A stretch of 64,000 nt of DNA from positions 1,242,501-1,306,500 of the forward strand of contig NZ_FPCH01000001.1 of assembly GCF_900116175.1 (NCBI RefSeq), in the 5' to 3' direction. This document shows, piece after piece, positions 1-64,000 of this stretch. Within the stretch, counting starts at the first letter, position 1. The number at the start of each line of letters is the position of its first letter. The translations under genes and the position numbers were made by a program. The notes beneath the pieces are model-generated. The model was not told where the DNA came from and made no database searches. It was given only the letters and a program-made list of their open reading frames with translations. This stretch comes from Hyphomicrobium facile. GTDB lineage: Bacteria > Pseudomonadota > Alphaproteobacteria > Rhizobiales > Hyphomicrobiaceae.

Positions 1-345
1 CATCAGCCAGCCGAGCAGCGGCATCGCGATCATCGCAGCATAGAGGGCAGCATGGGCGCTGTGCGCGATCGCGGTCTGCCATGCCGGGGGCGTGGGAATG
101 ATCGACGGCGCCGCGGTCCGGCTCCGGATGAAGATGCGGACGACGACCAGGAAGAGGATCGCTAGCCCCAACGATTTGTGGGTGAGCATCAGCAGGTCGC
201 GCGTCGGGCTGCCCTTGGGATAGAACTCGTGCAGCTCGACGGCGGCGAGAATGCCGACGAATATCAGAGCCGTGATCCAATGCAGTGCGATGAGGGACGG
301 CGGATAGGTGGTCGCCCTAGCAGATGGCTCTATGGCTGTGGTCAC
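1..345 (-). CDS. Cytochrome b561 family protein (3' end outside the window)
   Basis: Membrane di-heme cytochrome b of the bacterial b561 type, expected to pass electrons in the inner membrane. Only the first 115 codons are in the window and the frame stays open to base 1. The GTG start at 345 is preceded by GGGGGAGAAG, a good ribosome binding site. Visible hallmarks are LHWITAL near residue 22, a hydrophobic first helix, THKSLGL at the start of the second helix, and an AHSAHAALY stretch followed by MPLLGWLM, which fits the third helix; the histidines are the expected heme ligands. The family is normally about 170-190 residues. Identified from motifs only. Confidence 0.75.
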   Translation of the reverse strand, partial: MTTAIEPSARATTYPPSLIALHWITALIFVGILAAVELHEFYPKGSPTRDLLMLTHKSLGLAILFLVVVRIFIRSRTAAPSIIPTPPAWQTAIAHSAHAALYAAMIAMPLLGWLM

Positions 346-579
346 GCGATCTTCTCCCCCGAAATGCTCTTCGATTTGGCGCTTTGGCCCCTTCTGAACG
401 GGTTTTAGGGCCGTTATCCGTTGGAGCGCCATGAAAATTGCCGCAGACCACGGATTTTTGCCGGGGCTGAGGGGCGCGACGGTCGAACGGCTTGATTTTG
501 GGGAGCCAGATCGGCTATTCAGCCCGGACTGAATTGATCGGCCGGGTCGTTCGGCCATTTCGCTGGGTTGTCTGCCTTC
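346..579. other. Intergenic region upstream of leuA leader
   Basis: No coding feature is supported here. The stretch must hold the promoter of the minus-strand cytochrome gene and probably that of the leuA transcript, but no clear -35/-10 pair stands out by eye. Confidence 0.4.
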
Positions 580-714
580 ATGGCGCGCGCGACGGACATT
601 GCTGCTGATTTTTTGTTTGATTCCGGTGCTTTCGCGCATGGCGAGCACGGCGGTACAATCGCGCCTCATCTCCTGCTTTCGGCTCTTCTACTTACCGGCC
701 CCTGGGCCGCATGA
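580..714 (+). CDS. Candidate leucine leader peptide of leuA (44 aa)
   Basis: Short ORF from ATG 580 to TGA 712-714. Its end reads HLLLSALLLTGPWAA, with six leucine codons within eight (CTC CTG CTT, then CTT CTA CTT at 670-693). It is followed at once by a strong hairpin and then by leuA. A Leu-rich leader before a leucine biosynthesis gene is the classic attenuation layout, in which ribosomes pausing at the Leu codons choose between alternative RNA structures. The start is uncertain: the ribosome binding site before ATG 580 is poor, and an internal TTG at 613 is possible. Function is inferred from position and composition. Confidence 0.5.
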   Translation: MARATDIAADFLFDSGAFAHGEHGGTIAPHLLLSALLLTGPWAA

Positions 715-747
715 CACCCCGGCCGTCGCCGGGTTCGTGCCCAGGGG
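699..747 (+). promoter_or_regulatory. Nested hairpin overlapping the leader-peptide end (leuA attenuator candidate)
   Basis: CCCCTGGGC (699-707) pairs perfectly with GCCCAGGGG (739-747). Inside lies a second perfect hairpin, CCCGGC (718-723) with GCCGGG (728-733). The 5' arm of the outer stem overlaps the last codons and stop of the Leu-rich ORF, so ribosome position would open or allow the structure. No U-run follows. A further small hairpin GACCC-AA-GGGTC lies close to the leuA ribosome binding site, so control could act on translation rather than termination. Confidence 0.5.
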
Positions 748-821
748 ATGAGACGGTCACCAATCGAGCTCGATAGCGATCGCGGCAGACCCAAGGGTCG
801 CCCGGCAAAGGATGAAAAGCG

Positions 822-2393
822 ATGACTTCCCCGACCAAGGCCGCGCCGAAGCGCGACGAAGACAAGATTATCATTTTTGATACAACCTTGCGCGACGGCG
901 AGCAGTGTCCCGGCGCAACGATGACGTTCGAGGAGAAGCTGCAGGTCGCCGAGCTTCTCGATGCGATGGGCGTCGACGTTATCGAGGCAGGTTTTCCGAT
1001 CGCATCGGAAGGCGACTTCGAGGCGGTGACCGAGATCGCCAAGCTCGCCAAGCAGTCGGTCATCTGCGGTCTTGCCCGCGCGAACTTCAACGACATTGAC
1101 CGGGCGGGCGAAGCCATCAAGCCGGCGAAGCGCGGCCGCATTCATACGTTCATCGGGACCTCGCCGCTCCACCGCCAGCATCAGCTGCAGCTCACCCAGG
1201 AGCAGGTGCACGAGCGTGTCGTCGCGTCGGTGACGCGGGCGCGCGGCTACACCGACGACGTCGAGTGGAGCGCGATGGACGCGACGCGCACCGAGCATGA
1301 TTATCTCTGCCGGGTCGTCGAAGCGGCGATCAAGGCCGGCGCCACGACGATCAACATTCCCGATACGGTCGGCTACGCGCTGCCGGAAGAGTATTTCGAC
1401 CTCATCACGATGCTGAAGACGCGCGTTCCCGGCATGGACAAGGTCGTGATCTCGACCCATTGCCACGACGATCTGGGTCTTGCCGTCGCCAACTCGCTCG
1501 CGGGCGTTCGCGCCGGCGCGCGGCAGATCGAATGCACGATCAACGGTCTCGGCGAACGCGCAGGCAACGCCGCCTTGGAAGAGATCGTCATGGCCATTCG
1601 CACGCGCCACGATCTCATGCCGTACACCACGGGCATTCAGTCCGAGATGCTGGCGCGGGCTTCGAAGCTCGTTTCGGCGGTGACGAATTTCCCGGTGCAA
1701 TACAACAAGGCGATCGTCGGCCGGAACGCTTTCGCGCACGAGAGCGGCATCCATCAGGACGGCGTTTTGAAGAACACCGAGACCTACGAGATCATGACGC
1801 CGGAGTCCGTCGGCGTCGGAAAATCGTCACTGGTCATGGGCAAGCACTCGGGGCGGGCGGCGTTCAAGTCGAAGCTGAAAGAACTCGGCTATACGCTCGG
1901 CGACAATGCGATGGAGGATGCCTTCAATCGCTTCAAGGCGCTCGCCGATCGCAAGAAGCATGTCTATGACGAGGATATCGAAGCCCTTGTCGACGACGGC
2001 ATGGCGCACATGAACGACCGGGTAAAAGTCGCGGCTCTGACCGTGATTGCGGGCACGATGGGGCCGCAGTCGGCGACGCTGACGCTCGACATCGACGGGC
2101 AGTCGAAAACGGTGCAGAGCGCCGGCAATGGGCCGGTCGATGCAACTTTCAATGCGATCAGACAGCTCTTTCCGCATAACGCACGCCTGGATCTCTATCA
2201 GGTGCACGCGGTAACGGAGGGCACCGACGCACAAGCCGAGGTGTCGGTGCGTCTCGAGGAGGATGGCCGCGTCGCCACGGGGCGCGCCGCCGATCCCGAT
2301 ACGCTCGTTGCGTCCGCCCGGGCTTTTGTCGCCGCGCTTAATAAGCTTGTCGTGAAGCGGCAGAAAACCGCCCAGGCTCAGCAGGCAATTTAG
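822..2393 (+). CDS. leuA: 2-isopropylmalate synthase
   Basis: Catalyses the first committed step of leucine synthesis: acetyl-CoA plus 2-oxoisovalerate gives 2-isopropylmalate. The 523-residue product has the usual length of the bacterial long form. It carries the DTTLRDGEQCPGA signature near residue 20, the metal-binding HCHDDLGLAVANS segment near residue 212, and a C-terminal LeuA allosteric domain from about residue 390, which provides leucine feedback. ATG 822 follows AAAGGATGAAAAGCG, a fair ribosome binding site. The gene stands alone after its candidate leucine leader and is followed by a hairpin. Confidence 0.95.
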   Translation: MTSPTKAAPKRDEDKIIIFDTTLRDGEQCPGATMTFEEKLQVAELLDAMGVDVIEAGFPIASEGDFEAVTEIAKLAKQSVICGLARANFNDIDRAGEAIKPAKRGRIHTFIGTSPLHRQHQLQLTQEQVHERVVASVTRARGYTDDVEWSAMDATRTEHDYLCRVVEAAIKAGATTINIPDTVGYALPEEYFDLITMLKTRVPGMDKVVISTHCHDDLGLAVANSLAGVRAGARQIECTINGLGERAGNAALEEIVMAIRTRHDLMPYTTGIQSEMLARASKLVSAVTNFPVQYNKAIVGRNAFAHESGIHQDGVLKNTETYEIMTPESVGVGKSSLVMGKHSGRAAFKSKLKELGYTLGDNAMEDAFNRFKALADRKKHVYDEDIEALVDDGMAHMNDRVKVAALTVIAGTMGPQSATLTLDIDGQSKTVQSAGNGPVDATFNAIRQLFPHNARLDLYQVHAVTEGTDAQAEVSVRLEEDGRVATGRAADPDTLVASARAFVAALNKLVVKRQKTAQAQQAI

Positions 2394-2426
2394 GCGAATT
2401 AGCAGATTTTCGCTTAACTTTTAGTC

Positions 2427-2456
2427 GGGGTAGCGTGCAGCAATGTGCGCTACCCC
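2427..2456 (+). terminator. Hairpin downstream of leuA
   Basis: GGGGTAGCG (2427-2435) pairs perfectly with CGCTACCCC (2448-2456) 33 bases after the leuA stop. There is no strong U-run, so the efficiency as an intrinsic terminator is unclear. Confidence 0.5.
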
Positions 2457-2596
2457 GCGCCCGTTTGTCTGTATAACAACAGAAGCCGCAGCCCGTTACC
2501 ATTCGCTCAGAAGCCTTGCTTTGGACAGGCCGGCCATCTTGTATAACGCCTTCCACACCATAAGCTGGGCGGCATCAGATTAGGCCAGGTTCGCGA

Positions 2597-3637
2597 ATGT
2601 TCGGTTTAGGCTTCGGCAGCGTACTTCCCGATAACATTGCGATTGATCTCGGCACTGCGAACACGCTCGTTTACGTCGAGGGTCGCGGCGTCATCATCAA
2701 CGAGCCGTCCGTCGTCGCCATTCGCTCGCGCGGTGGCGTCCGCGATGTACTGGCGGTCGGCGAGAAGGCGAAGCAGATGCTCGGCCGGACGCCGGAAAGC
2801 ATCGAAACGATACGGCCGCTGCGCGACGGCGTGATTGCCGATTTCATCGCGACCGAGGAAATGCTGCGCCAGTTCATCGGGCGCACGAAGTCGCTCATCG
2901 AATTCGTACGCCCGCGGATTTTGATCTGTGTGCCAGCAGGCGCGACGCCCGTGGAGCGGCGCGCTGTCTACGAGACGGCGCTGTCGGCCGGGGCCCGGAA
3001 GGTCTTTCTCGTCGAGGAGCCTGTCGCGGCGGCGATCGGGGCGGGGTTGCCCATCGACGAGCCCAAGGGATCGATGGTGGTCGATATCGGCGGCGGGACG
3101 ACGGACATCGCGGTTCTGTCTCTCGGCGGCGTGGTGCAGGCGCGCTCAATCCGCTGCGGCGGCACGGCGATGGACGATGCCATCGTCCGTTACGTCAGGC
3201 GCAAGCATCAACTGGTGATCGGCGAAGCGAATGCCGAGCGCATCAAGATCGAGGCGGGTTCGGCGTCGCGCATCATCAACGGCGAAACTGCCGAAATTTT
3301 TATTCGCGGCCGGGAGATCAGGGAGGGGAAGGCGAAGACGGTCGTTCTCGGGCCGCACGATATCGCGGAGGCGCTCGAGGGAACGGTCGAGCAGATCGCC
3401 GAATTCATCCAGCACGGAATCGAGGATCTGCCGGCGGAAATTTCGACGGATATCTGCGAGCGCGGTATTCACCTTTCGGGCGGCGGCGCCAAGCTCGCCA
3501 AGCTCGACGAGGAACTGGAACGCAGGATCGGCGTCAAGGTTCATTTACCCGAGCTGCCGGAGCAATGCGTCATTGCGGGGACGGCTGCGATATTGCGCTC
3601 GCTGAAGGAACGCGAGCATCTTTTGATCAGGCCTTGA
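2597..3637 (+). CDS. mreB: Rod shape-determining protein MreB
   Basis: Bacterial actin homologue that forms membrane-bound filaments and guides lateral cell-wall synthesis. At 346 residues it is full length. Actin-fold ATP-binding motifs are visible: IDLGTANTLVYV near residue 15 (phosphate 1) and VDIGGGTTDIAVLS near residue 160 (phosphate 2), with HLSGGGAKL (adenosine site) near residue 291. First gene of mreB-mreC-mreD-mrdA-rodA. MreC starts 39 bases after its stop, and the later genes overlap by four bases each, so one transcript is likely. Confidence 0.96.
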   Translation: MFGLGFGSVLPDNIAIDLGTANTLVYVEGRGVIINEPSVVAIRSRGGVRDVLAVGEKAKQMLGRTPESIETIRPLRDGVIADFIATEEMLRQFIGRTKSLIEFVRPRILICVPAGATPVERRAVYETALSAGARKVFLVEEPVAAAIGAGLPIDEPKGSMVVDIGGGTTDIAVLSLGGVVQARSIRCGGTAMDDAIVRYVRRKHQLVIGEANAERIKIEAGSASRIINGETAEIFIRGREIREGKAKTVVLGPHDIAEALEGTVEQIAEFIQHGIEDLPAEISTDICERGIHLSGGGAKLAKLDEELERRIGVKVHLPELPEQCVIAGTAAILRSLKEREHLLIRP

Positions 3638-3676
3638 CCTGCGCCAATGCAGGTTGAGAGCAGCGGATAAATTGTT

Positions 3677-4612
3677 ATGGCCCGGCTGAGGGACGACAAC
3701 CTTTTTCTGCGGCGCGGCGATAGCGTGACGGCGGGAAAGCGCGCGCGGCCCGTGCTGCTGCTTCTTGTGTTCGCCGCCGCCGGCTTAATGTTGCTCAGCC
3801 GGCTCGACCACGGGATGATCGGCGACGTCCGCTGGCGGGCTCAGTCCTGGCTGACGCCAGTTCTGCAGGGCGCGATGATACCGGCCGAGCCGGTTCGCGA
3901 AATCGGACGAACGATATCGACGCAAGTCGATCTCAGAAACGAACTCGCGCGGCTCGGCCAAGAAAATCAAAAGCTCGAGAGCTGGAAGTGGCGGGCGCGC
4001 CAACTCGAAGCGAAGGTCGCCGAGCTCGAAGCATTGGCGAAGGTTGTCCCCGAGCAGAAGCTCGATTTCGTAACGAGCCGCGTCATCGCGGAATCGAACG
4101 GCGCGTTCGTGCGCAGCGTAACGATCGACGCGGGGCGAGCGCGGGGCGTCAAAGAGGGTTATCCGGTCATCAACGCCGATGGACTCGTAGGACGTATCGT
4201 CGACGCCAGTCAGAGCGTTGCCCGCGTGCTGCTTGCGACGGATCTCAACAGCCGAATTCCCGTTCAGATCGGCCCCAACGCCGTCCGCGGTATTCTTGCC
4301 GGAGACAACGGTCCCCGTCCGAAGCTCATCTACATTCCCGATGGCGCCAACATCGCGATCGGCGATGATGTTGCGACGTCCGGCACGGGCGGGTTGTTTC
4401 CCGCCGGTCTTCGCCTCGGAACGGTCGCGGGAAATCTCTCGGACCCGCGCGTTCAATTGCGTGCCGACCTCGACCGTTTGGATTACGTGAGCGTGCTCTT
4501 CTATGCCGATCCGTTCCGCGACCTCACCGACGATCTCGCGAACCGCAGGACGGCCGGGGAAGCAAACAACGTCGCTTCGCCGGGTCTTGCTCCGATCGGG
4601 AAACCAAAATGA
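3677..4612 (+). CDS. mreC: Rod shape-determining protein MreC
   Basis: Bitopic inner-membrane protein whose periplasmic part links MreB/MreD to the elongation synthases. The 311 residues show a single N-terminal membrane helix (about residues 16-34), a coiled-coil stretch (about 75-115) and the two beta-barrel MreC domain (about 120-275), with VNADGLVG-like and ATSGTGGLFPAGL segments typical of the family. The TGA overlaps the mreD start by four bases (ATGA), so the two are translationally coupled. Confidence 0.93.
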   Translation: MARLRDDNLFLRRGDSVTAGKRARPVLLLLVFAAAGLMLLSRLDHGMIGDVRWRAQSWLTPVLQGAMIPAEPVREIGRTISTQVDLRNELARLGQENQKLESWKWRARQLEAKVAELEALAKVVPEQKLDFVTSRVIAESNGAFVRSVTIDAGRARGVKEGYPVINADGLVGRIVDASQSVARVLLATDLNSRIPVQIGPNAVRGILAGDNGPRPKLIYIPDGANIAIGDDVATSGTGGLFPAGLRLGTVAGNLSDPRVQLRADLDRLDYVSVLFYADPFRDLTDDLANRRTAGEANNVASPGLAPIGKPK

Positions 4613-5124
4613 TGTGGTTTCGCTTTCTGATGCCGGTCATTTCCGTCGTGGTGCTGACGCTCGCGGCCGTGTTGCCGTGGGGGCTGGCGGCTGAAGATCG
4701 CTTCGTGCTGCCGCTCCTGCCCGTCATCGCGATTTACCGGTGGACGCTCGACAGGGATGCGTGGTTGCCGGAGTGGGTGGTCTTTCTCGCCGGCTTGACG
4801 CTCGACGTGTTGACGCAAGGTCCTCTCGGATATTGGGCGCTCGTTTATCTCTTCGCCTATGCCGTCGCGTTATTCGCCTCGCGCGTGAGGAGCGATAGCG
4901 CCTTCGGCAGAATGGCCCTCCTCGCCGGTGCGATCCTGCTGGTGACCGCCTTCGCGTGGCTATTGGCCTCCCTCTATTTTCTGCAAATGTTGAACTGGGC
5001 GCCCTATGCGAGGAGCGCGATCGTCGCGATGTTCGCCGCACTTTTGGTTGTTCCAGTGCTCGGCCTTATCCGATCCGTATCGAGGCCGCCGCGAGGTATC
5101 CGTTTCACTCGAGGCAGCGGATGA
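4609..5124 (+). CDS. mreD: Rod shape-determining protein MreD
   Basis: Small polytopic inner-membrane protein of the elongasome. At 171 residues with five or six hydrophobic helices, its family assignment rests on size, topology and position between mreC and mrdA. The start overlaps the mreC stop and its own stop overlaps the mrdA start (ATGA at 5121-5124). Sequence conservation in MreD is low, so context carries most of the weight. Confidence 0.85.
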   Translation: MMWFRFLMPVISVVVLTLAAVLPWGLAAEDRFVLPLLPVIAIYRWTLDRDAWLPEWVVFLAGLTLDVLTQGPLGYWALVYLFAYAVALFASRVRSDSAFGRMALLAGAILLVTAFAWLLASLYFLQMLNWAPYARSAIVAMFAALLVVPVLGLIRSVSRPPRGIRFTRGSG

Positions 5125-6914
5125 CGGAAACCTCCAATGGGGATCGACGGCAACTGGATCAATTCACACGGCGAAGCCTGCTGCTCGGCGGCGTGCAAGC
5201 GGCGGGCTTGGGCCTTGTCGGTTGGAGGCTGTTCGATCTGCAGGTGATGGGCGCTCACCGTTATGGGCCGCTCGCGGAGAATAACCGTCTCAATCTGCAG
5301 GTCGTGGCGCCCAAGCGCGGGCGTATTCTCGATCGCTCGGGACGCGTGCTGGCCGACAACGAACAAGTTTTTCGCGTTACGATCACGCCGGCAATCGCAA
5401 AGAACGTGGGCGGCGTTCTGCGGCGCGTCAGCCGTATTCTGCCGCTTACGGACGACGAGATCGCGAAGATCGTCGCGCGGGCGCGGAAGCAGGGGCGGAA
5501 CGTTCCGACGACCGTCGCATCGGATTTGAGTTTCGAACAGGTGGCGCATCTCAATCTCGCCGCGCCGAGCCTTCCCGGCATCAACACCGAGTTCGCGCTG
5601 CGGCGTCGCTATCTTGGCGGGTCGGCGCTCTGCCATGTCGTGGGCTTTGTCGGAAGCGTCGAGCGGTTCACGATCGACGATGATGCCGTTGCGAGGCTGC
5701 CGGAAATGCGCATCGGCAAAAGCGGCGCTGAATTGGGGTTCGATGGCGACCTCCGCGGCGCGGGCGGGACGCAGAAAGTCGAAGTCGATGCGCGCGGGCG
5801 CGTCGTCCGCAATCTCGAGACGGTCGATCCGGTTGCGGGCCGCGATGTGACGCTGACGATCGATTCCGAGCTACAGCGGCTGGTCGGCGACCGGCTGCAA
5901 AGCGGAGCCTCTGCGGCGGCTGCCGTGCTGGTCGATATCCAAACGGGCGGGATCGTCGTCATGGCTTCGGCTCCGGGGTTCGACCCGGGAGCCATTGCGG
6001 GTGGAATAACGGCCGCCGACTGGCAGAAGCTCGCGCAATCGGAAGACAAGCCGCTTCTCAATCGCGCTGTCGCCGGCCAGTACGCGCCCGGTTCAACTTT
6101 CGTTGTGGTGACGGCGCTCGCTGCGCTCGAAGCCGGTGTGCTGTCGCCGGGCGAACGCATCGTCTGCCACGGTGAGTACGAATATCGCGGAGACGTGTAC
6201 CGCTGCTCGAAGCGGGAAGGGCATGGAAGCCTCTCCCTTCATGAAGCGATCAGTTCGTCTTGCGAAGTGTTCTTCTGCGAAGTGGCCGCCCGCTTGGGTA
6301 TCGCGCGGCTCTCGGCTGCCGCGCGGGCGCTCGGGCTTGGAGCGACGTGGAACTTCGGGCTCAGCGAGGAAAAATCCGGGCTTGTTCCGGATCCCGATTG
6401 GAAGCGGGGCAATCTCAATTCGGCTTGGCTCGGCGGCGAGACGCTGCTGACCGGCATCGGACAAGGCTACGTGCAGGCGACGCCGTTGCAGCTTGCCGTG
6501 ATGACGGCGCGGATCGCTTCCGGGCGGAGCGTCGTGCCTCAGCTCGAGAAGCGCGACGGCATATCCGGGTTCGTGCCTCTTGGCTTCAGTGAGGCGCATG
6601 TCGACGCCGTTAGGCAGGGCATGGCCGCCGCCGTCAACGAGCAGGGTGGGAGTGCGGAGGAGGCCAAGCTCGGCGCGGGCCGGCCAGTTGTTGCGGGCAA
6701 AACCGGGGCATCGAAGATGTTCATCGGCTATGAGCCGGCGGAGACGCCGCGATATGCCATCGCAACCGTCGTCGAGCGCGGCAACGCGTCAGCGGCTCTT
6801 CTCGCGCGCGATATTCTGAACTTCGCCGTCGATCGCGCGGATCATGCCGGCGGCAAGTCTCCGCAAGGCGGCGGCGTTTCTCCCACGGGCGACGACACCG
6901 GGAAGGCCGGATGA
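5121..6914 (+). CDS. mrdA: Penicillin-binding protein 2 homologue with degenerate transpeptidase active site
   Basis: Position and fold identify the PBP2 (MrdA) subunit that partners RodA. The start is ATG 5121, overlapping the mreD stop (597 aa); upstream in-frame starts lie inside mreD. An N-terminal anchor, the pedestal domain (about residues 50-215) and a transpeptidase-like domain are all recognisable. The three catalytic signatures are altered, however. Serine 325 sits in STFV, where the lysine of SxxK should be residue 328; the SxN/SCD motif reads SCE (380-382); and KTGT reads KTGA (527-530). The long segment between the KTG strand and the next strand is also missing. If the sequence is right, transpeptidase activity is doubtful and the protein may mainly activate RodA. 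Confidence 0.88.
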   Translation: MTETSNGDRRQLDQFTRRSLLLGGVQAAGLGLVGWRLFDLQVMGAHRYGPLAENNRLNLQVVAPKRGRILDRSGRVLADNEQVFRVTITPAIAKNVGGVLRRVSRILPLTDDEIAKIVARARKQGRNVPTTVASDLSFEQVAHLNLAAPSLPGINTEFALRRRYLGGSALCHVVGFVGSVERFTIDDDAVARLPEMRIGKSGAELGFDGDLRGAGGTQKVEVDARGRVVRNLETVDPVAGRDVTLTIDSELQRLVGDRLQSGASAAAAVLVDIQTGGIVVMASAPGFDPGAIAGGITAADWQKLAQSEDKPLLNRAVAGQYAPGSTFVVVTALAALEAGVLSPGERIVCHGEYEYRGDVYRCSKREGHGSLSLHEAISSSCEVFFCEVAARLGIARLSAAARALGLGATWNFGLSEEKSGLVPDPDWKRGNLNSAWLGGETLLTGIGQGYVQATPLQLAVMTARIASGRSVVPQLEKRDGISGFVPLGFSEAHVDAVRQGMAAAVNEQGGSAEEAKLGAGRPVVAGKTGASKMFIGYEPAETPRYAIATVVERGNASAALLARDILNFAVDRADHAGGKSPQGGGVSPTGDDTGKAG

Positions 6915-8047
6915 TGGACGCGCTGTTTTCCGCTTGGAGCACGAGCCGGCCGCTTCGCCTCAGCGACAAGCTGTGGCGCATTCACTGGCCCGTGCTTCTG
7001 ACGGCGTGCCTGCTCGCGGGTATCGGGACGGCGACGCTTTATTCCGTTTCCGGCGGCTCGTTTCAGCCGTGGGCGGAACGGCACACGCTGCGCTTTCTGG
7101 TCATGCTTGGCATTGTCGTCGCCATGGCGACCGTTCGCCTCGAAGTGTGGATGAAGCTCGCTTATCCGGCGTATCTCGCGGCGCTCGCAATGTTGGCGCT
7201 CGTGCCGTTTGCCGGTTCGGAGGCGCTCGGTGCGAAGCGATGGATCGACATTGGTCCGATCTCGTTCCAGCCGTCGGAGCTTATGAAGCTCGCCCTCGTT
7301 GCGGCGCTTGCGCGTTTTTATTTCCAGCTTCCGCCCGAAAAAATCGGAAAGCCTCAGTATGTCTTGGCGCCGCTGGTGTTGATCGGGGTGCCGGTGTTTC
7401 TGACCATGCAGCAGCCCGATCTCGGATCGGCTTGCCTGTTCGTTGCGCTCGGTTTGGCGCTGATGTTTCTCGCGGGCGTACCGCTTCGGTATTTCGCGCT
7501 CGGCGGGCTGATCACCATTGCCTCTCTGCCGGTGATCTGGTCGGGAATGCACGACTATCAGAAGCGACGCGTCGAAGTTTTCATCAATCCCGGCATGGAC
7601 CCGCTGGGTTCGGGTTATCACATCACGCAATCGAAGATCGCGCTCGGCGCGGGAGGCGTTGCGGGAAAGGGCTTCATGCAGGGCACGCAGAGCCAGCTCG
7701 ACTTCGTGCCGGAGAAGCACACCGATTTCATCGCGAGCATCATCGGCGAAGAGTGGGGCTTCAAGGGGATGCTGGTTTTGATCGCGATTTACGCCCTGCT
7801 CATTCTGATGATGATGATCATGGCGCAGAGGTGCGAGAACCGTTTCGCGCGCCTCGCCATTGCCGGGTCGGCGACCACATTTTTCCTCTACGTGTTCTTC
7901 AATCTCGCCATGGTCACCGGGCTCGTTCCTGTCGTCGGCATACCGCTGCCGCTCGTCTCGTACGGCGGCACATCGATGACGACGCTGATGATCGGTCTCG
8001 GGTTGGCGATGTCGGCGTATGTCCATGGGCGGGCCGCCGGGCGCTGA
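6911..8047 (+). CDS. rodA: Rod shape-determining protein RodA (SEDS glycan polymerase)
   Basis: Polymerises lipid II into glycan strands in the inner membrane together with PBP2. The 378 residues have about ten hydrophobic helices. The SEDS signature is present: LDFVPEKHTDFI near residue 262, including the aspartate next to the conserved extracellular loop, and VPLRYF- and LPLVSYGG-like segments near the C-terminus. The start overlaps the mrdA stop by four bases. Unlike its PBP2 partner it shows no visible loss of key residues. Confidence 0.94.
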   Translation: MMDALFSAWSTSRPLRLSDKLWRIHWPVLLTACLLAGIGTATLYSVSGGSFQPWAERHTLRFLVMLGIVVAMATVRLEVWMKLAYPAYLAALAMLALVPFAGSEALGAKRWIDIGPISFQPSELMKLALVAALARFYFQLPPEKIGKPQYVLAPLVLIGVPVFLTMQQPDLGSACLFVALGLALMFLAGVPLRYFALGGLITIASLPVIWSGMHDYQKRRVEVFINPGMDPLGSGYHITQSKIALGAGGVAGKGFMQGTQSQLDFVPEKHTDFIASIIGEEWGFKGMLVLIAIYALLILMMMIMAQRCENRFARLAIAGSATTFFLYVFFNLAMVTGLVPVVGIPLPLVSYGGTSMTTLMIGLGLAMSAYVHGRAAGR

Positions 8048-8171
8048 GCACGGGGCGCCCCTAGCCGATGGAGCGCCTCGGAAGCCCCCAAAATCGGCGT
8101 TTATTTCACAGGGCTGTTATAGTTTGAGGAGGGGGGTGGACAGCGCCCCCGGCCGATGCTATTCGCTCCTC

Positions 8172-8199
8172 CGAAGGGGCCCGCATTCGGGCCCCTTCG
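8172..8199 (+). terminator. Strong hairpin after the rod-shape operon
   Basis: Twelve perfectly paired bases, CGAAGGGGCCCG (8172-8183) with CGGGCCCCTTCG (8188-8199), close a four-base CATT loop 125 bases after rodA and 48 bases before tRNA-Lys. No T-run follows, but the stem is very stable and is probably the transcription end. Confidence 0.6.
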
Positions 8200-8246
8200 C
8201 CGTCCTTTGGAGCTTCGGCTCCCTTCGTCAGGCCGGTCATTGGTAC

Positions 8247-8323
<77 letters not shown>

Positions 8324-8355
8324 TAACATCAATAACTTACTTCAATCGCTATTGA

Positions 8356-9639
8356 TCATTCCGACTCTGCGGTCGATGCTTCATTCCGACTCTTGGCCGC
8401 GGATTGTTCTCGATTTTGATTGCTTTCGATCCAGGCGCGACGGCGCCGTGCGGCGGTGACGCGCTGGGTCTCAGTCCGCTTCACATAGAGCCTCGCGGCT
8501 TCCGGCGTTTTGTGCCCCGAGAGTGCCATGACGCCCTGCTCTGTAAGTTCAGCATCGCCGAGTTCCGTGAGGCCGCCATGCCTGCAGGCGGCCAATGTGA
8601 GATCACGCGCAAGTTTGGCTTTCGTGGCGGCCTTTCGTACTCGCGCGCGGGCATCGCGCATTTTGAATGGGCGAGCTGGCTTCGATTTTCCCCTTTTCGG
8701 CATCATCAACACGACAGGAACGCCGAGGCGGTCCAAGCCCTCGAGATATGCTGTCAGCTCTGGGAACAGAGGGCCATCTTCATCTGAAAGCGGCAGCCAC
8801 ACGAGTTCACCCGTCTTGTGGTGAAGGATACGAACCGCATCTGGTCGTTCCGTTGGACGGTAATCCGTCCAGGTGAGATGGCCGGCTAAGACATTTTCGG
8901 GGCGTTGATGCCATTCGAAACAAATCAAGGGCACAGCAGCGAGATGAATTTCGCCCACTGCAATGAGCGCCTTGTGGAGCGCATAGGCTTCCTCGCGCGA
9001 GGCGGGTCGTGTCGTGCTGGTGTTGTAATCGAGTTCAACCCCTCGGAACGGATTTTCGGAAGGAATGGTCTTTGGATAGAGCCGATGGACGGCGTCCCAC
9101 GCTCTTGCCATGATAGTGATGGCCAGGTTTGCAGTTCGGAGACGTCGCTCGACCCGTTTTCCCGGTTGAAGTTTGGCGTAGAGCGTATCTACCGCCCGGG
9201 CGCTCATTGAGGTGGCCTTGAGTTGACCCAGCCGTCCGCCGTCCTTCGTTTGGTAGAGCAAAACTAGGTCGAAGACTTTTTGATATTCAAGGCGCGATCT
9301 GGCTGAAACCTTTTCCCAAGCCCGGCTGCGTTTATAGCGCTCGACGAGCCAATCGAGCGAGCCCATGTCACCGCGTGCGTCAAGATCCGGGGGCGTCTCT
9401 GGTCGCAATCGCCAAGCATCGAGATGATGATTTAGAAGTTCGGCGCGCGCGATCGCTCCAGCATAGCTGTTTCCAAGAGATTGGCGATGAACTGGGCAAC
9501 CAGCTTTTAGATCCCGGGTGGCCGGCGCCCAATAATAACAAATGCCGCTTCCACCCAGCTGTTTGGCGACCATATAGCGAGGCCAATTCGCCGGCTTCAA
9601 AGTAGATCTGCGACGTCGACGCTTTTGAGGGTTTTGCAT
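8356..9639 (-). CDS. int: Tyrosine recombinase / integrase of the island
   Basis: Site-specific recombinase expected to integrate and excise the island at tRNA-Lys. In 427 residues it has a basic N-terminus, a SAM-like arm domain (about residues 85-190) and a C-terminal catalytic domain. The catalytic arginine is probably in WHQRPENVL, the lysine in HHKTGE, the second arginine and histidine in ACRHGG, and the C-terminal GHKTPEAARLYVK holds His and the nucleophile Tyr. The usual first H of HxxR appears to be alanine, a tolerated variant. It reads towards the tRNA and ends 33 bases from it. The ATG at 9639 overlaps the upstream gene by 43 bases; a later start cannot be excluded. Confidence 0.93.
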   Translation of the reverse strand: MQNPQKRRRRRSTLKPANWPRYMVAKQLGGSGICYYWAPATRDLKAGCPVHRQSLGNSYAGAIARAELLNHHLDAWRLRPETPPDLDARGDMGSLDWLVERYKRSRAWEKVSARSRLEYQKVFDLVLLYQTKDGGRLGQLKATSMSARAVDTLYAKLQPGKRVERRLRTANLAITIMARAWDAVHRLYPKTIPSENPFRGVELDYNTSTTRPASREEAYALHKALIAVGEIHLAAVPLICFEWHQRPENVLAGHLTWTDYRPTERPDAVRILHHKTGELVWLPLSDEDGPLFPELTAYLEGLDRLGVPVVLMMPKRGKSKPARPFKMRDARARVRKAATKAKLARDLTLAACRHGGLTELGDAELTEQGVMALSGHKTPEAARLYVKRTETQRVTAARRRRAWIESNQNREQSAAKSRNEASTAESE

Positions 9640-9866
9640 GTCAATCGCTCGATAGATCTGTCCAATTCATCACGTAACCATCGCCGACCTTTGCCTGGTA
9701 TTATGGTGGGAGGAGGATAGATTCTTCCCGCCGATCGCAAAAAGCTCCGCACAGAGACTTCATCGACGTATCGTGCCGCGGTCTCAGCGCGCATCAGACG
9801 CGGCCATTGGCGATCGCCAAGGGGCAACGATTGTATTCTCGAAAGTGCGTCTGAGTCTGATCGCAT
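9597..9866 (-). CDS. Small helix-turn-helix protein, excisionase-like
   Basis: 89 residues directly upstream of and overlapping the integrase gene. The segment RAETAARYVDE...SVRSFLRSAG followed by a basic GKGRRWLRDELD resembles the winged MerR/AlpA-type DNA-binding fold used by excisionases and recombination directionality factors. The position suggests that it controls direction of recombination or integrase expression. Role inferred from fold-like pattern and context only. Confidence 0.55.
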   Translation of the reverse strand: MRSDSDALSRIQSLPLGDRQWPRLMRAETAARYVDEVSVRSFLRSAGRIYPPPTIIPGKGRRWLRDELDRSIERLTCKTLKSVDVADLL

Positions 9867-10311
9867 GCCTCCTGGATGGGAGCGAACAGCAAGCCTCGCA
9901 AGTTCAGAATTTATGCATCCGGCAATGGCAGGGTTTGCCGAGGTTTGTCCTGGTTCGCCAGGATTTCACTTTCTCGTTATCTTAAATTAGGCCACGGAAT
10001 GTTTGATCGTTGCGGGCCTAATACTTTACTAGTCGGACTTGCCTGCTTCGCGTAAACAGCACTAACGCCAAAATAGTAAGACCAAGCCTCTGGCATCCGG
10101 TTATTTGCGCTGGCGCCGACGAACAATGTTTCTCAGAGTTTCCATCTGCTGATCGGCTCCCACAAGACGAAGGCTGTTTTGTCCAAATGGCAGACATTCG
10201 CGAAATTAAGAGGTGCTCCAACAGCGCGTTGTTGGCGGCGTCAGCTTGTCGATGTTAACCGGACACCCGGGGCTTTTCAGAAGTGGCCTCAAGCAAATCG
10301 GTCGGCCGCCT
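9867..10311. other. Gene-poor stretch, probably decayed
   Basis: No reading frame here has a good start or a recognisable motif, and all frames are interrupted. Short coding-like pieces appear on the minus strand around 10020-10260 but carry stops. It may be decayed island DNA. Confidence 0.4.
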
Positions 10312-10548
10312 TCAATGAAGCGGTTGCTGACCTATCCTTCGATACGTCTTGCCGGCGATCATGCGTTTGACCTAGCCGACATTGCGGGCCTCGATCTTAA
10401 GCGCAATATCTTCGACGGATAGCCGTGTCTCCGACAGACGGCGGATGCTGCAGACTTGACCCGGCGTCAAAACATCCTCCCTGCCGGCCAGCACCTTCAG
10501 ATAAAAATCGTCGCTCCGCCAAAGTTCGGCGAGAAAAGGATTTGTCAC
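10312..10548 (-). pseudogene. Broken helix-turn-helix protein with in-frame nonsense codon
   Basis: A minus-strand frame runs from GTG 10548. It contains TPGQVCSIRRLSET, then a homeodomain-like LSVEDIALKIEARNVG, stops at TAG (10374-10372), and continues in the same frame as VKRMIAGKTYRRIG to a TGA at 10314-10312. The continuation completes a helix-turn-helix pattern of the type 'ARNVGQVKRxxAGKTYRRI', so a CAG to TAG change is the simplest explanation. It is probably a former small regulator or recombination accessory gene of the island. Below 80 codons, so recognition rests on pattern alone. Confidence 0.4.
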
Positions 10549-10863
10549 GCTGCTCTGCGGTGCAGAGCCTTTAATTCCGGTGACGGCCGACTTCGAGAAA
10601 GTCGATTGCTCAGACGAGGACGTTCATGCTGCCAATCATGGCGATGGTGCGGCCTGAGAGGCCAATTTGGGCGTAGGGATTCTGCGCTCACCAAATCGTG
10701 AAACCCCGCCAAACCCTGCCAACCCATGACGTTACATGCCAGGCCCGAGTGCGAGAAAATGGGCCTTTTCATAAGAGTTTTTCGCGGTTTTGATCGTGCG
10801 CGTCGGCAAGGCTGACGGCAGGTGCGGGGCATCGCACACCGAGGACACTTAGGAGGGAAGGTC
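10549..10863. other. Non-coding stretch before the nucleotidyltransferase gene
   Basis: No supported gene. Frames on both strands are short and without ribosome binding sites. The right end holds AGGAGGG, the ribosome binding site of the next gene. Confidence 0.4.
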
Positions 10864-11550
10864 ATGCGCGTTGATTGGAATGAACGAATAGGCGGCATCA
10901 AAATGATTGAAATTCGCGATTTTCTGAGGGTCCACGGGCGCCACGTATCGAAGTCTCTCGTATCGCAGCGTTTAAGCGTTGGTGAAGAAACCGCGATGAT
11001 TATCGTTGGAAAGCTATTGTCAGAAGATTTTGTAGCCGTCGAGGATGAGGATCGAGGTGAGCGACGCTATAAAATAACCGACAAGGGGTGTCGGCTAGCC
11101 TCCACGCGGGCTGTCAAAAGGATCGACAGGCACGAGGCTGTGCCCATCCTTCATAGATTTCATGCTCGTATTGAAGCGGTGAATGCGCGACGCGACCTTA
11201 TTTTCTTCATAAGGGAGGTACGCCTGTTTGGAAGCTTCATAGACCCGCTAGCGACGGACTACGGTGACCTAGACGTCGCGATAGACTTTCAAGATAAGTC
11301 AAGGTTCAATGGCGATCTCAAGGGTCATTGCGAGGCGCGAGCAGACCTCCATGGCAGGTTTCTGTACGGGTGGCATGCGGTTAAGTACTGCAAAGAGGAA
11401 GTCAGGAAGCTCGTAGCGGCACGAGATCGTTATATCTCTGTGAGTTGCATGGTGACGCTCGAGCGGATTAAGGCGCCTTCAGAACCGTTCTATATAGCGC
11501 CCGATAAAGTCGATGACCTTACAACGTCTGAACATGCTTCTGCTACATAG
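10864..11550 (+). CDS. Winged-helix plus nucleotidyltransferase-fold protein
   Basis: 228 residues. The N-terminal part (about 1-85) looks like a winged helix domain. The middle carries the polymerase-beta type nucleotidyltransferase signature LFGSFIDPLATDYGDLDVAI (about residues 120-139), with GS and the DxD pair. ATG 10864 follows a strong AGGAGGG ribosome binding site; upstream in-frame codons lack one. Such proteins often transfer a nucleotide to a protein or RNA, for example in toxin-antitoxin pairs, but no HEPN or other partner gene is adjacent. It is one of two plus-strand cargo genes. Confidence 0.6.
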   Translation: MRVDWNERIGGIKMIEIRDFLRVHGRHVSKSLVSQRLSVGEETAMIIVGKLLSEDFVAVEDEDRGERRYKITDKGCRLASTRAVKRIDRHEAVPILHRFHARIEAVNARRDLIFFIREVRLFGSFIDPLATDYGDLDVAIDFQDKSRFNGDLKGHCEARADLHGRFLYGWHAVKYCKEEVRKLVAARDRYISVSCMVTLERIKAPSEPFYIAPDKVDDLTTSEHASAT

Positions 11551-11994
11551 CCGGAAACGGACTGCTCCGGCGGCGCAGGTGGTCAAGGTTCTTAACAGCC
11601 TGAACCACAAAGGAAATTTTCGGGATTCGCTTGGAGCTCCCCAGGGGCCTTCCCGCGATGAGGTTCGATGCCCAGAAGAGGACTCGAACCCGGTTTGGCG
11701 CCCCAGGAGGGACTCGAACTCAGTCTGGTGCCCTCCAGGGATTCACTGATCGCCCCCCAAACAATCCATGCAAAAGAAGCATTCAGTGAATGCCGCACGC
11801 GGTGGGTCGTCAGGGGGCGACACAAGCATTGATCATCATGCGCACCTTGCATGGCTCGCGAAATATCCTGCGAAACGACCAGGAATAAAGAGGTCTGGCA
11901 GGGTTTGGCGGGGTGAGAAAAAATGCTCGGTGCAGGGCTTAATAGGGCATATTTGAGGCGCAACAGGGGGCGGATAGCCTAGTTCCTAGCGTGC
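11551..11994. other. Non-coding stretch with tRNA-like 3' fragments and a palindrome
   Basis: No gene is supported. It contains two imperfect tandem units of about 30 bases (11670-11729) that on the minus strand read like T-arm plus acceptor 3' ends of a tRNA (GGGTTCGAGTCC and GAGTTCGAGTCC), and a perfect 15-base palindrome GCATTCA-G-TGAATGC at 11779-11793. Confidence 0.45.
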
Positions 11995-13071
11995 TCAATG
12001 ATCCTCTGAGGTCACGCGCTGATCAGCCAATGTGATCATTTCAAGGATCAAAGTTTCGGGTTCGATGTGAAGGGGGTCGAATGCCGCGACACGGTCCTTC
12101 GCCCACTGAAGCCAATCCGCGAGCGAGCGGTCCGCTACGACCACTGAGAAGTCGGCAGTGTTGCGCTCAAGGTGGGCAATGAGCACCCCTAGTTTGTCCA
12201 GAGCCTCGAGTCGCTTGGCGTATGAAACAAATTCCGCCCAACGACGCTCGTCGCGCCGTCTGTATGCTTCTTCCTCACGTTTTTTCTGCCGTTCATCGAA
12301 TTCTCGTTTTGCCCGCTTCTCTTCGTCCTGTCGTATGCGAAGAAGCGCGGGTGCCGCCTTGAGAAGTGCGGAAACAATCTCGGGCGCCATGTCCTCCAGT
12401 CGCTTGGTGGCGGTGTCCTTCCACTGTCTTCGGATGAGGTTGTGCTGCCCTAAGAAGCTCTCGATGCTGAAGATGAAGTCGCCGGTCGGTTTGAGGTCAT
12501 AAGAGATGTCATTGACCCCGCTTCTTTTTATTGCGGTACGTCTTTTCCTTTCGCGCAGAGTGCAGCTAATCTCGATCGTTTCATATGCGAAATAGATGTG
12601 ATTTCGTTCGTGTCGTGCGAGAGGTTTGATGCCGTGCTCTTCGACCGCTTTGAATATTGGATCCAAGATCTGTTGCTTGCGTAGCTCTGACGCGCTCCGG
12701 ACCGATGCGAAGTGGGGATGAGTAGCAATGAAATCCTTCCGTTGTTCACGCCATCCAGCGATAACCGGATGCGGTTTTAATGAGGCTCTTGACTGATCCT
12801 CTTGTTCCTCCTGACGTGTAAGGACGATATGGGAAGGCGTCGCTGGCGATGGGCTGGGTAATTTGCGTTGGAAGACAAATTTGCCTTCTTGTTTGCGCTT
12901 CCAATAGGAGGGGCGCGGGTAAGGAATCTGAAGTTCATCGAAGATTTTTTTCAGGCGGTGAGGCGTGATGCTCAATTCCTGCGCCAGCGTCTCTAAAGGA
13001 GCCTTCCATGCGCGCGTGTACAACTCCTTGCGCGTGTGAATTGTCTCGCTGTTCTGACTCGGATCCCGCAT
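11995..13071 (-). CDS. Conserved hypothetical protein with N-terminal helix-turn-helix-like domain
   Basis: 358 residues from ATG 13071, which is preceded by GAGG at seven bases; a longer open frame extends upstream to 13272 but has no such support. The N-terminal segment RKELYTRAWKAPLETLAQEL...PHRLKKIFDELQIPYPRPSYW resembles a helix-turn-helix domain seen in uncharacterised proteins of mobile elements. A long charged, probably coiled-coil region (roughly residues 240-300) follows. No catalytic motif was recognised. Palindromic boxes lie between it and the serine recombinase gene. Confidence 0.55.
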   Translation of the reverse strand: MRDPSQNSETIHTRKELYTRAWKAPLETLAQELSITPHRLKKIFDELQIPYPRPSYWKRKQEGKFVFQRKLPSPSPATPSHIVLTRQEEQEDQSRASLKPHPVIAGWREQRKDFIATHPHFASVRSASELRKQQILDPIFKAVEEHGIKPLARHERNHIYFAYETIEISCTLRERKRRTAIKRSGVNDISYDLKPTGDFIFSIESFLGQHNLIRRQWKDTATKRLEDMAPEIVSALLKAAPALLRIRQDEEKRAKREFDERQKKREEEAYRRRDERRWAEFVSYAKRLEALDKLGVLIAHLERNTADFSVVVADRSLADWLQWAKDRVAAFDPLHIEPETLILEMITLADQRVTSEDH

Positions 13072-13105
13072 GTGATCCTCAATACGAGAGGAGGACCCCC
13101 ACCAG

Positions 13106-13123
13106 AAAAAAGGGTCCTTTTTT
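13106..13123. promoter_or_regulatory. AT-flanked palindrome A6-GGGTCC-T6 (box 1)
   Basis: AAAAAAGGGTCCTTTTTT is a near-perfect dyad 35 bases upstream of the start at 13071. Its reverse complement nearly recurs as box 2 at 13216-13231. The pair suggests operators for a dimeric regulator, possibly the downstream protein itself. A dual role as transcription end is possible. Confidence 0.35.
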
Positions 13124-13215
13124 GTGCAGCCTCGTTGCATGATGGTTAGCGGCCTGGGTATCTTTGGATTTGCAGGGGTGTTTGCCCACTCAAGCACCCC
13201 TTTCAAATAGTGAGT

Positions 13216-13231
13216 AAAAAGGACCCTTTTT
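13216..13231. promoter_or_regulatory. AT-flanked palindrome A5-GGACCC-T5 (box 2)
   Basis: AAAAAGGACCCTTTTT is an inverted copy of box 1 about 100 bases away, in the divergent region between the hypothetical gene and the serine recombinase gene. Confidence 0.35.
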
Positions 13232-13306
13232 GATACTTTTCCACCATCTACTTGGATGCTGCCCGCAATCACCTGAGGGTGGTGCTGGCGTCATAGGACT
13301 TTGGGC

Positions 13307-13810
13307 ATGCTGATTGGCTATGCGCGCGTTTCCACGGATGACCAGAGTCTGGATCTGCAGATCGACGCGCTCAAGCAGGCAAAATGCACGAAGATCTTTT
13401 GCGACCCGGGATATTCAGGTGCGCTCGAATACCGGCCAGCTCTCGATGAAGCGATACGTTGGCTGAAGACAGGCGATACGCTTGTCACCTGGAGACTTGA
13501 TCGATTGGGCCGAAGCCTTTCCCATCTCATCTCACTCGTCGCGGATCTCGAGGGCAGGGGAGTGGCGTTCCGGTCGATTTCGGATGCTATCGATACGAGC
13601 ACCGCTGGTGGCCGGCTTCAGTTTCATCTGTTGGGCGCTTTGGCCGAGTTTGAACGTTCCCTCATCAGTGAACGCACCAAAGCGGGGTTAGCTGCTGCTC
13701 GTGCCAGAGGTACGAGGTTGGGACGGCCAGCGAAGCTCGTTCGAAGAGACTGCGACGCGGCTCCTACGAAACCCGCGAAATCGCCTTTGGCGAATGTGGC
13801 CCAAGCCTAA
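13307..13810 (+). CDS. Serine recombinase (resolvase/invertase), C-terminus altered
   Basis: Small serine recombinase of the resolvase/invertase family. YARVSTDDQSLDLQ at the N-terminus holds the nucleophile serine, and RLDRLGRS and ALAEFERSLISERTKAGLAAARARG are the classic downstream blocks. ATG 13307 follows AGGA. After GRPAKL, where family members carry a helix-turn-helix, the frame diverges. An alternative frame downstream (about 13760-13840) reads SLNVSPVTLRRAI, which looks like a recognition helix. The gene is therefore probably frameshifted and may not bind its site. 167 residues as read. Confidence 0.8.
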   Translation: MLIGYARVSTDDQSLDLQIDALKQAKCTKIFCDPGYSGALEYRPALDEAIRWLKTGDTLVTWRLDRLGRSLSHLISLVADLEGRGVAFRSISDAIDTSTAGGRLQFHLLGALAEFERSLISERTKAGLAAARARGTRLGRPAKLVRRDCDAAPTKPAKSPLANVAQA

Positions 13811-13962
13811 ATGTTTCTCCGGTCACACTGCGGCGAGCAATTTCTGTCCGACGCAACGTTAGGCCAATCAGTGGCAGACAATCGGTTTCGCAAGTATCCG
13901 TTGAATTGTATTTCTACGCTCAAATGTCATCTCATGCGCGAGGACATTGCTATGATGTCCAC

Positions 13963-16900
13963 TCACGCTCGACGTCGCTCGTTGCCATCGCTTGAGGCCT
14001 GCCGCGTGCCGTCGCACTTTGGATATTGTGTGCATCCGTAGAACTTTCCACGCCGCCCGGTACGAAGCGCTGTTGGGGATTTGCACTTAGGACATTTTGG
14101 GCCGAGTAGAGGCAGTGAATCTGCATCGGGATCTTCAGCGTTTCGTGTAGCACTATTGCCGTTCAGTGACTTCTCGTTTGCCCTCCAGCCGCACTCGCTT
14201 TCACAGGCGAAGTACGGACCAAACCGGCCATCGTTATAGATGGATCGGCTGTCGCATTCCGGACAACGCGGGTTTTCGGCATCAGCGACAGATGAGGCGG
14301 CCTTGTCTGTCGACATACGCCGTTTTGACATGTGACCAGCGATTGCAGCCGCATAGCCTTCGTTGACGGCGCGGGTCATCGTTTCATCGGAGCGGCCCGC
14401 GTGGCTAAGGGCGTTGAGCGAGCCCAGCCAAACGATCCGATTGTCGATCAGGCAAATTTTTTGGTGGATCTTTGCACGGCAATCGACAGTCACACCGATG
14501 CCTTCGAGCATGTCGAGAGCTTCACTGCCTTGCTCTCGTGGTACGGAGCCATTGGTCTGTGGGGGGCGCGTGACGCATCGGATCTTCAACCCATCGGCAA
14601 TTTTGGCGCGGAACAAGTCGCCCAGCTTCCCGACGCGGGCAGGCGTGACATAGCCGGAGAAAATAACGATCGATCGCTTTGCTTCACGGATATCGTGCTC
14701 CAGTGCCAGTTCGAAAGTTGGCTCGTCGAAGATGCCGAACGTCTCGATCATCTTTTCGAACGGCGGCTGTCCCAAGAGACCCTTCAGATCCCGCTCTATG
14801 GGGCGTAAGGCGAGGACGTCGCTGCCTCGGATTACCTGGCCACCTCCCTGCATATCAAAGAGCACCGAACGAAGCAGGGATGTGGAGGGCAATTTGCGGT
14901 CGAGGTAGGTGAGGTTTGCCAGCACAATCAGTCGATGCTTGGCGCGACTGATGGCAACGTTGATGAGGCGTGCGCCGACATTCTTCGGCGGCACGCCTTG
15001 GACGAACTGACCCAGGCTCCAGGCCCCACCATGTGATTCTGGGATGTCCAGTAGCATCGTGCTGCGTTCGTCGCCCTGGTAGCTGTGGACCGTGCCGACC
15101 TGCACTTTGTCGTGTAGATTTTCTCCCTCCAGAAGTTTGCCTATGATCTTTGCCTGCGCGGAATAGGGCGTGCAGATACCTAGATCCTCATGCTCTTGAA
15201 TGGCGCCGTGCTTGGCGAAGTGGAACGCAATATTCCTCACGAGGAGCGCGTTCATCAGGTTGAATCGGGAGAAGAAGGCGTTCTGCGATTCAAACGGCCA
15301 CAGGTCGGAGGTGTCGACAATCGTCAGGGGCTGATTGAAGGGCGGAGGTACTTGGTCCGTCGCTTCGAGCCGATCCGCGGCAGTTCCAAGTTTTCCGGCA
15401 TACATTGGCTCGGCGATCAGCTGGCAGATGGTGCGATGCATGCGATACTGCGTGTTGAGCATCATGATGCGCGGATCGTTCTCATTAATTCCGTTAGCGG
15501 TGAAGGCGTCCGTGCCAATGGCATCAACGATGCTCTGCTGTTCACTCGGTACAATGGGGGGGATCTGCCGAAAGTCGCCGCACACGATGACGCGATCTTT
15601 GGCGAGGCCGGTTGCGAACCACGCCACAGGCAGCAGCACCATCGATGCCTCGTCTATGATGACCAAATCGACTTGGCCGATTTCTCGGACGGCCAAGTAG
15701 GCTTTGGTACACGTGACTCCGAGTATGCGCGCTTCCTTGATAATGGTTTCGCGAATGGCAGCAATCTTGGCCTCGATATCACGCAGCTCTGCGATAAAAT
15801 CTGAGCGCTCGTCGGCAGCGATGCGGATGGCTTCCTCGGCCGCCGTCCTATCTTCTCCGGCAAGGGTGTTTCGCATGGCGTCATGATCGGTGGCAGCCGC
15901 GTCGAACACGCGTTTGGCGGTTTCGTAACGCTGCCTGACAGCTTGCATCTGGGCTTCAATATTCGCGTGTTCGGCCTCAGCGGCGGCAAGATCACGCGTG
16001 ATGCTTTCTTCATTGCGGCTCAGCAAGGTGAAGAAGGCCTTCTGCCGCTTCTCCAGCTCGGCCTGGAAATCGGTCGTGCGCTGCGCGTTGCGTTGGTGCG
16101 AGCGTTGGGCGCTCTCGGCGTCGGAGGCAATCTTCGCAAGCAGTTCGCGTGCTGCCGCCAGCTCCGCGGCGGCTCGGTCAAGCTTCCCGAATCTTGCAAT
16201 AAGTCGCTGGCTCTTGAGGGTCCGGGCATCGAGCAACTCCAAAGCACGCTCGACCTGCGCGCGACGGTGCCGCAACTCCTGGCTGCGCCGTTCCACGATG
16301 CCGTCGATGGTAACGTAGTCCGCGTAGTCGTTGAGTTTTTTGTCGGCGATCCGACCTAATCTGACGACCCGCCCTTCCCGCATGGCTGGATGGTCAGTCT
16401 CAAGGGCTTTACAGATGCTGTACAGCACCTGATCGACGGCTTTATTCGTATTTGAGCAGACAAGGATGCGCCGACCGCTTTCGAAAACCGCTCGGACGAT
16501 CTCGGCCAACGTCTTAGTCTTGCCACAGCCGGGGGGACCCCAGATCCACGTTACGGCGGCGGTGGATGCCGCCGCGAAGGCGCGCTGCTGTGCTGCGTTG
16601 AGCTCTTTCGGCGGCTTTGCATCGATGAGCTCTGGCTTGGTAGGATGGGCATTCCGGCCAGCGATGCTGTCGGCAAGATCACGGTTGAGGCTCACTTCGC
16701 CTTTCTTGACCTGCTCGATCTTGGTCACCAATGCGGCAAGCAGGGCGGTGGTGTCAATGACCAGAATGGCCTTGGCGATCTCGGCGCCTAAATCTTCGCG
16801 TAGGGCAAGAACGAGGCGACCTGCTGAGATGGAGACGATGGTGCCTTCGACGCGGCGTCCAAAGGCCTGCAGCTCAATCTGAGCTTCTTCGAACAGCTCG

Positions 16901-17472
16901 GCTTCGTCAGTGAAAGGAAATGCATAGAGTATGTCGTCCTGCGCAGTCTCCAGCCGTTCGCCATTCTCCAGCTCGTAGCGTTTCTGGTTGGCGCTGTTGC
17001 GCTTAATCTCGGCAATGAGTGCATTGAGAGCCGCGATGAATAGGTCGGGCAGGTCGGCGTCCTTCGCAACCGGCAGCGTCAGTTCTTGACTGAGCGTGCG
17101 CTGCCACGGTTCGGGTAAGCCGGATGTGCCTGGCGGCCTTATGCGTGTGAGGCTTGCCGGGCGTTTTTGGTCGTCGGGATGAAGATGGCTGTTGGTGGTA
17201 TCAGGGGAGCCCTCCGGCGCTAAGTTGCCATCCTGCTCGTCATCAGGTTCATCGCGGGATGGTCCAGGGGGTAGTTCAATAATTACATTATCGTCGGCCG
17301 CTGCCATCTCCTGAATGCGCTGGAGTACTTCAGCGTTCAGCTGCTTCGCACCTGCGGTGCTGCGGAAAGTTAGCTCCTCGCGAAGCTGCTCTAGGATGGC
17401 ATGCTCATGTCCGCGTTCTTCGTACAGCTTGCGTAGCTGAGCGATGCCAAATTGTATTAAAGGTCGCCGCAT
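13963..17472 (-). CDS. Large SF1 (Upf1/DNA2-like) helicase with PLD nuclease-like and zinc-ribbon domains
   Basis: 1169 residues from ATG 17472. The order is: acidic N-terminal region; Walker A GPPGCGKT at about residues 312-319; a long coiled coil (about 400-560) inserted in the helicase core; Walker B LVIIDEAS near 640; QYRMH, GTVHSYQGDE and VAISRAKHR motifs of superfamily 1B; a phospholipase-D type HQKICLIDNRIVWLGSLN block near residue 1030; and two C-terminal C4 zinc ribbons of topoisomerase type (CPECDS...CESECGW and CPKCKS...CTQYPKCDG). It is last in a minus-strand series of DUF6361, PLD and SF2 helicase genes. A nucleic-acid processing or defence role is likely; its substrate is unknown. 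Confidence 0.82.
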   Translation of the reverse strand: MRRPLIQFGIAQLRKLYEERGHEHAILEQLREELTFRSTAGAKQLNAEVLQRIQEMAAADDNVIIELPPGPSRDEPDDEQDGNLAPEGSPDTTNSHLHPDDQKRPASLTRIRPPGTSGLPEPWQRTLSQELTLPVAKDADLPDLFIAALNALIAEIKRNSANQKRYELENGERLETAQDDILYAFPFTDEAELFEEAQIELQAFGRRVEGTIVSISAGRLVLALREDLGAEIAKAILVIDTTALLAALVTKIEQVKKGEVSLNRDLADSIAGRNAHPTKPELIDAKPPKELNAAQQRAFAAASTAAVTWIWGPPGCGKTKTLAEIVRAVFESGRRILVCSNTNKAVDQVLYSICKALETDHPAMREGRVVRLGRIADKKLNDYADYVTIDGIVERRSQELRHRRAQVERALELLDARTLKSQRLIARFGKLDRAAAELAAARELLAKIASDAESAQRSHQRNAQRTTDFQAELEKRQKAFFTLLSRNEESITRDLAAAEAEHANIEAQMQAVRQRYETAKRVFDAAATDHDAMRNTLAGEDRTAAEEAIRIAADERSDFIAELRDIEAKIAAIRETIIKEARILGVTCTKAYLAVREIGQVDLVIIDEASMVLLPVAWFATGLAKDRVIVCGDFRQIPPIVPSEQQSIVDAIGTDAFTANGINENDPRIMMLNTQYRMHRTICQLIAEPMYAGKLGTAADRLEATDQVPPPFNQPLTIVDTSDLWPFESQNAFFSRFNLMNALLVRNIAFHFAKHGAIQEHEDLGICTPYSAQAKIIGKLLEGENLHDKVQVGTVHSYQGDERSTMLLDIPESHGGAWSLGQFVQGVPPKNVGARLINVAISRAKHRLIVLANLTYLDRKLPSTSLLRSVLFDMQGGGQVIRGSDVLALRPIERDLKGLLGQPPFEKMIETFGIFDEPTFELALEHDIREAKRSIVIFSGYVTPARVGKLGDLFRAKIADGLKIRCVTRPPQTNGSVPREQGSEALDMLEGIGVTVDCRAKIHQKICLIDNRIVWLGSLNALSHAGRSDETMTRAVNEGYAAAIAGHMSKRRMSTDKAASSVADAENPRCPECDSRSIYNDGRFGPYFACESECGWRANEKSLNGNSATRNAEDPDADSLPLLGPKCPKCKSPTALRTGRRGKFYGCTQYPKCDGTRQASSDGNERRRA

Positions 17473-17927
17473 TGATGCCCCCACTCAGCGGAATGAGTGG
17501 CGGATTAAGCCTCTGGCATCAAGCAACCGACCGATTTTCTTCGGTGACATGATTGAGGCAGCTACTTGCTGTGGCGGACCTGTGGCCGTTTGGCCTCAGA
17601 GAACTGTCGCCTTCGCCGATTACCGACTGGCTCTTCCTGGCCCTTACAGCGACGGCCTTCCGAAATGTTGGCAGTCCTTCAGGACCTCAAAGAGACCAAG
17701 CGATCTAAAGTCTGCTTTCTCGGTATTGCTGTCTCCTGATCGTGACCGTAATGGCGAGGAAGCGGAAGTCGCTCTTAGTCGACGATTAGCATCAATTTGG
17801 CTGCGCCGAACGGCCGCTGTTCGCCCCGAACCTGGCGAACTGAGCGGTTGCAAGTGGTACACACGTCGGAGCTTGGTACACATCAGGGCCATCACGTCAT
17901 TGTTGCTGCCCGCGTCATTCGCGTAAG
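17473..17927. other. Intergenic region between the two helicase genes
   Basis: 455 bases. Open frames exist on both strands but lack motifs and ribosome binding sites. It could hold a promoter for the 1169-residue helicase gene, which would make it a separate unit from the upstream three-gene operon. Confidence 0.4.
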
Positions 17928-20900
17928 CTAGGCTCTGACCCTCATCGGGCTGAGATTGATCTGCAGCTCAGCCACGATGGGCTCCCGCTCTTGTTCGGGG
18001 ATCTCTTTAAGCAGATAGGCGATCAAGTCCTCCTGCTGACTCTGACCAAACACCATCCGATAAATGGCCAGGGCTCGGCGCAAATCGTGCAACCTCGCGG
18101 CGTCACGACTGAAGGGGAGGGCCGGGACATGGCGCTCGATATGTGCGTCGCCGGCAAACAGCCAATAGGGTTCGAGGTCGTTGCGGCCTGGTCCTCGTTC
18201 GCGGGCGGCAATGTCGAAGGCCGTATGCCAGACGTCGGGGCCTGCAGCGCGTAATGCGGCTAGGCCATGCGCGGTTGCGACGTTCTTGCGGATCGCATGC
18301 CCCTTATAGCGGTGAACGCGCCCCTCACGTTGCTCTAGATCGACCGGGTTCGAGGGCAGGTTCCAATGTGTGATGGCGTGGCAGTAGTGATGAAAGTCCA
18401 GTCCTTCCTGGCCGACCGAAGTCGAGGCGAGGACGAACGGCCAGAATGGCGAGTTGAATGCGGCGCGAACGCGTTCTTTCCGGGTTACACCGGAGTCGTC
18501 GAGTGCGCCCGTCTCCTCGTCCGATTGCTGGTCGCCAAAGCGCATGGCAAAGCGGTTGCGAAGGCGTTCGGGCTTCACCTGCACAGATCGGGTGTAGGGT
18601 GGCGCGCTGATAGCATCGATGGTGATGTTGGCTGTGCGGATGGTCAGCGCTTCGATGATGGCGTTGGAGAGGGATCTCGCAACCTCTCCCGCCGATCGGT
18701 CGCTGGTCTCGGATCCTTCCTGGAGCAGGTGCGCATACTCATCGAGAACTGCCTGCAATCCTCCTGCATGCGCGTAGGCGAGTGCCATTTTCCAATAGGG
18801 CTCGTCCGTCATCACCGCACGGACGAGCTCGATCACCTCGGGATGATTGAAGAGCGACAGAAAGGCGTGGCCAACCCGGCCGGCCGCCTCACGCACACTC
18901 ACACCCTCCATGGAGCATCCACCACCTCTGCGACTAAACGCTCTGAGGGCTGCAGTGGCCGGCCCCGAAGATGCGGATAGCGCCAACACTTCACAGAGAT
19001 CGTCGGGCTTCCGGCCGAGCATCGTTGCTCCTGAACGCACAGCAGCGATCGTATCCCGCGCGAAGTGGACGTGGTCTGCCCAGCGGCCGTCGTCCTCGGC
19101 CTCGTCGTTCGACTTGCTCAATCCCCAGGTCTTAGCGAGCGCGGAGTTCGTCCACCACGCGCTGGAAGCGACCGAATATTGTGCCTCATCGAGCAGCATG
19201 GGGGCTAGCCAATACCATCGCTCGTCGGCAGGGCCTGCGTGGTCCGCGACAATCTCAAGTGTGGAGAGAAGCTCGGAAACTTTGCGCGCAAGCCGATCTC
19301 GCATCTCGGCAGCTGATACCACCTCTGCCGCAGCGAGGGCCAGAGGGTCACAGGCCGTTGCCAGTGTCAGAGAAGGATAGACGAGCAGCAGAAAAGGAAG
19401 ACCGGACGGACGGCCCGCAGAATAGCTGAATCGGAGGAGGCCACGTTGCTTCAGGCGATCGTCTTGCGTGACCTTGGAGCGCGGCGCCGTCGCCCGCATC
19501 ATCTGGCGTTCGGCTTCATAGGACAGCATCGATGCCAGGGCCCTCGGGACCATGTGCCATGCCGAGAAGACGAGGCGCTTGGTGACATTCTGCAATTCCG
19601 GCGCCGAGTATGGACCATCAAGATCGTAATGGCGCAGCGAGGGCGGCAACCAGAGCAGGCGCCACATGCCACGTCCCACGGTCTCCTCGACCAGCCCCCG
19701 CAGTCGCGCATTCGCGGGATCGATCTGTTGGTAGTTGGCGAGGCGTGCCGCGTCGATGAAGCAGTCGCCATGTCTGCGAACCAGCTCAATCAATTCGCGC
19801 TGCTGATCCCATGCCTTAAAGGACTTCTTGAGCTTGTAGTCGTCCATGAAGTTGAAGAGATAAGGCGATGATTTCCAGTACTCGACAATATCGCCCTCCT
19901 CGATCAGATCGGCAATCGCCTGGGCTCCAAGATAACCGCGAACATCGTGCTCCTTGAGCGGTACGTTCGGCGGGCTGACCTCCCGCAGCATCCGCGGACT
20001 GCCTGGAAAAGTGTTTCGCTCTGTTCGCGCGATCGTCCGCCGCAATCGCGCTTCGAGGGCCCTCACGGCGGTGGTCAGCTTGGACATTCCGTTCGGTTGC
20101 ATGACGTCGACGAGCGCGGCGCGATAGTCGGCGAGCAGCTCCTCGATCTCGTCCGACGTCCCATTCTCCAGAAAGCGGAGCGTGGACAAAAAATCACTGT
20201 AATGGTCGTCGCCGGTCTCGTGATGCAACGACAGGGCGCGGTAGGGCGTCGCGGACAGAAGCAGGACCCTGGCGCCGAGCTCCTGATTGGACTGAAACAA
20301 ATCCCGCGCGAGGTCGCCCGCCTCATTGTCGTCTTTGAGCAGATGGCTGAAGCGCTGGAATTCATCGAGAATGATCAGGTCTGGTCGTATGGAAGTCAGG
20401 CAAACCCTGGCCAGCAGCTGCCTCATGTCCCCAAGCCAGCGCGTGCGCTCCTGGGCCTCCTCCACCGTCGGTCGCGAGTTGCTGCGGGCAAAGACTTCGC
20501 AAAGTGCGTCGAAGCGCCGCTTGAGATCAGCTGCTTTTCGTTTCCGATCTTGAGCGATGGACTGCTCGAGTGTCGTAGTAAAGTGCGTCCTGATCTCGGG
20601 ATTCACTCGGTCATGATCGAAGCGAGCCAAGTGAGCCTGGAACCTGTCTGCCCCAGCCTGATTGCGCAGGACATGGAGCGCCGCCTTGCGCCCATTGAAT
20701 TGCCAAACCTCATCGAGCAGCGCGTACAGCAGCACACGCTCGTCGTAGCGGCCTCCGCCCTTGGATTGCTCGAACGAGGTGGAGGGGGTGAGCGCGATAA
20801 AATTGACCCGATTGGCTGCCATCATCTTCAACTCGAGCGGCAGCAGCGTCAAACGCGTGGCCTGCGCCGCATCGGCAAGCTGTGGGATGCGCATCCGCTT

Positions 20901-21152
20901 AATGTTCTGCCGTGCGATGTCGGCGTTCGAGCAGACATAGAGAATGTTAATCTGGTGCTGGGTCCGGCTCAGATGGGAGATCGCCTTCGCGATCACGCCT
21001 TTGGCGATCAGGGTCTTGCCCAGCCCGACCTCGTCGGCAACGAGAAAGCGAGCGCTCGAGCCTTCCTCGTAGAGGCGCGCGAAAGCGTAGTCGACCGTTG
21101 CCCGCTGAAAGTCCTTCAGTTTTGCCAATGTGGAGGCGGGGTCGTGCCACAT
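17928..21152 (-). CDS. SF2/SNF2-type helicase
   Basis: 1074 residues. ATG 21152 lies two bases after the PLD gene stop and behind GAGGAA, which is a better start than the longer frame to 21200. ADEVGLGKTLIAKGV near residue 39 is the ATP-binding loop, LIILDEFQRF the DEAD-box equivalent, LLLSATPYR motif III, and STSVGQEGLDFHHY...WNLPSNPVDLEQREGRVHRYKGH motifs V-VI. This pattern is typical of SNF2-like translocases in defence systems. Forms one operon with the PLD and DUF6361 genes (overlap or two-base spacing). Confidence 0.88.
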   Translation of the reverse strand: MWHDPASTLAKLKDFQRATVDYAFARLYEEGSSARFLVADEVGLGKTLIAKGVIAKAISHLSRTQHQINILYVCSNADIARQNIKRMRIPQLADAAQATRLTLLPLELKMMAANRVNFIALTPSTSFEQSKGGGRYDERVLLYALLDEVWQFNGRKAALHVLRNQAGADRFQAHLARFDHDRVNPEIRTHFTTTLEQSIAQDRKRKAADLKRRFDALCEVFARSNSRPTVEEAQERTRWLGDMRQLLARVCLTSIRPDLIILDEFQRFSHLLKDDNEAGDLARDLFQSNQELGARVLLLSATPYRALSLHHETGDDHYSDFLSTLRFLENGTSDEIEELLADYRAALVDVMQPNGMSKLTTAVRALEARLRRTIARTERNTFPGSPRMLREVSPPNVPLKEHDVRGYLGAQAIADLIEEGDIVEYWKSSPYLFNFMDDYKLKKSFKAWDQQRELIELVRRHGDCFIDAARLANYQQIDPANARLRGLVEETVGRGMWRLLWLPPSLRHYDLDGPYSAPELQNVTKRLVFSAWHMVPRALASMLSYEAERQMMRATAPRSKVTQDDRLKQRGLLRFSYSAGRPSGLPFLLLVYPSLTLATACDPLALAAAEVVSAAEMRDRLARKVSELLSTLEIVADHAGPADERWYWLAPMLLDEAQYSVASSAWWTNSALAKTWGLSKSNDEAEDDGRWADHVHFARDTIAAVRSGATMLGRKPDDLCEVLALSASSGPATAALRAFSRRGGGCSMEGVSVREAAGRVGHAFLSLFNHPEVIELVRAVMTDEPYWKMALAYAHAGGLQAVLDEYAHLLQEGSETSDRSAGEVARSLSNAIIEALTIRTANITIDAISAPPYTRSVQVKPERLRNRFAMRFGDQQSDEETGALDDSGVTRKERVRAAFNSPFWPFVLASTSVGQEGLDFHHYCHAITHWNLPSNPVDLEQREGRVHRYKGHAIRKNVATAHGLAALRAAGPDVWHTAFDIAARERGPGRNDLEPYWLFAGDAHIERHVPALPFSRDAARLHDLRRALAIYRMVFGQSQQEDLIAYLLKEIPEQEREPIVAELQINLSPMRVRA

Positions 21153-21154
21153 GA

Positions 21155-22993
21155 TTATGTATTCCTCGCACGCTCGGCCGTCTGCCAGATTGGCTCCCAA
21201 ATCTGATTGAACTCGGCGCTGAGCAGTGCAGAGCTGGTGCTTTCCCGACGCAGCACGTCGATCACGGAGTTCACGCGTTCCAATTGATCCGGCGATCTGT
21301 GCAGTGCACGAAGCATGGTTTCAACCAACCGGGTCTCCGCCATCGTCTTGGACGACTGGGCACCGGTGCCATCCCGGATCAGTTGCTGAATATGATGCGA
21401 CGAGAGCTCGCCCCCGTCGCCAGCGGCCAAGAGGAACAGGATGTAGCGCAACAGCTGCTCTCGACTACTGATCATCGATCGCAGTACGCGATCCTGCCGA
21501 TCCTCCGGTGCGCCCTCCATGGGCAGATCGAGCACGAACTCGCAGGTCATCGGCTTACCGTTGAGTTTGGCTGTGATCTCGATGCCGAGCAGCGGCGTCA
21601 AACCTTCGAAGGAGACAGCGCGGAATGAAAGTGGAGCGCTCAAGTCCAGGGCACGATCAGGCGGTAGTGTGATCAACCGCGCCTTAGCGTCGATCTCGTT
21701 CGGGAGGATGGACGGCGCTTTCCAGACAATCGCAACGTCGAACCGATCCGGCTCTTGTCCGGTGGCGACGACGACGCGACCACCAGCGACTGAGATTGCT
21801 CGTTTGGCGACACGAACAAGATCGTCAAATTGTCGAAGGGCAGGATCGGGTGCAACGCTGACAGTCGCAGCCTCGTAGGGCTTCAAAAGATCAGCGAATA
21901 GCAACTCGCCCTGCACCTGACGCAGCAGAACATCAACGCCGACGTCGCTGCGCGGCCCCGTCAATTGGACCATGAACTCCACATTATGCCGGAGCGCATG
22001 GTTCGTGGCGTTAAACGATCCGCTGAAGACGTGACTTTCCCAGCCCTGGTCCCTGACGAAAACCTTGGCGTGAAGCCCTTCGAGGGACTCTAAGACCTCT
22101 TCGCGCGGCAGCGTGTCGTCTTCCGATTCCGATTGGAGATCGGGGAGGAGCTGAAAGGCGCTTTTGCACGCCTGCAAGGTCGATGGCGGCAACTCCTGCA
22201 AAGCCTCGAGCCGGGAGACGACGTGCGTTTCCGATGAGAGGTCTTGGAAACCCTTGACGACATCGTTGGAGAGGAACGGTGCGATGATCAGGGATTTGCG
22301 GGCGGCTTGCTCGAATGCCCGCGTCGGTAGGCCCTCAAGCCCGCCGGTCCAGAACGCAAGCGCCTTGAAGGGCTTGGGAACGTCAAATCTCACGCGTCGC
22401 AACTCATCCGACAGCCGCGCTACTCCCGCTGCGTGGGCCCGTGTGAGCGGTCGGAGCGCGAGTTCGGGAAGTGCCCCGATCAAGTCCGCCAAGGGGTGGT
22501 TGGCCGCAAACGCGAGTTCTCGCTCGGTCAACACGCCATCCAGAATGACTGCGGTGTCCCATGACCGATCGAACGTGAGGTTTCTGCTGAGGCAAAGCAC
22601 GCGGTACCGAACGCTCGCGTCCCCCTCCTGAAAACGCAGAGCCCAAACTTTGGGATGGAACACGCCCTGCTCATCCGGGGGCTGAACGCCATAGATTGAT
22701 TGTTCGAGGAAGGTGACGAGGGGTGGATACTTGGCTGGCAGACGGATCTGGCCGGACTGGCAGAACACCGCATACTTGTCGCCATAGCGGCGCAGGGCCT
22801 CGAGCAAAGCCAACGGATCTGCGGCAAGCTCTCCGTCGGGCTTTTGCCAGTCGCAGAACGCAAACGACAGCGGCAACAGCAAGGCGCTGACGAGATCGAG
22901 GGAGAAGGTCGTCCCAACGGCAAAATCCAAGCAGCATCCGACCGGCGGCCGCAACAACTCGATAAGATGCTCACGATCCCCCGGCTTAAGCAT
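21155..22993 (-). CDS. Phospholipase D-like (double HKD) protein
   Basis: 612 residues starting at ATG 22993, behind GGAGG at ideal spacing, and overlapping the DUF6361 stop by eight bases. Two half-sites typical of PLD-fold nucleases are present: FHPKVWALRF...LSRNLTF near residue 130-160, and LHAKVFVRD...VFSGSFNATNHAL...NVEF near residue 310-345. Family members in such operons are predicted nucleases rather than lipases. Coupled upstream to DUF6361 and downstream to the SF2 helicase. Confidence 0.82.
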   Translation of the reverse strand: MLKPGDREHLIELLRPPVGCCLDFAVGTTFSLDLVSALLLPLSFAFCDWQKPDGELAADPLALLEALRRYGDKYAVFCQSGQIRLPAKYPPLVTFLEQSIYGVQPPDEQGVFHPKVWALRFQEGDASVRYRVLCLSRNLTFDRSWDTAVILDGVLTERELAFAANHPLADLIGALPELALRPLTRAHAAGVARLSDELRRVRFDVPKPFKALAFWTGGLEGLPTRAFEQAARKSLIIAPFLSNDVVKGFQDLSSETHVVSRLEALQELPPSTLQACKSAFQLLPDLQSESEDDTLPREEVLESLEGLHAKVFVRDQGWESHVFSGSFNATNHALRHNVEFMVQLTGPRSDVGVDVLLRQVQGELLFADLLKPYEAATVSVAPDPALRQFDDLVRVAKRAISVAGGRVVVATGQEPDRFDVAIVWKAPSILPNEIDAKARLITLPPDRALDLSAPLSFRAVSFEGLTPLLGIEITAKLNGKPMTCEFVLDLPMEGAPEDRQDRVLRSMISSREQLLRYILFLLAAGDGGELSSHHIQQLIRDGTGAQSSKTMAETRLVETMLRALHRSPDQLERVNSVIDVLRRESTSSALLSAEFNQIWEPIWQTAERARNT

Positions 22994-24209
22994 CGCCGCC
23001 TCCAAGGCCATCGAAGATATCGCCGATCAAAATCTGAGAAATCCGCCAGCGGTAGTCGAGCGGAGCAATCCCACTGTCCCCGCCCCAGAGTTCGCTGGCT
23101 CGCGGGTTATTGATCCGGGCCAACTGCTTTTTGATTTGGCGCTCACGGTACGTGACGAGATTGCGCGCTACTTCCGAGTGGGCAATATCGCGTGGGCCAG
23201 CATCGAGCACAAGCTGCCACCATTCGTTGACGAAACTTCGTGTGTTTGGCGTGATGCGCGCATTCTGGTCGAGGACCACTGTCCAAAACTCCCCGTTTTT
23301 CCAATGTTCGAGCGACTGCCGACGCTCGGCGATCAAGTCGCTCCATTCCCTGAGGAGTAGGCAGTAGCGGTCCCGACGCGTGTCGTTATTTGTCTGTTCG
23401 GCCAGGATGAGATTGTAGAGCAGGGGTGCCCCGTGCATCAGCGCTGAGAAGTTTCGGGCATGGTCGAGCTGAACCGACAGCTTGCCGTTGAGGCGCTGGT
23501 AATACGGATGCTCCCAGGCAAACGTCATGTCATCTTCCCGCTTGCCGTGCCGGACCAAAGCGGCAAGCAAAGATCCCGAGCAGCCTGGGCTGAGGGTGAT
23601 TCGCTCGGCGAGGTATTTCGCCTCGCGTCGGCTCAGACGCAGAGAGCACGTCGTCAGGAAGCCGGGCGGAGGCGAGATCAGCCCACCATGCCAGTTGGGG
23701 GCGATTAGGTCATCGTGCTCGCTTCCGCGCTCGGACAGGCGCCCGGCGTGACGCGCTTGACCTTGATAATACCGATCGAGGCTACGGTAGTATTGAGTTT
23801 GAGACCCTATGAATGAGCGGATGCCCCAAACGCCGAGGCCCTGCCAATAGACGCTACTGGCCAGTCGCTTCAGGTTGCTGCGGGCGAGTCGGCCGATATT
23901 GCCCGCGTTGTCATTCGAAGCCTCGATGTGCTCGATTAAGTCGATTTCGGTGTTGCGTCCGCGGGCCTCGATCTGAGCTGAGGAAACCCGACGCCCCTCG
24001 AGATGTTGATAGATCCAGGGGATGAGCAGAAAGTAGCGCGCGCGCGTCATGATCGTCGACGTGCCGGGAAACAGCATGTCGGCGAAGGCATCGCGGATGG
24101 AGCCTATCCCGAGCTCGTCGACCGTCTCCGACTCCCGGAAGAGCTCGATGACGTCGAGCATCTTGCGACGCTCACGCTCCGAGTAGTCAAGCCAGACGAA
24201 TGATGACAT
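22986..24209 (-). CDS. DUF6361-type protein
   Basis: 407 residues beginning SSFVWLDYSERERRK, with TRARYFLLIPWIYQHLE near residue 57, the combination that marks the uncharacterised DUF6361 family as I recall it. No catalytic motif is apparent. It heads the operon DUF6361-PLD-SF2 helicase, an arrangement I associate with defence islands but cannot match to a named system. The ribosome binding site is weak. Role unknown. Confidence 0.65.
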   Translation of the reverse strand: MSSFVWLDYSERERRKMLDVIELFRESETVDELGIGSIRDAFADMLFPGTSTIMTRARYFLLIPWIYQHLEGRRVSSAQIEARGRNTEIDLIEHIEASNDNAGNIGRLARSNLKRLASSVYWQGLGVWGIRSFIGSQTQYYRSLDRYYQGQARHAGRLSERGSEHDDLIAPNWHGGLISPPPGFLTTCSLRLSRREAKYLAERITLSPGCSGSLLAALVRHGKREDDMTFAWEHPYYQRLNGKLSVQLDHARNFSALMHGAPLLYNLILAEQTNNDTRRDRYCLLLREWSDLIAERRQSLEHWKNGEFWTVVLDQNARITPNTRSFVNEWWQLVLDAGPRDIAHSEVARNLVTYRERQIKKQLARINNPRASELWGGDSGIAPLDYRWRISQILIGDIFDGLGGGDA

Positions 24210-24494
24210 TCAGGTAGTGCTCCGACTAAGCGTGATGTGGGTGCAGGTTCTGAGAGATGGTTTGTAGCCTACCCACGGCTGCGCCAATCCACACCGGGCA
24301 CCAGCGAGCGATTTGTGGATTGATTACACCAGAGAACTTGTTCTGCGGCTTCTACTGCACTTGATGTGGACCAGCGGAGGAAGCCGGTTCCCCGTTGGCC
24401 GCATCTCTGGGCTTTTGGCCCCGGTCCGGAATCCATTCAGATGCGGTCGACCGGAAGCCCGTTGGCCAGCACGAGGCGCAAGCCACTCGTGTTC
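24210..24494. other. Intergenic region, probable promoter of the DUF6361 operon
   Basis: 285 bases without a supported gene between two minus-strand units. No clear promoter boxes were recognised by eye. Confidence 0.35.
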
Positions 24495-25904
24495 TCATCC
24501 AGTATCTGAAGGGCCATTTTCCTTGAGTTCCGCAAACTTGACCGCCATCGTCGGGTTGTCCCGAGTCAGCTTCTTGATCGTAACGTCCTGCGCCTTGTCG
24601 TTGGCAAGACGAAGGTTCCGATCGGCGCCAATCAGGGCTTCCCTCGTCTTCTGTAGGTGGTCGATCGACTTGTCGATCTCATCGATCGCCGTTTGGAAAC
24701 GCCTGGACGCGAGGTCAAAGTTCTTCGCGAAGCCAGTCTTGAACGTCTCGAGTTGGGTCTCGAATTGAGTGATGTCTATATTCTGCGCCTTAACGAGTGC
24801 CAGCTCCGACTTGTACTTGAGGGAGTTTAGTCCCGCATTCCGCAGAAGCGTGATGATTGGAAGAAAGAACTGCGGTCGGACGATGTACATCTTCGGGTAG
24901 CGGTGAAACACATCGACGATCCCGGTGTTGTAAAGCTCACTATCGGGTTCGAGCAGGGATACTAAAACCGCGTACTCGCACCCCTTCTCTGTACGATCCC
25001 GGTCGAGTTCCTTTAGGAAGTCCTCGTTCTTATTCTTCGTCGCGGTGCGATCACTCTCGTTCTTCATCTCAAACATGACCGAGATGATCTCATTGCCAGA
25101 CTCATCTGAGTCGCGAAAGATGTAGTCGCCCTTGCTGCCAGACCGCGCATCGTTATCCTTCTCGAAATATGCCCTCGGAAACGCCATCGCGCGAATGCGG
25201 TTGAACTCAGTCTCGCAGTGCTGCTCAAGGGTTTCGCCGACCATCTTCGTCGACAGGCGAGCCTTCATCTCCCGCAGGCGCTCGATCGCGTCGTCGCGAT
25301 CCTTGATCTGGGTTTCGTACTTATCCTTGAGCGCGTTCTCTGAAAGTTGCTTCTCAAGCTTTGCTAGCTCAACGTCGCTCTTAAGTTCGTCGCGCTCCCT
25401 TTCAACCGCATTGATCGCTTCTGTTATCGCAAGTTTGTGAGCCACTTCGTTGGCGGCGAGTTGAGCCTTAAGGTCTTGGATTTCGCTATCTTTGGCGGTG
25501 GCCGCTTTTTGTAGCTCGTTCGCCGACCTCGCCTCACTTAACTCTAAAGCAGCTTTCTTATCCTGCTCAGCTTGCGCAAGTTCGCTGGCCAGCGAGTCAC
25601 GCTCTTTTTCGACTGCGCTTACCGCTTGGGTGACGGCGAGCCGGCGTTCAACCTCTCCAGCATCGAGCTGCGACTTCAATTCTTGTATCTTAGTGTCCTT
25701 GGCTGCAGTCGAACTCTGCAATTCGCCGGTGAATTTCGTCTGCGCAAGTTCGATGGCGGACTGCTTGTCGCGCTCGGCCAGTTCGAGCCGCTCGTGCAGC
25801 TGCTTCTCGAACTCGCTATTGTGGACTTGCTTCAGGATGTCCGCATACCCGGCTTCGTCGATCTTGAATGCCTTACTGCAGTGGGGGCAGATGATTTCGT
25901 GCAT
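24495..25904 (-). CDS. DUF2130 family protein with long coiled coil
   Basis: 469 residues. The N-terminus [22 protein letters not shown] is the zinc-finger-like start seen in DUF2130 proteins. Residues about 30-230 are a heptad-rich coiled coil with internal near-repeats ([41 protein letters not shown]). The C-terminal domain has [10 protein letters not shown] and [28 protein letters not shown], which is reminiscent of a restriction-endonuclease-like fold (D, ExK). It stands between the two larger cargo blocks with gaps on both sides. Function unknown; nuclease activity is inference. Confidence 0.75.
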
Positions 25905-26084
25905 AACGAATTACCCTTTCCAAAACCGGAAGTGTATCGGCCTGTTTTCATTCTTCAGTCTGCGACGCTGCTGCGCTCGCCGGACGTTCGTGACCTGCTT
26001 TTCAACAGGGTTATTGTGGTGTTCAATCCAGCCTCAAGAGCGTTGACGCAGATATCAGGCGATCAATGCTTACGGCCTTTTTCG

Positions 26085-26500
26085 TCACCACCAGCTCGTT
26101 AAAGAAGACCAGACCGCCAAGATCCTTGCGGTAAGCTTGCCCCGCGATCCGACAATCGACGGTCGTGCGGCGATGGCGTCGCGTCGGTCGCGTGCCTGCA
26201 CGGCCGCGATTTGCTTCGCATTGAAAGCACCCGCCCAGCGGATTTGTCCACGTTCGATCCAATAGTGCGAGCGGCACGGAAGGCTCCAATTCCCGATAGA
26301 TGGATACAGCGAAACTCTGTCACCGTCTTCGACCAATCTCCATTTGGCGGGGTTGAGAGGGTCACCACCTCATGGCCGCAACCGCAACAGCACAAGTGCA
26401 TCGCGGTTGCGAAGCGGCTGGAGACGTACAGCACACCGACCTCAAGCTTATCGGGCACTGAATCTATGTGCTTAATTTTAAGGCGGGTGATACGTGTCAT
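26085..26500 (-). pseudogene. DUF6527-type protein, frameshifted
   Basis: Starts at ATG 26500, overlapping the E1-like gene stop by four bases (ATGA). Frame one reads MTRITRLKIKHIDSVPDKL and a cysteine-rich LCCCGCGHEVV, then loses sense near 26360. Another frame continues smoothly as LNPAKWRLVEDGDRVSLYPS, then SLPCRSHYWIERGQIRW, to a stop at 26085. Adding one C to the CCC run at 26359-26361 (minus strand) joins them into about 138 residues with Cys-rich and C-SHYW blocks typical of DUF6527 partners of multiubiquitin genes. It is either a true one-base deletion or a sequencing error. Confidence 0.65.
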
Positions 26501-27669
26501 TCGTCACCCTCGGTAACGATATCGCCCGACGCAATGGAGTAGCCGCGGTAGGAAGCCTTGCGCATGTCGTGATAGATGCCGACGAGCTGCTTCCAGCGAA
26601 TGACGGCGAGCGCGGCATTGAGCGCGTTGAGCTCGGCGGACTGGATGTTTGCCGAGTAGGCGTTGAGACCGCCGTCATCAGTGGCATAGGAGATGCGCGC
26701 AACCGCCGCCTGTCTCGTTTCTGGCGTGCTGCATACAGTCCTGACGATGCCGCCGAGCTTATCGTCAGTGACGAGAACACCCATGCCGACCTCGATGAAG
26801 CATGTGCCGCTGGAAGTGAGCCGTTCGACGGCCTTGCGCTTGGCGTCACCGGTGTCCATGCAGACGAATACGAAATCCAGCCCGTCGAGAAGATGCAGGT
26901 TGCCATCGTCGATGTTGATGTCGTGCAGCACGATGCCGCGGTGCATCCTCCTGTAGATGGCACCGAGATAATCGGTCTTCTTAGGTTTCGATGTGAGGTC
27001 CGCAAGTGATGGCGCGCCCGGCGAGCGGAAGGCGTTGTGGTTTAGAAAGAGATCGCCGTCGATGACCCGTATCTCGGCGACCAAGGTCTTGGCGACGAGA
27101 TCGAACACGTAGCTGCCGGTGCCGCCGGCACCGAGGATACCAATCTTGAGGCCCGCGACGCGCGCGTTGATGGCAGCGATGCCGGCCCGGCTCGATGCCG
27201 TATCGGCATACTCGAATACGCTGTCGCCTGGATCGGCGGGGATCGCAGGAAAGGTCTGCGCTTTCGCGTTCGGGTCGATCATGGCGGCCTCGCCTGCGAT
27301 GCGGCCCACATAGGTCCTCACCTTGTGATGATAGTCGCGGTAGTCGGCCTTGGCAGAGAACGTGTGATCGATCTGGAGGCCTTCTGCGAGTTGCTCTACG
27401 TTCGAGGCGTTGGCAATCGTGGTGATCTTCGTGCCGCTCGCGTGGCACGGGTGTTCGCCGATCCAGTAGGCGATGTGCGAGTGCGGCTTAGAGGCCGTCT
27501 CGCCTGCGAGATCAAGCGGCATCACGAGGATGCCGCTCGAAACGGACTTGTTGCTGGTGACGAAGGGAACGTCACGGACGAGTAGGTGACCGCCCATGAT
27601 GGCAAGATCGAAGCCCTCATCTTCGAGGTGCTGCAGATCGGGACTACGAGCGATTAGTCGGCGTGACAT
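26497..27669 (-). CDS. E1-like ThiF adenylyltransferase with N-terminal extension domain
   Basis: 390 residues from ATG 27669, overlapping the multiubiquitin gene by 26 bases. The C-terminal half is a ThiF/E1 Rossmann domain: ILGAGGTGSYVFD (GxGGxG at about 180-185), VIDGD near 203, NHNAFR with the conserved N and R near 210, and FVCMDTGDAKR near 268. There is no CxxC zinc pair. The N-terminal half (about 1-150) has SHIAYWIGEHPCHASGT, whose cysteine 75 could be a thioester or transfer site; this resembles the domain called DUF6791 in databases. Predicted to activate the neighbouring ubiquitin-like protein by adenylation. Confidence 0.85.
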   Translation of the reverse strand: MSRRLIARSPDLQHLEDEGFDLAIMGGHLLVRDVPFVTSNKSVSSGILVMPLDLAGETASKPHSHIAYWIGEHPCHASGTKITTIANASNVEQLAEGLQIDHTFSAKADYRDYHHKVRTYVGRIAGEAAMIDPNAKAQTFPAIPADPGDSVFEYADTASSRAGIAAINARVAGLKIGILGAGGTGSYVFDLVAKTLVAEIRVIDGDLFLNHNAFRSPGAPSLADLTSKPKKTDYLGAIYRRMHRGIVLHDINIDDGNLHLLDGLDFVFVCMDTGDAKRKAVERLTSSGTCFIEVGMGVLVTDDKLGGIVRTVCSTPETRQAAVARISYATDDGGLNAYSANIQSAELNALNAALAVIRWKQLVGIYHDMRKASYRGYSIASGDIVTEGDE

Positions 27670-28315
27670 CGAATTCCATCCCATTCTTGATCTTGACGGA
27701 CTGGCCCTCAAGGAGAGTGCCGGAGGCGTTGGCTTCTGGGCCGCGGGTGAACTGGATCGTGAACTGCACGCCTTCCCCCGTCGGCGGCTTCTCAAAGGCA
27801 AGCAAGATCAGCTCCTCGAAGGTGAGGCTCTCCTTGGAGGTAGTTTTGCGCCTGGTGTTGACGACGATGACGAAGGTGCGGGCCCGAGTGACGAGGTGCT
27901 CGGTTCCTTGCTCGTCGAGCCGCACGATGCTGCCCTTTTCGATGACCGTCTCGGTGCCGTCATGGCGGCGCTGCACGATGTCTTTTCCGATGTCCGCCGG
28001 TCCGAGCAGTTTTTCGAGGATGGAGCCCGAAATGCTAGGCTCTCCCCAGCCGAGCTGGCGGGTGTCGAGCGTGAAGCGGTAGAGGCGGTCGGAATGAAAG
28101 GCGATGAACTTGCGCGTTTCGTTCGCCGTATGCTCCGTCAGACGCACATCCTCGAAGTCGCCATTGGGCATGATGCCGAGGAGAATGTGCTCATCCGGCG
28201 GGATCAGCCCGACGGCGGCGAGAATCTCGGCGCCGGTCGGATTCGGGTGATCGATCTTGACGGTCTTGGCGTCGAGTGTAGCGTCGGTCACGCTGTAGCG
28301 GTGTTGTTGAGGCAC
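27644..28315 (-). CDS. Multiubiquitin-domain protein (three beta-grasp repeats)
   Basis: 223 residues with a GTG start at 28315, eleven bases after AGGAG. The sequence divides into three related beta-grasp units, about residues 5-75, 76-145 and 146-223. Each opens with a hydrophobic strand (YSVTDATLD, YRFTLDTRQ, TFVIVVNTR), has a helix with a hydrophobic face and closes with a GxxV-type strand. This is the architecture of the bacterial multiubiquitin family. The C-terminus ends TPTNRS, not Gly-Gly, so trimming or a different conjugation chemistry is needed if it is transferred to targets. First gene of a coupled trio with the E1-like and DUF6527 genes. Confidence 0.85.
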   Translation of the reverse strand: MPQQHRYSVTDATLDAKTVKIDHPNPTGAEILAAVGLIPPDEHILLGIMPNGDFEDVRLTEHTANETRKFIAFHSDRLYRFTLDTRQLGWGEPSISGSILEKLLGPADIGKDIVQRRHDGTETVIEKGSIVRLDEQGTEHLVTRARTFVIVVNTRRKTTSKESLTFEELILLAFEKPPTGEGVQFTIQFTRGPEANASGTLLEGQSVKIKNGMEFDVTPTNRS

Positions 28316-28408
28316 GCTTTTGAACTCCTGAGCGTTGCCGGCGCGGAGGTTTGCGGCGGCTTCTGATCAGGCAATCGCAGCGACATTCATGAACCGGAAA
28401 GCTCAGCG

Positions 28409-31400
28409 TCAAATTTTTGCCGAGATCGCGCCATCGGGCAGTGCGCCGCAATGGAAGAGGTGCGGGCAGCGTGGACAACGTCGATCGACCGGTTGGCGGA
28501 TAAAGGCGCCTTGGCGAATGTTGGCGACGGCGGTTTCAGCTTTGACCCGACGGTTGGCCAGGACCTTGGGGGAGATCTCCGCGGGCGTGGTGGTCGCGGA
28601 CGTCAGATGCACGACTTCGACGACGGTCTGGGGGCCATACGCGGCGCGGGCCGCGAGCAGCAGGACGGTATAGTCCAGCCCGTCAAATTCTTCCGAACTC
28701 TTGCGTCCGGTCTTCACCTTCCTCACCGCTACGGCACCATCGGCTCTGCGCACGATGTGATTGGGAACGGCAGTGACACGGCTTTGACCGAGCGCGAGCG
28801 TCAGCGGCTTTGGCTCGACGAGGGGGCCGGCCGTGCGTGAGCCGAGGAGGTACGAAAGCAGCTCCCCTGCGATACGCCGATAGTCAGATGCAAAGGGATG
28901 ATCGACAGGCCCGTTTGCCTGCCAGGCGGCATCGAGTTGCGTTTCGGCGACGCCGGGCTCGGGGTTGCTGGCCGGAAAGGATTCCGAGACCCAATCGAGG
29001 ACTGATTGCAAAGCGTCATGCATGCGAGTGAAGGCCGTCTCGGAGCGGCGGCCTCCGAGTTTGAGGACATGCGTGTAGAAGAAACGCCGCGGACAATCCT
29101 CGAACTGCCCGAGTTGGTGATCGGTGAGCGCGGGCGGCGTGGTCCAGGTGATGGCTACATCCTCGATAGCAGGCGATGGTCCGGCAATGGAACGCGGCGT
29201 CCGCACCATGTCCAGATGTGCGGTGAACCGATCCAGAAAGAGTGACGGATTGCGCTTTTTGCCACCTGGCTGCAGCGACGAGGCCGACAGGTGGAGCTCG
29301 TCACGTGCGCGGGAGAGTGCGACGAACAGGACGCACTCCTGCTCCTGGTCGTGACCCTGTTTGAGGACTTCGAGGCCAGGGAGATTCTCGGCGCTGGAGA
29401 TTAGCCCGTCTGGTGGCGGACACCGGGGCGCCCGATTGGGAAGGGGCATCTTGCTTGCGATCAGGTCGGGCAGGTGGACGATCGGGAACTCGAGCCCCTT
29501 GCTGCCGTGAATGGTCATCAGGTGCACGGCGTCGATGGACTGCGCCGCGGCGGGAAGCTGCCGCAGCTCGCGGTCGTCTGAGATGAGGATGAGCCGGCGG
29601 ATTCGGTCGAGGAAGCGCCGGATCGGCGCTCCCCGGGCGGACGGCTGCACTTGTGCGAAGGCCAGCAGCTGCCAGATCGCGATGGCTTGCATACGGGATG
29701 CAACGTCGCTTGCGCCGTGCAGCGTGCGTGCGATTCCCGGCTTGTCGAGGACAAGTGCAGTCAGCACGTCCCATGGGCGCGAAGCTAAGTCGAAAGAGGA
29801 GAGAGCATCCGCAAGGTCCGCGATAGCCTGGCGCCCTGCTGCAGAGATATGCGGAACGGCTGTCGCTATCCGTCGCCAGTCGAGTGGCCTTGCCGACGTC
29901 TCGCGCAACATGCGCGTCAGCGTTTGGACGTCGGCGAGCGGCATACGGCTCGCATCCAGCGTCGCGACCGAGACGAGCGCCGGTGCAAAGGGGTCCTGGA
30001 GGAGCGAAAGGAGAGCGAGCAGGGATTTGATCTCTGGTCGTTCGAACAGGCCGCCAAGATAGAGGACAGGGATTCCGCGGGCTTCGAGACCGGATGCAAA
30101 CTGAGCGAGGCGTCCGTTGCTGACGCAAAGCACAGCCTGGTCGCGATAGCTCGCGCCGGTTGTCTTGGCATCCTCTATCGCTGCGGCTACGACGCCGATC
30201 TCATCTTCGGGAGTGCCGGCGACGCGAAGCTTGGGCCGTACTCCGCTGGCGCCGCGGTTTGGATCGAGGTCAACCGGCAAGGCTGAATGAGACGCCAGCA
30301 TGGTCCGGGCGAACGCCTGGAACGTAGTGATGATCTCCTGCCTCGATCGGTAATTGACCGCAAGCGGCGCTGCCTCTGCGCCAGAAAAGTCTGTTGCGAA
30401 GGACGCCATGTTGGCCGAGGAGGCACCACGAAAGCGGTAGATGGACTGCCGGGCGTCGCCTACGACCCAGATGCGATTACCGGGCTGGCGCAGCTGCTGA
30501 AGCAGTCGCACGCTTGCTCGGTTTACATCCTGGTATTCGTCGACGATGATGTGACGATGGCGGTTTGCGAGCACGGCACGGGCATCTGCGTCGTTTTCCA
30601 CGAGCCTTACAGGCATCGCGACGAGGTCGCCGAAGTCGACCATGCCCTTCTCGTTCAGGATCTTCTCGTAGACCTCGTAGACCTGGGCGACCTCCACACA
30701 TTTTTCGGCCCGTTCGCGAGCGTCGGGATCGCTCCCGGCCTTCGCAAGCATGGCATCGGCAGACTCGCGATACCGCTTCGCATCGGCGACTTCGTCCTTG
30801 GCACGCGAGATGCCGGCGAGGATATCGGCGAGAACGAGAGTCGGGTCCCATAGATTGCGGAAATGGCGCAAGGGGAGCCGTGCGAGCTCGTCCTCAAGCA
30901 ACTCGATCGCCTCGCTGCGATCAATTAGGCGGGGAGCTTCAGCCAAACCCAGGCGCTCGTGGAAGCGCCGAATGACGTCGAGGCCGAAGGAATGGAATGT
31001 TCCTGCCCAGATACCGGCGGCAGCTTCGGGGTGCTTGCGTTCCAGGCGGTGGATCAGCTCGGCTGCAGCCTTGTTGGAAAAAGTAAGCGCGAGGATCGAC
31101 TCCGGCGCGACGCCATCATGCAGAAGACTATCGATGTGATGAACGAGCGTCTGCGTCTTTCCCGTGCCTGGGCCGGCTTGCAGTTGGAATGCAAGTCCGC
31201 GTTTGGCAGCGGCAGCGGCCTGGGAGTGATCGAGCGGTTTCTCGGGCTTGGCCTCAGTGGAGGAGTCCGCCGACGGCACCTCTGGGAGCAACAGGGCATC
31301 GAGCAGTTGCTGCGTGATGACTTCGAGAGGTGCCTTCTGACGTGAGGCGATGGCCTGACGCGATAAGCTCTGATCAAGATAGAGGCCACGAAGCCATGTG

Positions 31401-31825
31401 CGCGGGAGCAGAAATTCGCGCGCAAAGAGATCCATACGAACTTCGCGGCGTTCGCGGCGCGAATAATCGACCACTCGCTCGGCGGCAGACATGGCTTCGG
31501 TAGAATTGGGTTGGTTGAAATGAGAGACCACATCATCGCGGTCGCCGCCTTCGAGCACGACATGGCCGATCTCGTGGGCGATGAGTAACGCCCGCTGGAA
31601 ATCGGTCGCGTCTTTCACAACCAGGATATGCGCAGCCTGGTGATCGAACGATGCCCTGCCGCCCTTGAGCCCGGGATGTTCGGGCGCGACGAAGTAGACT
31701 TCGAGATTGCGCCGATCAACCTCAGCCATGGCGAAGGCGAGCGGCTGCCCCGGATCGTGGCCAGCAGCTACGGCCTGAGAGTGGAGGCGGGCGGCCGCCT
31801 GACGTGCAGTCTCGGCGGCATCCAT
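28409..31825 (-). CDS. ImmA/IrrE metallopeptidase - UvrD helicase - Cas4/AddB-like nuclease fusion
   Basis: 1138 residues in three parts. Residues 1-180 are an ImmA/IrrE-type zinc peptidase with HEIGH at 84-88 and a downstream E..LFAREFLLP element. Residues about 195-850 are a UvrD/Rep helicase: GPGTGKT at 218-224, IIVDEYQDVNR, VNYRSRQE, MTIHGSKGLEFP and LFVALSRARDEL. The end is a PD-(D/E)xK-like module with CPRRFF and a late CPRCPHLFHC, the four cysteines that bind Fe-S in Cas4/AddB relatives. It starts three bases after the 198-residue gene and lies 93 bases before the multiubiquitin gene. Probably a regulated DNA-processing effector; the peptidase may cleave a partner protein. Confidence 0.85.
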   Translation of the reverse strand: MDAAETARQAAARLHSQAVAAGHDPGQPLAFAMAEVDRRNLEVYFVAPEHPGLKGGRASFDHQAAHILVVKDATDFQRALLIAHEIGHVVLEGGDRDDVVSHFNQPNSTEAMSAAERVVDYSRRERREVRMDLFAREFLLPRTWLRGLYLDQSLSRQAIASRQKAPLEVITQQLLDALLLPEVPSADSSTEAKPEKPLDHSQAAAAAKRGLAFQLQAGPGTGKTQTLVHHIDSLLHDGVAPESILALTFSNKAAAELIHRLERKHPEAAAGIWAGTFHSFGLDVIRRFHERLGLAEAPRLIDRSEAIELLEDELARLPLRHFRNLWDPTLVLADILAGISRAKDEVADAKRYRESADAMLAKAGSDPDARERAEKCVEVAQVYEVYEKILNEKGMVDFGDLVAMPVRLVENDADARAVLANRHRHIIVDEYQDVNRASVRLLQQLRQPGNRIWVVGDARQSIYRFRGASSANMASFATDFSGAEAAPLAVNYRSRQEIITTFQAFARTMLASHSALPVDLDPNRGASGVRPKLRVAGTPEDEIGVVAAAIEDAKTTGASYRDQAVLCVSNGRLAQFASGLEARGIPVLYLGGLFERPEIKSLLALLSLLQDPFAPALVSVATLDASRMPLADVQTLTRMLRETSARPLDWRRIATAVPHISAAGRQAIADLADALSSFDLASRPWDVLTALVLDKPGIARTLHGASDVASRMQAIAIWQLLAFAQVQPSARGAPIRRFLDRIRRLILISDDRELRQLPAAAQSIDAVHLMTIHGSKGLEFPIVHLPDLIASKMPLPNRAPRCPPPDGLISSAENLPGLEVLKQGHDQEQECVLFVALSRARDELHLSASSLQPGGKKRNPSLFLDRFTAHLDMVRTPRSIAGPSPAIEDVAITWTTPPALTDHQLGQFEDCPRRFFYTHVLKLGGRRSETAFTRMHDALQSVLDWVSESFPASNPEPGVAETQLDAAWQANGPVDHPFASDYRRIAGELLSYLLGSRTAGPLVEPKPLTLALGQSRVTAVPNHIVRRADGAVAVRKVKTGRKSSEEFDGLDYTVLLLAARAAYGPQTVVEVVHLTSATTTPAEISPKVLANRRVKAETAVANIRQGAFIRQPVDRRCPRCPHLFHCGALPDGAISAKI

Positions 31826-31828
31826 TGC

Positions 31829-32425
31829 TCAATCCATGAAAGCTCTGAGTTTTTGTTGCTGCTCATCATCGAGGTCGGAGTTTCCTATGGCGTCCGCAAA
31901 CGCGATGCGTTTGTCCGCTCCGGGCTTCTGGTCGGACTTGAAACGCTCGCTGGCTGCGACCATCGGCGGTCGGGCGAGATCATCCATCACGGCCGACACC
32001 GTGCTGGACAGCTCCCTGGCGAGTAGCTCGACAAACCGGCGAGGGATGGTGGTGGCATCGATGATGCGGTCGCGCAGCTGAACTAGGAAAAGGGTGTTGA
32101 CGCCTATGCGTTTGGCAAGCGCCCGGAATTCGGCCGGCGGCAGAGCGGCGATCAGGCTTCCGGCGGCACCGAGACTCTTAGTCTCCAGCGAAGTGGCGCT
32201 CGACCTGAATGTCTCCCAGGCACGGTCGACGGTAGCATCCTGCGGTGAGCAGCAGGCGTCCTCACGAAGCGGAACGATCATCAGCTCAACGGCGAGATCA
32301 GCGAGTGCGCCGGCGTACCCCGGGTAGCGACGAACGTATTCTGCAAGCGTAGCTGGGCTTGCATCGTTTTCGCAGGAGAAGGCGAGCAAGACGTCCTCTT
32401 GGGCTGGACTGGTCTGACTGGTCAT
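31829..32425 (-). CDS. Hypothetical protein between sigma factor and peptidase-helicase genes
   Basis: 198 residues, mostly helical and acidic in composition, with no motif I recognise. The ATG overlaps the sigma-factor stop by four bases (32422-32425) and its own stop is three bases from the next start, so it is translationally coupled to both. By position it could be an anti-sigma factor or the substrate of the HEIGH peptidase, as ImmR is for ImmA; that is inference. Confidence 0.6.
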   Translation of the reverse strand: MTSQTSPAQEDVLLAFSCENDASPATLAEYVRRYPGYAGALADLAVELMIVPLREDACCSPQDATVDRAWETFRSSATSLETKSLGAAGSLIAALPPAEFRALAKRIGVNTLFLVQLRDRIIDATTIPRRFVELLARELSSTVSAVMDDLARPPMVAASERFKSDQKPGADKRIAFADAIGNSDLDDEQQQKLRAFMD

Positions 32426-33201
32426 GACGCATACTCCCCTGCAAGGGCCTTTCTGAGCTTGAAGATCGCGCGGTCGCGTCGGTTGCGGACGGTTTTTTCA
32501 GTGCAACCCAACAGCTTGGCTATTGTCACGGCACCAGGTTCCTTGCCGTCGATCGGTATGCCTTTGAGCATGAGGCCGATCACTGTTTTCTCGTCGTTCG
32601 GCAAGTGGTCAATCGCAGCGACGAGGTCAGACCGGAAAGCCGGATCATCGAATTTTTCGCGCGATTGGCCAAGGAACGCTTCTGCTGCCCGCTCGACGGC
32701 GGCCGTCGGCTCGCCGGTGTTGGCGTCGTCAATCGGCTCGGTCCTGAGGCGCTCAGGACCGAGTTTGCGAAGCACGTCGACGCGCAAAGCTGCCAGGGCC
32801 TTATCGAAGACGACCTCGAAAATGTCGAGCCGATCGCCACCCTGGGTTCGGTCTTGCGCGATCATTGTGGCGAACCTGCTTGCAATTTCGGCGCGGATCT
32901 CGTCGACGTTGCGGTATTGAGAGGTTGAGATGGCGTTGCGCGACAAGGATTCGACGCGCGCGAGCAGGATGCGGAAGAGTGCCTCGAAGTGGCTGTCGCG
33001 GTTGTCCTGGCGCGTCGCCCGGATCGCGTGGAGGAGTACCTCAGACGGCAAATATATCGGGTCGTGTCGGTTTGTAATGCTGAACCGCGAGAGCAACGCG
33101 GCACGGTCGAGCATGGCGACCTCGTCGATGAGCTGGTCGACGGTGGTCTGCCGGCGGTAGCGCACGCCATTGGCGTTGGTCTTGGTCAGTGGGGGCGGCA
33201 T
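32422..33201 (-). CDS. Sigma-70-like transcription factor of the island
   Basis: 259 residues. The C-terminal part shows a sigma region 4 helix-turn-helix: DHLPNDEKTVIGLMLKG, then GAVTIAKLLGCTEKTVRNRRDRAIFKLRKAL. The N-terminal part (about 40-140), with LFRILLARVESLSRN and an acidic stretch, plausibly forms region 2. It heads the six-gene minus-strand series that ends with the ubiquitin-like genes, so it probably controls that operon. It differs from the usual compact ECF factors by its longer N-terminus. Confidence 0.75.
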   Translation of the reverse strand: MPPPLTKTNANGVRYRRQTTVDQLIDEVAMLDRAALLSRFSITNRHDPIYLPSEVLLHAIRATRQDNRDSHFEALFRILLARVESLSRNAISTSQYRNVDEIRAEIASRFATMIAQDRTQGGDRLDIFEVVFDKALAALRVDVLRKLGPERLRTEPIDDANTGEPTAAVERAAEAFLGQSREKFDDPAFRSDLVAAIDHLPNDEKTVIGLMLKGIPIDGKEPGAVTIAKLLGCTEKTVRNRRDRAIFKLRKALAGEYAS

Positions 33202-33769
33202 CGCGCGTCTCGTGGAGCCGGCGCAGGAACGCCTGGCAAATGCAAATTTGAGGGAATAGCGACGAGAATCGCTCTGCGATCATCCTACTTACGAGTCATC
33301 GTTTTCTCAACGTGCATCTCTCTGGATTCGCAATTCACGGTAGAGCAGCCCCGTGGCGCTCTCGACTTCGGGCAAGCCGGCGAATGAGGTAGCAGGTCGT
33401 GTCCGGTTCGAGCGTGGCGAGCGCCTGATTGAGGTCGAGTGAAATGGCGTTGGTCGCAGACCAGAGCGCGCCGCCAGTTAGTTATTCTCTCCGGCCTCCT
33501 CGACTGCGGACGCTGTACTTCAGTAACTGGAGCTGATCTACAGCATTTGTGAGCCGCTCGGTTACGGAGCAACCGACGTCTGAAATGGGATTGAGCGCGA
33601 ACGTCAGTGCGTCATCGCTTCCGGCGCTGACCTTCACCCCGTCCGATGCACCCGCGCGTAATTGCGAACGGTCCATTGGCATTCCGACACATCGGATAAC
33701 CCATTGATAGCGCGTGGTAGGTATATGGCCATAAAAGTCGGAATGGCCATTGATCTACAACATAAATGC
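33202..33769. other. Upstream region of the island's sigma-led operon, up to attR
   Basis: 568 bases. It must contain the promoter of the sigma-led operon. Short minus-strand frames around 33340-33480 and 33482-33682 look partly coding but lack ribosome binding sites and recognisable motifs; they may be decayed genes. Confidence 0.4.
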
Positions 33770-33820
33770 GCTGACTCTTAATCAGCGGGTCCACGGTTCG
33801 AGCCCGTGATCACCCACCAA
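33770..33820 (+). repeat. attR-like repeat: duplicated 3' part of tRNA-Lys
   Basis: A 51-base perfect copy of 8273-8323. The bases before it do not complete a tRNA, so this is the displaced 3' fragment that marks the distal end of the island. Confidence 0.95.
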
Positions 33821-34270
33821 ATATTGGAAATCTCGGAGAGATTTTCGCGATACGTTTTACATTTGCAGCAGACTATCAGAAATTCGTTCGCCGCAATGTT
33901 CGGCTCTTATTCTGATATCAGACCGAACAATCTTTCACTCTCGATCTCCGCTTTGGGCCAATAGCGGCCCGGAAAGCAATTGGCCTAATCAACATGATCA
34001 GGCTCGTATTTTGCCCTTAGGGGCATTCAGGCATCCCAGTGCTCTTCTCCGATAGTCAGACATGAGTCCCCGGACGCGTCTGCTGGCATACATATTGCGA
34101 ATAACCCGTATGCTGTCGGGGCGCCTTTCTGAAAAATCCAATGCTTCGCGGCACTTGTAGAAGATGATCGATACGCGCGCCTTATTGCGTGTATCGCATC
34201 ATTGCCAAACTTGTGCGCAGACGCGGTTACGGTTGAACAAGAACTGAGCACAATCAGCGAGCCGAAAGCG
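33821..34270. other. Intergenic region between attR and glutaminase gene
   Basis: 450 bases with no supported gene. A TCCGC-TTTGGGCCAATAGCGG element near 33946-33971 resembles another at 39279-39308. The right end presumably carries the glutaminase promoter. Confidence 0.4.
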
Positions 34271-35377
34271 ATGTTTTGGAAAAAACGGACGAGCGGAGAC
34301 CCATCTCATCAAATGGAAAATGCGATCTCATCCGGGGGGACGATCGCGGAGCCGGAGGTAGTGAAAGCCACTTCCGTCGATGCCGTGCCGAATCCCACTT
34401 CGCAAGTCGATCAGATGCTCGCCTACGTCTATGAGCAGACGCGTCCTATCACCCACGGAGTTTTGGCAGACTACATTCCGGAGCTCTCAAAGGTTCCGGC
34501 CGATTCCTTCGGTATTGCTGTGGCCACGACCAAGGGCAAGCTTCATAAGGTGGGAGACGCTGACGTCGAATTCACAATCCAGTCGACGTCGAAGGCGCTC
34601 ACCTATTGCATGGCGCTCGAGCTCGTCGGCCGCAAAGAGGTTCTATCGCGCGCCGGAGTTGAACCAAGCGGCGATCCATTCAATGCCATTGAATTTAGCC
34701 CGGAGACCCGCAGGCCATTCAATCCGATGGTCAATGCCGGTGCCATCGCCATTTCGGGATTACTGCGCGATATCCTCGGCGAGCAGAAGGCATTCGATCT
34801 TGTCCTCGATCGATTTTCTCGCGCCGCAGGACGTCAACTGTCACTCAATGAAAGCGTCTATCGTTCCGAGGCAGCGACGGGACATCGGAACAGAGCGATT
34901 GGGCATTTACTTCTAAGCGTGGGAGCCATGACCGAGCCGGTAGAGCCCGTCCTCGACCTCTATTTCAAGCAGTGCTCGGTCATGGTGACGGCAACGGATT
35001 TGGCCCGCATCGGCGCGACGATTGCCAATCTCGGGGTCAATCCGGTCACCAATGAGCAAGTCTTCGATATCGATGCGGTGCGTGATACGCAGTCGGTCAT
35101 GTTCACCTGCGGAATGTACGACTACTCCGGCGGCTGGGCCTACGAAGTGGGGATTCCCGCAAAAAGCGGAGTTGGGGGCGGCATCCTCGGCGTGGTCAAC
35201 CGGCAAATCGGCATCGGCACATATTCCCCGCGCCTCGACAGCAATGGCAATTCGGTGCGAGGTGTCGCGAGCTATCGAATGATGTCGGATAGCCTTGGTC
35301 TGCACTCCTTCGACCTGACGAACACGGGTTCGGGTTTCGTGAGTTCGTTCTTCACTTCGGACACAGCAGAAAACTGA
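34271..35377 (+). CDS. glsA: Glutaminase A
   Basis: Hydrolyses glutamine to glutamate and ammonia in the cytoplasm. 368 residues from ATG 34271; a TTG at 34202 would add 23 codons but has no better ribosome binding site. The serine-dependent beta-lactamase-like fold is visible: FTIQSTSKALTY (catalytic S-x-x-K) near residue 116, NPMVNAGAIA near residue 160, YRSEAATGHRNRAI and CGMYDYSGGWAYEVG further on. It is about 50-60 residues longer than usual at the N-terminus. The STAS gene starts 70 bases downstream, suggesting a joint unit. Confidence 0.93.
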   Translation: MFWKKRTSGDPSHQMENAISSGGTIAEPEVVKATSVDAVPNPTSQVDQMLAYVYEQTRPITHGVLADYIPELSKVPADSFGIAVATTKGKLHKVGDADVEFTIQSTSKALTYCMALELVGRKEVLSRAGVEPSGDPFNAIEFSPETRRPFNPMVNAGAIAISGLLRDILGEQKAFDLVLDRFSRAAGRQLSLNESVYRSEAATGHRNRAIGHLLLSVGAMTEPVEPVLDLYFKQCSVMVTATDLARIGATIANLGVNPVTNEQVFDIDAVRDTQSVMFTCGMYDYSGGWAYEVGIPAKSGVGGGILGVVNRQIGIGTYSPRLDSNGNSVRGVASYRMMSDSLGLHSFDLTNTGSGFVSSFFTSDTAEN

Positions 35378-35447
35378 AGCCCACATAACGGTATTGGACA
35401 GGACAAGAAAGCCCGGGAAGCGGCAAGAAAAGTCGGGAGAAAAAGAG

Positions 35448-35783
35448 ATGCGTTTAGATCAAGTCGGGCTGCCGGGCGGCATACTCAAGGTAAAACTTAG
35501 CGGGCCGCTCGATATCGCTGGCGCAGGGCAAGTCGATGCGCCCTTCAGCGCCATTTCGAGCAACAATGATAAGGTCATTATCGACTTCAAGGACGTTACG
35601 TTCCTAGCCTCGATCGGAATCAGGCTTCTCGTGAAAGCCGCGCGGAATATCGCCAAAAGAAACGGGCGTCTTGTCGTGTTCAGCCCAACAGATGATGCGC
35701 GAAAGGTTCTGCGCTCAACCGGAATCGACAGCATCGTCCTTGTCGTAGCGGACGAGGCGGCCGCGATCGCGACGTGTGGGTGA
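35448..35783 (+). CDS. STAS-domain anti-anti-sigma factor-like protein
   Basis: 111 residues comprising a whole STAS domain. Start ATG 35448 follows GGGAGAAAAAGAG. VIIDFKDVTFLASIGIRLLVKAARN contains the strand-serine-helix element where the partner-switching serine sits (ASIG). In such systems the unphosphorylated form binds the HATPase kinase and releases its target. The kinase gene starts 13 bases downstream and the phosphatase gene lies convergent beyond it. Confidence 0.88.
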   Translation: MRLDQVGLPGGILKVKLSGPLDIAGAGQVDAPFSAISSNNDKVIIDFKDVTFLASIGIRLLVKAARNIAKRNGRLVVFSPTDDARKVLRSTGIDSIVLVVADEAAAIATCG

Positions 35784-35796
35784 CAGTTGAGCGTCA

Positions 35797-36207
35797 ATGA
35801 AATTCGCAGGTCAGATCAGTCTCCAGCCCACACCCTCCGACGTTACACGATTGAATGCCTGGCTCGACCGAACGTTTGTTGAAAGCCGCATTGAAAAATC
35901 GTTGGCGGCCGATCTTAAACTCTGTCTCAACGAGATCGTCGCCAATCTCATCAGCTACGGCCTCAAGGATCGCGCGGGCCCGTTCATATCTATCGACATC
36001 AATCTTCAACCGGGCTGCGCCAAGGCGACCGTCCGGGACAACGGTGCCTATTTCGACATCCGGGAATGGCCGCTTCCTAAGGATCGAGATTTGATGTCGG
36101 GTGAGCCTGGCGGCTTTGGCGTCGCGCTTATCCGAGAACGCGCCAGCCGGATCGACTACGCGCGCGAGGGAGAGTTCAATCGTCTCGATATCGCATGTGA
36201 AGGCTAG
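35797..36207 (+). CDS. RsbW-like serine kinase / anti-sigma factor (HATPase)
   Basis: 136 residues of the GHKL ATPase fold. The N-box is CLNEIVANLISYG near residue 48, the G1 box DNGAYFD near 90 and the G2 box GGFGVALI near 112. It is predicted to phosphorylate the adjacent STAS protein and to bind a sigma factor or other target. Its 3' end overlaps the convergent phosphatase gene by four bases. Confidence 0.9.
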   Translation: MKFAGQISLQPTPSDVTRLNAWLDRTFVESRIEKSLAADLKLCLNEIVANLISYGLKDRAGPFISIDINLQPGCAKATVRDNGAYFDIREWPLPKDRDLMSGEPGGFGVALIRERASRIDYAREGEFNRLDIACEG

Positions 36208-38339
36208 CCGCGGAAACGGAGCGCCACGCATGTTATGTCGTCGGACTGCTCGGTTCCTTCTGCAAAGCGTTCCACCTCGGCGGTCAAGTGTTGAACCATT
36301 TCGGCCGATGCGACGTGGGTTCTCTTGTTCAGCCATTTCATGAGGCGCTCGGAGCCGAAGACCCGACCGTCGATGTTGAATGCCTCTGTGATCCCGTCGG
36401 TGAGAAGAACGACAGCGTCGCCTGGTGAAAGGTGGCGCATCGCGGTCGGATATTCCGCACCATCGAACAGACCAATCGCGGGGCCCATGTGATTTATTTG
36501 TTCGAAATCTTGGATACCGGTCAATAATACAGCATCGTCATGTCCGGCGCTCGAGAACGTCAAGACACCGGTCTCGAGATCGAGCACGGCATAGGCGATC
36601 GTGACGAACATGCCTTCGGTATTGTCGCGTGCCAGAATGGAATTGACTTTGGACAGCACCTGTCCGGGCTCATCGTTCTCAAACGCGATCGTCCGTAGCA
36701 CGGTTCGTGAGACGCTCATGAAGAGCGCGGCGGGTACGCCCTTGCCGGAAACATCGCCTACCAAGAAGCCGAGCTTTCTATCGTTGATCAGGAAATAATC
36801 GTAGAAATCGCCACCCACAGACTTGGCGGGCTTCATGATGGCGAAAATATCGAACTTGTCATCGAGCGGACCGGTCGGGATAGCTTGCGGAAGAAAGGTC
36901 CGCTGGATCTGTGCCGCTGACTCCATCTCCTGTGCGATGCGCTGTAATGCCTGACGGCCGCGGTTGCGCTCGCTTTCCGCCTCGAAGTAGAGGTAGCCGG
37001 TCCCCAAGATGTAGGCGGCGGAATTGGTCATGATCGGGAACACTGCGTCCAAAAGCAACCCATAGGAAAAAGCCCAGAGGCTGCCCAAGACAAATAGACA
37101 AACCGTAGCAAATCCGACGATGGCAGCAATCCGTGCGCCCCACAGATAGATCATCGCCGCCAGCAGCAGGGTCGAGATCACCGTGACAGCGATTTCCATT
37201 CCCTTGGCGTAGTCCGGACGGACGAGTGGAGCGCCATCGATCAACTGTTCCAACGCCTGCGCATTGATTTCGACGCCGGAAATGACGGGATCGAGCGGTG
37301 TCGCGCGCAAATCGAGAAGTCCCGGCGCGCTCGTGCCGACGATTGCGACGCGGCCTTCGAGACTGCCGGGCGGCACCGTGTCTCGAAGCACGTCGGCAGC
37401 AGAAATCGAACGTTTAGGATCGTGCCGTGAGAAGTGAAGCCATAGTTGGCCATCGGCATCAGTCGGGATGATTGCGTCACCGATCCCGACCGTCGTAATG
37501 CCTGTGTTTCCGGTGAAGCCACCCTCTCCGGCGGTGCGCACGCGGATCGTCTTCGCGCCGATGAGCACACGCAGCGACTCGCCAACGAGCGAGGGATAGA
37601 GTTCGCCCGCTATGCTGACGAGCAAGGGAATACGGCGGAGGATTTGGTCGTGGTCCGGCAACCAGTTTAACGCGCCGATTCCGGCGGCCTCGTGCGCAAG
37701 AACAGGGATATTGCCGGATGCACCGGGGAATCTGTGAACAAAAGCAGAGGCATTTTCGCCGATCGTCGCAAACGATGCCTTGGCCTGTGAGGTGAAACCC
37801 GTATCCCTGGACGTGCCGATGATGCCGAGCACGATGGGGCGACCGCGCAATGATTTCGCCATCGCATCGTCGGGGGATGGCGCGTCAGCATAGGTGTCGA
37901 GAAGCGGCTTTAACTCGGGGGCGTTGCGCAATGCTTCCGGCAATTGGGCCAACAGGCCCGGCGTCTGGTCCGGAAAAACCATATCGAATGCTACGACGCG
38001 GACGCCCGACGCAAAGAGCCTGTCAATGAGCCGAGCGAGGACGTCGCGTTTCCACGGCCAATTGCCGAATGCCTTTATCGAGGGTTCGTCGACATCGATG
38101 ATACGGACCGGATAATCAGCGTTCACAGCGCGCGGCATCGTTTGCTGCAGAACGTCGAAGCCGAGCAATCGCAAACGGGCGATAAATTCTGGGTCTTTCT
38201 CACGTAACTGGACGCTTGCTGCCAGCACTCCGGCGATCAGCAGCCAGTAAGTCGCGCGAATGCTCAGCCAGCGATCGCGAGGCGCCTCTTTATGCAGCAT
38301 GTCGACTAAAAAACGCCCGTGGTGGATTTCGTGGAGCAT
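36204..38339 (-). CDS. CHASE2-transmembrane-SpoIIE phosphatase
   Basis: 711 residues. After an N-terminal helix comes an extracytoplasmic CHASE2 sensor (about 65-400; IIDVDEPSIKAFGNWPWKR), three membrane helices (about 405-490), a short coiled coil and a C-terminal PP2C-type SpoIIE domain with GGDFYDYF, VGDVSGKGVPAALFMS and EQSDDITCVALR, which hold the metal-binding aspartates. It probably dephosphorylates the neighbouring STAS protein in response to an envelope signal. It is convergent with the kinase gene and divergent from the FecR-type gene. Confidence 0.9.
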   Translation of the reverse strand: MLHEIHHGRFLVDMLHKEAPRDRWLSIRATYWLLIAGVLAASVQLREKDPEFIARLRLLGFDVLQQTMPRAVNADYPVRIIDVDEPSIKAFGNWPWKRDVLARLIDRLFASGVRVVAFDMVFPDQTPGLLAQLPEALRNAPELKPLLDTYADAPSPDDAMAKSLRGRPIVLGIIGTSRDTGFTSQAKASFATIGENASAFVHRFPGASGNIPVLAHEAAGIGALNWLPDHDQILRRIPLLVSIAGELYPSLVGESLRVLIGAKTIRVRTAGEGGFTGNTGITTVGIGDAIIPTDADGQLWLHFSRHDPKRSISAADVLRDTVPPGSLEGRVAIVGTSAPGLLDLRATPLDPVISGVEINAQALEQLIDGAPLVRPDYAKGMEIAVTVISTLLLAAMIYLWGARIAAIVGFATVCLFVLGSLWAFSYGLLLDAVFPIMTNSAAYILGTGYLYFEAESERNRGRQALQRIAQEMESAAQIQRTFLPQAIPTGPLDDKFDIFAIMKPAKSVGGDFYDYFLINDRKLGFLVGDVSGKGVPAALFMSVSRTVLRTIAFENDEPGQVLSKVNSILARDNTEGMFVTIAYAVLDLETGVLTFSSAGHDDAVLLTGIQDFEQINHMGPAIGLFDGAEYPTAMRHLSPGDAVVLLTDGITEAFNIDGRVFGSERLMKWLNKRTHVASAEMVQHLTAEVERFAEGTEQSDDITCVALRFRG

Positions 38340-38387
38340 GATACATAAGGCTCAGAATGAGGGAAATACTTTATTCGGATATTTTGC

Positions 38388-39188
38388 ATGCGGAGCAATT
38401 TGCTGCCGAGCCTTCGACGTGCTGGCCAAGTCGTCGTCGTGTTTGCGGCGATATGGCTCGCGTTCGACAGTCCGGCCTTCGCTGACGACGGCGCGCCAGA
38501 GATTGGCACCGCCCTAACGATCAAGCGACAGGTCGTTGCAACGCTCGGCGAGGAAAAACGAGATTTGCAGGAAGGTGGCCGCGTTCACCGCTCCGAATAT
38601 CTGGAGACGGGGAGCGAGGCGCAGGCGGAGTTGAAGCTCGACGACCAGACGAAGCTTGCTCTCGGGCCGAACGCTGGTCTGAAGCTCGATGATTTCGTGA
38701 TCGGAAATTCAGGCGGTATAACGAGCATCGGGGTCAATTTCATCAAGGGCACATTTCGTTTCATCACCGGCTCGGAAAAGAAAGATGCCTATCGCATCGA
38801 CACGCCGTCAGCGACGATCGGCGTGCGCGGAACGGTGTTCGACGTCTATGTCGACGGTAATGGCGATACCCTGGTGCTTCTCCAGGAGGGCGAGGTTGAT
38901 ATCTGCACGAAGACGCATACATGCCGCCGCCATAATACCGTCGGGCGCATCGTTCGGGCGACGGTTGGGGGCATACTTTCAGCGCCCCTCAAGTTTTCAA
39001 AGGACCTCATTCCGGGGCTGGGAGTCGGCACTGCATTTCCGTTTGTCGGAAAGACTCTGCGCATCGATCCCATCCGGCGATTGAAAACAGCCGATATCAT
39101 TGCCGATCCTGCCACAAAAGCGGGACGCTCCATTACGAAGGGAGCGGGTGAAATCGGCCGATCGCTTCGGAAGGCCATTCCATTTTAG
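38388..39188 (+). CDS. Exported FecR-domain protein
   Basis: 266 residues with a signal peptide (hydrophobic about 11-27, AFA cut near 32). The FecR-like core has LEEGGRV-type and SEYLETGSEAQAELKLDD segments and IDTPSATIGVRGTVFDVYVDGNGDTLVLLQEGEV (residues about 138-170). Together with CHASE2 proteins such periplasmic FecR domains often form envelope sensor pairs. It starts 48 bases from the divergent phosphatase gene. Confidence 0.85.
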   Translation: MRSNLLPSLRRAGQVVVVFAAIWLAFDSPAFADDGAPEIGTALTIKRQVVATLGEEKRDLQEGGRVHRSEYLETGSEAQAELKLDDQTKLALGPNAGLKLDDFVIGNSGGITSIGVNFIKGTFRFITGSEKKDAYRIDTPSATIGVRGTVFDVYVDGNGDTLVLLQEGEVDICTKTHTCRRHNTVGRIVRATVGGILSAPLKFSKDLIPGLGVGTAFPFVGKTLRIDPIRRLKTADIIADPATKAGRSITKGAGEIGRSLRKAIPF

Positions 39189-39341
39189 GTTGATTGGGAA
39201 TTCATCACGGGAGACTGCTTTGCGATCCCGACATGTCAGCTATCCATCCTAAATCAGACGGTACGATCTTCCGTTGCCGATGTCCGCAATGGGCCAAAAC
39301 CAGACATCAGCGTATTCAACTGAGCGCTAAGTGAGGGCTTG

Positions 39342-39953
39342 TTATCGGTTGGCCGGCGGCCAATCGGAGCGCATCAACTCCATCAGAACTTCATCGGACC
39401 GGCCATCGCGGGAAAATCGGGACAGCTGATAACGGCCGCATTCGCGAAAGCCGCATCCGCGATAAAGCTCAATCGCGGACTGATTTGCGGCCGTGACCGA
39501 AAGATGCAGCGTGAAGAGGTCCAATGATCGGAACGCCCAATCGATCGCCATTCGCGTGGCTCGCAGCCCGTGACCCTGCCGGCGATATTTTGATTCAGCA
39601 ATCGCTAGCCTTAATATTCCGACGCGATGGCGAGACTGTACATAAAGCCCCGTATAGCCGATTGGGACGAGGCTTTCGTTCTCTCTCGCGCACACCAACC
39701 AGGTGCTGCGACGTGTTCGACGAACGAATTCCTCGGGCGTCTGGTCGTAATAGGGCAGAGGAAGAAATTCCCAGTCGCCCATGACGCCTATAAGCTCCTG
39801 GTCCGCAAACCAGCGCTCGAATAGTTTCGGTGTGTCATCATTGAACGGACAAAGGGCCGTCGCGCCATCGACGAAGCTCGGATGAAGCGGCGCTAATGGC
39901 GCCATCGCAGAGCCCATTGTCCTCGGCCAGTCGAAACTGATCATCTGCGTCAT
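39342..39953 (-). CDS. GNAT-family acetyltransferase
   Basis: 203 residues. The acetyl-CoA binding motif A is seen in AIAESKYRRQGHGLRATRMAIDWAF (about 115-140), followed by the LHLSVTAANQSAIELYRGCGF block. The N-terminal half matches the acetyltransferase 3-like subgroup (RimJ type). The substrate cannot be told from the sequence. Stands alone on the minus strand upstream of the FecR gene end. Confidence 0.85.
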   Translation of the reverse strand: MTQMISFDWPRTMGSAMAPLAPLHPSFVDGATALCPFNDDTPKLFERWFADQELIGVMGDWEFLPLPYYDQTPEEFVRRTRRSTWLVCARENESLVPIGYTGLYVQSRHRVGILRLAIAESKYRRQGHGLRATRMAIDWAFRSLDLFTLHLSVTAANQSAIELYRGCGFRECGRYQLSRFSRDGRSDEVLMELMRSDWPPANR

Positions 39954-39991
39954 GCTTAAGGTGCCAATATCAAATGATTGCCGGGGCTATA

Positions 39992-41239
39992 TTACTCCGC
40001 AGGGATCACGTGCCTGAGACGCTTTCGTGACCATTGCGCTCGCAAGCTCGCCCACATGCGGTGAAGAAGCTCTCGACAGCGCAGGTGTCGAGGGAGATGG
40101 TCTCCGTGAAATTTGCGGTAGAGCGCGAGCAACTCCACTTGCTGGTGCTGCTGTGCTCTGGTGCTCTCGCGCAACTTCGCTTTCATCTCCGCCAACTTCT
40201 TGAGCTTGCCATGGATGCCTTCCAGCTCGGCCCACATGGGGTCAACATCCTTCGCGAGCTGTTCCAGATAGGGCGCGAAGGAATCGTCCGCGACGAGCGC
40301 TGCTGGCTTTGCTTGCGCCGCCTCGCGATAAATGGCTTCGAGCCTATCGACGGCGACGTCGATCGTGCATTCAACGCGGACTTTTGCCGTGATCCGCTCC
40401 AAATCTGAGGGCGAATACCTGTCGATCTGCTTTCGCAGCCACTGCTCGTTGATCTGGCTAGACGACATGAAATAGCGCGGTCCGAAATTCGAGAAGGCCC
40501 ATTCGTCGAATGTGTCGGCGGTTACAAGCGCGCCGGCTTGTCCCGGAATGATGGGTATAACTGCGCAGCCTGTCGCCATCGCCTCCAACGCGCATTTGCC
40601 GATGGCGAAGACGAGATCGTATTGCTGAAGGAAGACCTCGGGGCGCGGTCGGTGGCTTTTATATGCGTGCCCGATTTTGTCGAGTTTGATGCCAAGAGCT
40701 GCGCACGCGGCCTCCAGTTGAACAAGCTCGGCCTCAGGTAGACGCGATCCCCCGAACAGCAGTGCGTTGCGAATTTGCGCCGGCGCCCGGCGCACTTCGG
40801 AGAAGCGCGTCGTATTGACGAAATTCGGAATGAACGTAACGCGCTCGGGCGCCAGTCCGAGTTCAGCTTGAGTGCGAAGCACCATCCACTCGCACATCAT
40901 CACATATCTGCCGATCCTGCCGTGGACGGGAGGTCTTTCGACCCATGGCTGCGTGCCATGGCAGTAGTAAATTGCCGATGATGTCGGGAACCTCGCAATC
41001 GCGGCCATAGCGGGCAAGTGGTGCTGACCGTGGATCAGGTCAGGTGTCCACGGGGCGTCGCGGAGCTCGCACAGAACCTGTACGCCGCTCGGCAGCAGCA
41101 GCTTGGCGACATCGCCGATCTTCGGGCTGTACACCGCGATCTCGTGCCCGCGAGCGGCCAAAGTCTTTGCCACTTCAACAGTCACCATCTCCGAGCCAGC
41201 GACATTGCTCAGCTCGCGCTGCGTCATCACGATGCGCAT
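39992..41239 (-). CDS. Glycosyltransferase (GT-B, group 1-like)
   Basis: 415 residues. The N-terminal Rossmann part shows ELSNVAGSEMVTVEVAKTLAARGHEIAVYS with a glycine-containing loop and LIHGQHH. The C-terminal half has FGGSRLPEAE and CALEAMATGCAVIPIIPGQAG, the E-x7-E-like donor-binding region of GT4-like enzymes. The last 80 residues are helical and charged. The 5' end overlaps the upstream conserved hypothetical gene by 13 bases. A role in cell-surface polysaccharide is plausible; donor and acceptor unknown. Confidence 0.8.
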   Translation of the reverse strand: MRIVMTQRELSNVAGSEMVTVEVAKTLAARGHEIAVYSPKIGDVAKLLLPSGVQVLCELRDAPWTPDLIHGQHHLPAMAAIARFPTSSAIYYCHGTQPWVERPPVHGRIGRYVMMCEWMVLRTQAELGLAPERVTFIPNFVNTTRFSEVRRAPAQIRNALLFGGSRLPEAELVQLEAACAALGIKLDKIGHAYKSHRPRPEVFLQQYDLVFAIGKCALEAMATGCAVIPIIPGQAGALVTADTFDEWAFSNFGPRYFMSSSQINEQWLRKQIDRYSPSDLERITAKVRVECTIDVAVDRLEAIYREAAQAKPAALVADDSFAPYLEQLAKDVDPMWAELEGIHGKLKKLAEMKAKLRESTRAQQHQQVELLALYRKFHGDHLPRHLRCRELLHRMWASLRAQWSRKRLRHVIPAE

Positions 41240-42282
41240 GACACCTCCTGATGGGATACGAAAGCGCGCTCCGGCGGACTGGCCACGATGAGGCTCGATG
41301 CGGAGGGAGTCGTCAAATACCCTATTCCGAAATCGAGCCGGCGACTGTCTTTCGAGGCCAGATACGCGCGCGCGAGGCTCGATTGGTCATATCGAGAGAA
41401 GACAGGGATGTCAGACGTAAATTGGCCATGAAGACCAACGCTCCAGCGCCACGTCTTCAGCAAATCGTAGGGAACGCCGCTTGGATCCTGAACCAATACC
41501 GACGCGTGATCCCTGATCACTTGCCGTAACCTCTCAAACGGCGGCTCGTGCAGCAGATAGCTCGCGCTCTTCACGAACACGGCCAGACCTTTAGCCGCCA
41601 AGAGACGGCGATGCAGGCTGCTGCTTTCACTCCAATGACCGTCACGCAAATCCTGCCGGAAGTAATGCAGGCGCCGAGGATCATCTCTCTCGCCGAACTC
41701 AATGCACAGACCTTCTGCTCCATCGATGAACTCGAGCGAGAGCAACGGCAATCCGCAACGGGCAATCTGCGTCAGAAGCAAAGGCAATACGCTGCGCACG
41801 TTAGTCGCCGCCAAACTGCGGTGAAGGTCCTTCGTGATGAAGTAAGAAAAGCAAAGATAATGGCGCATCGCCTCGAGGGTGTCGCCGAATTCAAACGCGG
41901 GCGACAACGCGTCAAGCGGCCAAAGCGAACAGGGCTCGAAGCCGACGAGGATATACTCGCGGGCATTCGGGGAGAGGTAGTAGGGAAAACAAAAGTCGGG
42001 ACCGCCGAAGGGGTAGAACACCGTCTCCGGGTCGTAGCGTTCGCCGACGCTGTTTTCGGCCCAGGTTTTAAAGGGCAATCCGAACGTCCGGAGAAAGGTG
42101 TCGAATTGATCGTCCAGTTGCCGTGCCGTCTTTTGCCATTGCTTGCCGCGGCCATAGACCCGCGCGTGCTGCCGCGTCTTGGGTCCCGACAGTGCGAACG
42201 TCAAATCCCGCAAGCGGGCTTGGCAAGCGCTATTCCGGTTGGTGAAGGTGGGGGGCTCTCGGCGCTGATCAGTCTGGAACAA
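41227..42282 (-). CDS. Conserved hypothetical protein (FYPFGGPDFCF... type)
   Basis: 351 residues without an evident signal peptide. The block ETVFYPFGGPDFCFPYYLSP followed by YILVGFEPCS resembles a family of uncharacterised bacterial proteins I cannot name. It lies between and overlaps the carboxypeptidase gene (14 bases upstream) and the glycosyltransferase gene (13 bases downstream), so the three are probably co-translated. The C-terminal half has no recognised motif. Confidence 0.55.
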   Translation of the reverse strand: MFQTDQRREPPTFTNRNSACQARLRDLTFALSGPKTRQHARVYGRGKQWQKTARQLDDQFDTFLRTFGLPFKTWAENSVGERYDPETVFYPFGGPDFCFPYYLSPNAREYILVGFEPCSLWPLDALSPAFEFGDTLEAMRHYLCFSYFITKDLHRSLAATNVRSVLPLLLTQIARCGLPLLSLEFIDGAEGLCIEFGERDDPRRLHYFRQDLRDGHWSESSSLHRRLLAAKGLAVFVKSASYLLHEPPFERLRQVIRDHASVLVQDPSGVPYDLLKTWRWSVGLHGQFTSDIPVFSRYDQSSLARAYLASKDSRRLDFGIGYLTTPSASSLIVASPPERAFVSHQEVSCAS

Positions 42283-43165
42283 GTGAGGCTCCGCTGGTTC
42301 GATCGGGGATGCCGAGACTGAGAGTCAAGAGCTGGCGGGCATCGCTCCAAATTTGATCCATGGTGCTGTTCAGCGCGATAACGATGCGCCGCATCTGTCT
42401 CAAAGAACCGGACGCGACGAGGCAGTTGCCCGATGCTCGAGTGAAGCCCGTTTTCATGCCGTCGCAGGCCGGCATCGTACGCAACAAGCGATTGGTATTG
42501 TTCAAGCGCACCGATGATCCGTCGCCGTGGATCAAATTGCAGGCCTGTGTGGCGACGATGGCTCGCACATCGGGAATGTCGTCGACCGTTCTTGCGAGGA
42601 CCGCAACATCTTCGGCGGTAGAAAACTGCTCTTCGTGGGGGAGGCCGCCGGGATTGCAAAACCGGCTGCTGTGCATTCCCAACTCTTTCGCGCGCACGTT
42701 CATCGCATCTACGAAAGCTTGGACCTTGCCGGAGTGGTCACGGGCCAGGGCACTCGCGGCATCGTTGGCGCTGCCAATCAGCATTGCTGAAAGCAAGCTC
42801 TGCCGGGAATAAGCGTCGCCGGGGCGGAGACCCGCCGTCACGGGTAGACATTGCGCATCTGCCGGCAGATCTTCCGGCAATACTTCGATGCGTTCTTTCA
42901 ACGATCCCCTTTCAACAATAAGGAGGGCCGTCAGTAACTTTTGAATGCTGGCGATAGGACGGCCCACGGTGGGATTTTTTGAGAAGAGAACGGCGCCACT
43001 TTTTGGCTCGATGACGATTACCCGTTCGGCCGCAATCGGAAGCGCTGCGAAGCTTGTCGCCGGAGACTTCGAAAGTCTCAAAAAGGGCCTAGCAGGCATT
43101 CGGCTTACAGATGGCCCAGCGACGGCAGTATCGAGATTCGCAATTGTCTCGCTTTTCTCCGCCAT
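42269..43165 (-). CDS. D-alanyl-D-alanine carboxypeptidase family protein (PBP5/DacA-like)
   Basis: 298 residues of the S11 peptidase fold. SIQK (S-x-x-K) is near residue 74, SAN near 132 and KTG near 237, so all three catalytic motifs are intact. The N-terminus lacks the expected signal peptide and the C-terminal amphipathic anchor is not obvious; no better upstream start is in frame. It is first of three overlapping genes. Normally this enzyme trims peptidoglycan side chains in the periplasm, which makes the missing signal notable. Confidence 0.85.
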   Translation of the reverse strand: MAEKSETIANLDTAVAGPSVSRMPARPFLRLSKSPATSFAALPIAAERVIVIEPKSGAVLFSKNPTVGRPIASIQKLLTALLIVERGSLKERIEVLPEDLPADAQCLPVTAGLRPGDAYSRQSLLSAMLIGSANDAASALARDHSGKVQAFVDAMNVRAKELGMHSSRFCNPGGLPHEEQFSTAEDVAVLARTVDDIPDVRAIVATQACNLIHGDGSSVRLNNTNRLLRTMPACDGMKTGFTRASGNCLVASGSLRQMRRIVIALNSTMDQIWSDARQLLTLSLGIPDRTSGASLVPD

Positions 43166-43427
43166 TCCAGACGTAAATCCTTGTACCCGCGCGCAAACCC
43201 CTATTGCTTACTGGTGATTCGATTGGCGACGAAGCCGGCCGCCTGATTTACTTGTGCACTATCTGTTCAAAACATTATTTGCTCTTGAATGCCCTATGCT
43301 TGAGCCGGCACGGAAACGTTGATTCCGTTCGAGCACGACCCACCAAATGCAAGAAAAACTGAGGATGTTCGGCGCTAAGCCACCGTAGTCGGACTGTTAC
43401 TGATCGGCAGAGTCACTTCGGCGTCGC
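43166..43427. other. Intergenic region between FAD oxidoreductase end and carboxypeptidase start
   Basis: 262 bases with no supported gene. It holds the promoter region of the carboxypeptidase-led operon. Confidence 0.35.
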
Positions 43428-44390
43428 CTAGCTCTGTGAGCCCAGATATTTTGCTACGGATAATCCAACGCGCCGGCCCTGTATCGCGCACGAGCCGCTT
43501 GCCTTGAGCGGGGAAAGAACGTTGCCGGCTGCGAAGACGCCGGGGACGTTCGTCAGTCCGGCGCGGTTGACTGCGAGACCGCCGGTTTGTCCATCGACCT
43601 TGACAGGACCGGTCGCGACGGCTGCGACTTCGGGTATCCAACCGGCGGTGAATACGACGCCATCGCAGGCGATCGTCTCGGTTCCGCGAGGGCCATCGAC
43701 AACGATGCCTGAAACGCGGTTGTCGCGCGCTTTGATCGCAGCGACGTGCGTGCGAAGGCGAATATCGATGCCGATCGCTTTGGCGAGCCATCCCACGGGG
43801 CGGAATGAGCTGATCCGCGGGCCGTCATCCACCATCATGCGTACTTTCAACCCTGCATGATGTGCGGTCCATATCGCCGAGAATGATACGTGCTCTGTGC
43901 CGACAACGACGATTGATTTCATGGCGGCGGGGAAGGGGACACTCCGCGCGACCATCTGCTGAAGCAACCCTGTGGTCAAAACTCCAGCTTCCGGCCGGTC
44001 CCCTGGCACCATTCTGTTGCCACGGTTTGCTTCGCGAATGCCTGTCGCGAGAATTACGGTGCGAGGCTTGATGATCCGATAGCCGCATTCGGGCCCGGTG
44101 ATCGAAACAGCGGGACCGTTATCGAGGGCGGTCATGGTGGTGCTGCAGAGGATGCGCACGTTTTTGTCTTCGACAGCGCGGACGAGACGCGCGGAAAATT
44201 CAGGACCAAATCGGGGAATTGCCGAATAGCCGATGCCGAAACCCGGATGCGCGCAGAAGCGCGGCAGGCCGCCGGGCGCATCATCGCGATCGATGATGAG
44301 GATGTCGCTCACGCCGCGTTTTGTCAGTTCGGCCGCTGCGGCCAGACCTGCGGGGCCTGCGCCGACGATAAGTACCTTCGGGTCACGCAT
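43428..44390 (-). CDS. FAD/NAD(P)-dependent oxidoreductase, small-subunit type
   Basis: 320 residues. FAD binding: VLIVGAGPAGLAAAAEL at the N-terminus; second dinucleotide fold around VVVGTEHVSF near 165; C-terminal GVFAAGNVLSP flavin motif. It resembles the NAD-linked partner subunits of HcnB or opine/D-amino-acid type dehydrogenases. It overlaps the preceding flavoenzyme gene by eight bases, so the two probably form one complex. Confidence 0.82.
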   Translation of the reverse strand: MRDPKVLIVGAGPAGLAAAAELTKRGVSDILIIDRDDAPGGLPRFCAHPGFGIGYSAIPRFGPEFSARLVRAVEDKNVRILCSTTMTALDNGPAVSITGPECGYRIIKPRTVILATGIREANRGNRMVPGDRPEAGVLTTGLLQQMVARSVPFPAAMKSIVVVGTEHVSFSAIWTAHHAGLKVRMMVDDGPRISSFRPVGWLAKAIGIDIRLRTHVAAIKARDNRVSGIVVDGPRGTETIACDGVVFTAGWIPEVAAVATGPVKVDGQTGGLAVNRAGLTNVPGVFAAGNVLSPLKASGSCAIQGRRVGLSVAKYLGSQS

Positions 44391-45771
44391 CGCGCTTGAC
44401 CTTTGCTTCGTCGAACATGGCCTGCACGCGCGCGCCGCAATAGAAGCCCTGACAACGGCCGAACATTGCGCGTGTGCGTCGCTTCAGAGCTTTGATCGAT
44501 GCCGGTGGGACCGGTGAGTTGAGAGCGTCCCGCACTTCTCCGACGCTGATCCGTTCGCAATGACAGAGCATATCCGTATACGCGGGATCGGCCCCGATTT
44601 TCTCCGGATCCGCCCAGGGTCGAATGCTGGTTTCCGATAGATCCGGCACGCGCACGCCGCGCACTGGATTGACCGGCTGCTTATCGAAAACGTTTGGAAA
44701 CACGAGAGACATCACATGTTCGGCGATACCCAAGGCGCCTGAAAACCCTGTCGAGCGAATGCCTGCAACCGTCAGCCAGCGCTCATCGAAGCGCGGGATG
44801 ATTTGATAATCGCTGTGGTTGGTTGCTGGCCGCATGCCGGCATAGATCGTGTTCACCGGCATGCCACGCAGGCTCGGAACCATGTCATCGATTGCCTGCC
44901 GTAACGCGCGGAGTCCGGCCTCGGTGACGCCGCGGTCGTCGCGATCTTCCACCTCTTCGGCAGTCGGGCCGACGAGTACGTTTCCGAATATCGTCGGCGA
45001 TATCAGAATGCCGCGCGATGCCGGTGTCGGTGTCGGATACGCGATGATGTCGTGGATCGCTCGCGCCGGCTTGTCGAGCAGAATGTATTGCCCGCGCCGA
45101 GGGCGCATCACGAAATCGGAATGGCCGACCAAGCTCTCGACCATATCGGCACGGATACCGCCCGCGTTGATGACCAGACCGGCATCGAGAACGTCGCCAC
45201 GGTTGTTACTCAACCGCCAGCCGCGAGCGTTTCGCTCGGCGCGTGAGACGCGCCACGGCCGCCAGAACGCGACTCCATTGGTGACCGCGTCGAGTACATA
45301 GGCGTATGGCGTCGAGAACGGATCGGCGATGATTTCATCGGGCATCCATTGCGCACAAAGAACACCGGGGCGGAACTGAGGCCAACGCCTTGCCACTTCA
45401 TAGCCCTCGAGCAGGTGGACGTTGTGAAACCCTTCGCTATGGACTTCCTCGACAAGCTTCTCGACAGTCGCGCGTTGCTCGTCAGTCCAGGCCAGCATGA
45501 TGGCGCCGGTCTTGCGCATCGGCAGGCCAAGTTGCGGAGCCTCAGTCATATAGCGTTGGTACCCGCGCACAACGAGATCGCGCTCCAGGGAACCGGCCGG
45601 CGTGTCGTGTCCCTCGGTCATGAGGGCGGAGTTGCCTTTGCTCGACTCGTCGCCAAGATCCGTATTGGCTTCGAGCAGAACGACTTTCAAGTCGTAGCGG
45701 GATAGATCGCGGGCAATCGCCGAACCGACGACTCCCGCGCCAATGACCGCGATATCGAACTGAGCACTCAT
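44383..45771 (-). CDS. FAD-dependent oxidoreductase with C-terminal [2Fe-2S] domain (GlpD-like)
   Basis: 462 residues from ATG 45771, which overlaps the kinase gene stop (ATGA). DAO-type FAD fold: IAVIGAGVVGSAIARDLS at the N-terminus, ESSKGNSALM, and LTVAGIRSTGFSGALGIAEH near 365. The last 75 residues are a BFD-like domain with CHC and RCQGFYC, four cysteines for a [2Fe-2S] centre. This architecture is known from glycerol-3-phosphate-dehydrogenase-like and opine-oxidase-like enzymes. Substrate is unknown; the adjacent kinase and sugar-type ABC importer suggest a polyol or phosphorylated polyol. Confidence 0.82.
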   Translation of the reverse strand: MSAQFDIAVIGAGVVGSAIARDLSRYDLKVVLLEANTDLGDESSKGNSALMTEGHDTPAGSLERDLVVRGYQRYMTEAPQLGLPMRKTGAIMLAWTDEQRATVEKLVEEVHSEGFHNVHLLEGYEVARRWPQFRPGVLCAQWMPDEIIADPFSTPYAYVLDAVTNGVAFWRPWRVSRAERNARGWRLSNNRGDVLDAGLVINAGGIRADMVESLVGHSDFVMRPRRGQYILLDKPARAIHDIIAYPTPTPASRGILISPTIFGNVLVGPTAEEVEDRDDRGVTEAGLRALRQAIDDMVPSLRGMPVNTIYAGMRPATNHSDYQIIPRFDERWLTVAGIRSTGFSGALGIAEHVMSLVFPNVFDKQPVNPVRGVRVPDLSETSIRPWADPEKIGADPAYTDMLCHCERISVGEVRDALNSPVPPASIKALKRRTRAMFGRCQGFYCGARVQAMFDEAKVKRDA

Positions 45772-46583
45772 GAAAATAGTCTCAGCATTCGGTCGATGCA
45801 GAGATTCGTGTACGAAACCATGTCGCCCTGCGGTCCGCCGTGACGGAGTTGAGCGAGGCACCACAAGGCCTCGCGTACGATGAGAGCCACGCGCTGTTGT
45901 TCCAATACTTCGGTGCGATGAGGCCCGTATGCGGCAAGCAGCCTTTGTGTTTCAGCCGGAGTGAGATCGCCATTCGAGATGACTGATGCGAGATCGATTT
46001 CAGGAGCGCCGCGCCCGGAGTATTCCCAATCGATCAGCAGCAAACCGGTTGTGGTGCGCATCAAGTTTTCAGGGATGATGTCGGTGTGGACGAGACAGTC
46101 GCCATGGAGATTTGGCTCGCCCAGCAGCCGGATGATGGTCTCGCGCGGTACGGGTAGCTCGTCGTCGGGCGTCGTTTCGAGATAGTTACGGCAGATCGCA
46201 ACGCCGCAGCGCGCCGTGATCGTGCGAGGTGCGGGGCGGGCATGAAGGCGGCGAAGAACTGCGGCGATCGCGTCAATCGTCTCGTCGTCATGCATGTCAG
46301 CGGCGCACAAGGTGGCGCCGTCGACGAAGGCAGTAATCAGGATGCCGTTGTCGGCGTAGTGGACGCCCGGTGAAACGCCTAATTCGGCCGCGAATTTCGC
46401 GCACGCCTGCTCATTCGTGCGCTTCACGTCGTGATGCGGTAAGTCTACGCCCATGCGGCCGAAATAGCGGTCATCGCCATGGCGGATGATGAAGTTGCGG
46501 TTGGTCCGGCCTTTCTCCAAAGGCACCAGGCTCGGTGTGCTACGCCAGATCGGCAAAGCAGCGATGGCTTCCTCCTCGGTCAT
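45768..46583 (-). CDS. Choline/ethanolamine kinase-like phosphotransferase
   Basis: 271 residues from ATG 46583, overlapping the permease stop by four bases. The aminoglycoside-phosphotransferase/choline-kinase fold is clear in LVHTDIIPENLM (catalytic loop HxD...N) near residue 165 and LLIDWEYSGRGAPEIDLA (metal-binding D) near 185. It probably phosphorylates the substrate delivered by the neighbouring importer. Confidence 0.82.
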   Translation of the reverse strand: MTEEEAIAALPIWRSTPSLVPLEKGRTNRNFIIRHGDDRYFGRMGVDLPHHDVKRTNEQACAKFAAELGVSPGVHYADNGILITAFVDGATLCAADMHDDETIDAIAAVLRRLHARPAPRTITARCGVAICRNYLETTPDDELPVPRETIIRLLGEPNLHGDCLVHTDIIPENLMRTTTGLLLIDWEYSGRGAPEIDLASVISNGDLTPAETQRLLAAYGPHRTEVLEQQRVALIVREALWCLAQLRHGGPQGDMVSYTNLCIDRMLRLFS

Positions 46584-47413
46584 CCTTTGACGGCTCCGAA
46601 TGTCAGTCCGCGCGCCATGTAGCGCGAGAGCGAGAACGTCAGAGCAAAGACCGGAAGCAGGACAACGACGCCAAGTGCAAGCGCCGGTCCCCAGAGGATG
46701 CCGCGATGCGTGAGTGCCAATCCGACGATTGGGGGCAGCGGCCGCAAGTCTCCGCCCACGAGCGTGTTCGCGATCATGAATTCGTTCCAACTGAAGATGA
46801 ATACGAACACGGCGCAGCAAATCAATCCGGGCACGGACAACGGAAGGATGGCGCGCCAAAGCACACCGAACGGACGGCAGCCATCGACCGTCGCAGCCTC
46901 GTCAATCTCGCGCGGGATCTCCTCGACGAAAGATTTGAGAACGAGAATGGCGAATGGCAGCTGGAACGCCGTGTTGAGGAGGATGAGAACCGTCAGCGTA
47001 TTATAAAGCCCGACCTGTCGCATCAAGATGAACAGCGGCACGACTGCCGCGATCGGCGGGATCATCTTGAGGCTCAGGATCTCAAATGTGATCGCGTCTT
47101 TGCCTTTGATCGGAAACCGGGCAAGCCCGTAGGCTGCAGGCAAAGCCAACAGCAAAGTGAGGACCGTCGTCGCAACGCTGACGATGATACTGTTCACCAG
47201 ATGCCGTTCGACATTCCAATTGTCAAAAATGAAATACCAATGATCGAGCGTCGGCGTGAAGAACCATACGGGGGTTGGAGAGAGGAGATCGGCTTGCGCC
47301 TTGAAGGCGCCGAGGATCATCCATGCCAATGGAAACAGGAACAGCGCAACGATCAGGATGTTGGCGGCGAGATGCGCGGCTTCGAGCCAGCTCTTGCGAC
47401 GGTTCTCAGCCAT
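46580..47413 (-). CDS. ABC transporter permease (MalG/UgpE type)
   Basis: 277 residues with six hydrophobic helices. The EAA loop signature is EEIPREIDEAATVDGCRPFGVLWRAILPLS near residue 165. Second permease of a CUT1-type carbohydrate importer; overlaps the first permease gene by eight bases. Confidence 0.9.
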   Translation of the reverse strand: MAENRRKSWLEAAHLAANILIVALFLFPLAWMILGAFKAQADLLSPTPVWFFTPTLDHWYFIFDNWNVERHLVNSIIVSVATTVLTLLLALPAAYGLARFPIKGKDAITFEILSLKMIPPIAAVVPLFILMRQVGLYNTLTVLILLNTAFQLPFAILVLKSFVEEIPREIDEAATVDGCRPFGVLWRAILPLSVPGLICCAVFVFIFSWNEFMIANTLVGGDLRPLPPIVGLALTHRGILWGPALALGVVVLLPVFALTFSLSRYMARGLTFGAVKG

Positions 47414-48278
47414 TTGACAGCACTCGCTTGAATGTAAAGGCGCTGAATGCCGTGACCATCAGCAACACGAGGAACGACATCGCCGATGCCAAAGCCACGT
47501 TGAGGTTCACCAGTCCCTCGCGCTGAATGAGAAGAGTGATGAGATCCGTTGCGCGCGCAGGGCCGCCCTTCGTCAGAACGAAGACCGTGTCGAATGTCGC
47601 GATCGCAAACATCACGCGGAATGCCAGCGCCACCGCAATTATGCGAGACATGAGCGGCAGCGTGATGTGGATCAGCAAGTCGAATGATCGCGATCCGTCG
47701 ACTTCAGCCGCTTCGAAGACTTCTTCCGGCAAGCCCTCAAGCCCTGCCAGCAGGATCAGAAACATGAAGGGCGTCCACTGCCAGACGTCCATGATGATGA
47801 TTGACACCATCGCGAGGATGGGATCCGCAAGCCAGAGAAGCGTACCGAAGCCCAACTGTTGACCGGCATAGGGGATGATCCCGAAGTCGCTGTTGAGCAT
47901 CAGCTTCCAGATCAAGCCGACGCTGACTGGTGTTGCCATCAACGGCAGCATGAGGAGCGCGCGCATAATGGGATGCGTGTTGCGCATGGATTTGAAGGAG
48001 AGCGCGAGCGCAAAGCCGATCAGAAATTCGAGCGAAATCGCTGCGACGAGAAAAATCACCGTCACTGCGAGAGAACTTCCGAACGCGCTGTTCGTCAGAA
48101 CGCTCCAATACGTATCGAGCCCGACAAAACGCGTGATGGGGCTCGTCAGCCGCATGTTCGTCAGGCTCGCATAGAGCGAGTACAGCATCGGATAGACCAG
48201 AATGACGGTCAGAAACACGCCAGCGGGAAGAAAAAACCAAAGGCCCTGACGAGCCGCCCGCGCATTGGGCCCCTTCAT
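47406..48278 (-). CDS. ABC transporter permease (MalF/UgpA type)
   Basis: 290 residues from ATG 48278, overlapping the regulator stop (ATGA). Six or more hydrophobic helices and the EAA loop LPEEVFEAAEVDGSRSFDLLIHITLPL near residue 190 mark the CUT1 permease family. Pairs with the 46580-47413 permease and the ATPase and binding protein encoded divergently. Confidence 0.9.
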   Translation of the reverse strand: MKGPNARAARQGLWFFLPAGVFLTVILVYPMLYSLYASLTNMRLTSPITRFVGLDTYWSVLTNSAFGSSLAVTVIFLVAAISLEFLIGFALALSFKSMRNTHPIMRALLMLPLMATPVSVGLIWKLMLNSDFGIIPYAGQQLGFGTLLWLADPILAMVSIIIMDVWQWTPFMFLILLAGLEGLPEEVFEAAEVDGSRSFDLLIHITLPLMSRIIAVALAFRVMFAIATFDTVFVLTKGGPARATDLITLLIQREGLVNLNVALASAMSFLVLLMVTAFSAFTFKRVLSNG

Positions 48279-49066
48279 GCTTTTTCCTTCGATCGCGATA
48301 AAATATTCACGCCGCTCTCCGTGAGTGCCGACGGGATTTCGGCGCGCGAGCAGCCGCACACCAGATGATCGACGGCATACATGGCGACGCCGATGACGCG
48401 TTTGACCGACATGAGTTTTGTTTTGGTCGCGACCGCTGCGACGCTTTTTGATTGAGACGCCATTCTCCGCGCCAGAGCGGCATCCTCTGCATTCAGGAAT
48501 GTCAGTCCCTGTTCGGGATGCAGGCCATCGGGCGAAATGATTGCAAGGTCGGCGTTGATCTGGGCAGCCATGGCTTCAGCAAATGGACCGGACGTCGCCA
48601 GCGATGATTGCCGCACAAAACCGCCGAGCAAACATGCGGTGATCGATTTGCTCTCCGACAGCTTGGCAGCGACGTTGACAGCCGGTGTCGCGACGAACAA
48701 CTCGATCCCGCTCTCGACGATCAGTTTCGCGATCGCCATCACGGTTGAGCCATCATTCATGAACAATGTGCTTCCCGGAGCGAGGAGGGGAAGGATCGCC
48801 TCCGCGATCGCTTGCTTCTCTTCGGCGTCGATGGCTTCGCGCTGCGCAAAATTTTGCTCGGCTTCGCGAAGAAGCGGAACGGCCGCGCCGCCGTGGCTTC
48901 GTTCGAGTTCGTCATTGTCTTCTAGAGCCGCGAGATCCCGGCGGATGGTGGCAGGCGAGGCATTCAAAAGCGCGCACAGCTCTTCAACCGTCGCAGATTG
49001 CTGGGTGCGGAGGATCCGACGGATTTCGGCCCGGCGCACGCCGGGGGCTCGCTTCGATTTTTGCAT
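48275..49066 (-). CDS. DeoR-family transcriptional regulator
   Basis: 263 residues from ATG 49066 (a start at 49102 is possible). N-terminal helix-turn-helix: RRILRTQQSATVEELCALLNASPATIRRDLAALE. The C-terminal DeoR sensor domain has LFMNDGSTVMAIAKL and ISPDGLHPEQGLTFLNAEDAALARRM, a phosphosugar-binding sugar-isomerase-like fold. First gene of the minus-strand operon and divergent from the binding protein. It probably represses both units and is released by a phosphorylated substrate, perhaps the kinase product. Confidence 0.9.
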   Translation of the reverse strand: MQKSKRAPGVRRAEIRRILRTQQSATVEELCALLNASPATIRRDLAALEDNDELERSHGGAAVPLLREAEQNFAQREAIDAEEKQAIAEAILPLLAPGSTLFMNDGSTVMAIAKLIVESGIELFVATPAVNVAAKLSESKSITACLLGGFVRQSSLATSGPFAEAMAAQINADLAIISPDGLHPEQGLTFLNAEDAALARRMASQSKSVAAVATKTKLMSVKRVIGVAMYAVDHLVCGCSRAEIPSALTESGVNILSRSKEKA

Positions 49067-49103
49067 TGCCGCATTATAATCGATCAGGTGCGCACAAAAC
49101 AAT

Positions 49104-49120
49104 CACTATCAATCATAGTG
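49104..49120. promoter_or_regulatory. Candidate DeoR operator
   Basis: CACTAT-CAATC-ATAGTG is a perfect six-base dyad in the 118-base divergent region. An outer pair AATCAC (49101-49106) and GTGATT (49131-49136) surrounds it. The AT-rich palindromic layout fits a DeoR site controlling both directions. Confidence 0.45.
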
Positions 49121-49184
49121 TTTGCGTTTTGTGATTATTTCCTTTTACTGTCACGAAAGTGCAGGCCTGAAAAGGGGTGACGGG

Positions 49185-50501
49185 ATGAGTTCGAGAAATT
49201 TGGCAAAGCATGCTGGTGCGGTGCTGTTGGGTGGCTCGGTGCTGGCCGCAGTTTTTGGCGGAACGCTTTCTGTCGCGAAAGCGGAAGAGCTGCGGATCAT
49301 CGCCACCGGCGAGCCCTATGGTCTCGGCCTCAAGGCGGCGGCGAAGGTCTTCGAAACGAAGACCGGTATCAAAGTCACGGTCGACCAGTTTCCTTACTCA
49401 GATGCCTACAACAAGCAAGTTCTGCTCGGCACCGCTGGGTCCGATGAATACGACATGATGGTGCTGGACTGCATCTGGCTGCCAATTTTCGTGAAGAACA
49501 AGTGGGTTCAGCCGTTCGAGCCTCTCGAGGAAAAAGCAAAAGAGAAAGTCGAGTGGGACGCGTTCTTGCCGGGCATCGCGGACGCCTACGACGTCATTGA
49601 CGGCAAGCGCTGGGCTGCGCCCGTCGATTTCTTCATCGAAGTGATGGGCTATCGTACCGATCTTTTCGAGAAGGCCGGCCTCAAAGAACCGCCGAAGACG
49701 TGGGATGAATTCAAGGCTCACGCGGAGAAGCTGAACGATCCGGCCAACAACGTCTACGGCGTCGTGAGCATGCCGGGCGAGCAGGATGGCGGGTATTCGG
49801 AGTGGACCGTGCGTCTCGCAAGCCTTCCGATGCCGCCGAACTCTACCCAGTTCGTCTGGGACAAGAATTTCAAGCCGATGCTGGAGAACGACGGCAACGG
49901 CCGGAAGGCACTGGATCGCTGGCTCGAGATCAAGCCTTTCACCGCGCCTGGCGCAAACGAGATGGGCTACGCCGAAGCCACCAATGCGTACATGCAGGGC
50001 AACGCTGCAATGTACATCAACTGGTTCGGATTCTTCCCCGACATCGAAAATCCCGAAACCAGCAAGGTTCTCGGCAAGGTCGCGTATGCGCTGCCTCCGC
50101 GTGAGACGCTCGACGGAAAGCGCACCGATTATATCGGCGGCTACCAGATCGCGATTGCAGCTAATGCACCGAAGCCGGATGCGTCGTATCAGTTCATCGC
50201 GTTCGTCACGAGTGCTGAAGGGCAAGACATCATGCTCGAAGCCGGTGCATCAGGCGCCTATCGCGCTGACGTCTACAACAACGATAAATGGCTGACGAAG
50301 TTTCCCTTCCTGAAGCCTGTCAAAGAGACGGAAGTGCTGGTTCCGTTGACGTCCGGGCTCGCGGAATATGTTGAGATGCAGCGGACCGTTTACGATCAGC
50401 TGTTCGCGGCCTGGGTCGGAAAGTCGACCTCCGACGCAGCTATTTCGACTGCGAACAAAAACCTCGACGAGCTGATGAAGTCGCTCGGTTATCAGAAGTG
50501 A
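49185..50501 (+). CDS. ABC transporter extracellular solute-binding protein
   Basis: 438 residues from ATG 49185, behind AAGGGG. A signal peptide ends near AKAEE (about residue 34). The mature part is a type-1 binding protein of CUT1 importers: FETKTGIKVTVDQFPYSDAY, DEYDMMVLDCIWLPIF and EATNAYMQGNAAMYINWFG. Periplasmic receptor for the two permeases and the ATPase of this locus. Substrate unknown. Confidence 0.92.
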   Translation: MSSRNLAKHAGAVLLGGSVLAAVFGGTLSVAKAEELRIIATGEPYGLGLKAAAKVFETKTGIKVTVDQFPYSDAYNKQVLLGTAGSDEYDMMVLDCIWLPIFVKNKWVQPFEPLEEKAKEKVEWDAFLPGIADAYDVIDGKRWAAPVDFFIEVMGYRTDLFEKAGLKEPPKTWDEFKAHAEKLNDPANNVYGVVSMPGEQDGGYSEWTVRLASLPMPPNSTQFVWDKNFKPMLENDGNGRKALDRWLEIKPFTAPGANEMGYAEATNAYMQGNAAMYINWFGFFPDIENPETSKVLGKVAYALPPRETLDGKRTDYIGGYQIAIAANAPKPDASYQFIAFVTSAEGQDIMLEAGASGAYRADVYNNDKWLTKFPFLKPVKETEVLVPLTSGLAEYVEMQRTVYDQLFAAWVGKSTSDAAISTANKNLDELMKSLGYQK

Positions 50502-50551
50502 CGGAAGGGGCCGGCTTCGTGCCGGCCCGCTCCACCATCAGCGAGACTTCA

Positions 50552-51643
50552 ATGGCCGACGTTTCCCTGCGCCGCGTATCGAAAAGCTTTGGTGCGACCG
50601 ATGTCATTCCAGAGCTGGATCTTGTGATCCGCAGCGGCGAATTCACCGTTCTTCTCGGTCCGTCCGGTTGCGGCAAGACCACGCTCTTGCGCATGGTCGC
50701 CGGACTGGAGGACCCAAGCAACGGCGAAATCTTCATCGGTGATCGCGCGGTGACGAGATTGCGTCCGAGCGAGCGCGACATCGCGATGGTCTTCCAGAGC
50801 TATGCGCTTTACCCGCATTTGACGGTCGGAGAAAACCTGGCCTTTCCTTTGCGGGTCAAAGGAATGCCCAAGGCTGAGCGCGAGTGGCAGGTCGCCCGCG
50901 TGAGTGGTTTGCTCGGGCTGGCGGAACTCCTCGATCGCAAGCCGAGACAGCTCTCCGGCGGTCAACGCCAGCGTGTTGCGCTCGGCCGGGCGATGGTGCG
51001 CGAACCGGATGTATTTCTGTTCGATGAGCCGTTGTCGAACCTCGACGCGAGCATGCGCGAGGAAATGCGGTCCGAGCTGATCCGTTTCCACGAACAGCAG
51101 AAGAAGACCGTGATCTACGTGACTCATGATCAGGTCGAGGCCATGACGATGGCCCAGCGTATCGTCATTATGTGCAAGGGCGTGATCCAGCAGATCGGCA
51201 CTGCACGCGAAGTTTATAAGACGCCTGCCAACACCTTCGTTGCCCGCTTCATCGGCAGTCCGGGTATGAATCTCCTGGACCTGAAACGTGACGGCGCTGG
51301 CATAACCGTTGGCGGCGCGCAGGCGGACGTCAGCGCCGGTTGCGTGTTGCCGAATGATCCGAATTTCATCCTGGGCTGCCGTCCCGAGGATATCCAACTG
51401 GAAGCTTCGGGTGGCGAGGGCATTCGTTTTCCGGCGACCGTTGTCGCCCTGCAGCCGCTCGGCGCATCGCTCCTCGTCGATTTGGAAACGGACGGAGGAA
51501 AGGTCCGCCTGGTCGCTGTCACGGCATGGCGGGAGCCGATGCCGGAGCCAGGGAGCGTCATATCGCTGTTCGCGCCGGCTTCCAGCATATCCATGTTCGA
51601 TGCTGAGACCGGTGCGCGAATGAGCGAGAAAAGCACCGCCTAA
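50552..51643 (+). CDS. ABC transporter ATP-binding protein (UgpC/MalK type)
   Basis: 363 residues from ATG 50552; a GTG at 50498 overlapping the previous stop is less likely because the ABC domain begins at ADVSLRRVSKSFG. Walker A GPSGCGKTT, signature LSGGQRQRVALGRA, Walker B VFLFDEPLSNLD and the H-loop YVTHDQVEAMTM are intact. A TOBE-type C-terminal domain follows from about residue 240. Energises the CUT1 importer encoded around it. Confidence 0.94.
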   Translation: MADVSLRRVSKSFGATDVIPELDLVIRSGEFTVLLGPSGCGKTTLLRMVAGLEDPSNGEIFIGDRAVTRLRPSERDIAMVFQSYALYPHLTVGENLAFPLRVKGMPKAEREWQVARVSGLLGLAELLDRKPRQLSGGQRQRVALGRAMVREPDVFLFDEPLSNLDASMREEMRSELIRFHEQQKKTVIYVTHDQVEAMTMAQRIVIMCKGVIQQIGTAREVYKTPANTFVARFIGSPGMNLLDLKRDGAGITVGGAQADVSAGCVLPNDPNFILGCRPEDIQLEASGGEGIRFPATVVALQPLGASLLVDLETDGGKVRLVAVTAWREPMPEPGSVISLFAPASSISMFDAETGARMSEKSTA

Positions 51644-51711
51644 GGTTCGCGCGCGCATACATGGGGGGTTGGGTTTGGTCGCAGCCCTTCGCACCTTTGC
51701 GCGAGCATCGC

Positions 51712-52332
51712 TTACATGGCTGAAGTGCGCAGCTGCAGCCCTATCATTATGACGCCCACGGCGGCGACCCAGCTTCCGCTTGCCCGCAATGCGATCAGTC
51801 GCCATTCCATGCCGCCCTGAAGGAAAGAAATCGCGAGGGCCGTAATCAGCGTGACGAAAACATAACCGACCGCTGCGACCCCGCAGATAAACAGTAGGCG
51901 GTCCGTGTCTTGCGTCATCGCCTGGCCGTTGTGGTAGCCGTGCAGCAGAGCGATGAGCGTGCCGAGGCCGACAAAGACCGGGAAGGGAAGCTTGGCGGCC
52001 GCTGCAACAGCCAGGCCCGTGACGACGATGACTGCAAGGTTCCAGGCTGGAGAGATGGACAGAGCCGGTGCAACAACCGACAGCAGCGCTCCTCCCACAA
52101 GGGAGATCGGAAATACGAACAACAACCAGCGTGCGTTCCGTGAATCCTGAATAGAAGCAAGGACCGCGAGCGCAAACCAAGGCACGACGTCCTCAGGACC
52201 GGAGAGCGGATGAAGCACGCCGCCGTAAAAGTCGCCGAGGGTCGTGTTGATGAGATGTGCATCGGCGCTCGCGGGCGCGGCGACGAGTGCGAGCGCCGCA
52301 GCAATGGCGCGGATCAGCGTTCCCTTTTTCAA
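51712..52332 (-). CDS. HupE/UreJ family membrane protein (copy 1)
   Basis: 206 residues. A TTG start at 52332 overlaps the stop of the upstream paralogue (TTGA); the longer frame lies inside that gene. A signal-like segment ends near ASADAH, followed by six hydrophobic helices with ALLHGYHNGQ near residue 130. HupE/UreJ proteins are linked to nickel or other metal uptake. It is the most diverged of three copies, lacking the first HPxxGxDH-type motif (reads HPLSGPEDVVPW). Confidence 0.75.
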   Translation of the reverse strand: MKKGTLIRAIAAALALVAAPASADAHLINTTLGDFYGGVLHPLSGPEDVVPWFALAVLASIQDSRNARWLLFVFPISLVGGALLSVVAPALSISPAWNLAVIVVTGLAVAAAAKLPFPVFVGLGTLIALLHGYHNGQAMTQDTDRLLFICGVAAVGYVFVTLITALAISFLQGGMEWRLIALRASGSWVAAVGVIMIGLQLRTSAM

Positions 52333-52940
52333 GCCACCAATCCCATTGCGCTCAAGAGGAAGTATCCGCCGATTGCACCAATCGCGGCCCCGCTGGCACG
52401 AACGAGCTGTGCGCCGGCCGGCCAACGGGTGAGCACGCCGATGACGATGCCGCAGAGATGCAAGAGGCCAGTGGCGACGACGAAGCCCACACCGAAAGCG
52501 AGGGGATCGGCGGCTTCAGGCAACTCGCGTCCATGCGCGTAGCCGTGGAAAACCGCGAAGACGCTTACGAGGAGGGCGGCGACCCAAAGCGGAGGGCGGA
52601 TATTCATCGCGACCGCTAGCCCGAGCGCAATTCCTGAAATCGCAATCATGATTTCCGTGAAGGGCAGATCAAATCCCGAGACGCCGAAGAGGCCGCCGAT
52701 CGCCATCACAAGCGGGAACGCAATCGGCAGTATCCAGATCGCGGGATTGCCGAGTTGGGCACCCCATAGGCCGACTGCCACCATGGCGACGAGGTGATCG
52801 ACGCCGGTGATCGGATGCATGAAGCCAGAGAGCAGTCCAGCGGACGTGCCCGTTCCCGTGTGCGCAAACGCAGGCGCGAGGGGCATGAGCGCGAATATCG
52901 TGGCCAAGGCCAAGCTCGCTTTGAGCGAAGCGATTTTCAT
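52329..52940 (-). CDS. HupE/UreJ family membrane protein (copy 2)
   Basis: 203 residues. The signal peptide ends at AFAH, and HTGTG with FMHPITGVDHLVAMVAVGLWGAQ carries the metal-binding HPxxGxDH motif of the family. FAVFHGYAHGRELP supplies further histidines. Six or so membrane helices. Probably a nickel or cobalt permease or metal-scavenging channel. Middle gene of three paralogues. Confidence 0.88.
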   Translation of the reverse strand: MKIASLKASLALATIFALMPLAPAFAHTGTGTSAGLLSGFMHPITGVDHLVAMVAVGLWGAQLGNPAIWILPIAFPLVMAIGGLFGVSGFDLPFTEIMIAISGIALGLAVAMNIRPPLWVAALLVSVFAVFHGYAHGRELPEAADPLAFGVGFVVATGLLHLCGIVIGVLTRWPAGAQLVRASGAAIGAIGGYFLLSAMGLVA

Positions 52941-52971
52941 TTCTTTGACTCCTTCGGGAAATCCTTGGCTT

Positions 52972-53955
52972 TCAGATGCGCGAGAGAAACCAAAATGAGG
53001 CGACGCTACCGATGGCGTAGGCAGGTAACGCTGCAGCCCATTGAGGCAGCATGGATTGTGTTGTGCGATGAGCCCACATCAGCGCGAGCACGAGCAGGAC
53101 GAAGAGAAGTTGTCCGATCTCGACGCCGACATTGAAAAAGAGGAGGGCCATCGGCAGGACTGCGGACGGAATACCGATGGTAGTGAGCGCCGTGGCGAAG
53201 CCCAGTCCGTGCAGAAGGCCGAACATGAACGCGACAAACCAAGGATAGCGAGCCGTAAGGCCTATTTGACCGCGCTGAAGCTTGACGATCTCCACGCCAA
53301 GAAAAACGATGCTGAGCGCGATGGCTGCATTGAGCGGCTGCTCGGGAACACCAACCCATCCAAATGTCGCTGCGGCCAGCGACAAGCTATGCGCGATGGT
53401 GAAAGCCGTGATGGTGCGAACGAGCATCCATGGGCCGCGTACAAGCCAGATCAACCCGAGAACGAACAGCAGGTGATCGATGCCACGCAGGATGTGATCG
53501 ATGCCGAGATTGATGTAGGTGCTGGCAAGGTCGAGCCACGCATTCAGATCATGACCAGGATCGCGAGCAAGCGTCACCACAGGATTGGCCGCGCTGACGG
53601 TGTAGGCATGCACTGGGCCTTCCTTGGCGATGACCCGGATCATCGCCGCCGATTGCTTGCTGCCGAGGCCGGTAAAACTCAGCTGACCGACTAGACCCTT
53701 TTCACCACAGTTGAGATCGGGTGCGTTCCAGACGCAGTGTTCGGGAAAAATCGGATGGTAGCTCTGTTCCGTCGGCGGCATCGTCCACTGCGTAAAGTAG
53801 CGACCCGGCGCCATCTCGCGCAGCGTCATCACGGCCATCGAAGCCTCGTGAGCCGATGCCGTGCCCGCCGAATTGAAATGCGAGCCGAGGAAGGCCAGCA
53901 ATGTCAATAAAAGTGCTGGCACACCTGCGAACACGTTTCGTGCAGCGCCGATCAT
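52972..53955 (-). CDS. HupE/UreJ-type membrane protein with extracytoplasmic N-domain (copy 3)
   Basis: 327 residues. An N-terminal signal segment, then an extracytoplasmic domain of about 110 residues (CVWNAPDLNCGEKGL), then helices with DHILRGIDHLLFVLGLIWL, FTIAHSLSLAAATFG and FMFGLLHGLGFA. This is the HupE_UreJ_2 layout. The 3' neighbour gene is copy 2; the 5' end overlaps the parvulin gene by four bases. Confidence 0.83.
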   Translation of the reverse strand: MIGAARNVFAGVPALLLTLLAFLGSHFNSAGTASAHEASMAVMTLREMAPGRYFTQWTMPPTEQSYHPIFPEHCVWNAPDLNCGEKGLVGQLSFTGLGSKQSAAMIRVIAKEGPVHAYTVSAANPVVTLARDPGHDLNAWLDLASTYINLGIDHILRGIDHLLFVLGLIWLVRGPWMLVRTITAFTIAHSLSLAAATFGWVGVPEQPLNAAIALSIVFLGVEIVKLQRGQIGLTARYPWFVAFMFGLLHGLGFATALTTIGIPSAVLPMALLFFNVGVEIGQLLFVLLVLALMWAHRTTQSMLPQWAAALPAYAIGSVASFWFLSRI

Positions 53956-54815
53956 GGCTCACCGCGCCTGATGACGTAGGCCTTCGCCATGTCGCGTATC
54001 GTGGCCACGCCTAGGCGGCGCGCGCGGTCGTCTTTCCACTCATTGATGAGCTGGGTCTCGATCTCGTCCATTCGAACGGCGTGGCCAGGAACGAACGAGT
54101 CGAGGCGGACGATATGCCAGCCAGAAGCTGATTGCAGGGTCGTCCACTTGCCGACCGGGAGGGCGGCGATCTGGTCGACAAATGTCTTCCCGAAGGACGA
54201 TTCGAGACTTGGCTTGGGGCGGTCGGCAAAAATTTGCGCGCGCAACCGCACCTCTTCCGGCTCGCTGCCGGATTCGATCTGCTGAAGTGTTGCTTTTGCC
54301 TGGACCTCGGCTTCCGGTCCGGTGAAAGGGACCTCGAAGAAGCCGACAAAATCCGGAACGTCGTACTGGGCGCGTCTCTCTTCGAACCATTCCGAAAGTT
54401 GCTGCCGGGTCGGCTCTTCGACATTGACGTTGCCGAATACGAGAAGGCGCATTTTCTGCATGATGCGTTCGCGGATCATGTCATCGCCGCGGTCTAAACC
54501 CTGAGCGAGCGCCTCACGATACGTCACCTCGTTGAGGATCCAATTATCGATCAAGCGCGTGAGCTCGGCTTTGCTCGGCTCGATGTCGTGCTTCTCTTTG
54601 TAGAGGTCGATGATCGATTGCCGAACCTCAGGCGTCACTTCGATGAGCCGCTCTTTGCTCACCGATGGCGTGACGGCGGCGTGGACCGCAAACAACAGTG
54701 CGCCAATCAGCAGAAAGTGCAGAAGCGGTTCGCGCGCCAAACTTGCAAATGCTGAATTCTGTGGAACGTCTGTTGACGGCGTCGTTCTGCCGTCGGCAGG
54801 CGGCGTGAAAGTCAT
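53952..54815 (-). CDS. Membrane-anchored parvulin-type peptidyl-prolyl isomerase
   Basis: 287 residues if ATG 54815 is used (54839 is an alternative). The N-terminal anchor PLLHFLLIGALLFAVHAAV is followed by a SurA/PpiC-like helical domain and a diverged rotamase domain around FFEVPFTG...LRAQIFADRP...SFGKTFVDQIAALPVGKWTTLQSASGWHIVRLD. It faces the periplasm and is coupled to the three HupE-type genes, so it may help fold their extracytoplasmic part or a metal-binding partner. Confidence 0.8.
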   Translation of the reverse strand: MTFTPPADGRTTPSTDVPQNSAFASLAREPLLHFLLIGALLFAVHAAVTPSVSKERLIEVTPEVRQSIIDLYKEKHDIEPSKAELTRLIDNWILNEVTYREALAQGLDRGDDMIRERIMQKMRLLVFGNVNVEEPTRQQLSEWFEERRAQYDVPDFVGFFEVPFTGPEAEVQAKATLQQIESGSEPEEVRLRAQIFADRPKPSLESSFGKTFVDQIAALPVGKWTTLQSASGWHIVRLDSFVPGHAVRMDEIETQLINEWKDDRARRLGVATIRDMAKAYVIRRGEP

Positions 54816-55094
54816 AACGGATATTTGACTCCCTAACATCCCGGTCGCGGAATTCGGCCGCGTGTGGCCGCCATTCACTGCGCGAGCAAAGTGGGATTAA
54901 ACGCACCGAGATGTCGGGCCTATGACAGTGCAAAGCGATGGGGCGAAATGAGTTTCGATTCATGTGCGCCGACAGGGTGCTTTCCTCGGACGCTGTTATT
55001 TTTCCTTCAGACCTCTGTCATCGTCAGTAGTTATCCGTCGCGCGGTCCGCTCTGAGGCGGTTCAATCATGGGGCTACAGGGAAATTGAGAGGGT
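54816..55094. other. Divergent intergenic region
   Basis: 279 bases between the parvulin gene and the PHP-like gene, expected to hold both promoters. No clear boxes or hairpins recognised. Confidence 0.35.
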
Positions 55095-57101
55095 ATGTCT
55101 AAATCAGATTCTTACGGTCGCCGCGTCGTGCAGGCGTCAGCGCTGGTCATCGCAGCGAGCGTTGCCGGGTTCGCGCCCGCCAACGCCGGTAATTCCGGTG
55201 AAACCGACAGCTATATGGCGGGTGACTTTCACAACCACACCACCTGCACCGACGGCACCACCTCGCTCGAGACGATGATCACCAAGTCGATCAATACGTT
55301 CGATCTCGACTGGATGGCACAGGCAGGCCACGGCGGCAGCTACACACGTGACTGCCGTTACGACGATCCGGAAGGTGATTCCTCGAAGACCGGCAGCGGC
55401 AAGCTCTGGGAACAGACGATTGGCGCCGCCGCAATCAAAGGCGACGTCGCGAACTCGACTTCGTACTCTCCCGATGGACTGCCTCACCGCGCCATGTGGC
55501 GTTGGCAGATGCTGCAGGAGTTCGTGTATCCCGAAGTTTCGCGGATGTCGAAGAAGCTTAAAAATCCGATGCTGTACGTCGGCCTCGAGACCAACTCTCC
55601 CGGCCACGAGCACGTCAGCAGCACGGTTCTCGGTGCGCAGCGTTCTTGGGATTGGAAGGGCAGCACGGGCAACGTCGACGCGCTTGCCGAGTTCGAATAC
55701 CGGTTCGATCGCAGCGACACGGATATGAGCGGTCCAGGCGGTACGCCGGGTGTCGCCAATAGCGGCATCTGGAAGGGCAAGGTCGCGAATGCCTCCGGCA
55801 CCGGGCTCGGCACGGCGAACCACATCAACAAAGCTGTTCCGAGCGTTGCCTGGATGCAGGCCAATTATCCGCTGCAGAGCTACTTCGTTCCGGCTCACGT
55901 AGAGCGCGCCGGCGTGTTCGACCCGAACGGTAACCGTGGCTTCAACGTCGAGCACTTCCGCGACTTCAATAACGCGGGCCCGACGGTTGCAGTCGGCTTC
56001 GAAACGATGCCGGGCCATCAGGCCAGCAATAACCGCGGCGAATATCGCAAAAATTTCGGCGGTGCGGGCATCGACTCCGCTGGCGTAACGACCTTTGGCG
56101 GCACGGGGATTTACGGCGCCAAGATCGGCGGCCTGTGGGATGCAATGCTCGGCGAAGGCCGCAATTGGTTCTTCTTTGCGAGCTCCGATTGGCACAACCG
56201 CGGCGCGTTCAGCCCGTACGTTCGTGAATCGACGCAGGACTTCTATCCTGGTGAATATCAGAAGCTCTATATCCCGCGTCCTGGCAGCCGTTCAGTTTTG
56301 CTGCGTCCGCAGCTGATCGTCGATGCGGTACGTGCCGGCAACTCGTTCTCTGTTTCGGGTGACCTGATCTCCGGCGAGTTGTCGTACAGGGCCGAGCTTA
56401 TCGAGGAATGCGTGCTCCCCAGGAGGAACCAGCCCTGCACTCGTGTGACGAATGTTGCGAAGATGGGCGAGACCTTGGTTGTTCCGCGCGGCAAGTCCGT
56501 TCGGATCACGCTCACGGTTACCGATCCGGACAAGGCGAACAACTCGCCGTACAAGTTCAACAACCCGTCGTTGCTGCAGGTTGGCATCAAGCAGCCGCTG
56601 AACAAGCCGAAGCTCGACCATGTCGACTTCATTCGCGGCGAGGTCACCGGCGTCATTGCGCCGACTGATCCGAAGTACACGGACGCGACGAACGCTACGG
56701 CTGCCATTTATGCCACGTTCGATGGCAACAAGTGGACGAAGCAGGGCCAGAAGCGCACGATGAGCTTCGTTATTCCGAACGTCCAGAGCAACCAGTACGT
56801 CCGCGCCCGCGGCACCAACCTGCCTCGCTCGACGCCGCTCGAGACGGATGCTCAGGGCAACCCGCTGGCGGATCTCGATCCGACGGCGATCACGGACGCG
56901 AAGAACACGATCCCCTGCACCGACAAGGCCTGCCCTGCCCACTTGCAGGTCTTGAACGGTCAGAAGTTCTCAAGCTACGACGTCGCAGCTTGGGCGGATC
57001 TGTGGTTCTACACGAACCCGATCTTCATCCGCGTATCTGATCAGCCGAAGCTTCTGGTTGAGAAGAACGCCGAGCTCGCACAGCAGCTCGCGAAGAACTA
57101 A
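55095..57101 (+). CDS. Secreted PHP/DUF3604-like metal-dependent protein
   Basis: 668 residues. A signal peptide ends near ANAG (about residue 32). MAGDFHNHTTCTDGTTSLETM is a PHP-type first metal-binding motif, GLETNSPGHEH and HVERAGVFDPN add acidic and histidine ligands, and FFFASSDWHNRGAFSPY resembles the late D-x-H motif. This is the pattern of DUF3604 proteins. It is divergent from the parvulin-HupE operon and followed by a good terminator. Substrate unknown; a phosphoesterase-like hydrolase is a guess from the fold. Confidence 0.7.
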   Translation: MSKSDSYGRRVVQASALVIAASVAGFAPANAGNSGETDSYMAGDFHNHTTCTDGTTSLETMITKSINTFDLDWMAQAGHGGSYTRDCRYDDPEGDSSKTGSGKLWEQTIGAAAIKGDVANSTSYSPDGLPHRAMWRWQMLQEFVYPEVSRMSKKLKNPMLYVGLETNSPGHEHVSSTVLGAQRSWDWKGSTGNVDALAEFEYRFDRSDTDMSGPGGTPGVANSGIWKGKVANASGTGLGTANHINKAVPSVAWMQANYPLQSYFVPAHVERAGVFDPNGNRGFNVEHFRDFNNAGPTVAVGFETMPGHQASNNRGEYRKNFGGAGIDSAGVTTFGGTGIYGAKIGGLWDAMLGEGRNWFFFASSDWHNRGAFSPYVRESTQDFYPGEYQKLYIPRPGSRSVLLRPQLIVDAVRAGNSFSVSGDLISGELSYRAELIEECVLPRRNQPCTRVTNVAKMGETLVVPRGKSVRITLTVTDPDKANNSPYKFNNPSLLQVGIKQPLNKPKLDHVDFIRGEVTGVIAPTDPKYTDATNATAAIYATFDGNKWTKQGQKRTMSFVIPNVQSNQYVRARGTNLPRSTPLETDAQGNPLADLDPTAITDAKNTIPCTDKACPAHLQVLNGQKFSSYDVAAWADLWFYTNPIFIRVSDQPKLLVEKNAELAQQLAKN

Positions 57102-57154
57102 CGGCATAGGTGCGATCGTGATCTCGCGGTCGCACCGTCTTCCGAAGAATGTGA

Positions 57155-57188
57155 CTGGGGGCCGGCTTCCGGCTCCCAGTTTTCTTTT
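57155..57188 (+). terminator. Rho-independent terminator of the PHP-like gene
   Basis: CTGGGGGCCGG (57155-57165) pairs with CCGGCTCCCAG (57169-57179), with one G-U pair, and is followed by TTTTCTTTT. A weaker hairpin, GGTGCGA/TCGCACC, lies just before it at 57109-57136. Confidence 0.85.
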
Positions 57189-57354
57189 CGCGAGTGCGCC
57201 CAGAGGCTCACGCGCAGCGCGTCGCCTTGCCGGCCGTTAATTCAATGAACCAGGCACGGCGGACCATGACGACCGGGGCGGCTTGTCGCGACCAAGCGGC
57301 GCGACTTTTGACGCTGCTACCTTTGAGGGTCAGGTGTAGCGCGGCAATTGACGT

Positions 57355-57816
57355 TCAACGAACATCCGACGGCGCGGCATCTTCAGGTGGTACCGCCACG
57401 GGCATTACCGGATTGCTCGGTTGCTGCAGGTCTTGGGACGTGACGGTGAAGGGAATGACGCCGCCATCCGAGTGATAGTGCTGACGCACATCGGCAAGCC
57501 ATTCGAGTTGGTATTTGCCAGGCGGCAGCGGCTTGGTCACTGCGATCTCGACCTTGAAGACATCCTCATTCGTCTTTGGCCATTCGATTGGCCATATCTC
57601 GCGCCCGTTATCGACGCTCACAAGCCGGACTTCGGTCAGATGAATTCCCTCCGAGAAACTGATGTGCATCGTCGTCGGGGGTTCTTTCAGGATATCGCCA
57701 ACGGCCGGAACGGACGTGTCGTACATTTCCTGAGCGCGCGTTTGCGCCGGCATGAGCAGTGATGCGCCAAGTGCCAGCATGGGGATGTAGGCGCCGCGCA
57801 CGATAACGGTTCGCAT
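57355..57816 (-). CDS. CopC-like periplasmic protein
   Basis: 153 residues from ATG 57816, with AGAAG upstream. A signal peptide ends near TRAQE. A CopC beta-sandwich follows: SVPAVGDILKEPPTTMHISFSEGIHLTEVRLVSV, then PLPPGKYQLEWLADVRQHYHSDGGVIPFTV. The usual N-terminal His of the copper site (HAxLxxSxPA) is missing here because the mature start reads EMYDTSVPA; HYHSDGG retains later histidines. Probably copper binding, but the site is altered. Confidence 0.75.
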   Translation of the reverse strand: MRTVIVRGAYIPMLALGASLLMPAQTRAQEMYDTSVPAVGDILKEPPTTMHISFSEGIHLTEVRLVSVDNGREIWPIEWPKTNEDVFKVEIAVTKPLPPGKYQLEWLADVRQHYHSDGGVIPFTVTSQDLQQPSNPVMPVAVPPEDAAPSDVR

Positions 57817-57871
57817 GATCAACTTCTTTTGGACGAGAGGCTTTGGTCTAGAAAGCGAGCATCATCAAATT

Positions 57872-58492
57872 TCAAGAGAAGTTGACCGCGTAGCCGAATG
57901 AATCGAGCCGTTTTGGAACCGCGTTGAAGGCAACCGAAATGCGGCGGTCGCCGTGGTTCACCGGCACTTCGTGAAGCAGATAGCTCGGAAACAAAACGAG
58001 GTCCCCGGCGGAGATCACCGGCATCGCCCATTTGCTGCCGTTGAACGGACCGTATTTCACATTTTTGTTTTGATTGCTGAAGATGAAATCCGTACCGCCG
58101 AGGCTTTTGTGAAAGACCAGATTTGCAGAGCGATGAGAGTTTGTCAGGTAGAGCACGCCCGATACGAAGCTATTCGCGTGCGTGTGGATTGCCTGCTTTC
58201 CGCCGGTTTCGAGGATGTTGATCCAGATCTCTTTGATCGTCCACTCGAGGTCTTCGCCGAATAGTAAGGCACCGAACTCGACGAGCTTCGGCCGGATGAG
58301 CTTGCTCACCTCGAGAAAGGACTCTCGTCCGCTCGGGCTCATAATTTCGCTATGAGAGAGTTGGTTCGACTTGTCGTTATCCAGCTTGCGGGAAGCTGCG
58401 AACTCGCTGGTCAACCGGCGTATCAAGTCTTCATGCAAAAGCTTTTCAACGCGCATCACCGGAGTGGGAAATAGCTGAGCAATTTGGCTCAT
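57872..58492 (-). CDS. 2-oxoglutarate/Fe(II) oxygenase-like protein
   Basis: 206 residues of the TIGR02466-like family. WINILETGGKQAIHTHANSFVSGVLYL has the first iron-binding histidines, and LVLFPSYLLHEVPVNHGDRRISVAFN has the last histidine and the arginine that binds 2-oxoglutarate. The full length is typical. Substrate unknown. No operon partner: the upstream neighbour is divergent and the downstream CopC gene is separated by 55 bases. Confidence 0.82.
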   Translation of the reverse strand: MSQIAQLFPTPVMRVEKLLHEDLIRRLTSEFAASRKLDNDKSNQLSHSEIMSPSGRESFLEVSKLIRPKLVEFGALLFGEDLEWTIKEIWINILETGGKQAIHTHANSFVSGVLYLTNSHRSANLVFHKSLGGTDFIFSNQNKNVKYGPFNGSKWAMPVISAGDLVLFPSYLLHEVPVNHGDRRISVAFNAVPKRLDSFGYAVNFS

Positions 58493-58636
58493 GAATGCTT
58501 AGTGTCTCCGAAGTTAGTCGCGCCCTTTTGCCTTTGTCTTGTGAACAACCGATGACAGTTAGACATCGGAATATTTCGGTGGCGCGGCGGCCGGCATCGG
58601 GGCATTGTCCCGCCCGAAATACGTCTCGGAGGGGAA

Positions 58637-59119
58637 ATGCTGAAGGTTTGCCGCCATCTTCTTATCGTGGCTTGCGTCTTCCTGCTTCGTGCGCAACCTT
58701 CGCTCGCTGCCAGCCTGACTGTCGCTGGCGACAGTCCGCGTGAGAGCGTCACGCTCACGATTGAAGACATGGCCGTGGGCGGCATCCTTCAGAACCTCAG
58801 TGAAAAATACGGATTCGAAATTCTCGGGATCGAGAAGGTCGACGAGGGCGGCGACACGCTGTCAGCGACCCTCTCGGGAGACCTCCACAGCATTCTCGAG
58901 CGCCTGCTTCGCAACCGCAACCACGTTATCGTTCGCTCAACCGATACCGTTAGCGGCATCGAGAAGGTCATAGTCATCGACGCTGTTTATGGTGCCCGCC
59001 AGGCGAAGGCGGTTGTGAGGGGGGCCGCGGGCCATGCTCCGGCGGCGCCTCGTCAGGGGTATTCCGACGACGGGAAACGCACTCGTCCGCGAAATGTCGG
59101 AAGCGGTCCGGACGAATAA
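58637..59119 (+). CDS. Small exported protein with secretin N-terminal (STN)-like domain
   Basis: 160 residues; ATG 58637 follows GGAGGGGAA. A signal peptide ends near SLAAS. SVTLTIEDMAVGGILQNLSEKYGFEILG...LSGDLHSILERLLRNRNHVIV matches the short STN fold found at the start of secretins and TonB receptors. The C-terminus is short, basic and disordered. It sits convergent to the type II secretion cluster, so a link to its outer-membrane channel is possible but not shown. Confidence 0.65.
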   Translation: MLKVCRHLLIVACVFLLRAQPSLAASLTVAGDSPRESVTLTIEDMAVGGILQNLSEKYGFEILGIEKVDEGGDTLSATLSGDLHSILERLLRNRNHVIVRSTDTVSGIEKVIVIDAVYGARQAKAVVRGAAGHAPAAPRQGYSDDGKRTRPRNVGSGPDE

Positions 59120-59170
59120 GTTTTCTGAGCATGTGCGTGTCGATCCACATGCCATGTGCTGGGTCGTCCC

Positions 59171-59692
59171 TTAGTGATTGAGACTCACAGAGAGCGGTGT
59201 GCCATCGCTGCGCTCCAGAAATACGGATGCTGCTTCTACCGTCGCAACGCGCCAGCTGCCCACCATATCTCCACTCTCTACACGAAAGCTCGTTCCATCG
59301 GCGGCATTGCGCAGGAGCGCGATTGCACGATCGCCGTTGAGAACCACGCCGAGCAATTCGTAGACAGGTTTCTCGCCGATCAATGTTGTGTCCTGGTGCT
59401 TGGCTGTATCGGTCTCGACCGGGCGCCTGCGGGTTGGTGCGAACAGCGGGCGCTCGACCGTGTCCCTCAGCTCATCTTTCGAGATCGCTACCAGAGGATT
59501 GCCGATCGAGATGTGGCTCGACTGCTTGTTTTCATCGTTTGATGACAAGTCAGGATCGGTTTGGTCTTGCGGCTCGCCGGATGCGATGGGCGGCGCAGAA
59601 GCCATGGGGCTTGGCTGCTGGTTGTCGAACCAGACCAGGCAGGCAAGAGCCAGACAAGCCACGATCATCAGGTAGAGACGGTACTGATTCAT
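59171..59692 (-). CDS. Type II secretion GspC/GspN-like protein
   Basis: 173 residues. One N-terminal membrane helix, a proline-rich linker, then a homology-region-like domain: VERPLFAPTRRRP, YELLGVVLNGDRAIALLRN and MVGSWRVATVEAASVFLE. This is the HR pattern of GspC, which connects the inner-membrane platform to the secretin; no PDZ domain follows. Last gene of the cluster, three bases after gspM. Confidence 0.75.
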   Translation of the reverse strand: MNQYRLYLMIVACLALACLVWFDNQQPSPMASAPPIASGEPQDQTDPDLSSNDENKQSSHISIGNPLVAISKDELRDTVERPLFAPTRRRPVETDTAKHQDTTLIGEKPVYELLGVVLNGDRAIALLRNAADGTSFRVESGDMVGSWRVATVEAASVFLERSDGTPLSVSLNH

Positions 59693-59695
59693 CTT

Positions 59696-60274
59696 TCAGG
59701 GCGTCCCGTTCTTTTTAGCAAAGCCGCTCAACTGAAGCGTCACATCGTATGGGCCGATGTAATTCGGATCGGGAGCTTGGAAATCGCCCTGCCTGGAGCG
59801 AATGGCAATCTCATCGAGAAAGATCAACGGTGTGCCGGTTTCCAGGTCGTAAAGAATATCGCGCAGCCCATCAACTCCGACGCTGATCGAGAGACCCATG
59901 GGAATGCGCACCAAATTTCCATCCTCCTGCGGCGGCAGGATTTGAAAGCTCGATGCGGCTCCGCCGTGCGCGACCACGAGATTGTTCAGCAGTTTTTGCA
60001 GATTGGCTCCCGCAATTCCTGTGGTTTCGCCTTTGAGAAGCAGATCCGTGTCTTGCCCGAGCATGGCCAATTCGCTGTTCTCTTTCCGAACCTCTCCCTC
60101 CGTGGCCAACTGCCGTTGGAGGTTCGAGAGCTCCACCTGATGCTCCGATATGGCGGCATCGATTGTGCTTAAACGCACGAAAGGCGCGGCGGCGAATAGC
60201 ACCATGAGCGCAAGTGCGGCGGCCAATACCGAAAGGGAAACGACGTTGGCGGATATCTCTGAGCGCGCGGTCAT
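59696..60274 (-). CDS. gspM: Type II secretion protein GspM-like
   Basis: 192 residues. One membrane helix (about 12-35), a coiled coil (about 38-65) and a small ferredoxin-like domain ending in GPYDVTLQLSGFAKK. Fits the short GspM (GspMb) family of the inner-membrane assembly platform. Starts in a four-base overlap with gspL. Confidence 0.78.
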   Translation of the reverse strand: MTARSEISANVVSLSVLAAALALMVLFAAAPFVRLSTIDAAISEHQVELSNLQRQLATEGEVRKENSELAMLGQDTDLLLKGETTGIAGANLQKLLNNLVVAHGGAASSFQILPPQEDGNLVRIPMGLSISVGVDGLRDILYDLETGTPLIFLDEIAIRSRQGDFQAPDPNYIGPYDVTLQLSGFAKKNGTP

Positions 60275-61368
60275 GGCTGGTCTTCCAAATTCGCGCCGCC
60301 TTCAGCGCGGCCGACGATTGAGAATGTCCCGACAGAGTCGCCTTCTTGGCGGGTTGTCGGAGCGGAAAAGCGAACGTCCTCAAAATGCGGGCTGTCCTCG
60401 AGTTTCGTGATCAATGCCGTTGGGTCATCGGACTTTCCAACTATGCGGGTCTCGCGGCCGTGAATTTCAAACTCCGTAAGGTAGGCGCTGTCCGGCAAGG
60501 CCCGGCTCATGGCTTCGAATAGGAGAAATGCGGGTGGCTCGGTGATCTTGCGTTTGGTCAGATGCTCGCGCTGCTCTTTAAGGCGCGTATTTTCGTCGTT
60601 GAGCTTGGTGATCTCTTCGACTTGCGATTTGCTGGCGATAATTTTCACTTCGAGGTCGTCGTTCCGCGACATGTGGTCGAATGCCAGGTAGAAGCCGAAG
60701 CTTCCCATCGCGACGCTTGCCGCGAGAAGAACCATCAACACAATGTGCAGCACCTGCTCTGTCTGCTTCAGCGCGTCTGCTTCCAGGGACAGGAGTTCAA
60801 TACCCGTCGTGGCTTTGGGTTCCGACGCGAAATCGACGGCGTATGGTTTCAGCCCGAGCGCATAGGCTCGAAGCAATGCATTGTCGACGATTTTTCGCGT
60901 CGTTGCCGCGACGTAGATGTCGAGTTGGTCCGGTGAGTCCGCATTGGCGCCGACGATTTGATAGCCATAGTGGGTCTCTTCCACCGGCCAGGGGACGATG
61001 CGTTCCATCTGGTTTCGCAGCAGGGGCTCGACGAGATCGCTTGCGGCAGCTGGAATTTGAATGGTGCGGTCGACGATGTCGCTTGCCGACAGGCGTAACA
61101 GGATCTTCTTGTGGTCTTTGCCTGCCTCCTGAGTGGCGCGCTTTCTCATTGCTGCGATCTCCTCGGGCGCAGCGTTCGCCGAGAGCCGCAGGACAGGTCC
61201 GTTCGCGGTTGGGTCGCCGGCGTGCACCGATATTCCTTCAGGGGTGTTCAGCAGAAGCGTGCTCCAGCCGCGCGGTCCCGAGTTGCGGGACGTCAGTATG
61301 CGGCTCAAGTCGCGGATCCAACGTGCATAGAGTTGAGCTGCGGCGCTGGAGAGTTCGTCTACGGTCAT
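60271..61368 (-). CDS. gspL: Type II secretion GspL/PilN-like protein
   Basis: 365 residues from ATG 61368; the longer frame to 61419 would run into gspK. The cytoplasmic actin-like part holds RNQMERIVPWPVEETHYGYQ, followed by a membrane helix near residue 215 and a periplasmic PilN-like part with a coiled coil and PDSAYLTEFEIHGRETRIVGKS. Links the assembly ATPase GspE to GspM. Confidence 0.82.
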   Translation of the reverse strand: MTVDELSSAAAQLYARWIRDLSRILTSRNSGPRGWSTLLLNTPEGISVHAGDPTANGPVLRLSANAAPEEIAAMRKRATQEAGKDHKKILLRLSASDIVDRTIQIPAAASDLVEPLLRNQMERIVPWPVEETHYGYQIVGANADSPDQLDIYVAATTRKIVDNALLRAYALGLKPYAVDFASEPKATTGIELLSLEADALKQTEQVLHIVLMVLLAASVAMGSFGFYLAFDHMSRNDDLEVKIIASKSQVEEITKLNDENTRLKEQREHLTKRKITEPPAFLLFEAMSRALPDSAYLTEFEIHGRETRIVGKSDDPTALITKLEDSPHFEDVRFSAPTTRQEGDSVGTFSIVGRAEGGANLEDQP

Positions 61369-61402
61369 GGTGCTGCTCGGGCGATCTCGTGCTGGATATC
61401 GG

Positions 61403-62329
61403 TCAATTGAGGAGTGCAAGGGGACGTTCGGAAATCAGACGGTAGGGAGCATCGTTGTCGAATGCGGGCATGAGAACGAAGGCCTTCGCTGCGCGATAGT
61501 CTTGGCCGGGCCTCTGCGTTTCGACGGACACCAAATAGGCGGGTCCGGTTTCGTCGGTGAAGAATGAGCTGACTTTGTCCATCACCGGAGGAGCACTCGA
61601 CTGGTCATCGCTGGCGGCTCGCATGTACGTCCGCACTTTCTCGATATCGAATAGCGTCATGTTGGGAATTGAGGAGAGAACGGCGTCGGGTGCAGACAGA
61701 GGATTTACAAGACCTTCGCGGCTATAGACGGTGAGATACGGCAGGAGCTGCTTGTAGAGTTCCAGCGTCATGCCCTCGACGTAGCGAAGTTGGGTAACGT
61801 CTAGGAAAGCGGCAGGTCGCGAGGGATCGTTCGATTTCGCGCTGGTGTTTTTAATATTCTGGTCCAAATCGCCGGCCGCCTCGCCGCGAGTCTTGAGAAT
61901 GCGATCGCGGATTTCTCTCGCTTGTTGCTCGGACGAGGTGAATTGCCGAAAGAGGCCGAGTAGAAGGCCGCCATCGGCTCTGTTCAGGTCGATGAGGCCG
62001 TTGGGGTCCGCTATGGTGATCTTCAGGTTGGCACCAGCAAACACCACCTGATGGGGCTTGCCATCTGCCAGCCATCGCAGGTCCGCATCGTCGTCGATCA
62101 AGTGTGCGGCGGCGATTTCGGCGCCCGCGTCGAGAAGCGCTTCTGCGGTCGTTATCTGAATTTCAGACGATGCTAAAGACGCTCCGCTGCGGGCTGTGAC
62201 GCCGAAGGCCGACACGAGAAGAGCCGCGGATGCGATGATCCACAGAACGATGAGGAGCGCCACGCCGCGTTGTCTGCCCGCATCTCTGTCGCTGTACGCG
62301 CCCGATAGTGGAAAGACCGGTCTACTCAT
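61403..62329 (-). CDS. gspK: Type II secretion minor pseudopilin GspK
   Basis: 308 residues from ATG 62329. The prepilin-like segment RGVALLIVLWIIASAALLVSAF near residue 22 lacks the usual Glu at position 5, as is common in GspK. The large globular domain has DPNGLIDLNRADGGLL. Tip of the pseudopilus; overlaps gspJ by eight bases. Confidence 0.87.
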   Translation of the reverse strand: MSRPVFPLSGAYSDRDAGRQRGVALLIVLWIIASAALLVSAFGVTARSGASLASSEIQITTAEALLDAGAEIAAAHLIDDDADLRWLADGKPHQVVFAGANLKITIADPNGLIDLNRADGGLLLGLFRQFTSSEQQAREIRDRILKTRGEAAGDLDQNIKNTSAKSNDPSRPAAFLDVTQLRYVEGMTLELYKQLLPYLTVYSREGLVNPLSAPDAVLSSIPNMTLFDIEKVRTYMRAASDDQSSAPPVMDKVSSFFTDETGPAYLVSVETQRPGQDYRAAKAFVLMPAFDNDAPYRLISERPLALLN

Positions 62330-63101
62330 GTTCAGCTTTCTCTCTGGGGTTGGCTTCGTCGTGATCACTGTTTGATGCTTTCCCAAGTGCGCCGTCCTTC
62401 GCGGCGCTGCAAAGCGGAGACTTCTCCTCGATGCAGGCAAGTTCCGCGTCAGCACGGATGGCCACTACGAGCGGCGGGGCGAGGGGCTTCTGCTCTCTGA
62501 CGTCGATGATCTCGAGGCGGACGAGATCGGGCAGCCGATTTTGATAGGGCCACGATATAAGCCAACTCTTCTGCCCATCGTTCGCCATCGCGTAGGAAAA
62601 CCGATAGGCGAATGGTCCCTCGAGGAGAGACACATGATTTGCCGGCGTCGCGCCCGGAAAAGTTTGCATGGCGGGCTGATAAGGCGCGCGCGCTCTGATC
62701 AGCTCCGTGCCTTGGTCCCCTGAGCCGGCCGAATAGCGGACGAAGTAGAGACCTGTCTCAGATGGGTAAGGCGGCTCGACGGTGACGAAGGAGAGCGCAT
62801 CGCGCTCGCCGGAAAAGAGGTAGCGCGGAGATGCCCCGTCGGCGTTGATCAAGCGCTGCAGGCCCGCTGCATCTCTGTTCAGGATGTCATACGAGCGGGA
62901 GACCATGTCCAAGGTCTCGATATGTTTTGAGTTCGCCTCCCAGTTCGTCGAGAAGATGCGGATCCCAACACCCAAGAGCGCGAGAACGACGCTCAGAATC
63001 GTGATGCTGACGAGCAATTCGACGAGCGTGAAGCCGGCTTCGTCTGGCCGCCTGAGGGGAACGTCCGTCCGGCTTTTAGGCAACGGTTGGAAGCTATTCA
63101 T
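62322..63101 (-). CDS. gspJ: Type II secretion minor pseudopilin GspJ
   Basis: 259 residues. The type IV prepilin cleavage and methylation motif AGFTLVELLVSITILSVVLAL starts at about residue 22. The globular part matches GspJ length with an extended, charged C-terminus. It overlaps gspI by eight bases. Confidence 0.88.
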   Translation of the reverse strand: MNSFQPLPKSRTDVPLRRPDEAGFTLVELLVSITILSVVLALLGVGIRIFSTNWEANSKHIETLDMVSRSYDILNRDAAGLQRLINADGASPRYLFSGERDALSFVTVEPPYPSETGLYFVRYSAGSGDQGTELIRARAPYQPAMQTFPGATPANHVSLLEGPFAYRFSYAMANDGQKSWLISWPYQNRLPDLVRLEIIDVREQKPLAPPLVVAIRADAELACIEEKSPLCSAAKDGALGKASNSDHDEANPREKAEHE

Positions 63102-63537
63102 CGGCGCGTCCGAACTTCAGCGTATCAAGTTGGAGGCGTCTCGCCCGGTCCCAGGTGACAGCGACGCGGATGCGGTTGAGGCGCCATTGATCGGATTTGA
63201 TGAGGCCCCAAGCCGCTTCTTCCCGCGCGATATCGATCGACCACTTGAAGCGGCCGTCCGAGCCACTGCGTGAACCTGGATGAATGTTCCATCCGCGGGC
63301 GGCCTCTGCGAGCAGGGATTGGGCAATGATGCGTGCTCGTGTTCCGTCTGTGGCAGCGCTCGCCGCCCGCATGGCGGCCGCGTGCGCCTCGTATAGGCTG
63401 ACGAACGCAATTGCGAGGATCGTCAGAGCCGTCATGGTCTCGAGAAGCGTGAAGCCTGCGCGGGGATCTGCGGCCAGTTCCTCAATTGAGCACCCTTGTC
63501 GACACGCGGCCTGTGAGCCAGTTGACGCGAACCTCAT
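63094..63537 (-). CDS. gspI: Type II secretion minor pseudopilin GspI
   Basis: 147 residues as read from ATG 63537. The prepilin motif is AGFTLLETMTALTILAIAFVSL near residue 27. The ATG gives a 56-base overlap with gspH and an unusually long leader; the only closer in-frame alternative is a rare ATT near the gspH stop, so the exact start is open. Confidence 0.85.
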   Translation of the reverse strand: MRFASTGSQAACRQGCSIEELAADPRAGFTLLETMTALTILAIAFVSLYEAHAAAMRAASAATDGTRARIIAQSLLAEAARGWNIHPGSRSGSDGRFKWSIDIAREEAAWGLIKSDQWRLNRIRVAVTWDRARRLQLDTLKFGRADE

Positions 63538-63955
63538 ACGCTTGCCTTTCAGAACTCAGTTTGATCGTCGCTCCCGTGGAGCTGCCGTTCGGGAAGAAGC
63601 GAATTCCGCTCGCCGTCGGGGAGCGGCGTTCGCTTTCAGCGGCAGTCACGTCGACAGCAATGGCGCGATTGATGGCCACGGGTGCGCGTCCATCGCTGAA
63701 CGCGACCCCGCGGGCGTTGACGTCGATGATTGCCACGCGGTCCTTTCCCCTGGCGATGGCGTCCGAGCGCAGGTCGCGTAAGCGGGAAGCCGTCTCTATC
63801 GCAGCCGCCTTCAGCTCCAGCGCGCCCGTTCCCGGGCGATTGAACGCGGACAGTGCGACGACCATCATGCCGAGAACAACCATAACGGCCAGAACCTCGA
63901 GCAACGTGAAGCCGGCGGCGCGATTGCCGGGCGGGCTAATCGCCGGTCGAGACAT
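63482..63955 (-). CDS. gspH: Type II secretion minor pseudopilin GspH
   Basis: 157 residues from ATG 63955, behind GAGGCGAGGATC. Prepilin motif AGFTLLEVLAVMVVLGMMVVAL near residue 15, then the GspH beta-sandwich with IRFFPNGSSTGATIKL near the C-terminus, the family hallmark. Overlaps the end of gspG by 20 bases. Confidence 0.9.
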   Translation of the reverse strand: MSRPAISPPGNRAAGFTLLEVLAVMVVLGMMVVALSAFNRPGTGALELKAAAIETASRLRDLRSDAIARGKDRVAIIDVNARGVAFSDGRAPVAINRAIAVDVTAAESERRSPTASGIRFFPNGSSTGATIKLSSERQAYEVRVNWLTGRVSTRVLN

Positions 63956-64000
63956 CCTGATCCTCGCCTCCTCCACCCTCACGCTTATCGGCGCCCAGCG
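63936..64000 (-). CDS. gspG: Type II secretion major pseudopilin GspG, C-terminal fragment
   Basis: Only the last 20 codons are inside the window. They read LGADKREGGGGEDQDVSTGD then TAG, which matches the calcium-binding GADG-EGG-GED tail of GspG. The gene order G-H-I-J-K-L-M supports this. The rest of the cluster (including gspD, E and F) would lie to the right. Confidence 0.8.
   Translation of the reverse strand, partial: LGADKREGGGGEDQDVSTGD

Follow-up and report, generated by a model that had tools for sequence, protein, structure and literature searches.

In this work we have analysed a stretch of 64,000 nucleotides from Hyphomicrobium facile (the window) and, within it, a minus-strand cassette of genes for a ubiquitin-like protein with several repeats (polyUbl), an E1-like DUF6791-ThiF protein and a DUF6527 protein. 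The cassette is real and is the downstream part of an operon lying on an island at a tRNA gene. The features discussed here are the following.

8273..8323 (+): left island repeat, in the 3' part of tRNA-Lys (8247-8322), an exact 51-nt direct repeat
8356..9639 (-): gene resembling an integrase, on the tRNA side of the island; match to Phage_integrase with E 0.00016 and 22 bits, below the cut-off of 27.1
26085..26336 (-): second half of DUF6527, in another reading frame; PF20137 positions 31-63, 51.6 bits, E 8.9e-14
26099..26500 (-): first half of DUF6527, operon gene 6, broken; PF20137 positions 2-31, 22.8 bits, slightly below the cut-off of 23.6
26497-26500 (-): 4-nt overlap of the E1 and DUF6527 genes, read from the sequence
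26497..27669 (-): E1 gene, operon gene 5; ATG at 27669, stop at 26497, 390 aa; DUF6791 (about residues 10-157) plus ThiF
27644..27669 (-): 26-nt overlap of the Ubl and E1 genes, with the start codon in the same register in 81/81 and 20/20 loci
27644..28315 (-): polyUbl gene, operon gene 4; GTG start, 223 aa, three PF14452 stretches, E 4.3e-34
28409..31825 (-): helicase-nuclease gene, operon gene 3, 1138 aa; ImmA/IrrE PF06114 E 1.8e-10, UvrD PF00580 E 9.7e-57, PD-(D/E)XK PF12705 E 7.4e-11
31829..32425 (-): 198-aa gene, operon gene 2, matching no family
32422..33201 (-): sigma-70-like gene, operon gene 1, 259 aa; TIGR02937 34.9 bits, below the cut-off of 42.9, and Sigma70_r4 below cut-off
33770..33820 (+): right island repeat, beside operon gene 1, an exact direct copy of the left 51 nt at a distance of 25,497 bp

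An earlier note on this DNA had described three minus-strand genes which overlap by 26 and 4 bases, the first encoding three beta-grasp repeats, the second a ThiF/E1 domain with a cysteine-bearing N-terminal extension and the third a Cys-rich DUF6527-like protein. Both overlaps stand in the sequence, the three repeats correspond to the PF14452 stretches, and the extension is DUF6791, with its cysteine at residue 75. All three genes are present and the third matches PF20137, but a frame break had been overlooked: DUF6527 is split over two frames, and 26085 is the stop of the second. A survey of homologous loci for conserved order, proposed in the same note, agreed with it. We used the best 80 of 504 related loci, a set which includes near copies and contains 75 distinct E1 proteins; set A3 comprises 61 of these 75 together with the window. 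In 80/80 of these loci the Ubl gene comes ahead of the E1 gene, a pairing kept beyond chance, and DUF6527 directly follows E1 in 79/80, the exception being L037, where it lies 1.3 kb distant.

The system had also been called compact, and this has to be corrected, as the cassette makes up the 3' half of an operon of six genes, which begins with the sigma-like, 198-aa and IrrE-UvrD-PDDEXK genes. Among the same best 80 of 504, a relative of the sigma-like gene occupies the same position in 28 loci and one of the 198-aa gene (by tblastn) in 23, and 30 loci, of which two are truncated at a contig end, have a helicase in front of the cassette. The plasmids pORIO2 and pAcsw19-2 have the same six-gene order, their first genes carrying the annotation response regulator or hypothetical. 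Since this order recurs in relatives and plasmids, we take the operon to run from 33201 to 26085. An HExxH motif is found in the first 200 residues of all 28 helicases examined, that of the window among them. The 198-aa protein had no match in Pfam, PADLOC, NCBIfam or PHROGs and no relative among viral contigs.

The window Ubl ends in FDVTPTNRS, and PDB 9cd2 matches its residues 14-223 (E 2.8e-29). Serine is the final Ubl residue in 81/81 loci (the window and the best 80 of 504), a count for which the finder required a final serine, and a finder without that requirement gives the same ends in 80/80. It is also found in 19 of 20 further loci, L026 having alanine, and in 7/7 additional loci placed by alignment. 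When 24 PF14452 loci were chosen without regard to E1, all 12 with DUF6791 had a Ser-ending Ubl; in the 12 without DUF6791, where for some the Ubl frame picked was fused, cut or wrong, the ends vary. Three printed ends in this second group are also serine (L011, with GGSS, L117 and L123), which is a point against the reading that we favour below. Could the terminal serine be a by-product of the overlapping E1 frame? We reject this, since in 81/81 loci (the window and the best 80 of 504) the final Ubl codon begins with T and C, whereas the overlapping E1 residue is not fixed, being R, L, H or, in L112, P, just the residues permitted by a CNT codon. Measured from stop to stop, the Ubl frames have at least 251 aa in all 30 helicase loci among the best 80 of 504; in the 50 helicase-less loci they have at most 150 aa in 31, 151-199 in 7 and at least 200 in 12. 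In the well-known ubiquitin-like modifiers it is a C-terminal glycine that is activated. This widespread Ser-ending family, with no trimming peptidase, offers a three-gene system in which the glycine rule could be tested directly.

The window E1 matches DUF6791 in Pfam with E 5.1e-49, ThiF with E 2.3e-06 (27.4 bits, slightly below the Pfam cut-off of 28.1) and, in NCBIfam, NF004805/PRK06153 with 497.9 bits against a cut-off of 352. From its start codon to the end of the Ubl stop codon there are 26 nt in 81/81 loci (the window and the best 80 of 504), the start being ATG in 80 and TTG in one. Both genes were found by motif in 20 of 28 further loci, all 20 with the 26-nt register; of the remaining eight, seven hold the register by alignment, with a non-start residue there in L010, L158 and L159, and the eighth, L151, comes without upstream DNA. 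According to the labels of the E1 tree, which were taken from record titles and in many cases belong to MAG contigs, loci with the overlap span 14 phyla. An overlap kept in the same register over such a range is unusually strict.

Among 87 E1 proteins G180, G182, G183, G185, D204, N212, R215 and K231 are invariant and D272 is kept in 85; we take the glycine loop, D204, N212, R215, K231 and D272 to be the adenylation residues. No conserved cysteine was found in the ThiF part of the 87 proteins, the best being C270 (53/87). In DUF6791 of the same set H65, G71, P74 and G79 are invariant and C75 is kept in 85/87. A divergent clade which still holds the cassette (L004, L010, L025, L026, L157) has His or Tyr in place of C75, so that a relay through Cys75 would not be general. 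Both the lack of an invariant cysteine in the ThiF part and the exchange of C75 in this clade speak against our main reading.

The earlier note had also proposed structure prediction, which we applied to the E1 and DUF6527 proteins. The AlphaFold2 model of E1 (pLDDT 91.6) had BubCD as its best match in a Foldseek search of the PDB (E 5.1e-13), followed by UBA5 and MccB, and a profile search of the PDB also put BubCD first (E 2.5e-8, positions 166-300). The fold match speaks for the E1 part, because about 250 of 390 columns align. A DUF6791 profile run against the PDB gave no BubCD at E up to 10 and one chance match. For DUF6527 we used the protein of L028 (Ancylobacter tetraedralis), whose model (pLDDT 89.9) found no PDB fold match (best E 0.59); the DUF6527 profile likewise found no PDB sequence at E up to 10. 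The same model matches the viral protein A0A8E7FZU2 (E 7.4e-12, 53% identity).

H35, C37, C39, C41, C76, S78, H79 and Y80 of DUF6527 are kept in 61/61 aligned proteins (alignment A4, 61 of 73 distinct proteins, L063, L037 and the window having been excluded beforehand). The last 24 residues of 78 distinct operon DUF6527 proteins contain at least two Trp or Phe in 73 cases and are net positive in 74, and the hydrophobic moment of the last 18 residues exceeds the median of their own shuffles in 66 but 95% of the shuffles in only 15. This suggests that the tail might bind a membrane or a partner. The Trp count proved a weaker argument for the tail, as Trp occurs in the last 24 residues of 74/78 operon and 47/51 viral DUF6527 proteins; in the viral ones this Trp often marks where the core ends.

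In phages DUF6527 usually occurs with no E1. In 50,697 phage records DUF6527 was found three times (E up to 0.01) and E1 never at E up to 1e-5; among viral loci DUF6527 occurs in 69 and E1 in 4. In 54 of these 69 loci the DUF6527 frame could be called complete, with a length of 80-116 aa in 47 of the 54. The 51 aligned viral proteins with no nearby E1 all keep H35, C37, C39 and C41, 25 keep C76, and in 26 S78 is replaced by Ala. PF20137 was also found in 10 of 372 bacterial genomes, four of which are outside the 7/385 genomes with PF20590. As DUF6527 occurs without E1 in viruses and in bacteria, it has uses outside Ubl operons; that it is not limited to them counts against our main reading. 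The phage-borne proteins provide a route to asking whether phages counter such Ubl systems.

The proposal that the operon lies on a tRNA-borne island is supported by tRNA-Lys and the exact 51-bp repeats, the sole direct repeat of at least 30 nt found in 8200-34000. Between the repeats are the integrase-like gene, a helicase/PLD gene, ZacA, ZacB and ZacC (PADLOC ZacABC matches with E 2.6e-128, 9.6e-168 and 0), a DUF2130 gene and the operon. An E1 tree of 94 rows groups the window with L005 (100/99), and this pair is nested in a set of nine compact and two extended rows (100/98) separate from the main extended clade. The tree forces at least four changes of the compact/extended label, the compact labels of loci from genome searches resting on short flanks. 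The mean identity of the window to main-clade members is 45.8 for the helicase, 46.7 for E1 and 33.1 for Ubl repeat 3; the values for L040 against the other main subclades are 58.8, 69.0 and 62.1. The compact L028 and the window share 59% identity in E1 and 66% in Ubl repeat 3. On the simplest reading of these comparisons, the cassette was swapped in under a helicase half.

What could such a module do? We lean, by a little, towards a mobile module for Ubl activation and conjugation which activates serine and is probably switched on by DNA damage or phage attack. For it we count the conservation of the cassette in the 80 relatives, the kept E1 residues, BubCD as the best PDB match and the terminal serine of the Ubl. 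Translational coupling would link the production of Ubl and E1, and the DUF6791-ThiF protein would adenylate the carboxylate of the C-terminal serine with no trimming required, which fits a gene content without JAB. The Ubl might then be passed on via Cys75 of DUF6791, or directly from the adenylate to the target. DUF6527, which is Cys/His-rich, probably binds metal and has an aromatic, basic tail, may assist in the transfer, removal or localisation of the modifier. Where all six genes are present, the sigma-like, 198-aa and IrrE-UvrD-nuclease proteins would make up the sensing and DNA-processing side. The genes, the operon, the overlap, the terminal serine, the island and the frame break are observed; serine activation, the route of transfer, the part played by DUF6527, induction and the defence role which the earlier note drew from the island are inferred. 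A bolder version, to which we give rather little credence, is a Ubl pathway built on an invariant C-terminal serine, with neither a maturation peptidase nor an E1 thioester, in which DUF6527 transfers or removes the modifier and from which phages took DUF6527 alone, possibly as a countermeasure.

Is the module perhaps one for DNA repair or stress response and not for antiphage defence, with the Ubl modifying repair proteins and the helicase-nuclease acting as a repair enzyme? We regard this as a possible, if somewhat unlikely, explanation. The helicase-nuclease partner in the window and in 30/80 relatives (best 80 of 504) argues for it, as does plasmid pRsp8C3a, which has a RecB-like nuclease gene before the cassette and RmuC after it. 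The regulator genes at these loci count for our main reading. A WYL gene also stands before the cassette in pRsp8C3a. An ImmA/IrrE gene lies upstream in 34/50 helicase-less relatives (among the best 80 of 504) and downstream in 0/50, counted with a model built from proteins of the same loci; no such gene was seen in 13 of the 50, and in 3 the upstream DNA was too short. In the two main families the gene is on the opposite strand in 32/33 cases, and Pfam matches back two ImmA/IrrE examples and one neighbouring HTH gene. In L032 and L099 a HATPase gene and a winged-HTH gene stand before the cassette, a pair resembling the CapK+CapS pair of PMC13373217. The accessible part of that paper describes how such regulators place Bub and other immune operons under the control of DNA damage, damage-activated CapW or CapH+CapP being beside 219 and CapK+CapS beside 59 of 544 Bub operons, and leaves the repair option open for Bub as well. 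It also states that protection against phage has not been shown for Bub operons, which is a further point against the reading that we favour. The ties to helicase-nucleases and to ImmA/IrrE, WYL and GHKL regulators predict that the operon responds to DNA damage. Against a repair module stand the mobile island with its ZacABC-like genes, the presence of the module on 114/72,556 plasmids, of which 83 are mobilizable or conjugative, and the scattered occurrence of PF20590 in 7/385 genomes of the class.

The broken DUF6527, itself a point against our main reading, raises the question of whether the module in this genome is a decaying remnant without function. No second PF20137 copy was found in this genome, and two relatives from the same family, L002 and L005, have an uninterrupted DUF6527 core. 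A programmed frameshift is thought unlikely, since DUF6527 is a single open frame beside the cassette in 78/80 relatives (best 80 of 504), L063 being also split and L037 having the gene 1.3 kb off. The break probably impairs the module in this genome. However, the other five operon genes are open and the half of DUF6527 beyond the break still scores 51.6 bits, so that the break may be recent, or an assembly error, or DUF6527 may be dispensable, and we consider a functionless remnant unlikely.

Improbable, in our judgement, is a Ubl scaffold in place of conjugation, in which the E1-like protein would adenylate or cap the end of the Ubl, as MccB treats its peptide, and the Ubl with its three repeats would serve as an assembly platform: MccB is among the best fold matches of the E1 model, no E2 gene was found among the 19 window ORFs, no ThiF-part cysteine is invariant in 87 E1 proteins and PDB 9cd2 matches the entire window Ubl, but the Ubl frame has at most 150 aa, too short for three repeats, in 31/50 helicase-less loci (among the best 80 of 504), Cys75 is kept in 85/87 E1 proteins and DUF6527 accompanies the Ubl-E1 pair in 79/80 (best 80 of 504). 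A three-repeat bacterial Ubl can reportedly form calcium-dependent filaments, a finding attributed to Gong et al. 2025, and we counted this for the scaffold.

How does the module compare with known systems? The earlier note saw in it a conjugation system of a different kind; the cassette is not new in kind, because its class was predicted in 2006 by Iyer, Burroughs and Aravind (PMC1779556). The accessible part of their paper describes a fifth operon type (row 6e) with polyUbl, and a subset of E1 proteins in which an uncharacterised N-terminal domain replaces JAB. The Ubl of row 6e has one to three repeats, as does that of the window with its three PF14452 stretches; the E1 subset with a non-JAB N-terminal domain corresponds to DUF6791 plus ThiF; and a small protein with a Cys/His signature recalls DUF6527. 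That signature, C-x3-C-x(35-38)-H-x2-C, differs from the C37-x3-C41, 34 residues and C76-x2-H79 of intact DUF6527 (L028 numbering), which is split in the window. From position and pattern we infer that domain X of PMC1779556 is DUF6791 and protein Y is DUF6527. Its row 6e table lists an inactive E2/RWD-like domain, according to the text not in every operon, and Pfam gave none in the 19 window ORFs. In the accessible part of PMC1779556 we found no mention of the helicase, the sigma-like gene, the IrrE gene, the fixed overlap or the serine end, and we found no literature on DUF6527 or DUF6791 by name. The six-gene form, the fixed overlap, the serine end and the DUF6527 tail therefore appear to be unreported in a literature comparison of limited extent, with the primary Bub papers outside it.

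The earlier note was right that no canonical E2 or JAB gene lies nearby: in the 19 window ORFs, searched with Pfam, JAB is absent and no E2 is recognised. Searches with Prok-E2_B and Prok-E2_D gave no match in 142 genomes each and are uninformative, their controls being likewise blank. CBASS type II, or the E1-E2 type of PADLOC, has an E1-E2 fusion together with a CD-NTase gene; the window gave weak local E1-E2 matches only (best E 2.1e-05), and no CD-NTase is among the PADLOC matches listed for the 19 ORFs (for one ORF, the best 25 of 52). Bil (BilABCD) shares with our module a Ubl of beta-grasp repeats, PDB 8u38 'Ubl-BilA' matching residues 8-146 of the window Ubl. It differs in its E2 (BilB) and JAB (BilC) genes, which Pfam did not find among the 19 window ORFs, and the window Ubl does not end in Gly-Gly. 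MccB, the adenylating enzyme of microcin C7, has the Rossmann E1-like fold and acts on a non-glycine C-terminus, but its substrate is a peptide and not a Ubl, and there is no Ubl relay. Bub has a separate BubB, named in PDB titles, and the match to BubCD is confined to the E1 part (profile positions 166-300), the DUF6791 profile giving no BubCD at E up to 10. BubCD (PDB 9ea4, 9ea5, 9ea8, 9eae, 9eav) is nevertheless the nearest solved E1 by profile and by fold, it too has an N-terminal part ahead of its E1 part, and the accessible part of PMC13373217 reports the same kinds of regulator beside Bub operons.

DUF6527 is also present in viruses, both in the viral contigs L160-L228 and in three phage records (MW812339.1, LC667451.1 and PP511379.1), where an E1 or Ubl gene is absent from the neighbourhood in most cases. 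Across these same contigs and phage records, no single family recurred beside DUF6527 at more than six loci.

In the window, the DUF6527 broken across two frames is followed by a DUF2130 gene, and further downstream on the island lie two features matched by PADLOC:

24495-25904, minus strand: DUF2130 gene, adjoining the broken DUF6527 on its downstream side
17928-24209, minus strand: ZacC, ZacB and ZacA
13963-17484, minus strand: helicase of 1173 aa with PLD and topoisomerase zinc-ribbon domains

The DUF2130 gene was found in none of the 80 relatives (the best 80 of 504), and on the plasmid pRsp8C3a its position is taken by an RmuC gene. At the related locus L063, on a Mesorhizobium MAG contig with about 7-fold coverage according to its title, the DUF6527 behind the E1 gene is likewise broken across frames.

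In one relative, a further gene separates the single-Ubl cassette from the divergent HTH and ImmA/IrrE genes that lie upstream of it:

L155, 4429-4662: DUF2188 gene

By eye, a frame at L022 resembles this gene. At L031, L037, L081 and L106 the upstream regulator resembles an HTH-IrrE fusion, and the gene behind it, roughly 165 aa long, seems PIN-like by eye.

Partial or near copies of the island end sequence (window 33770-33820) were found elsewhere in this genome, on contig C2 near 166763, 209528, 212442 and 214915 and on contig C4 near 454786; possibly these are other tRNA-Lys insertions.

The Zac genes, which share the island with the Ubl operon, form a PADLOC-listed system, and relatives of ZacA/ZacB also occur at L048 and L051, 8-11 kb past the E1 start. 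The helicase is MkoA-like according to PADLOC (E 1e-56).
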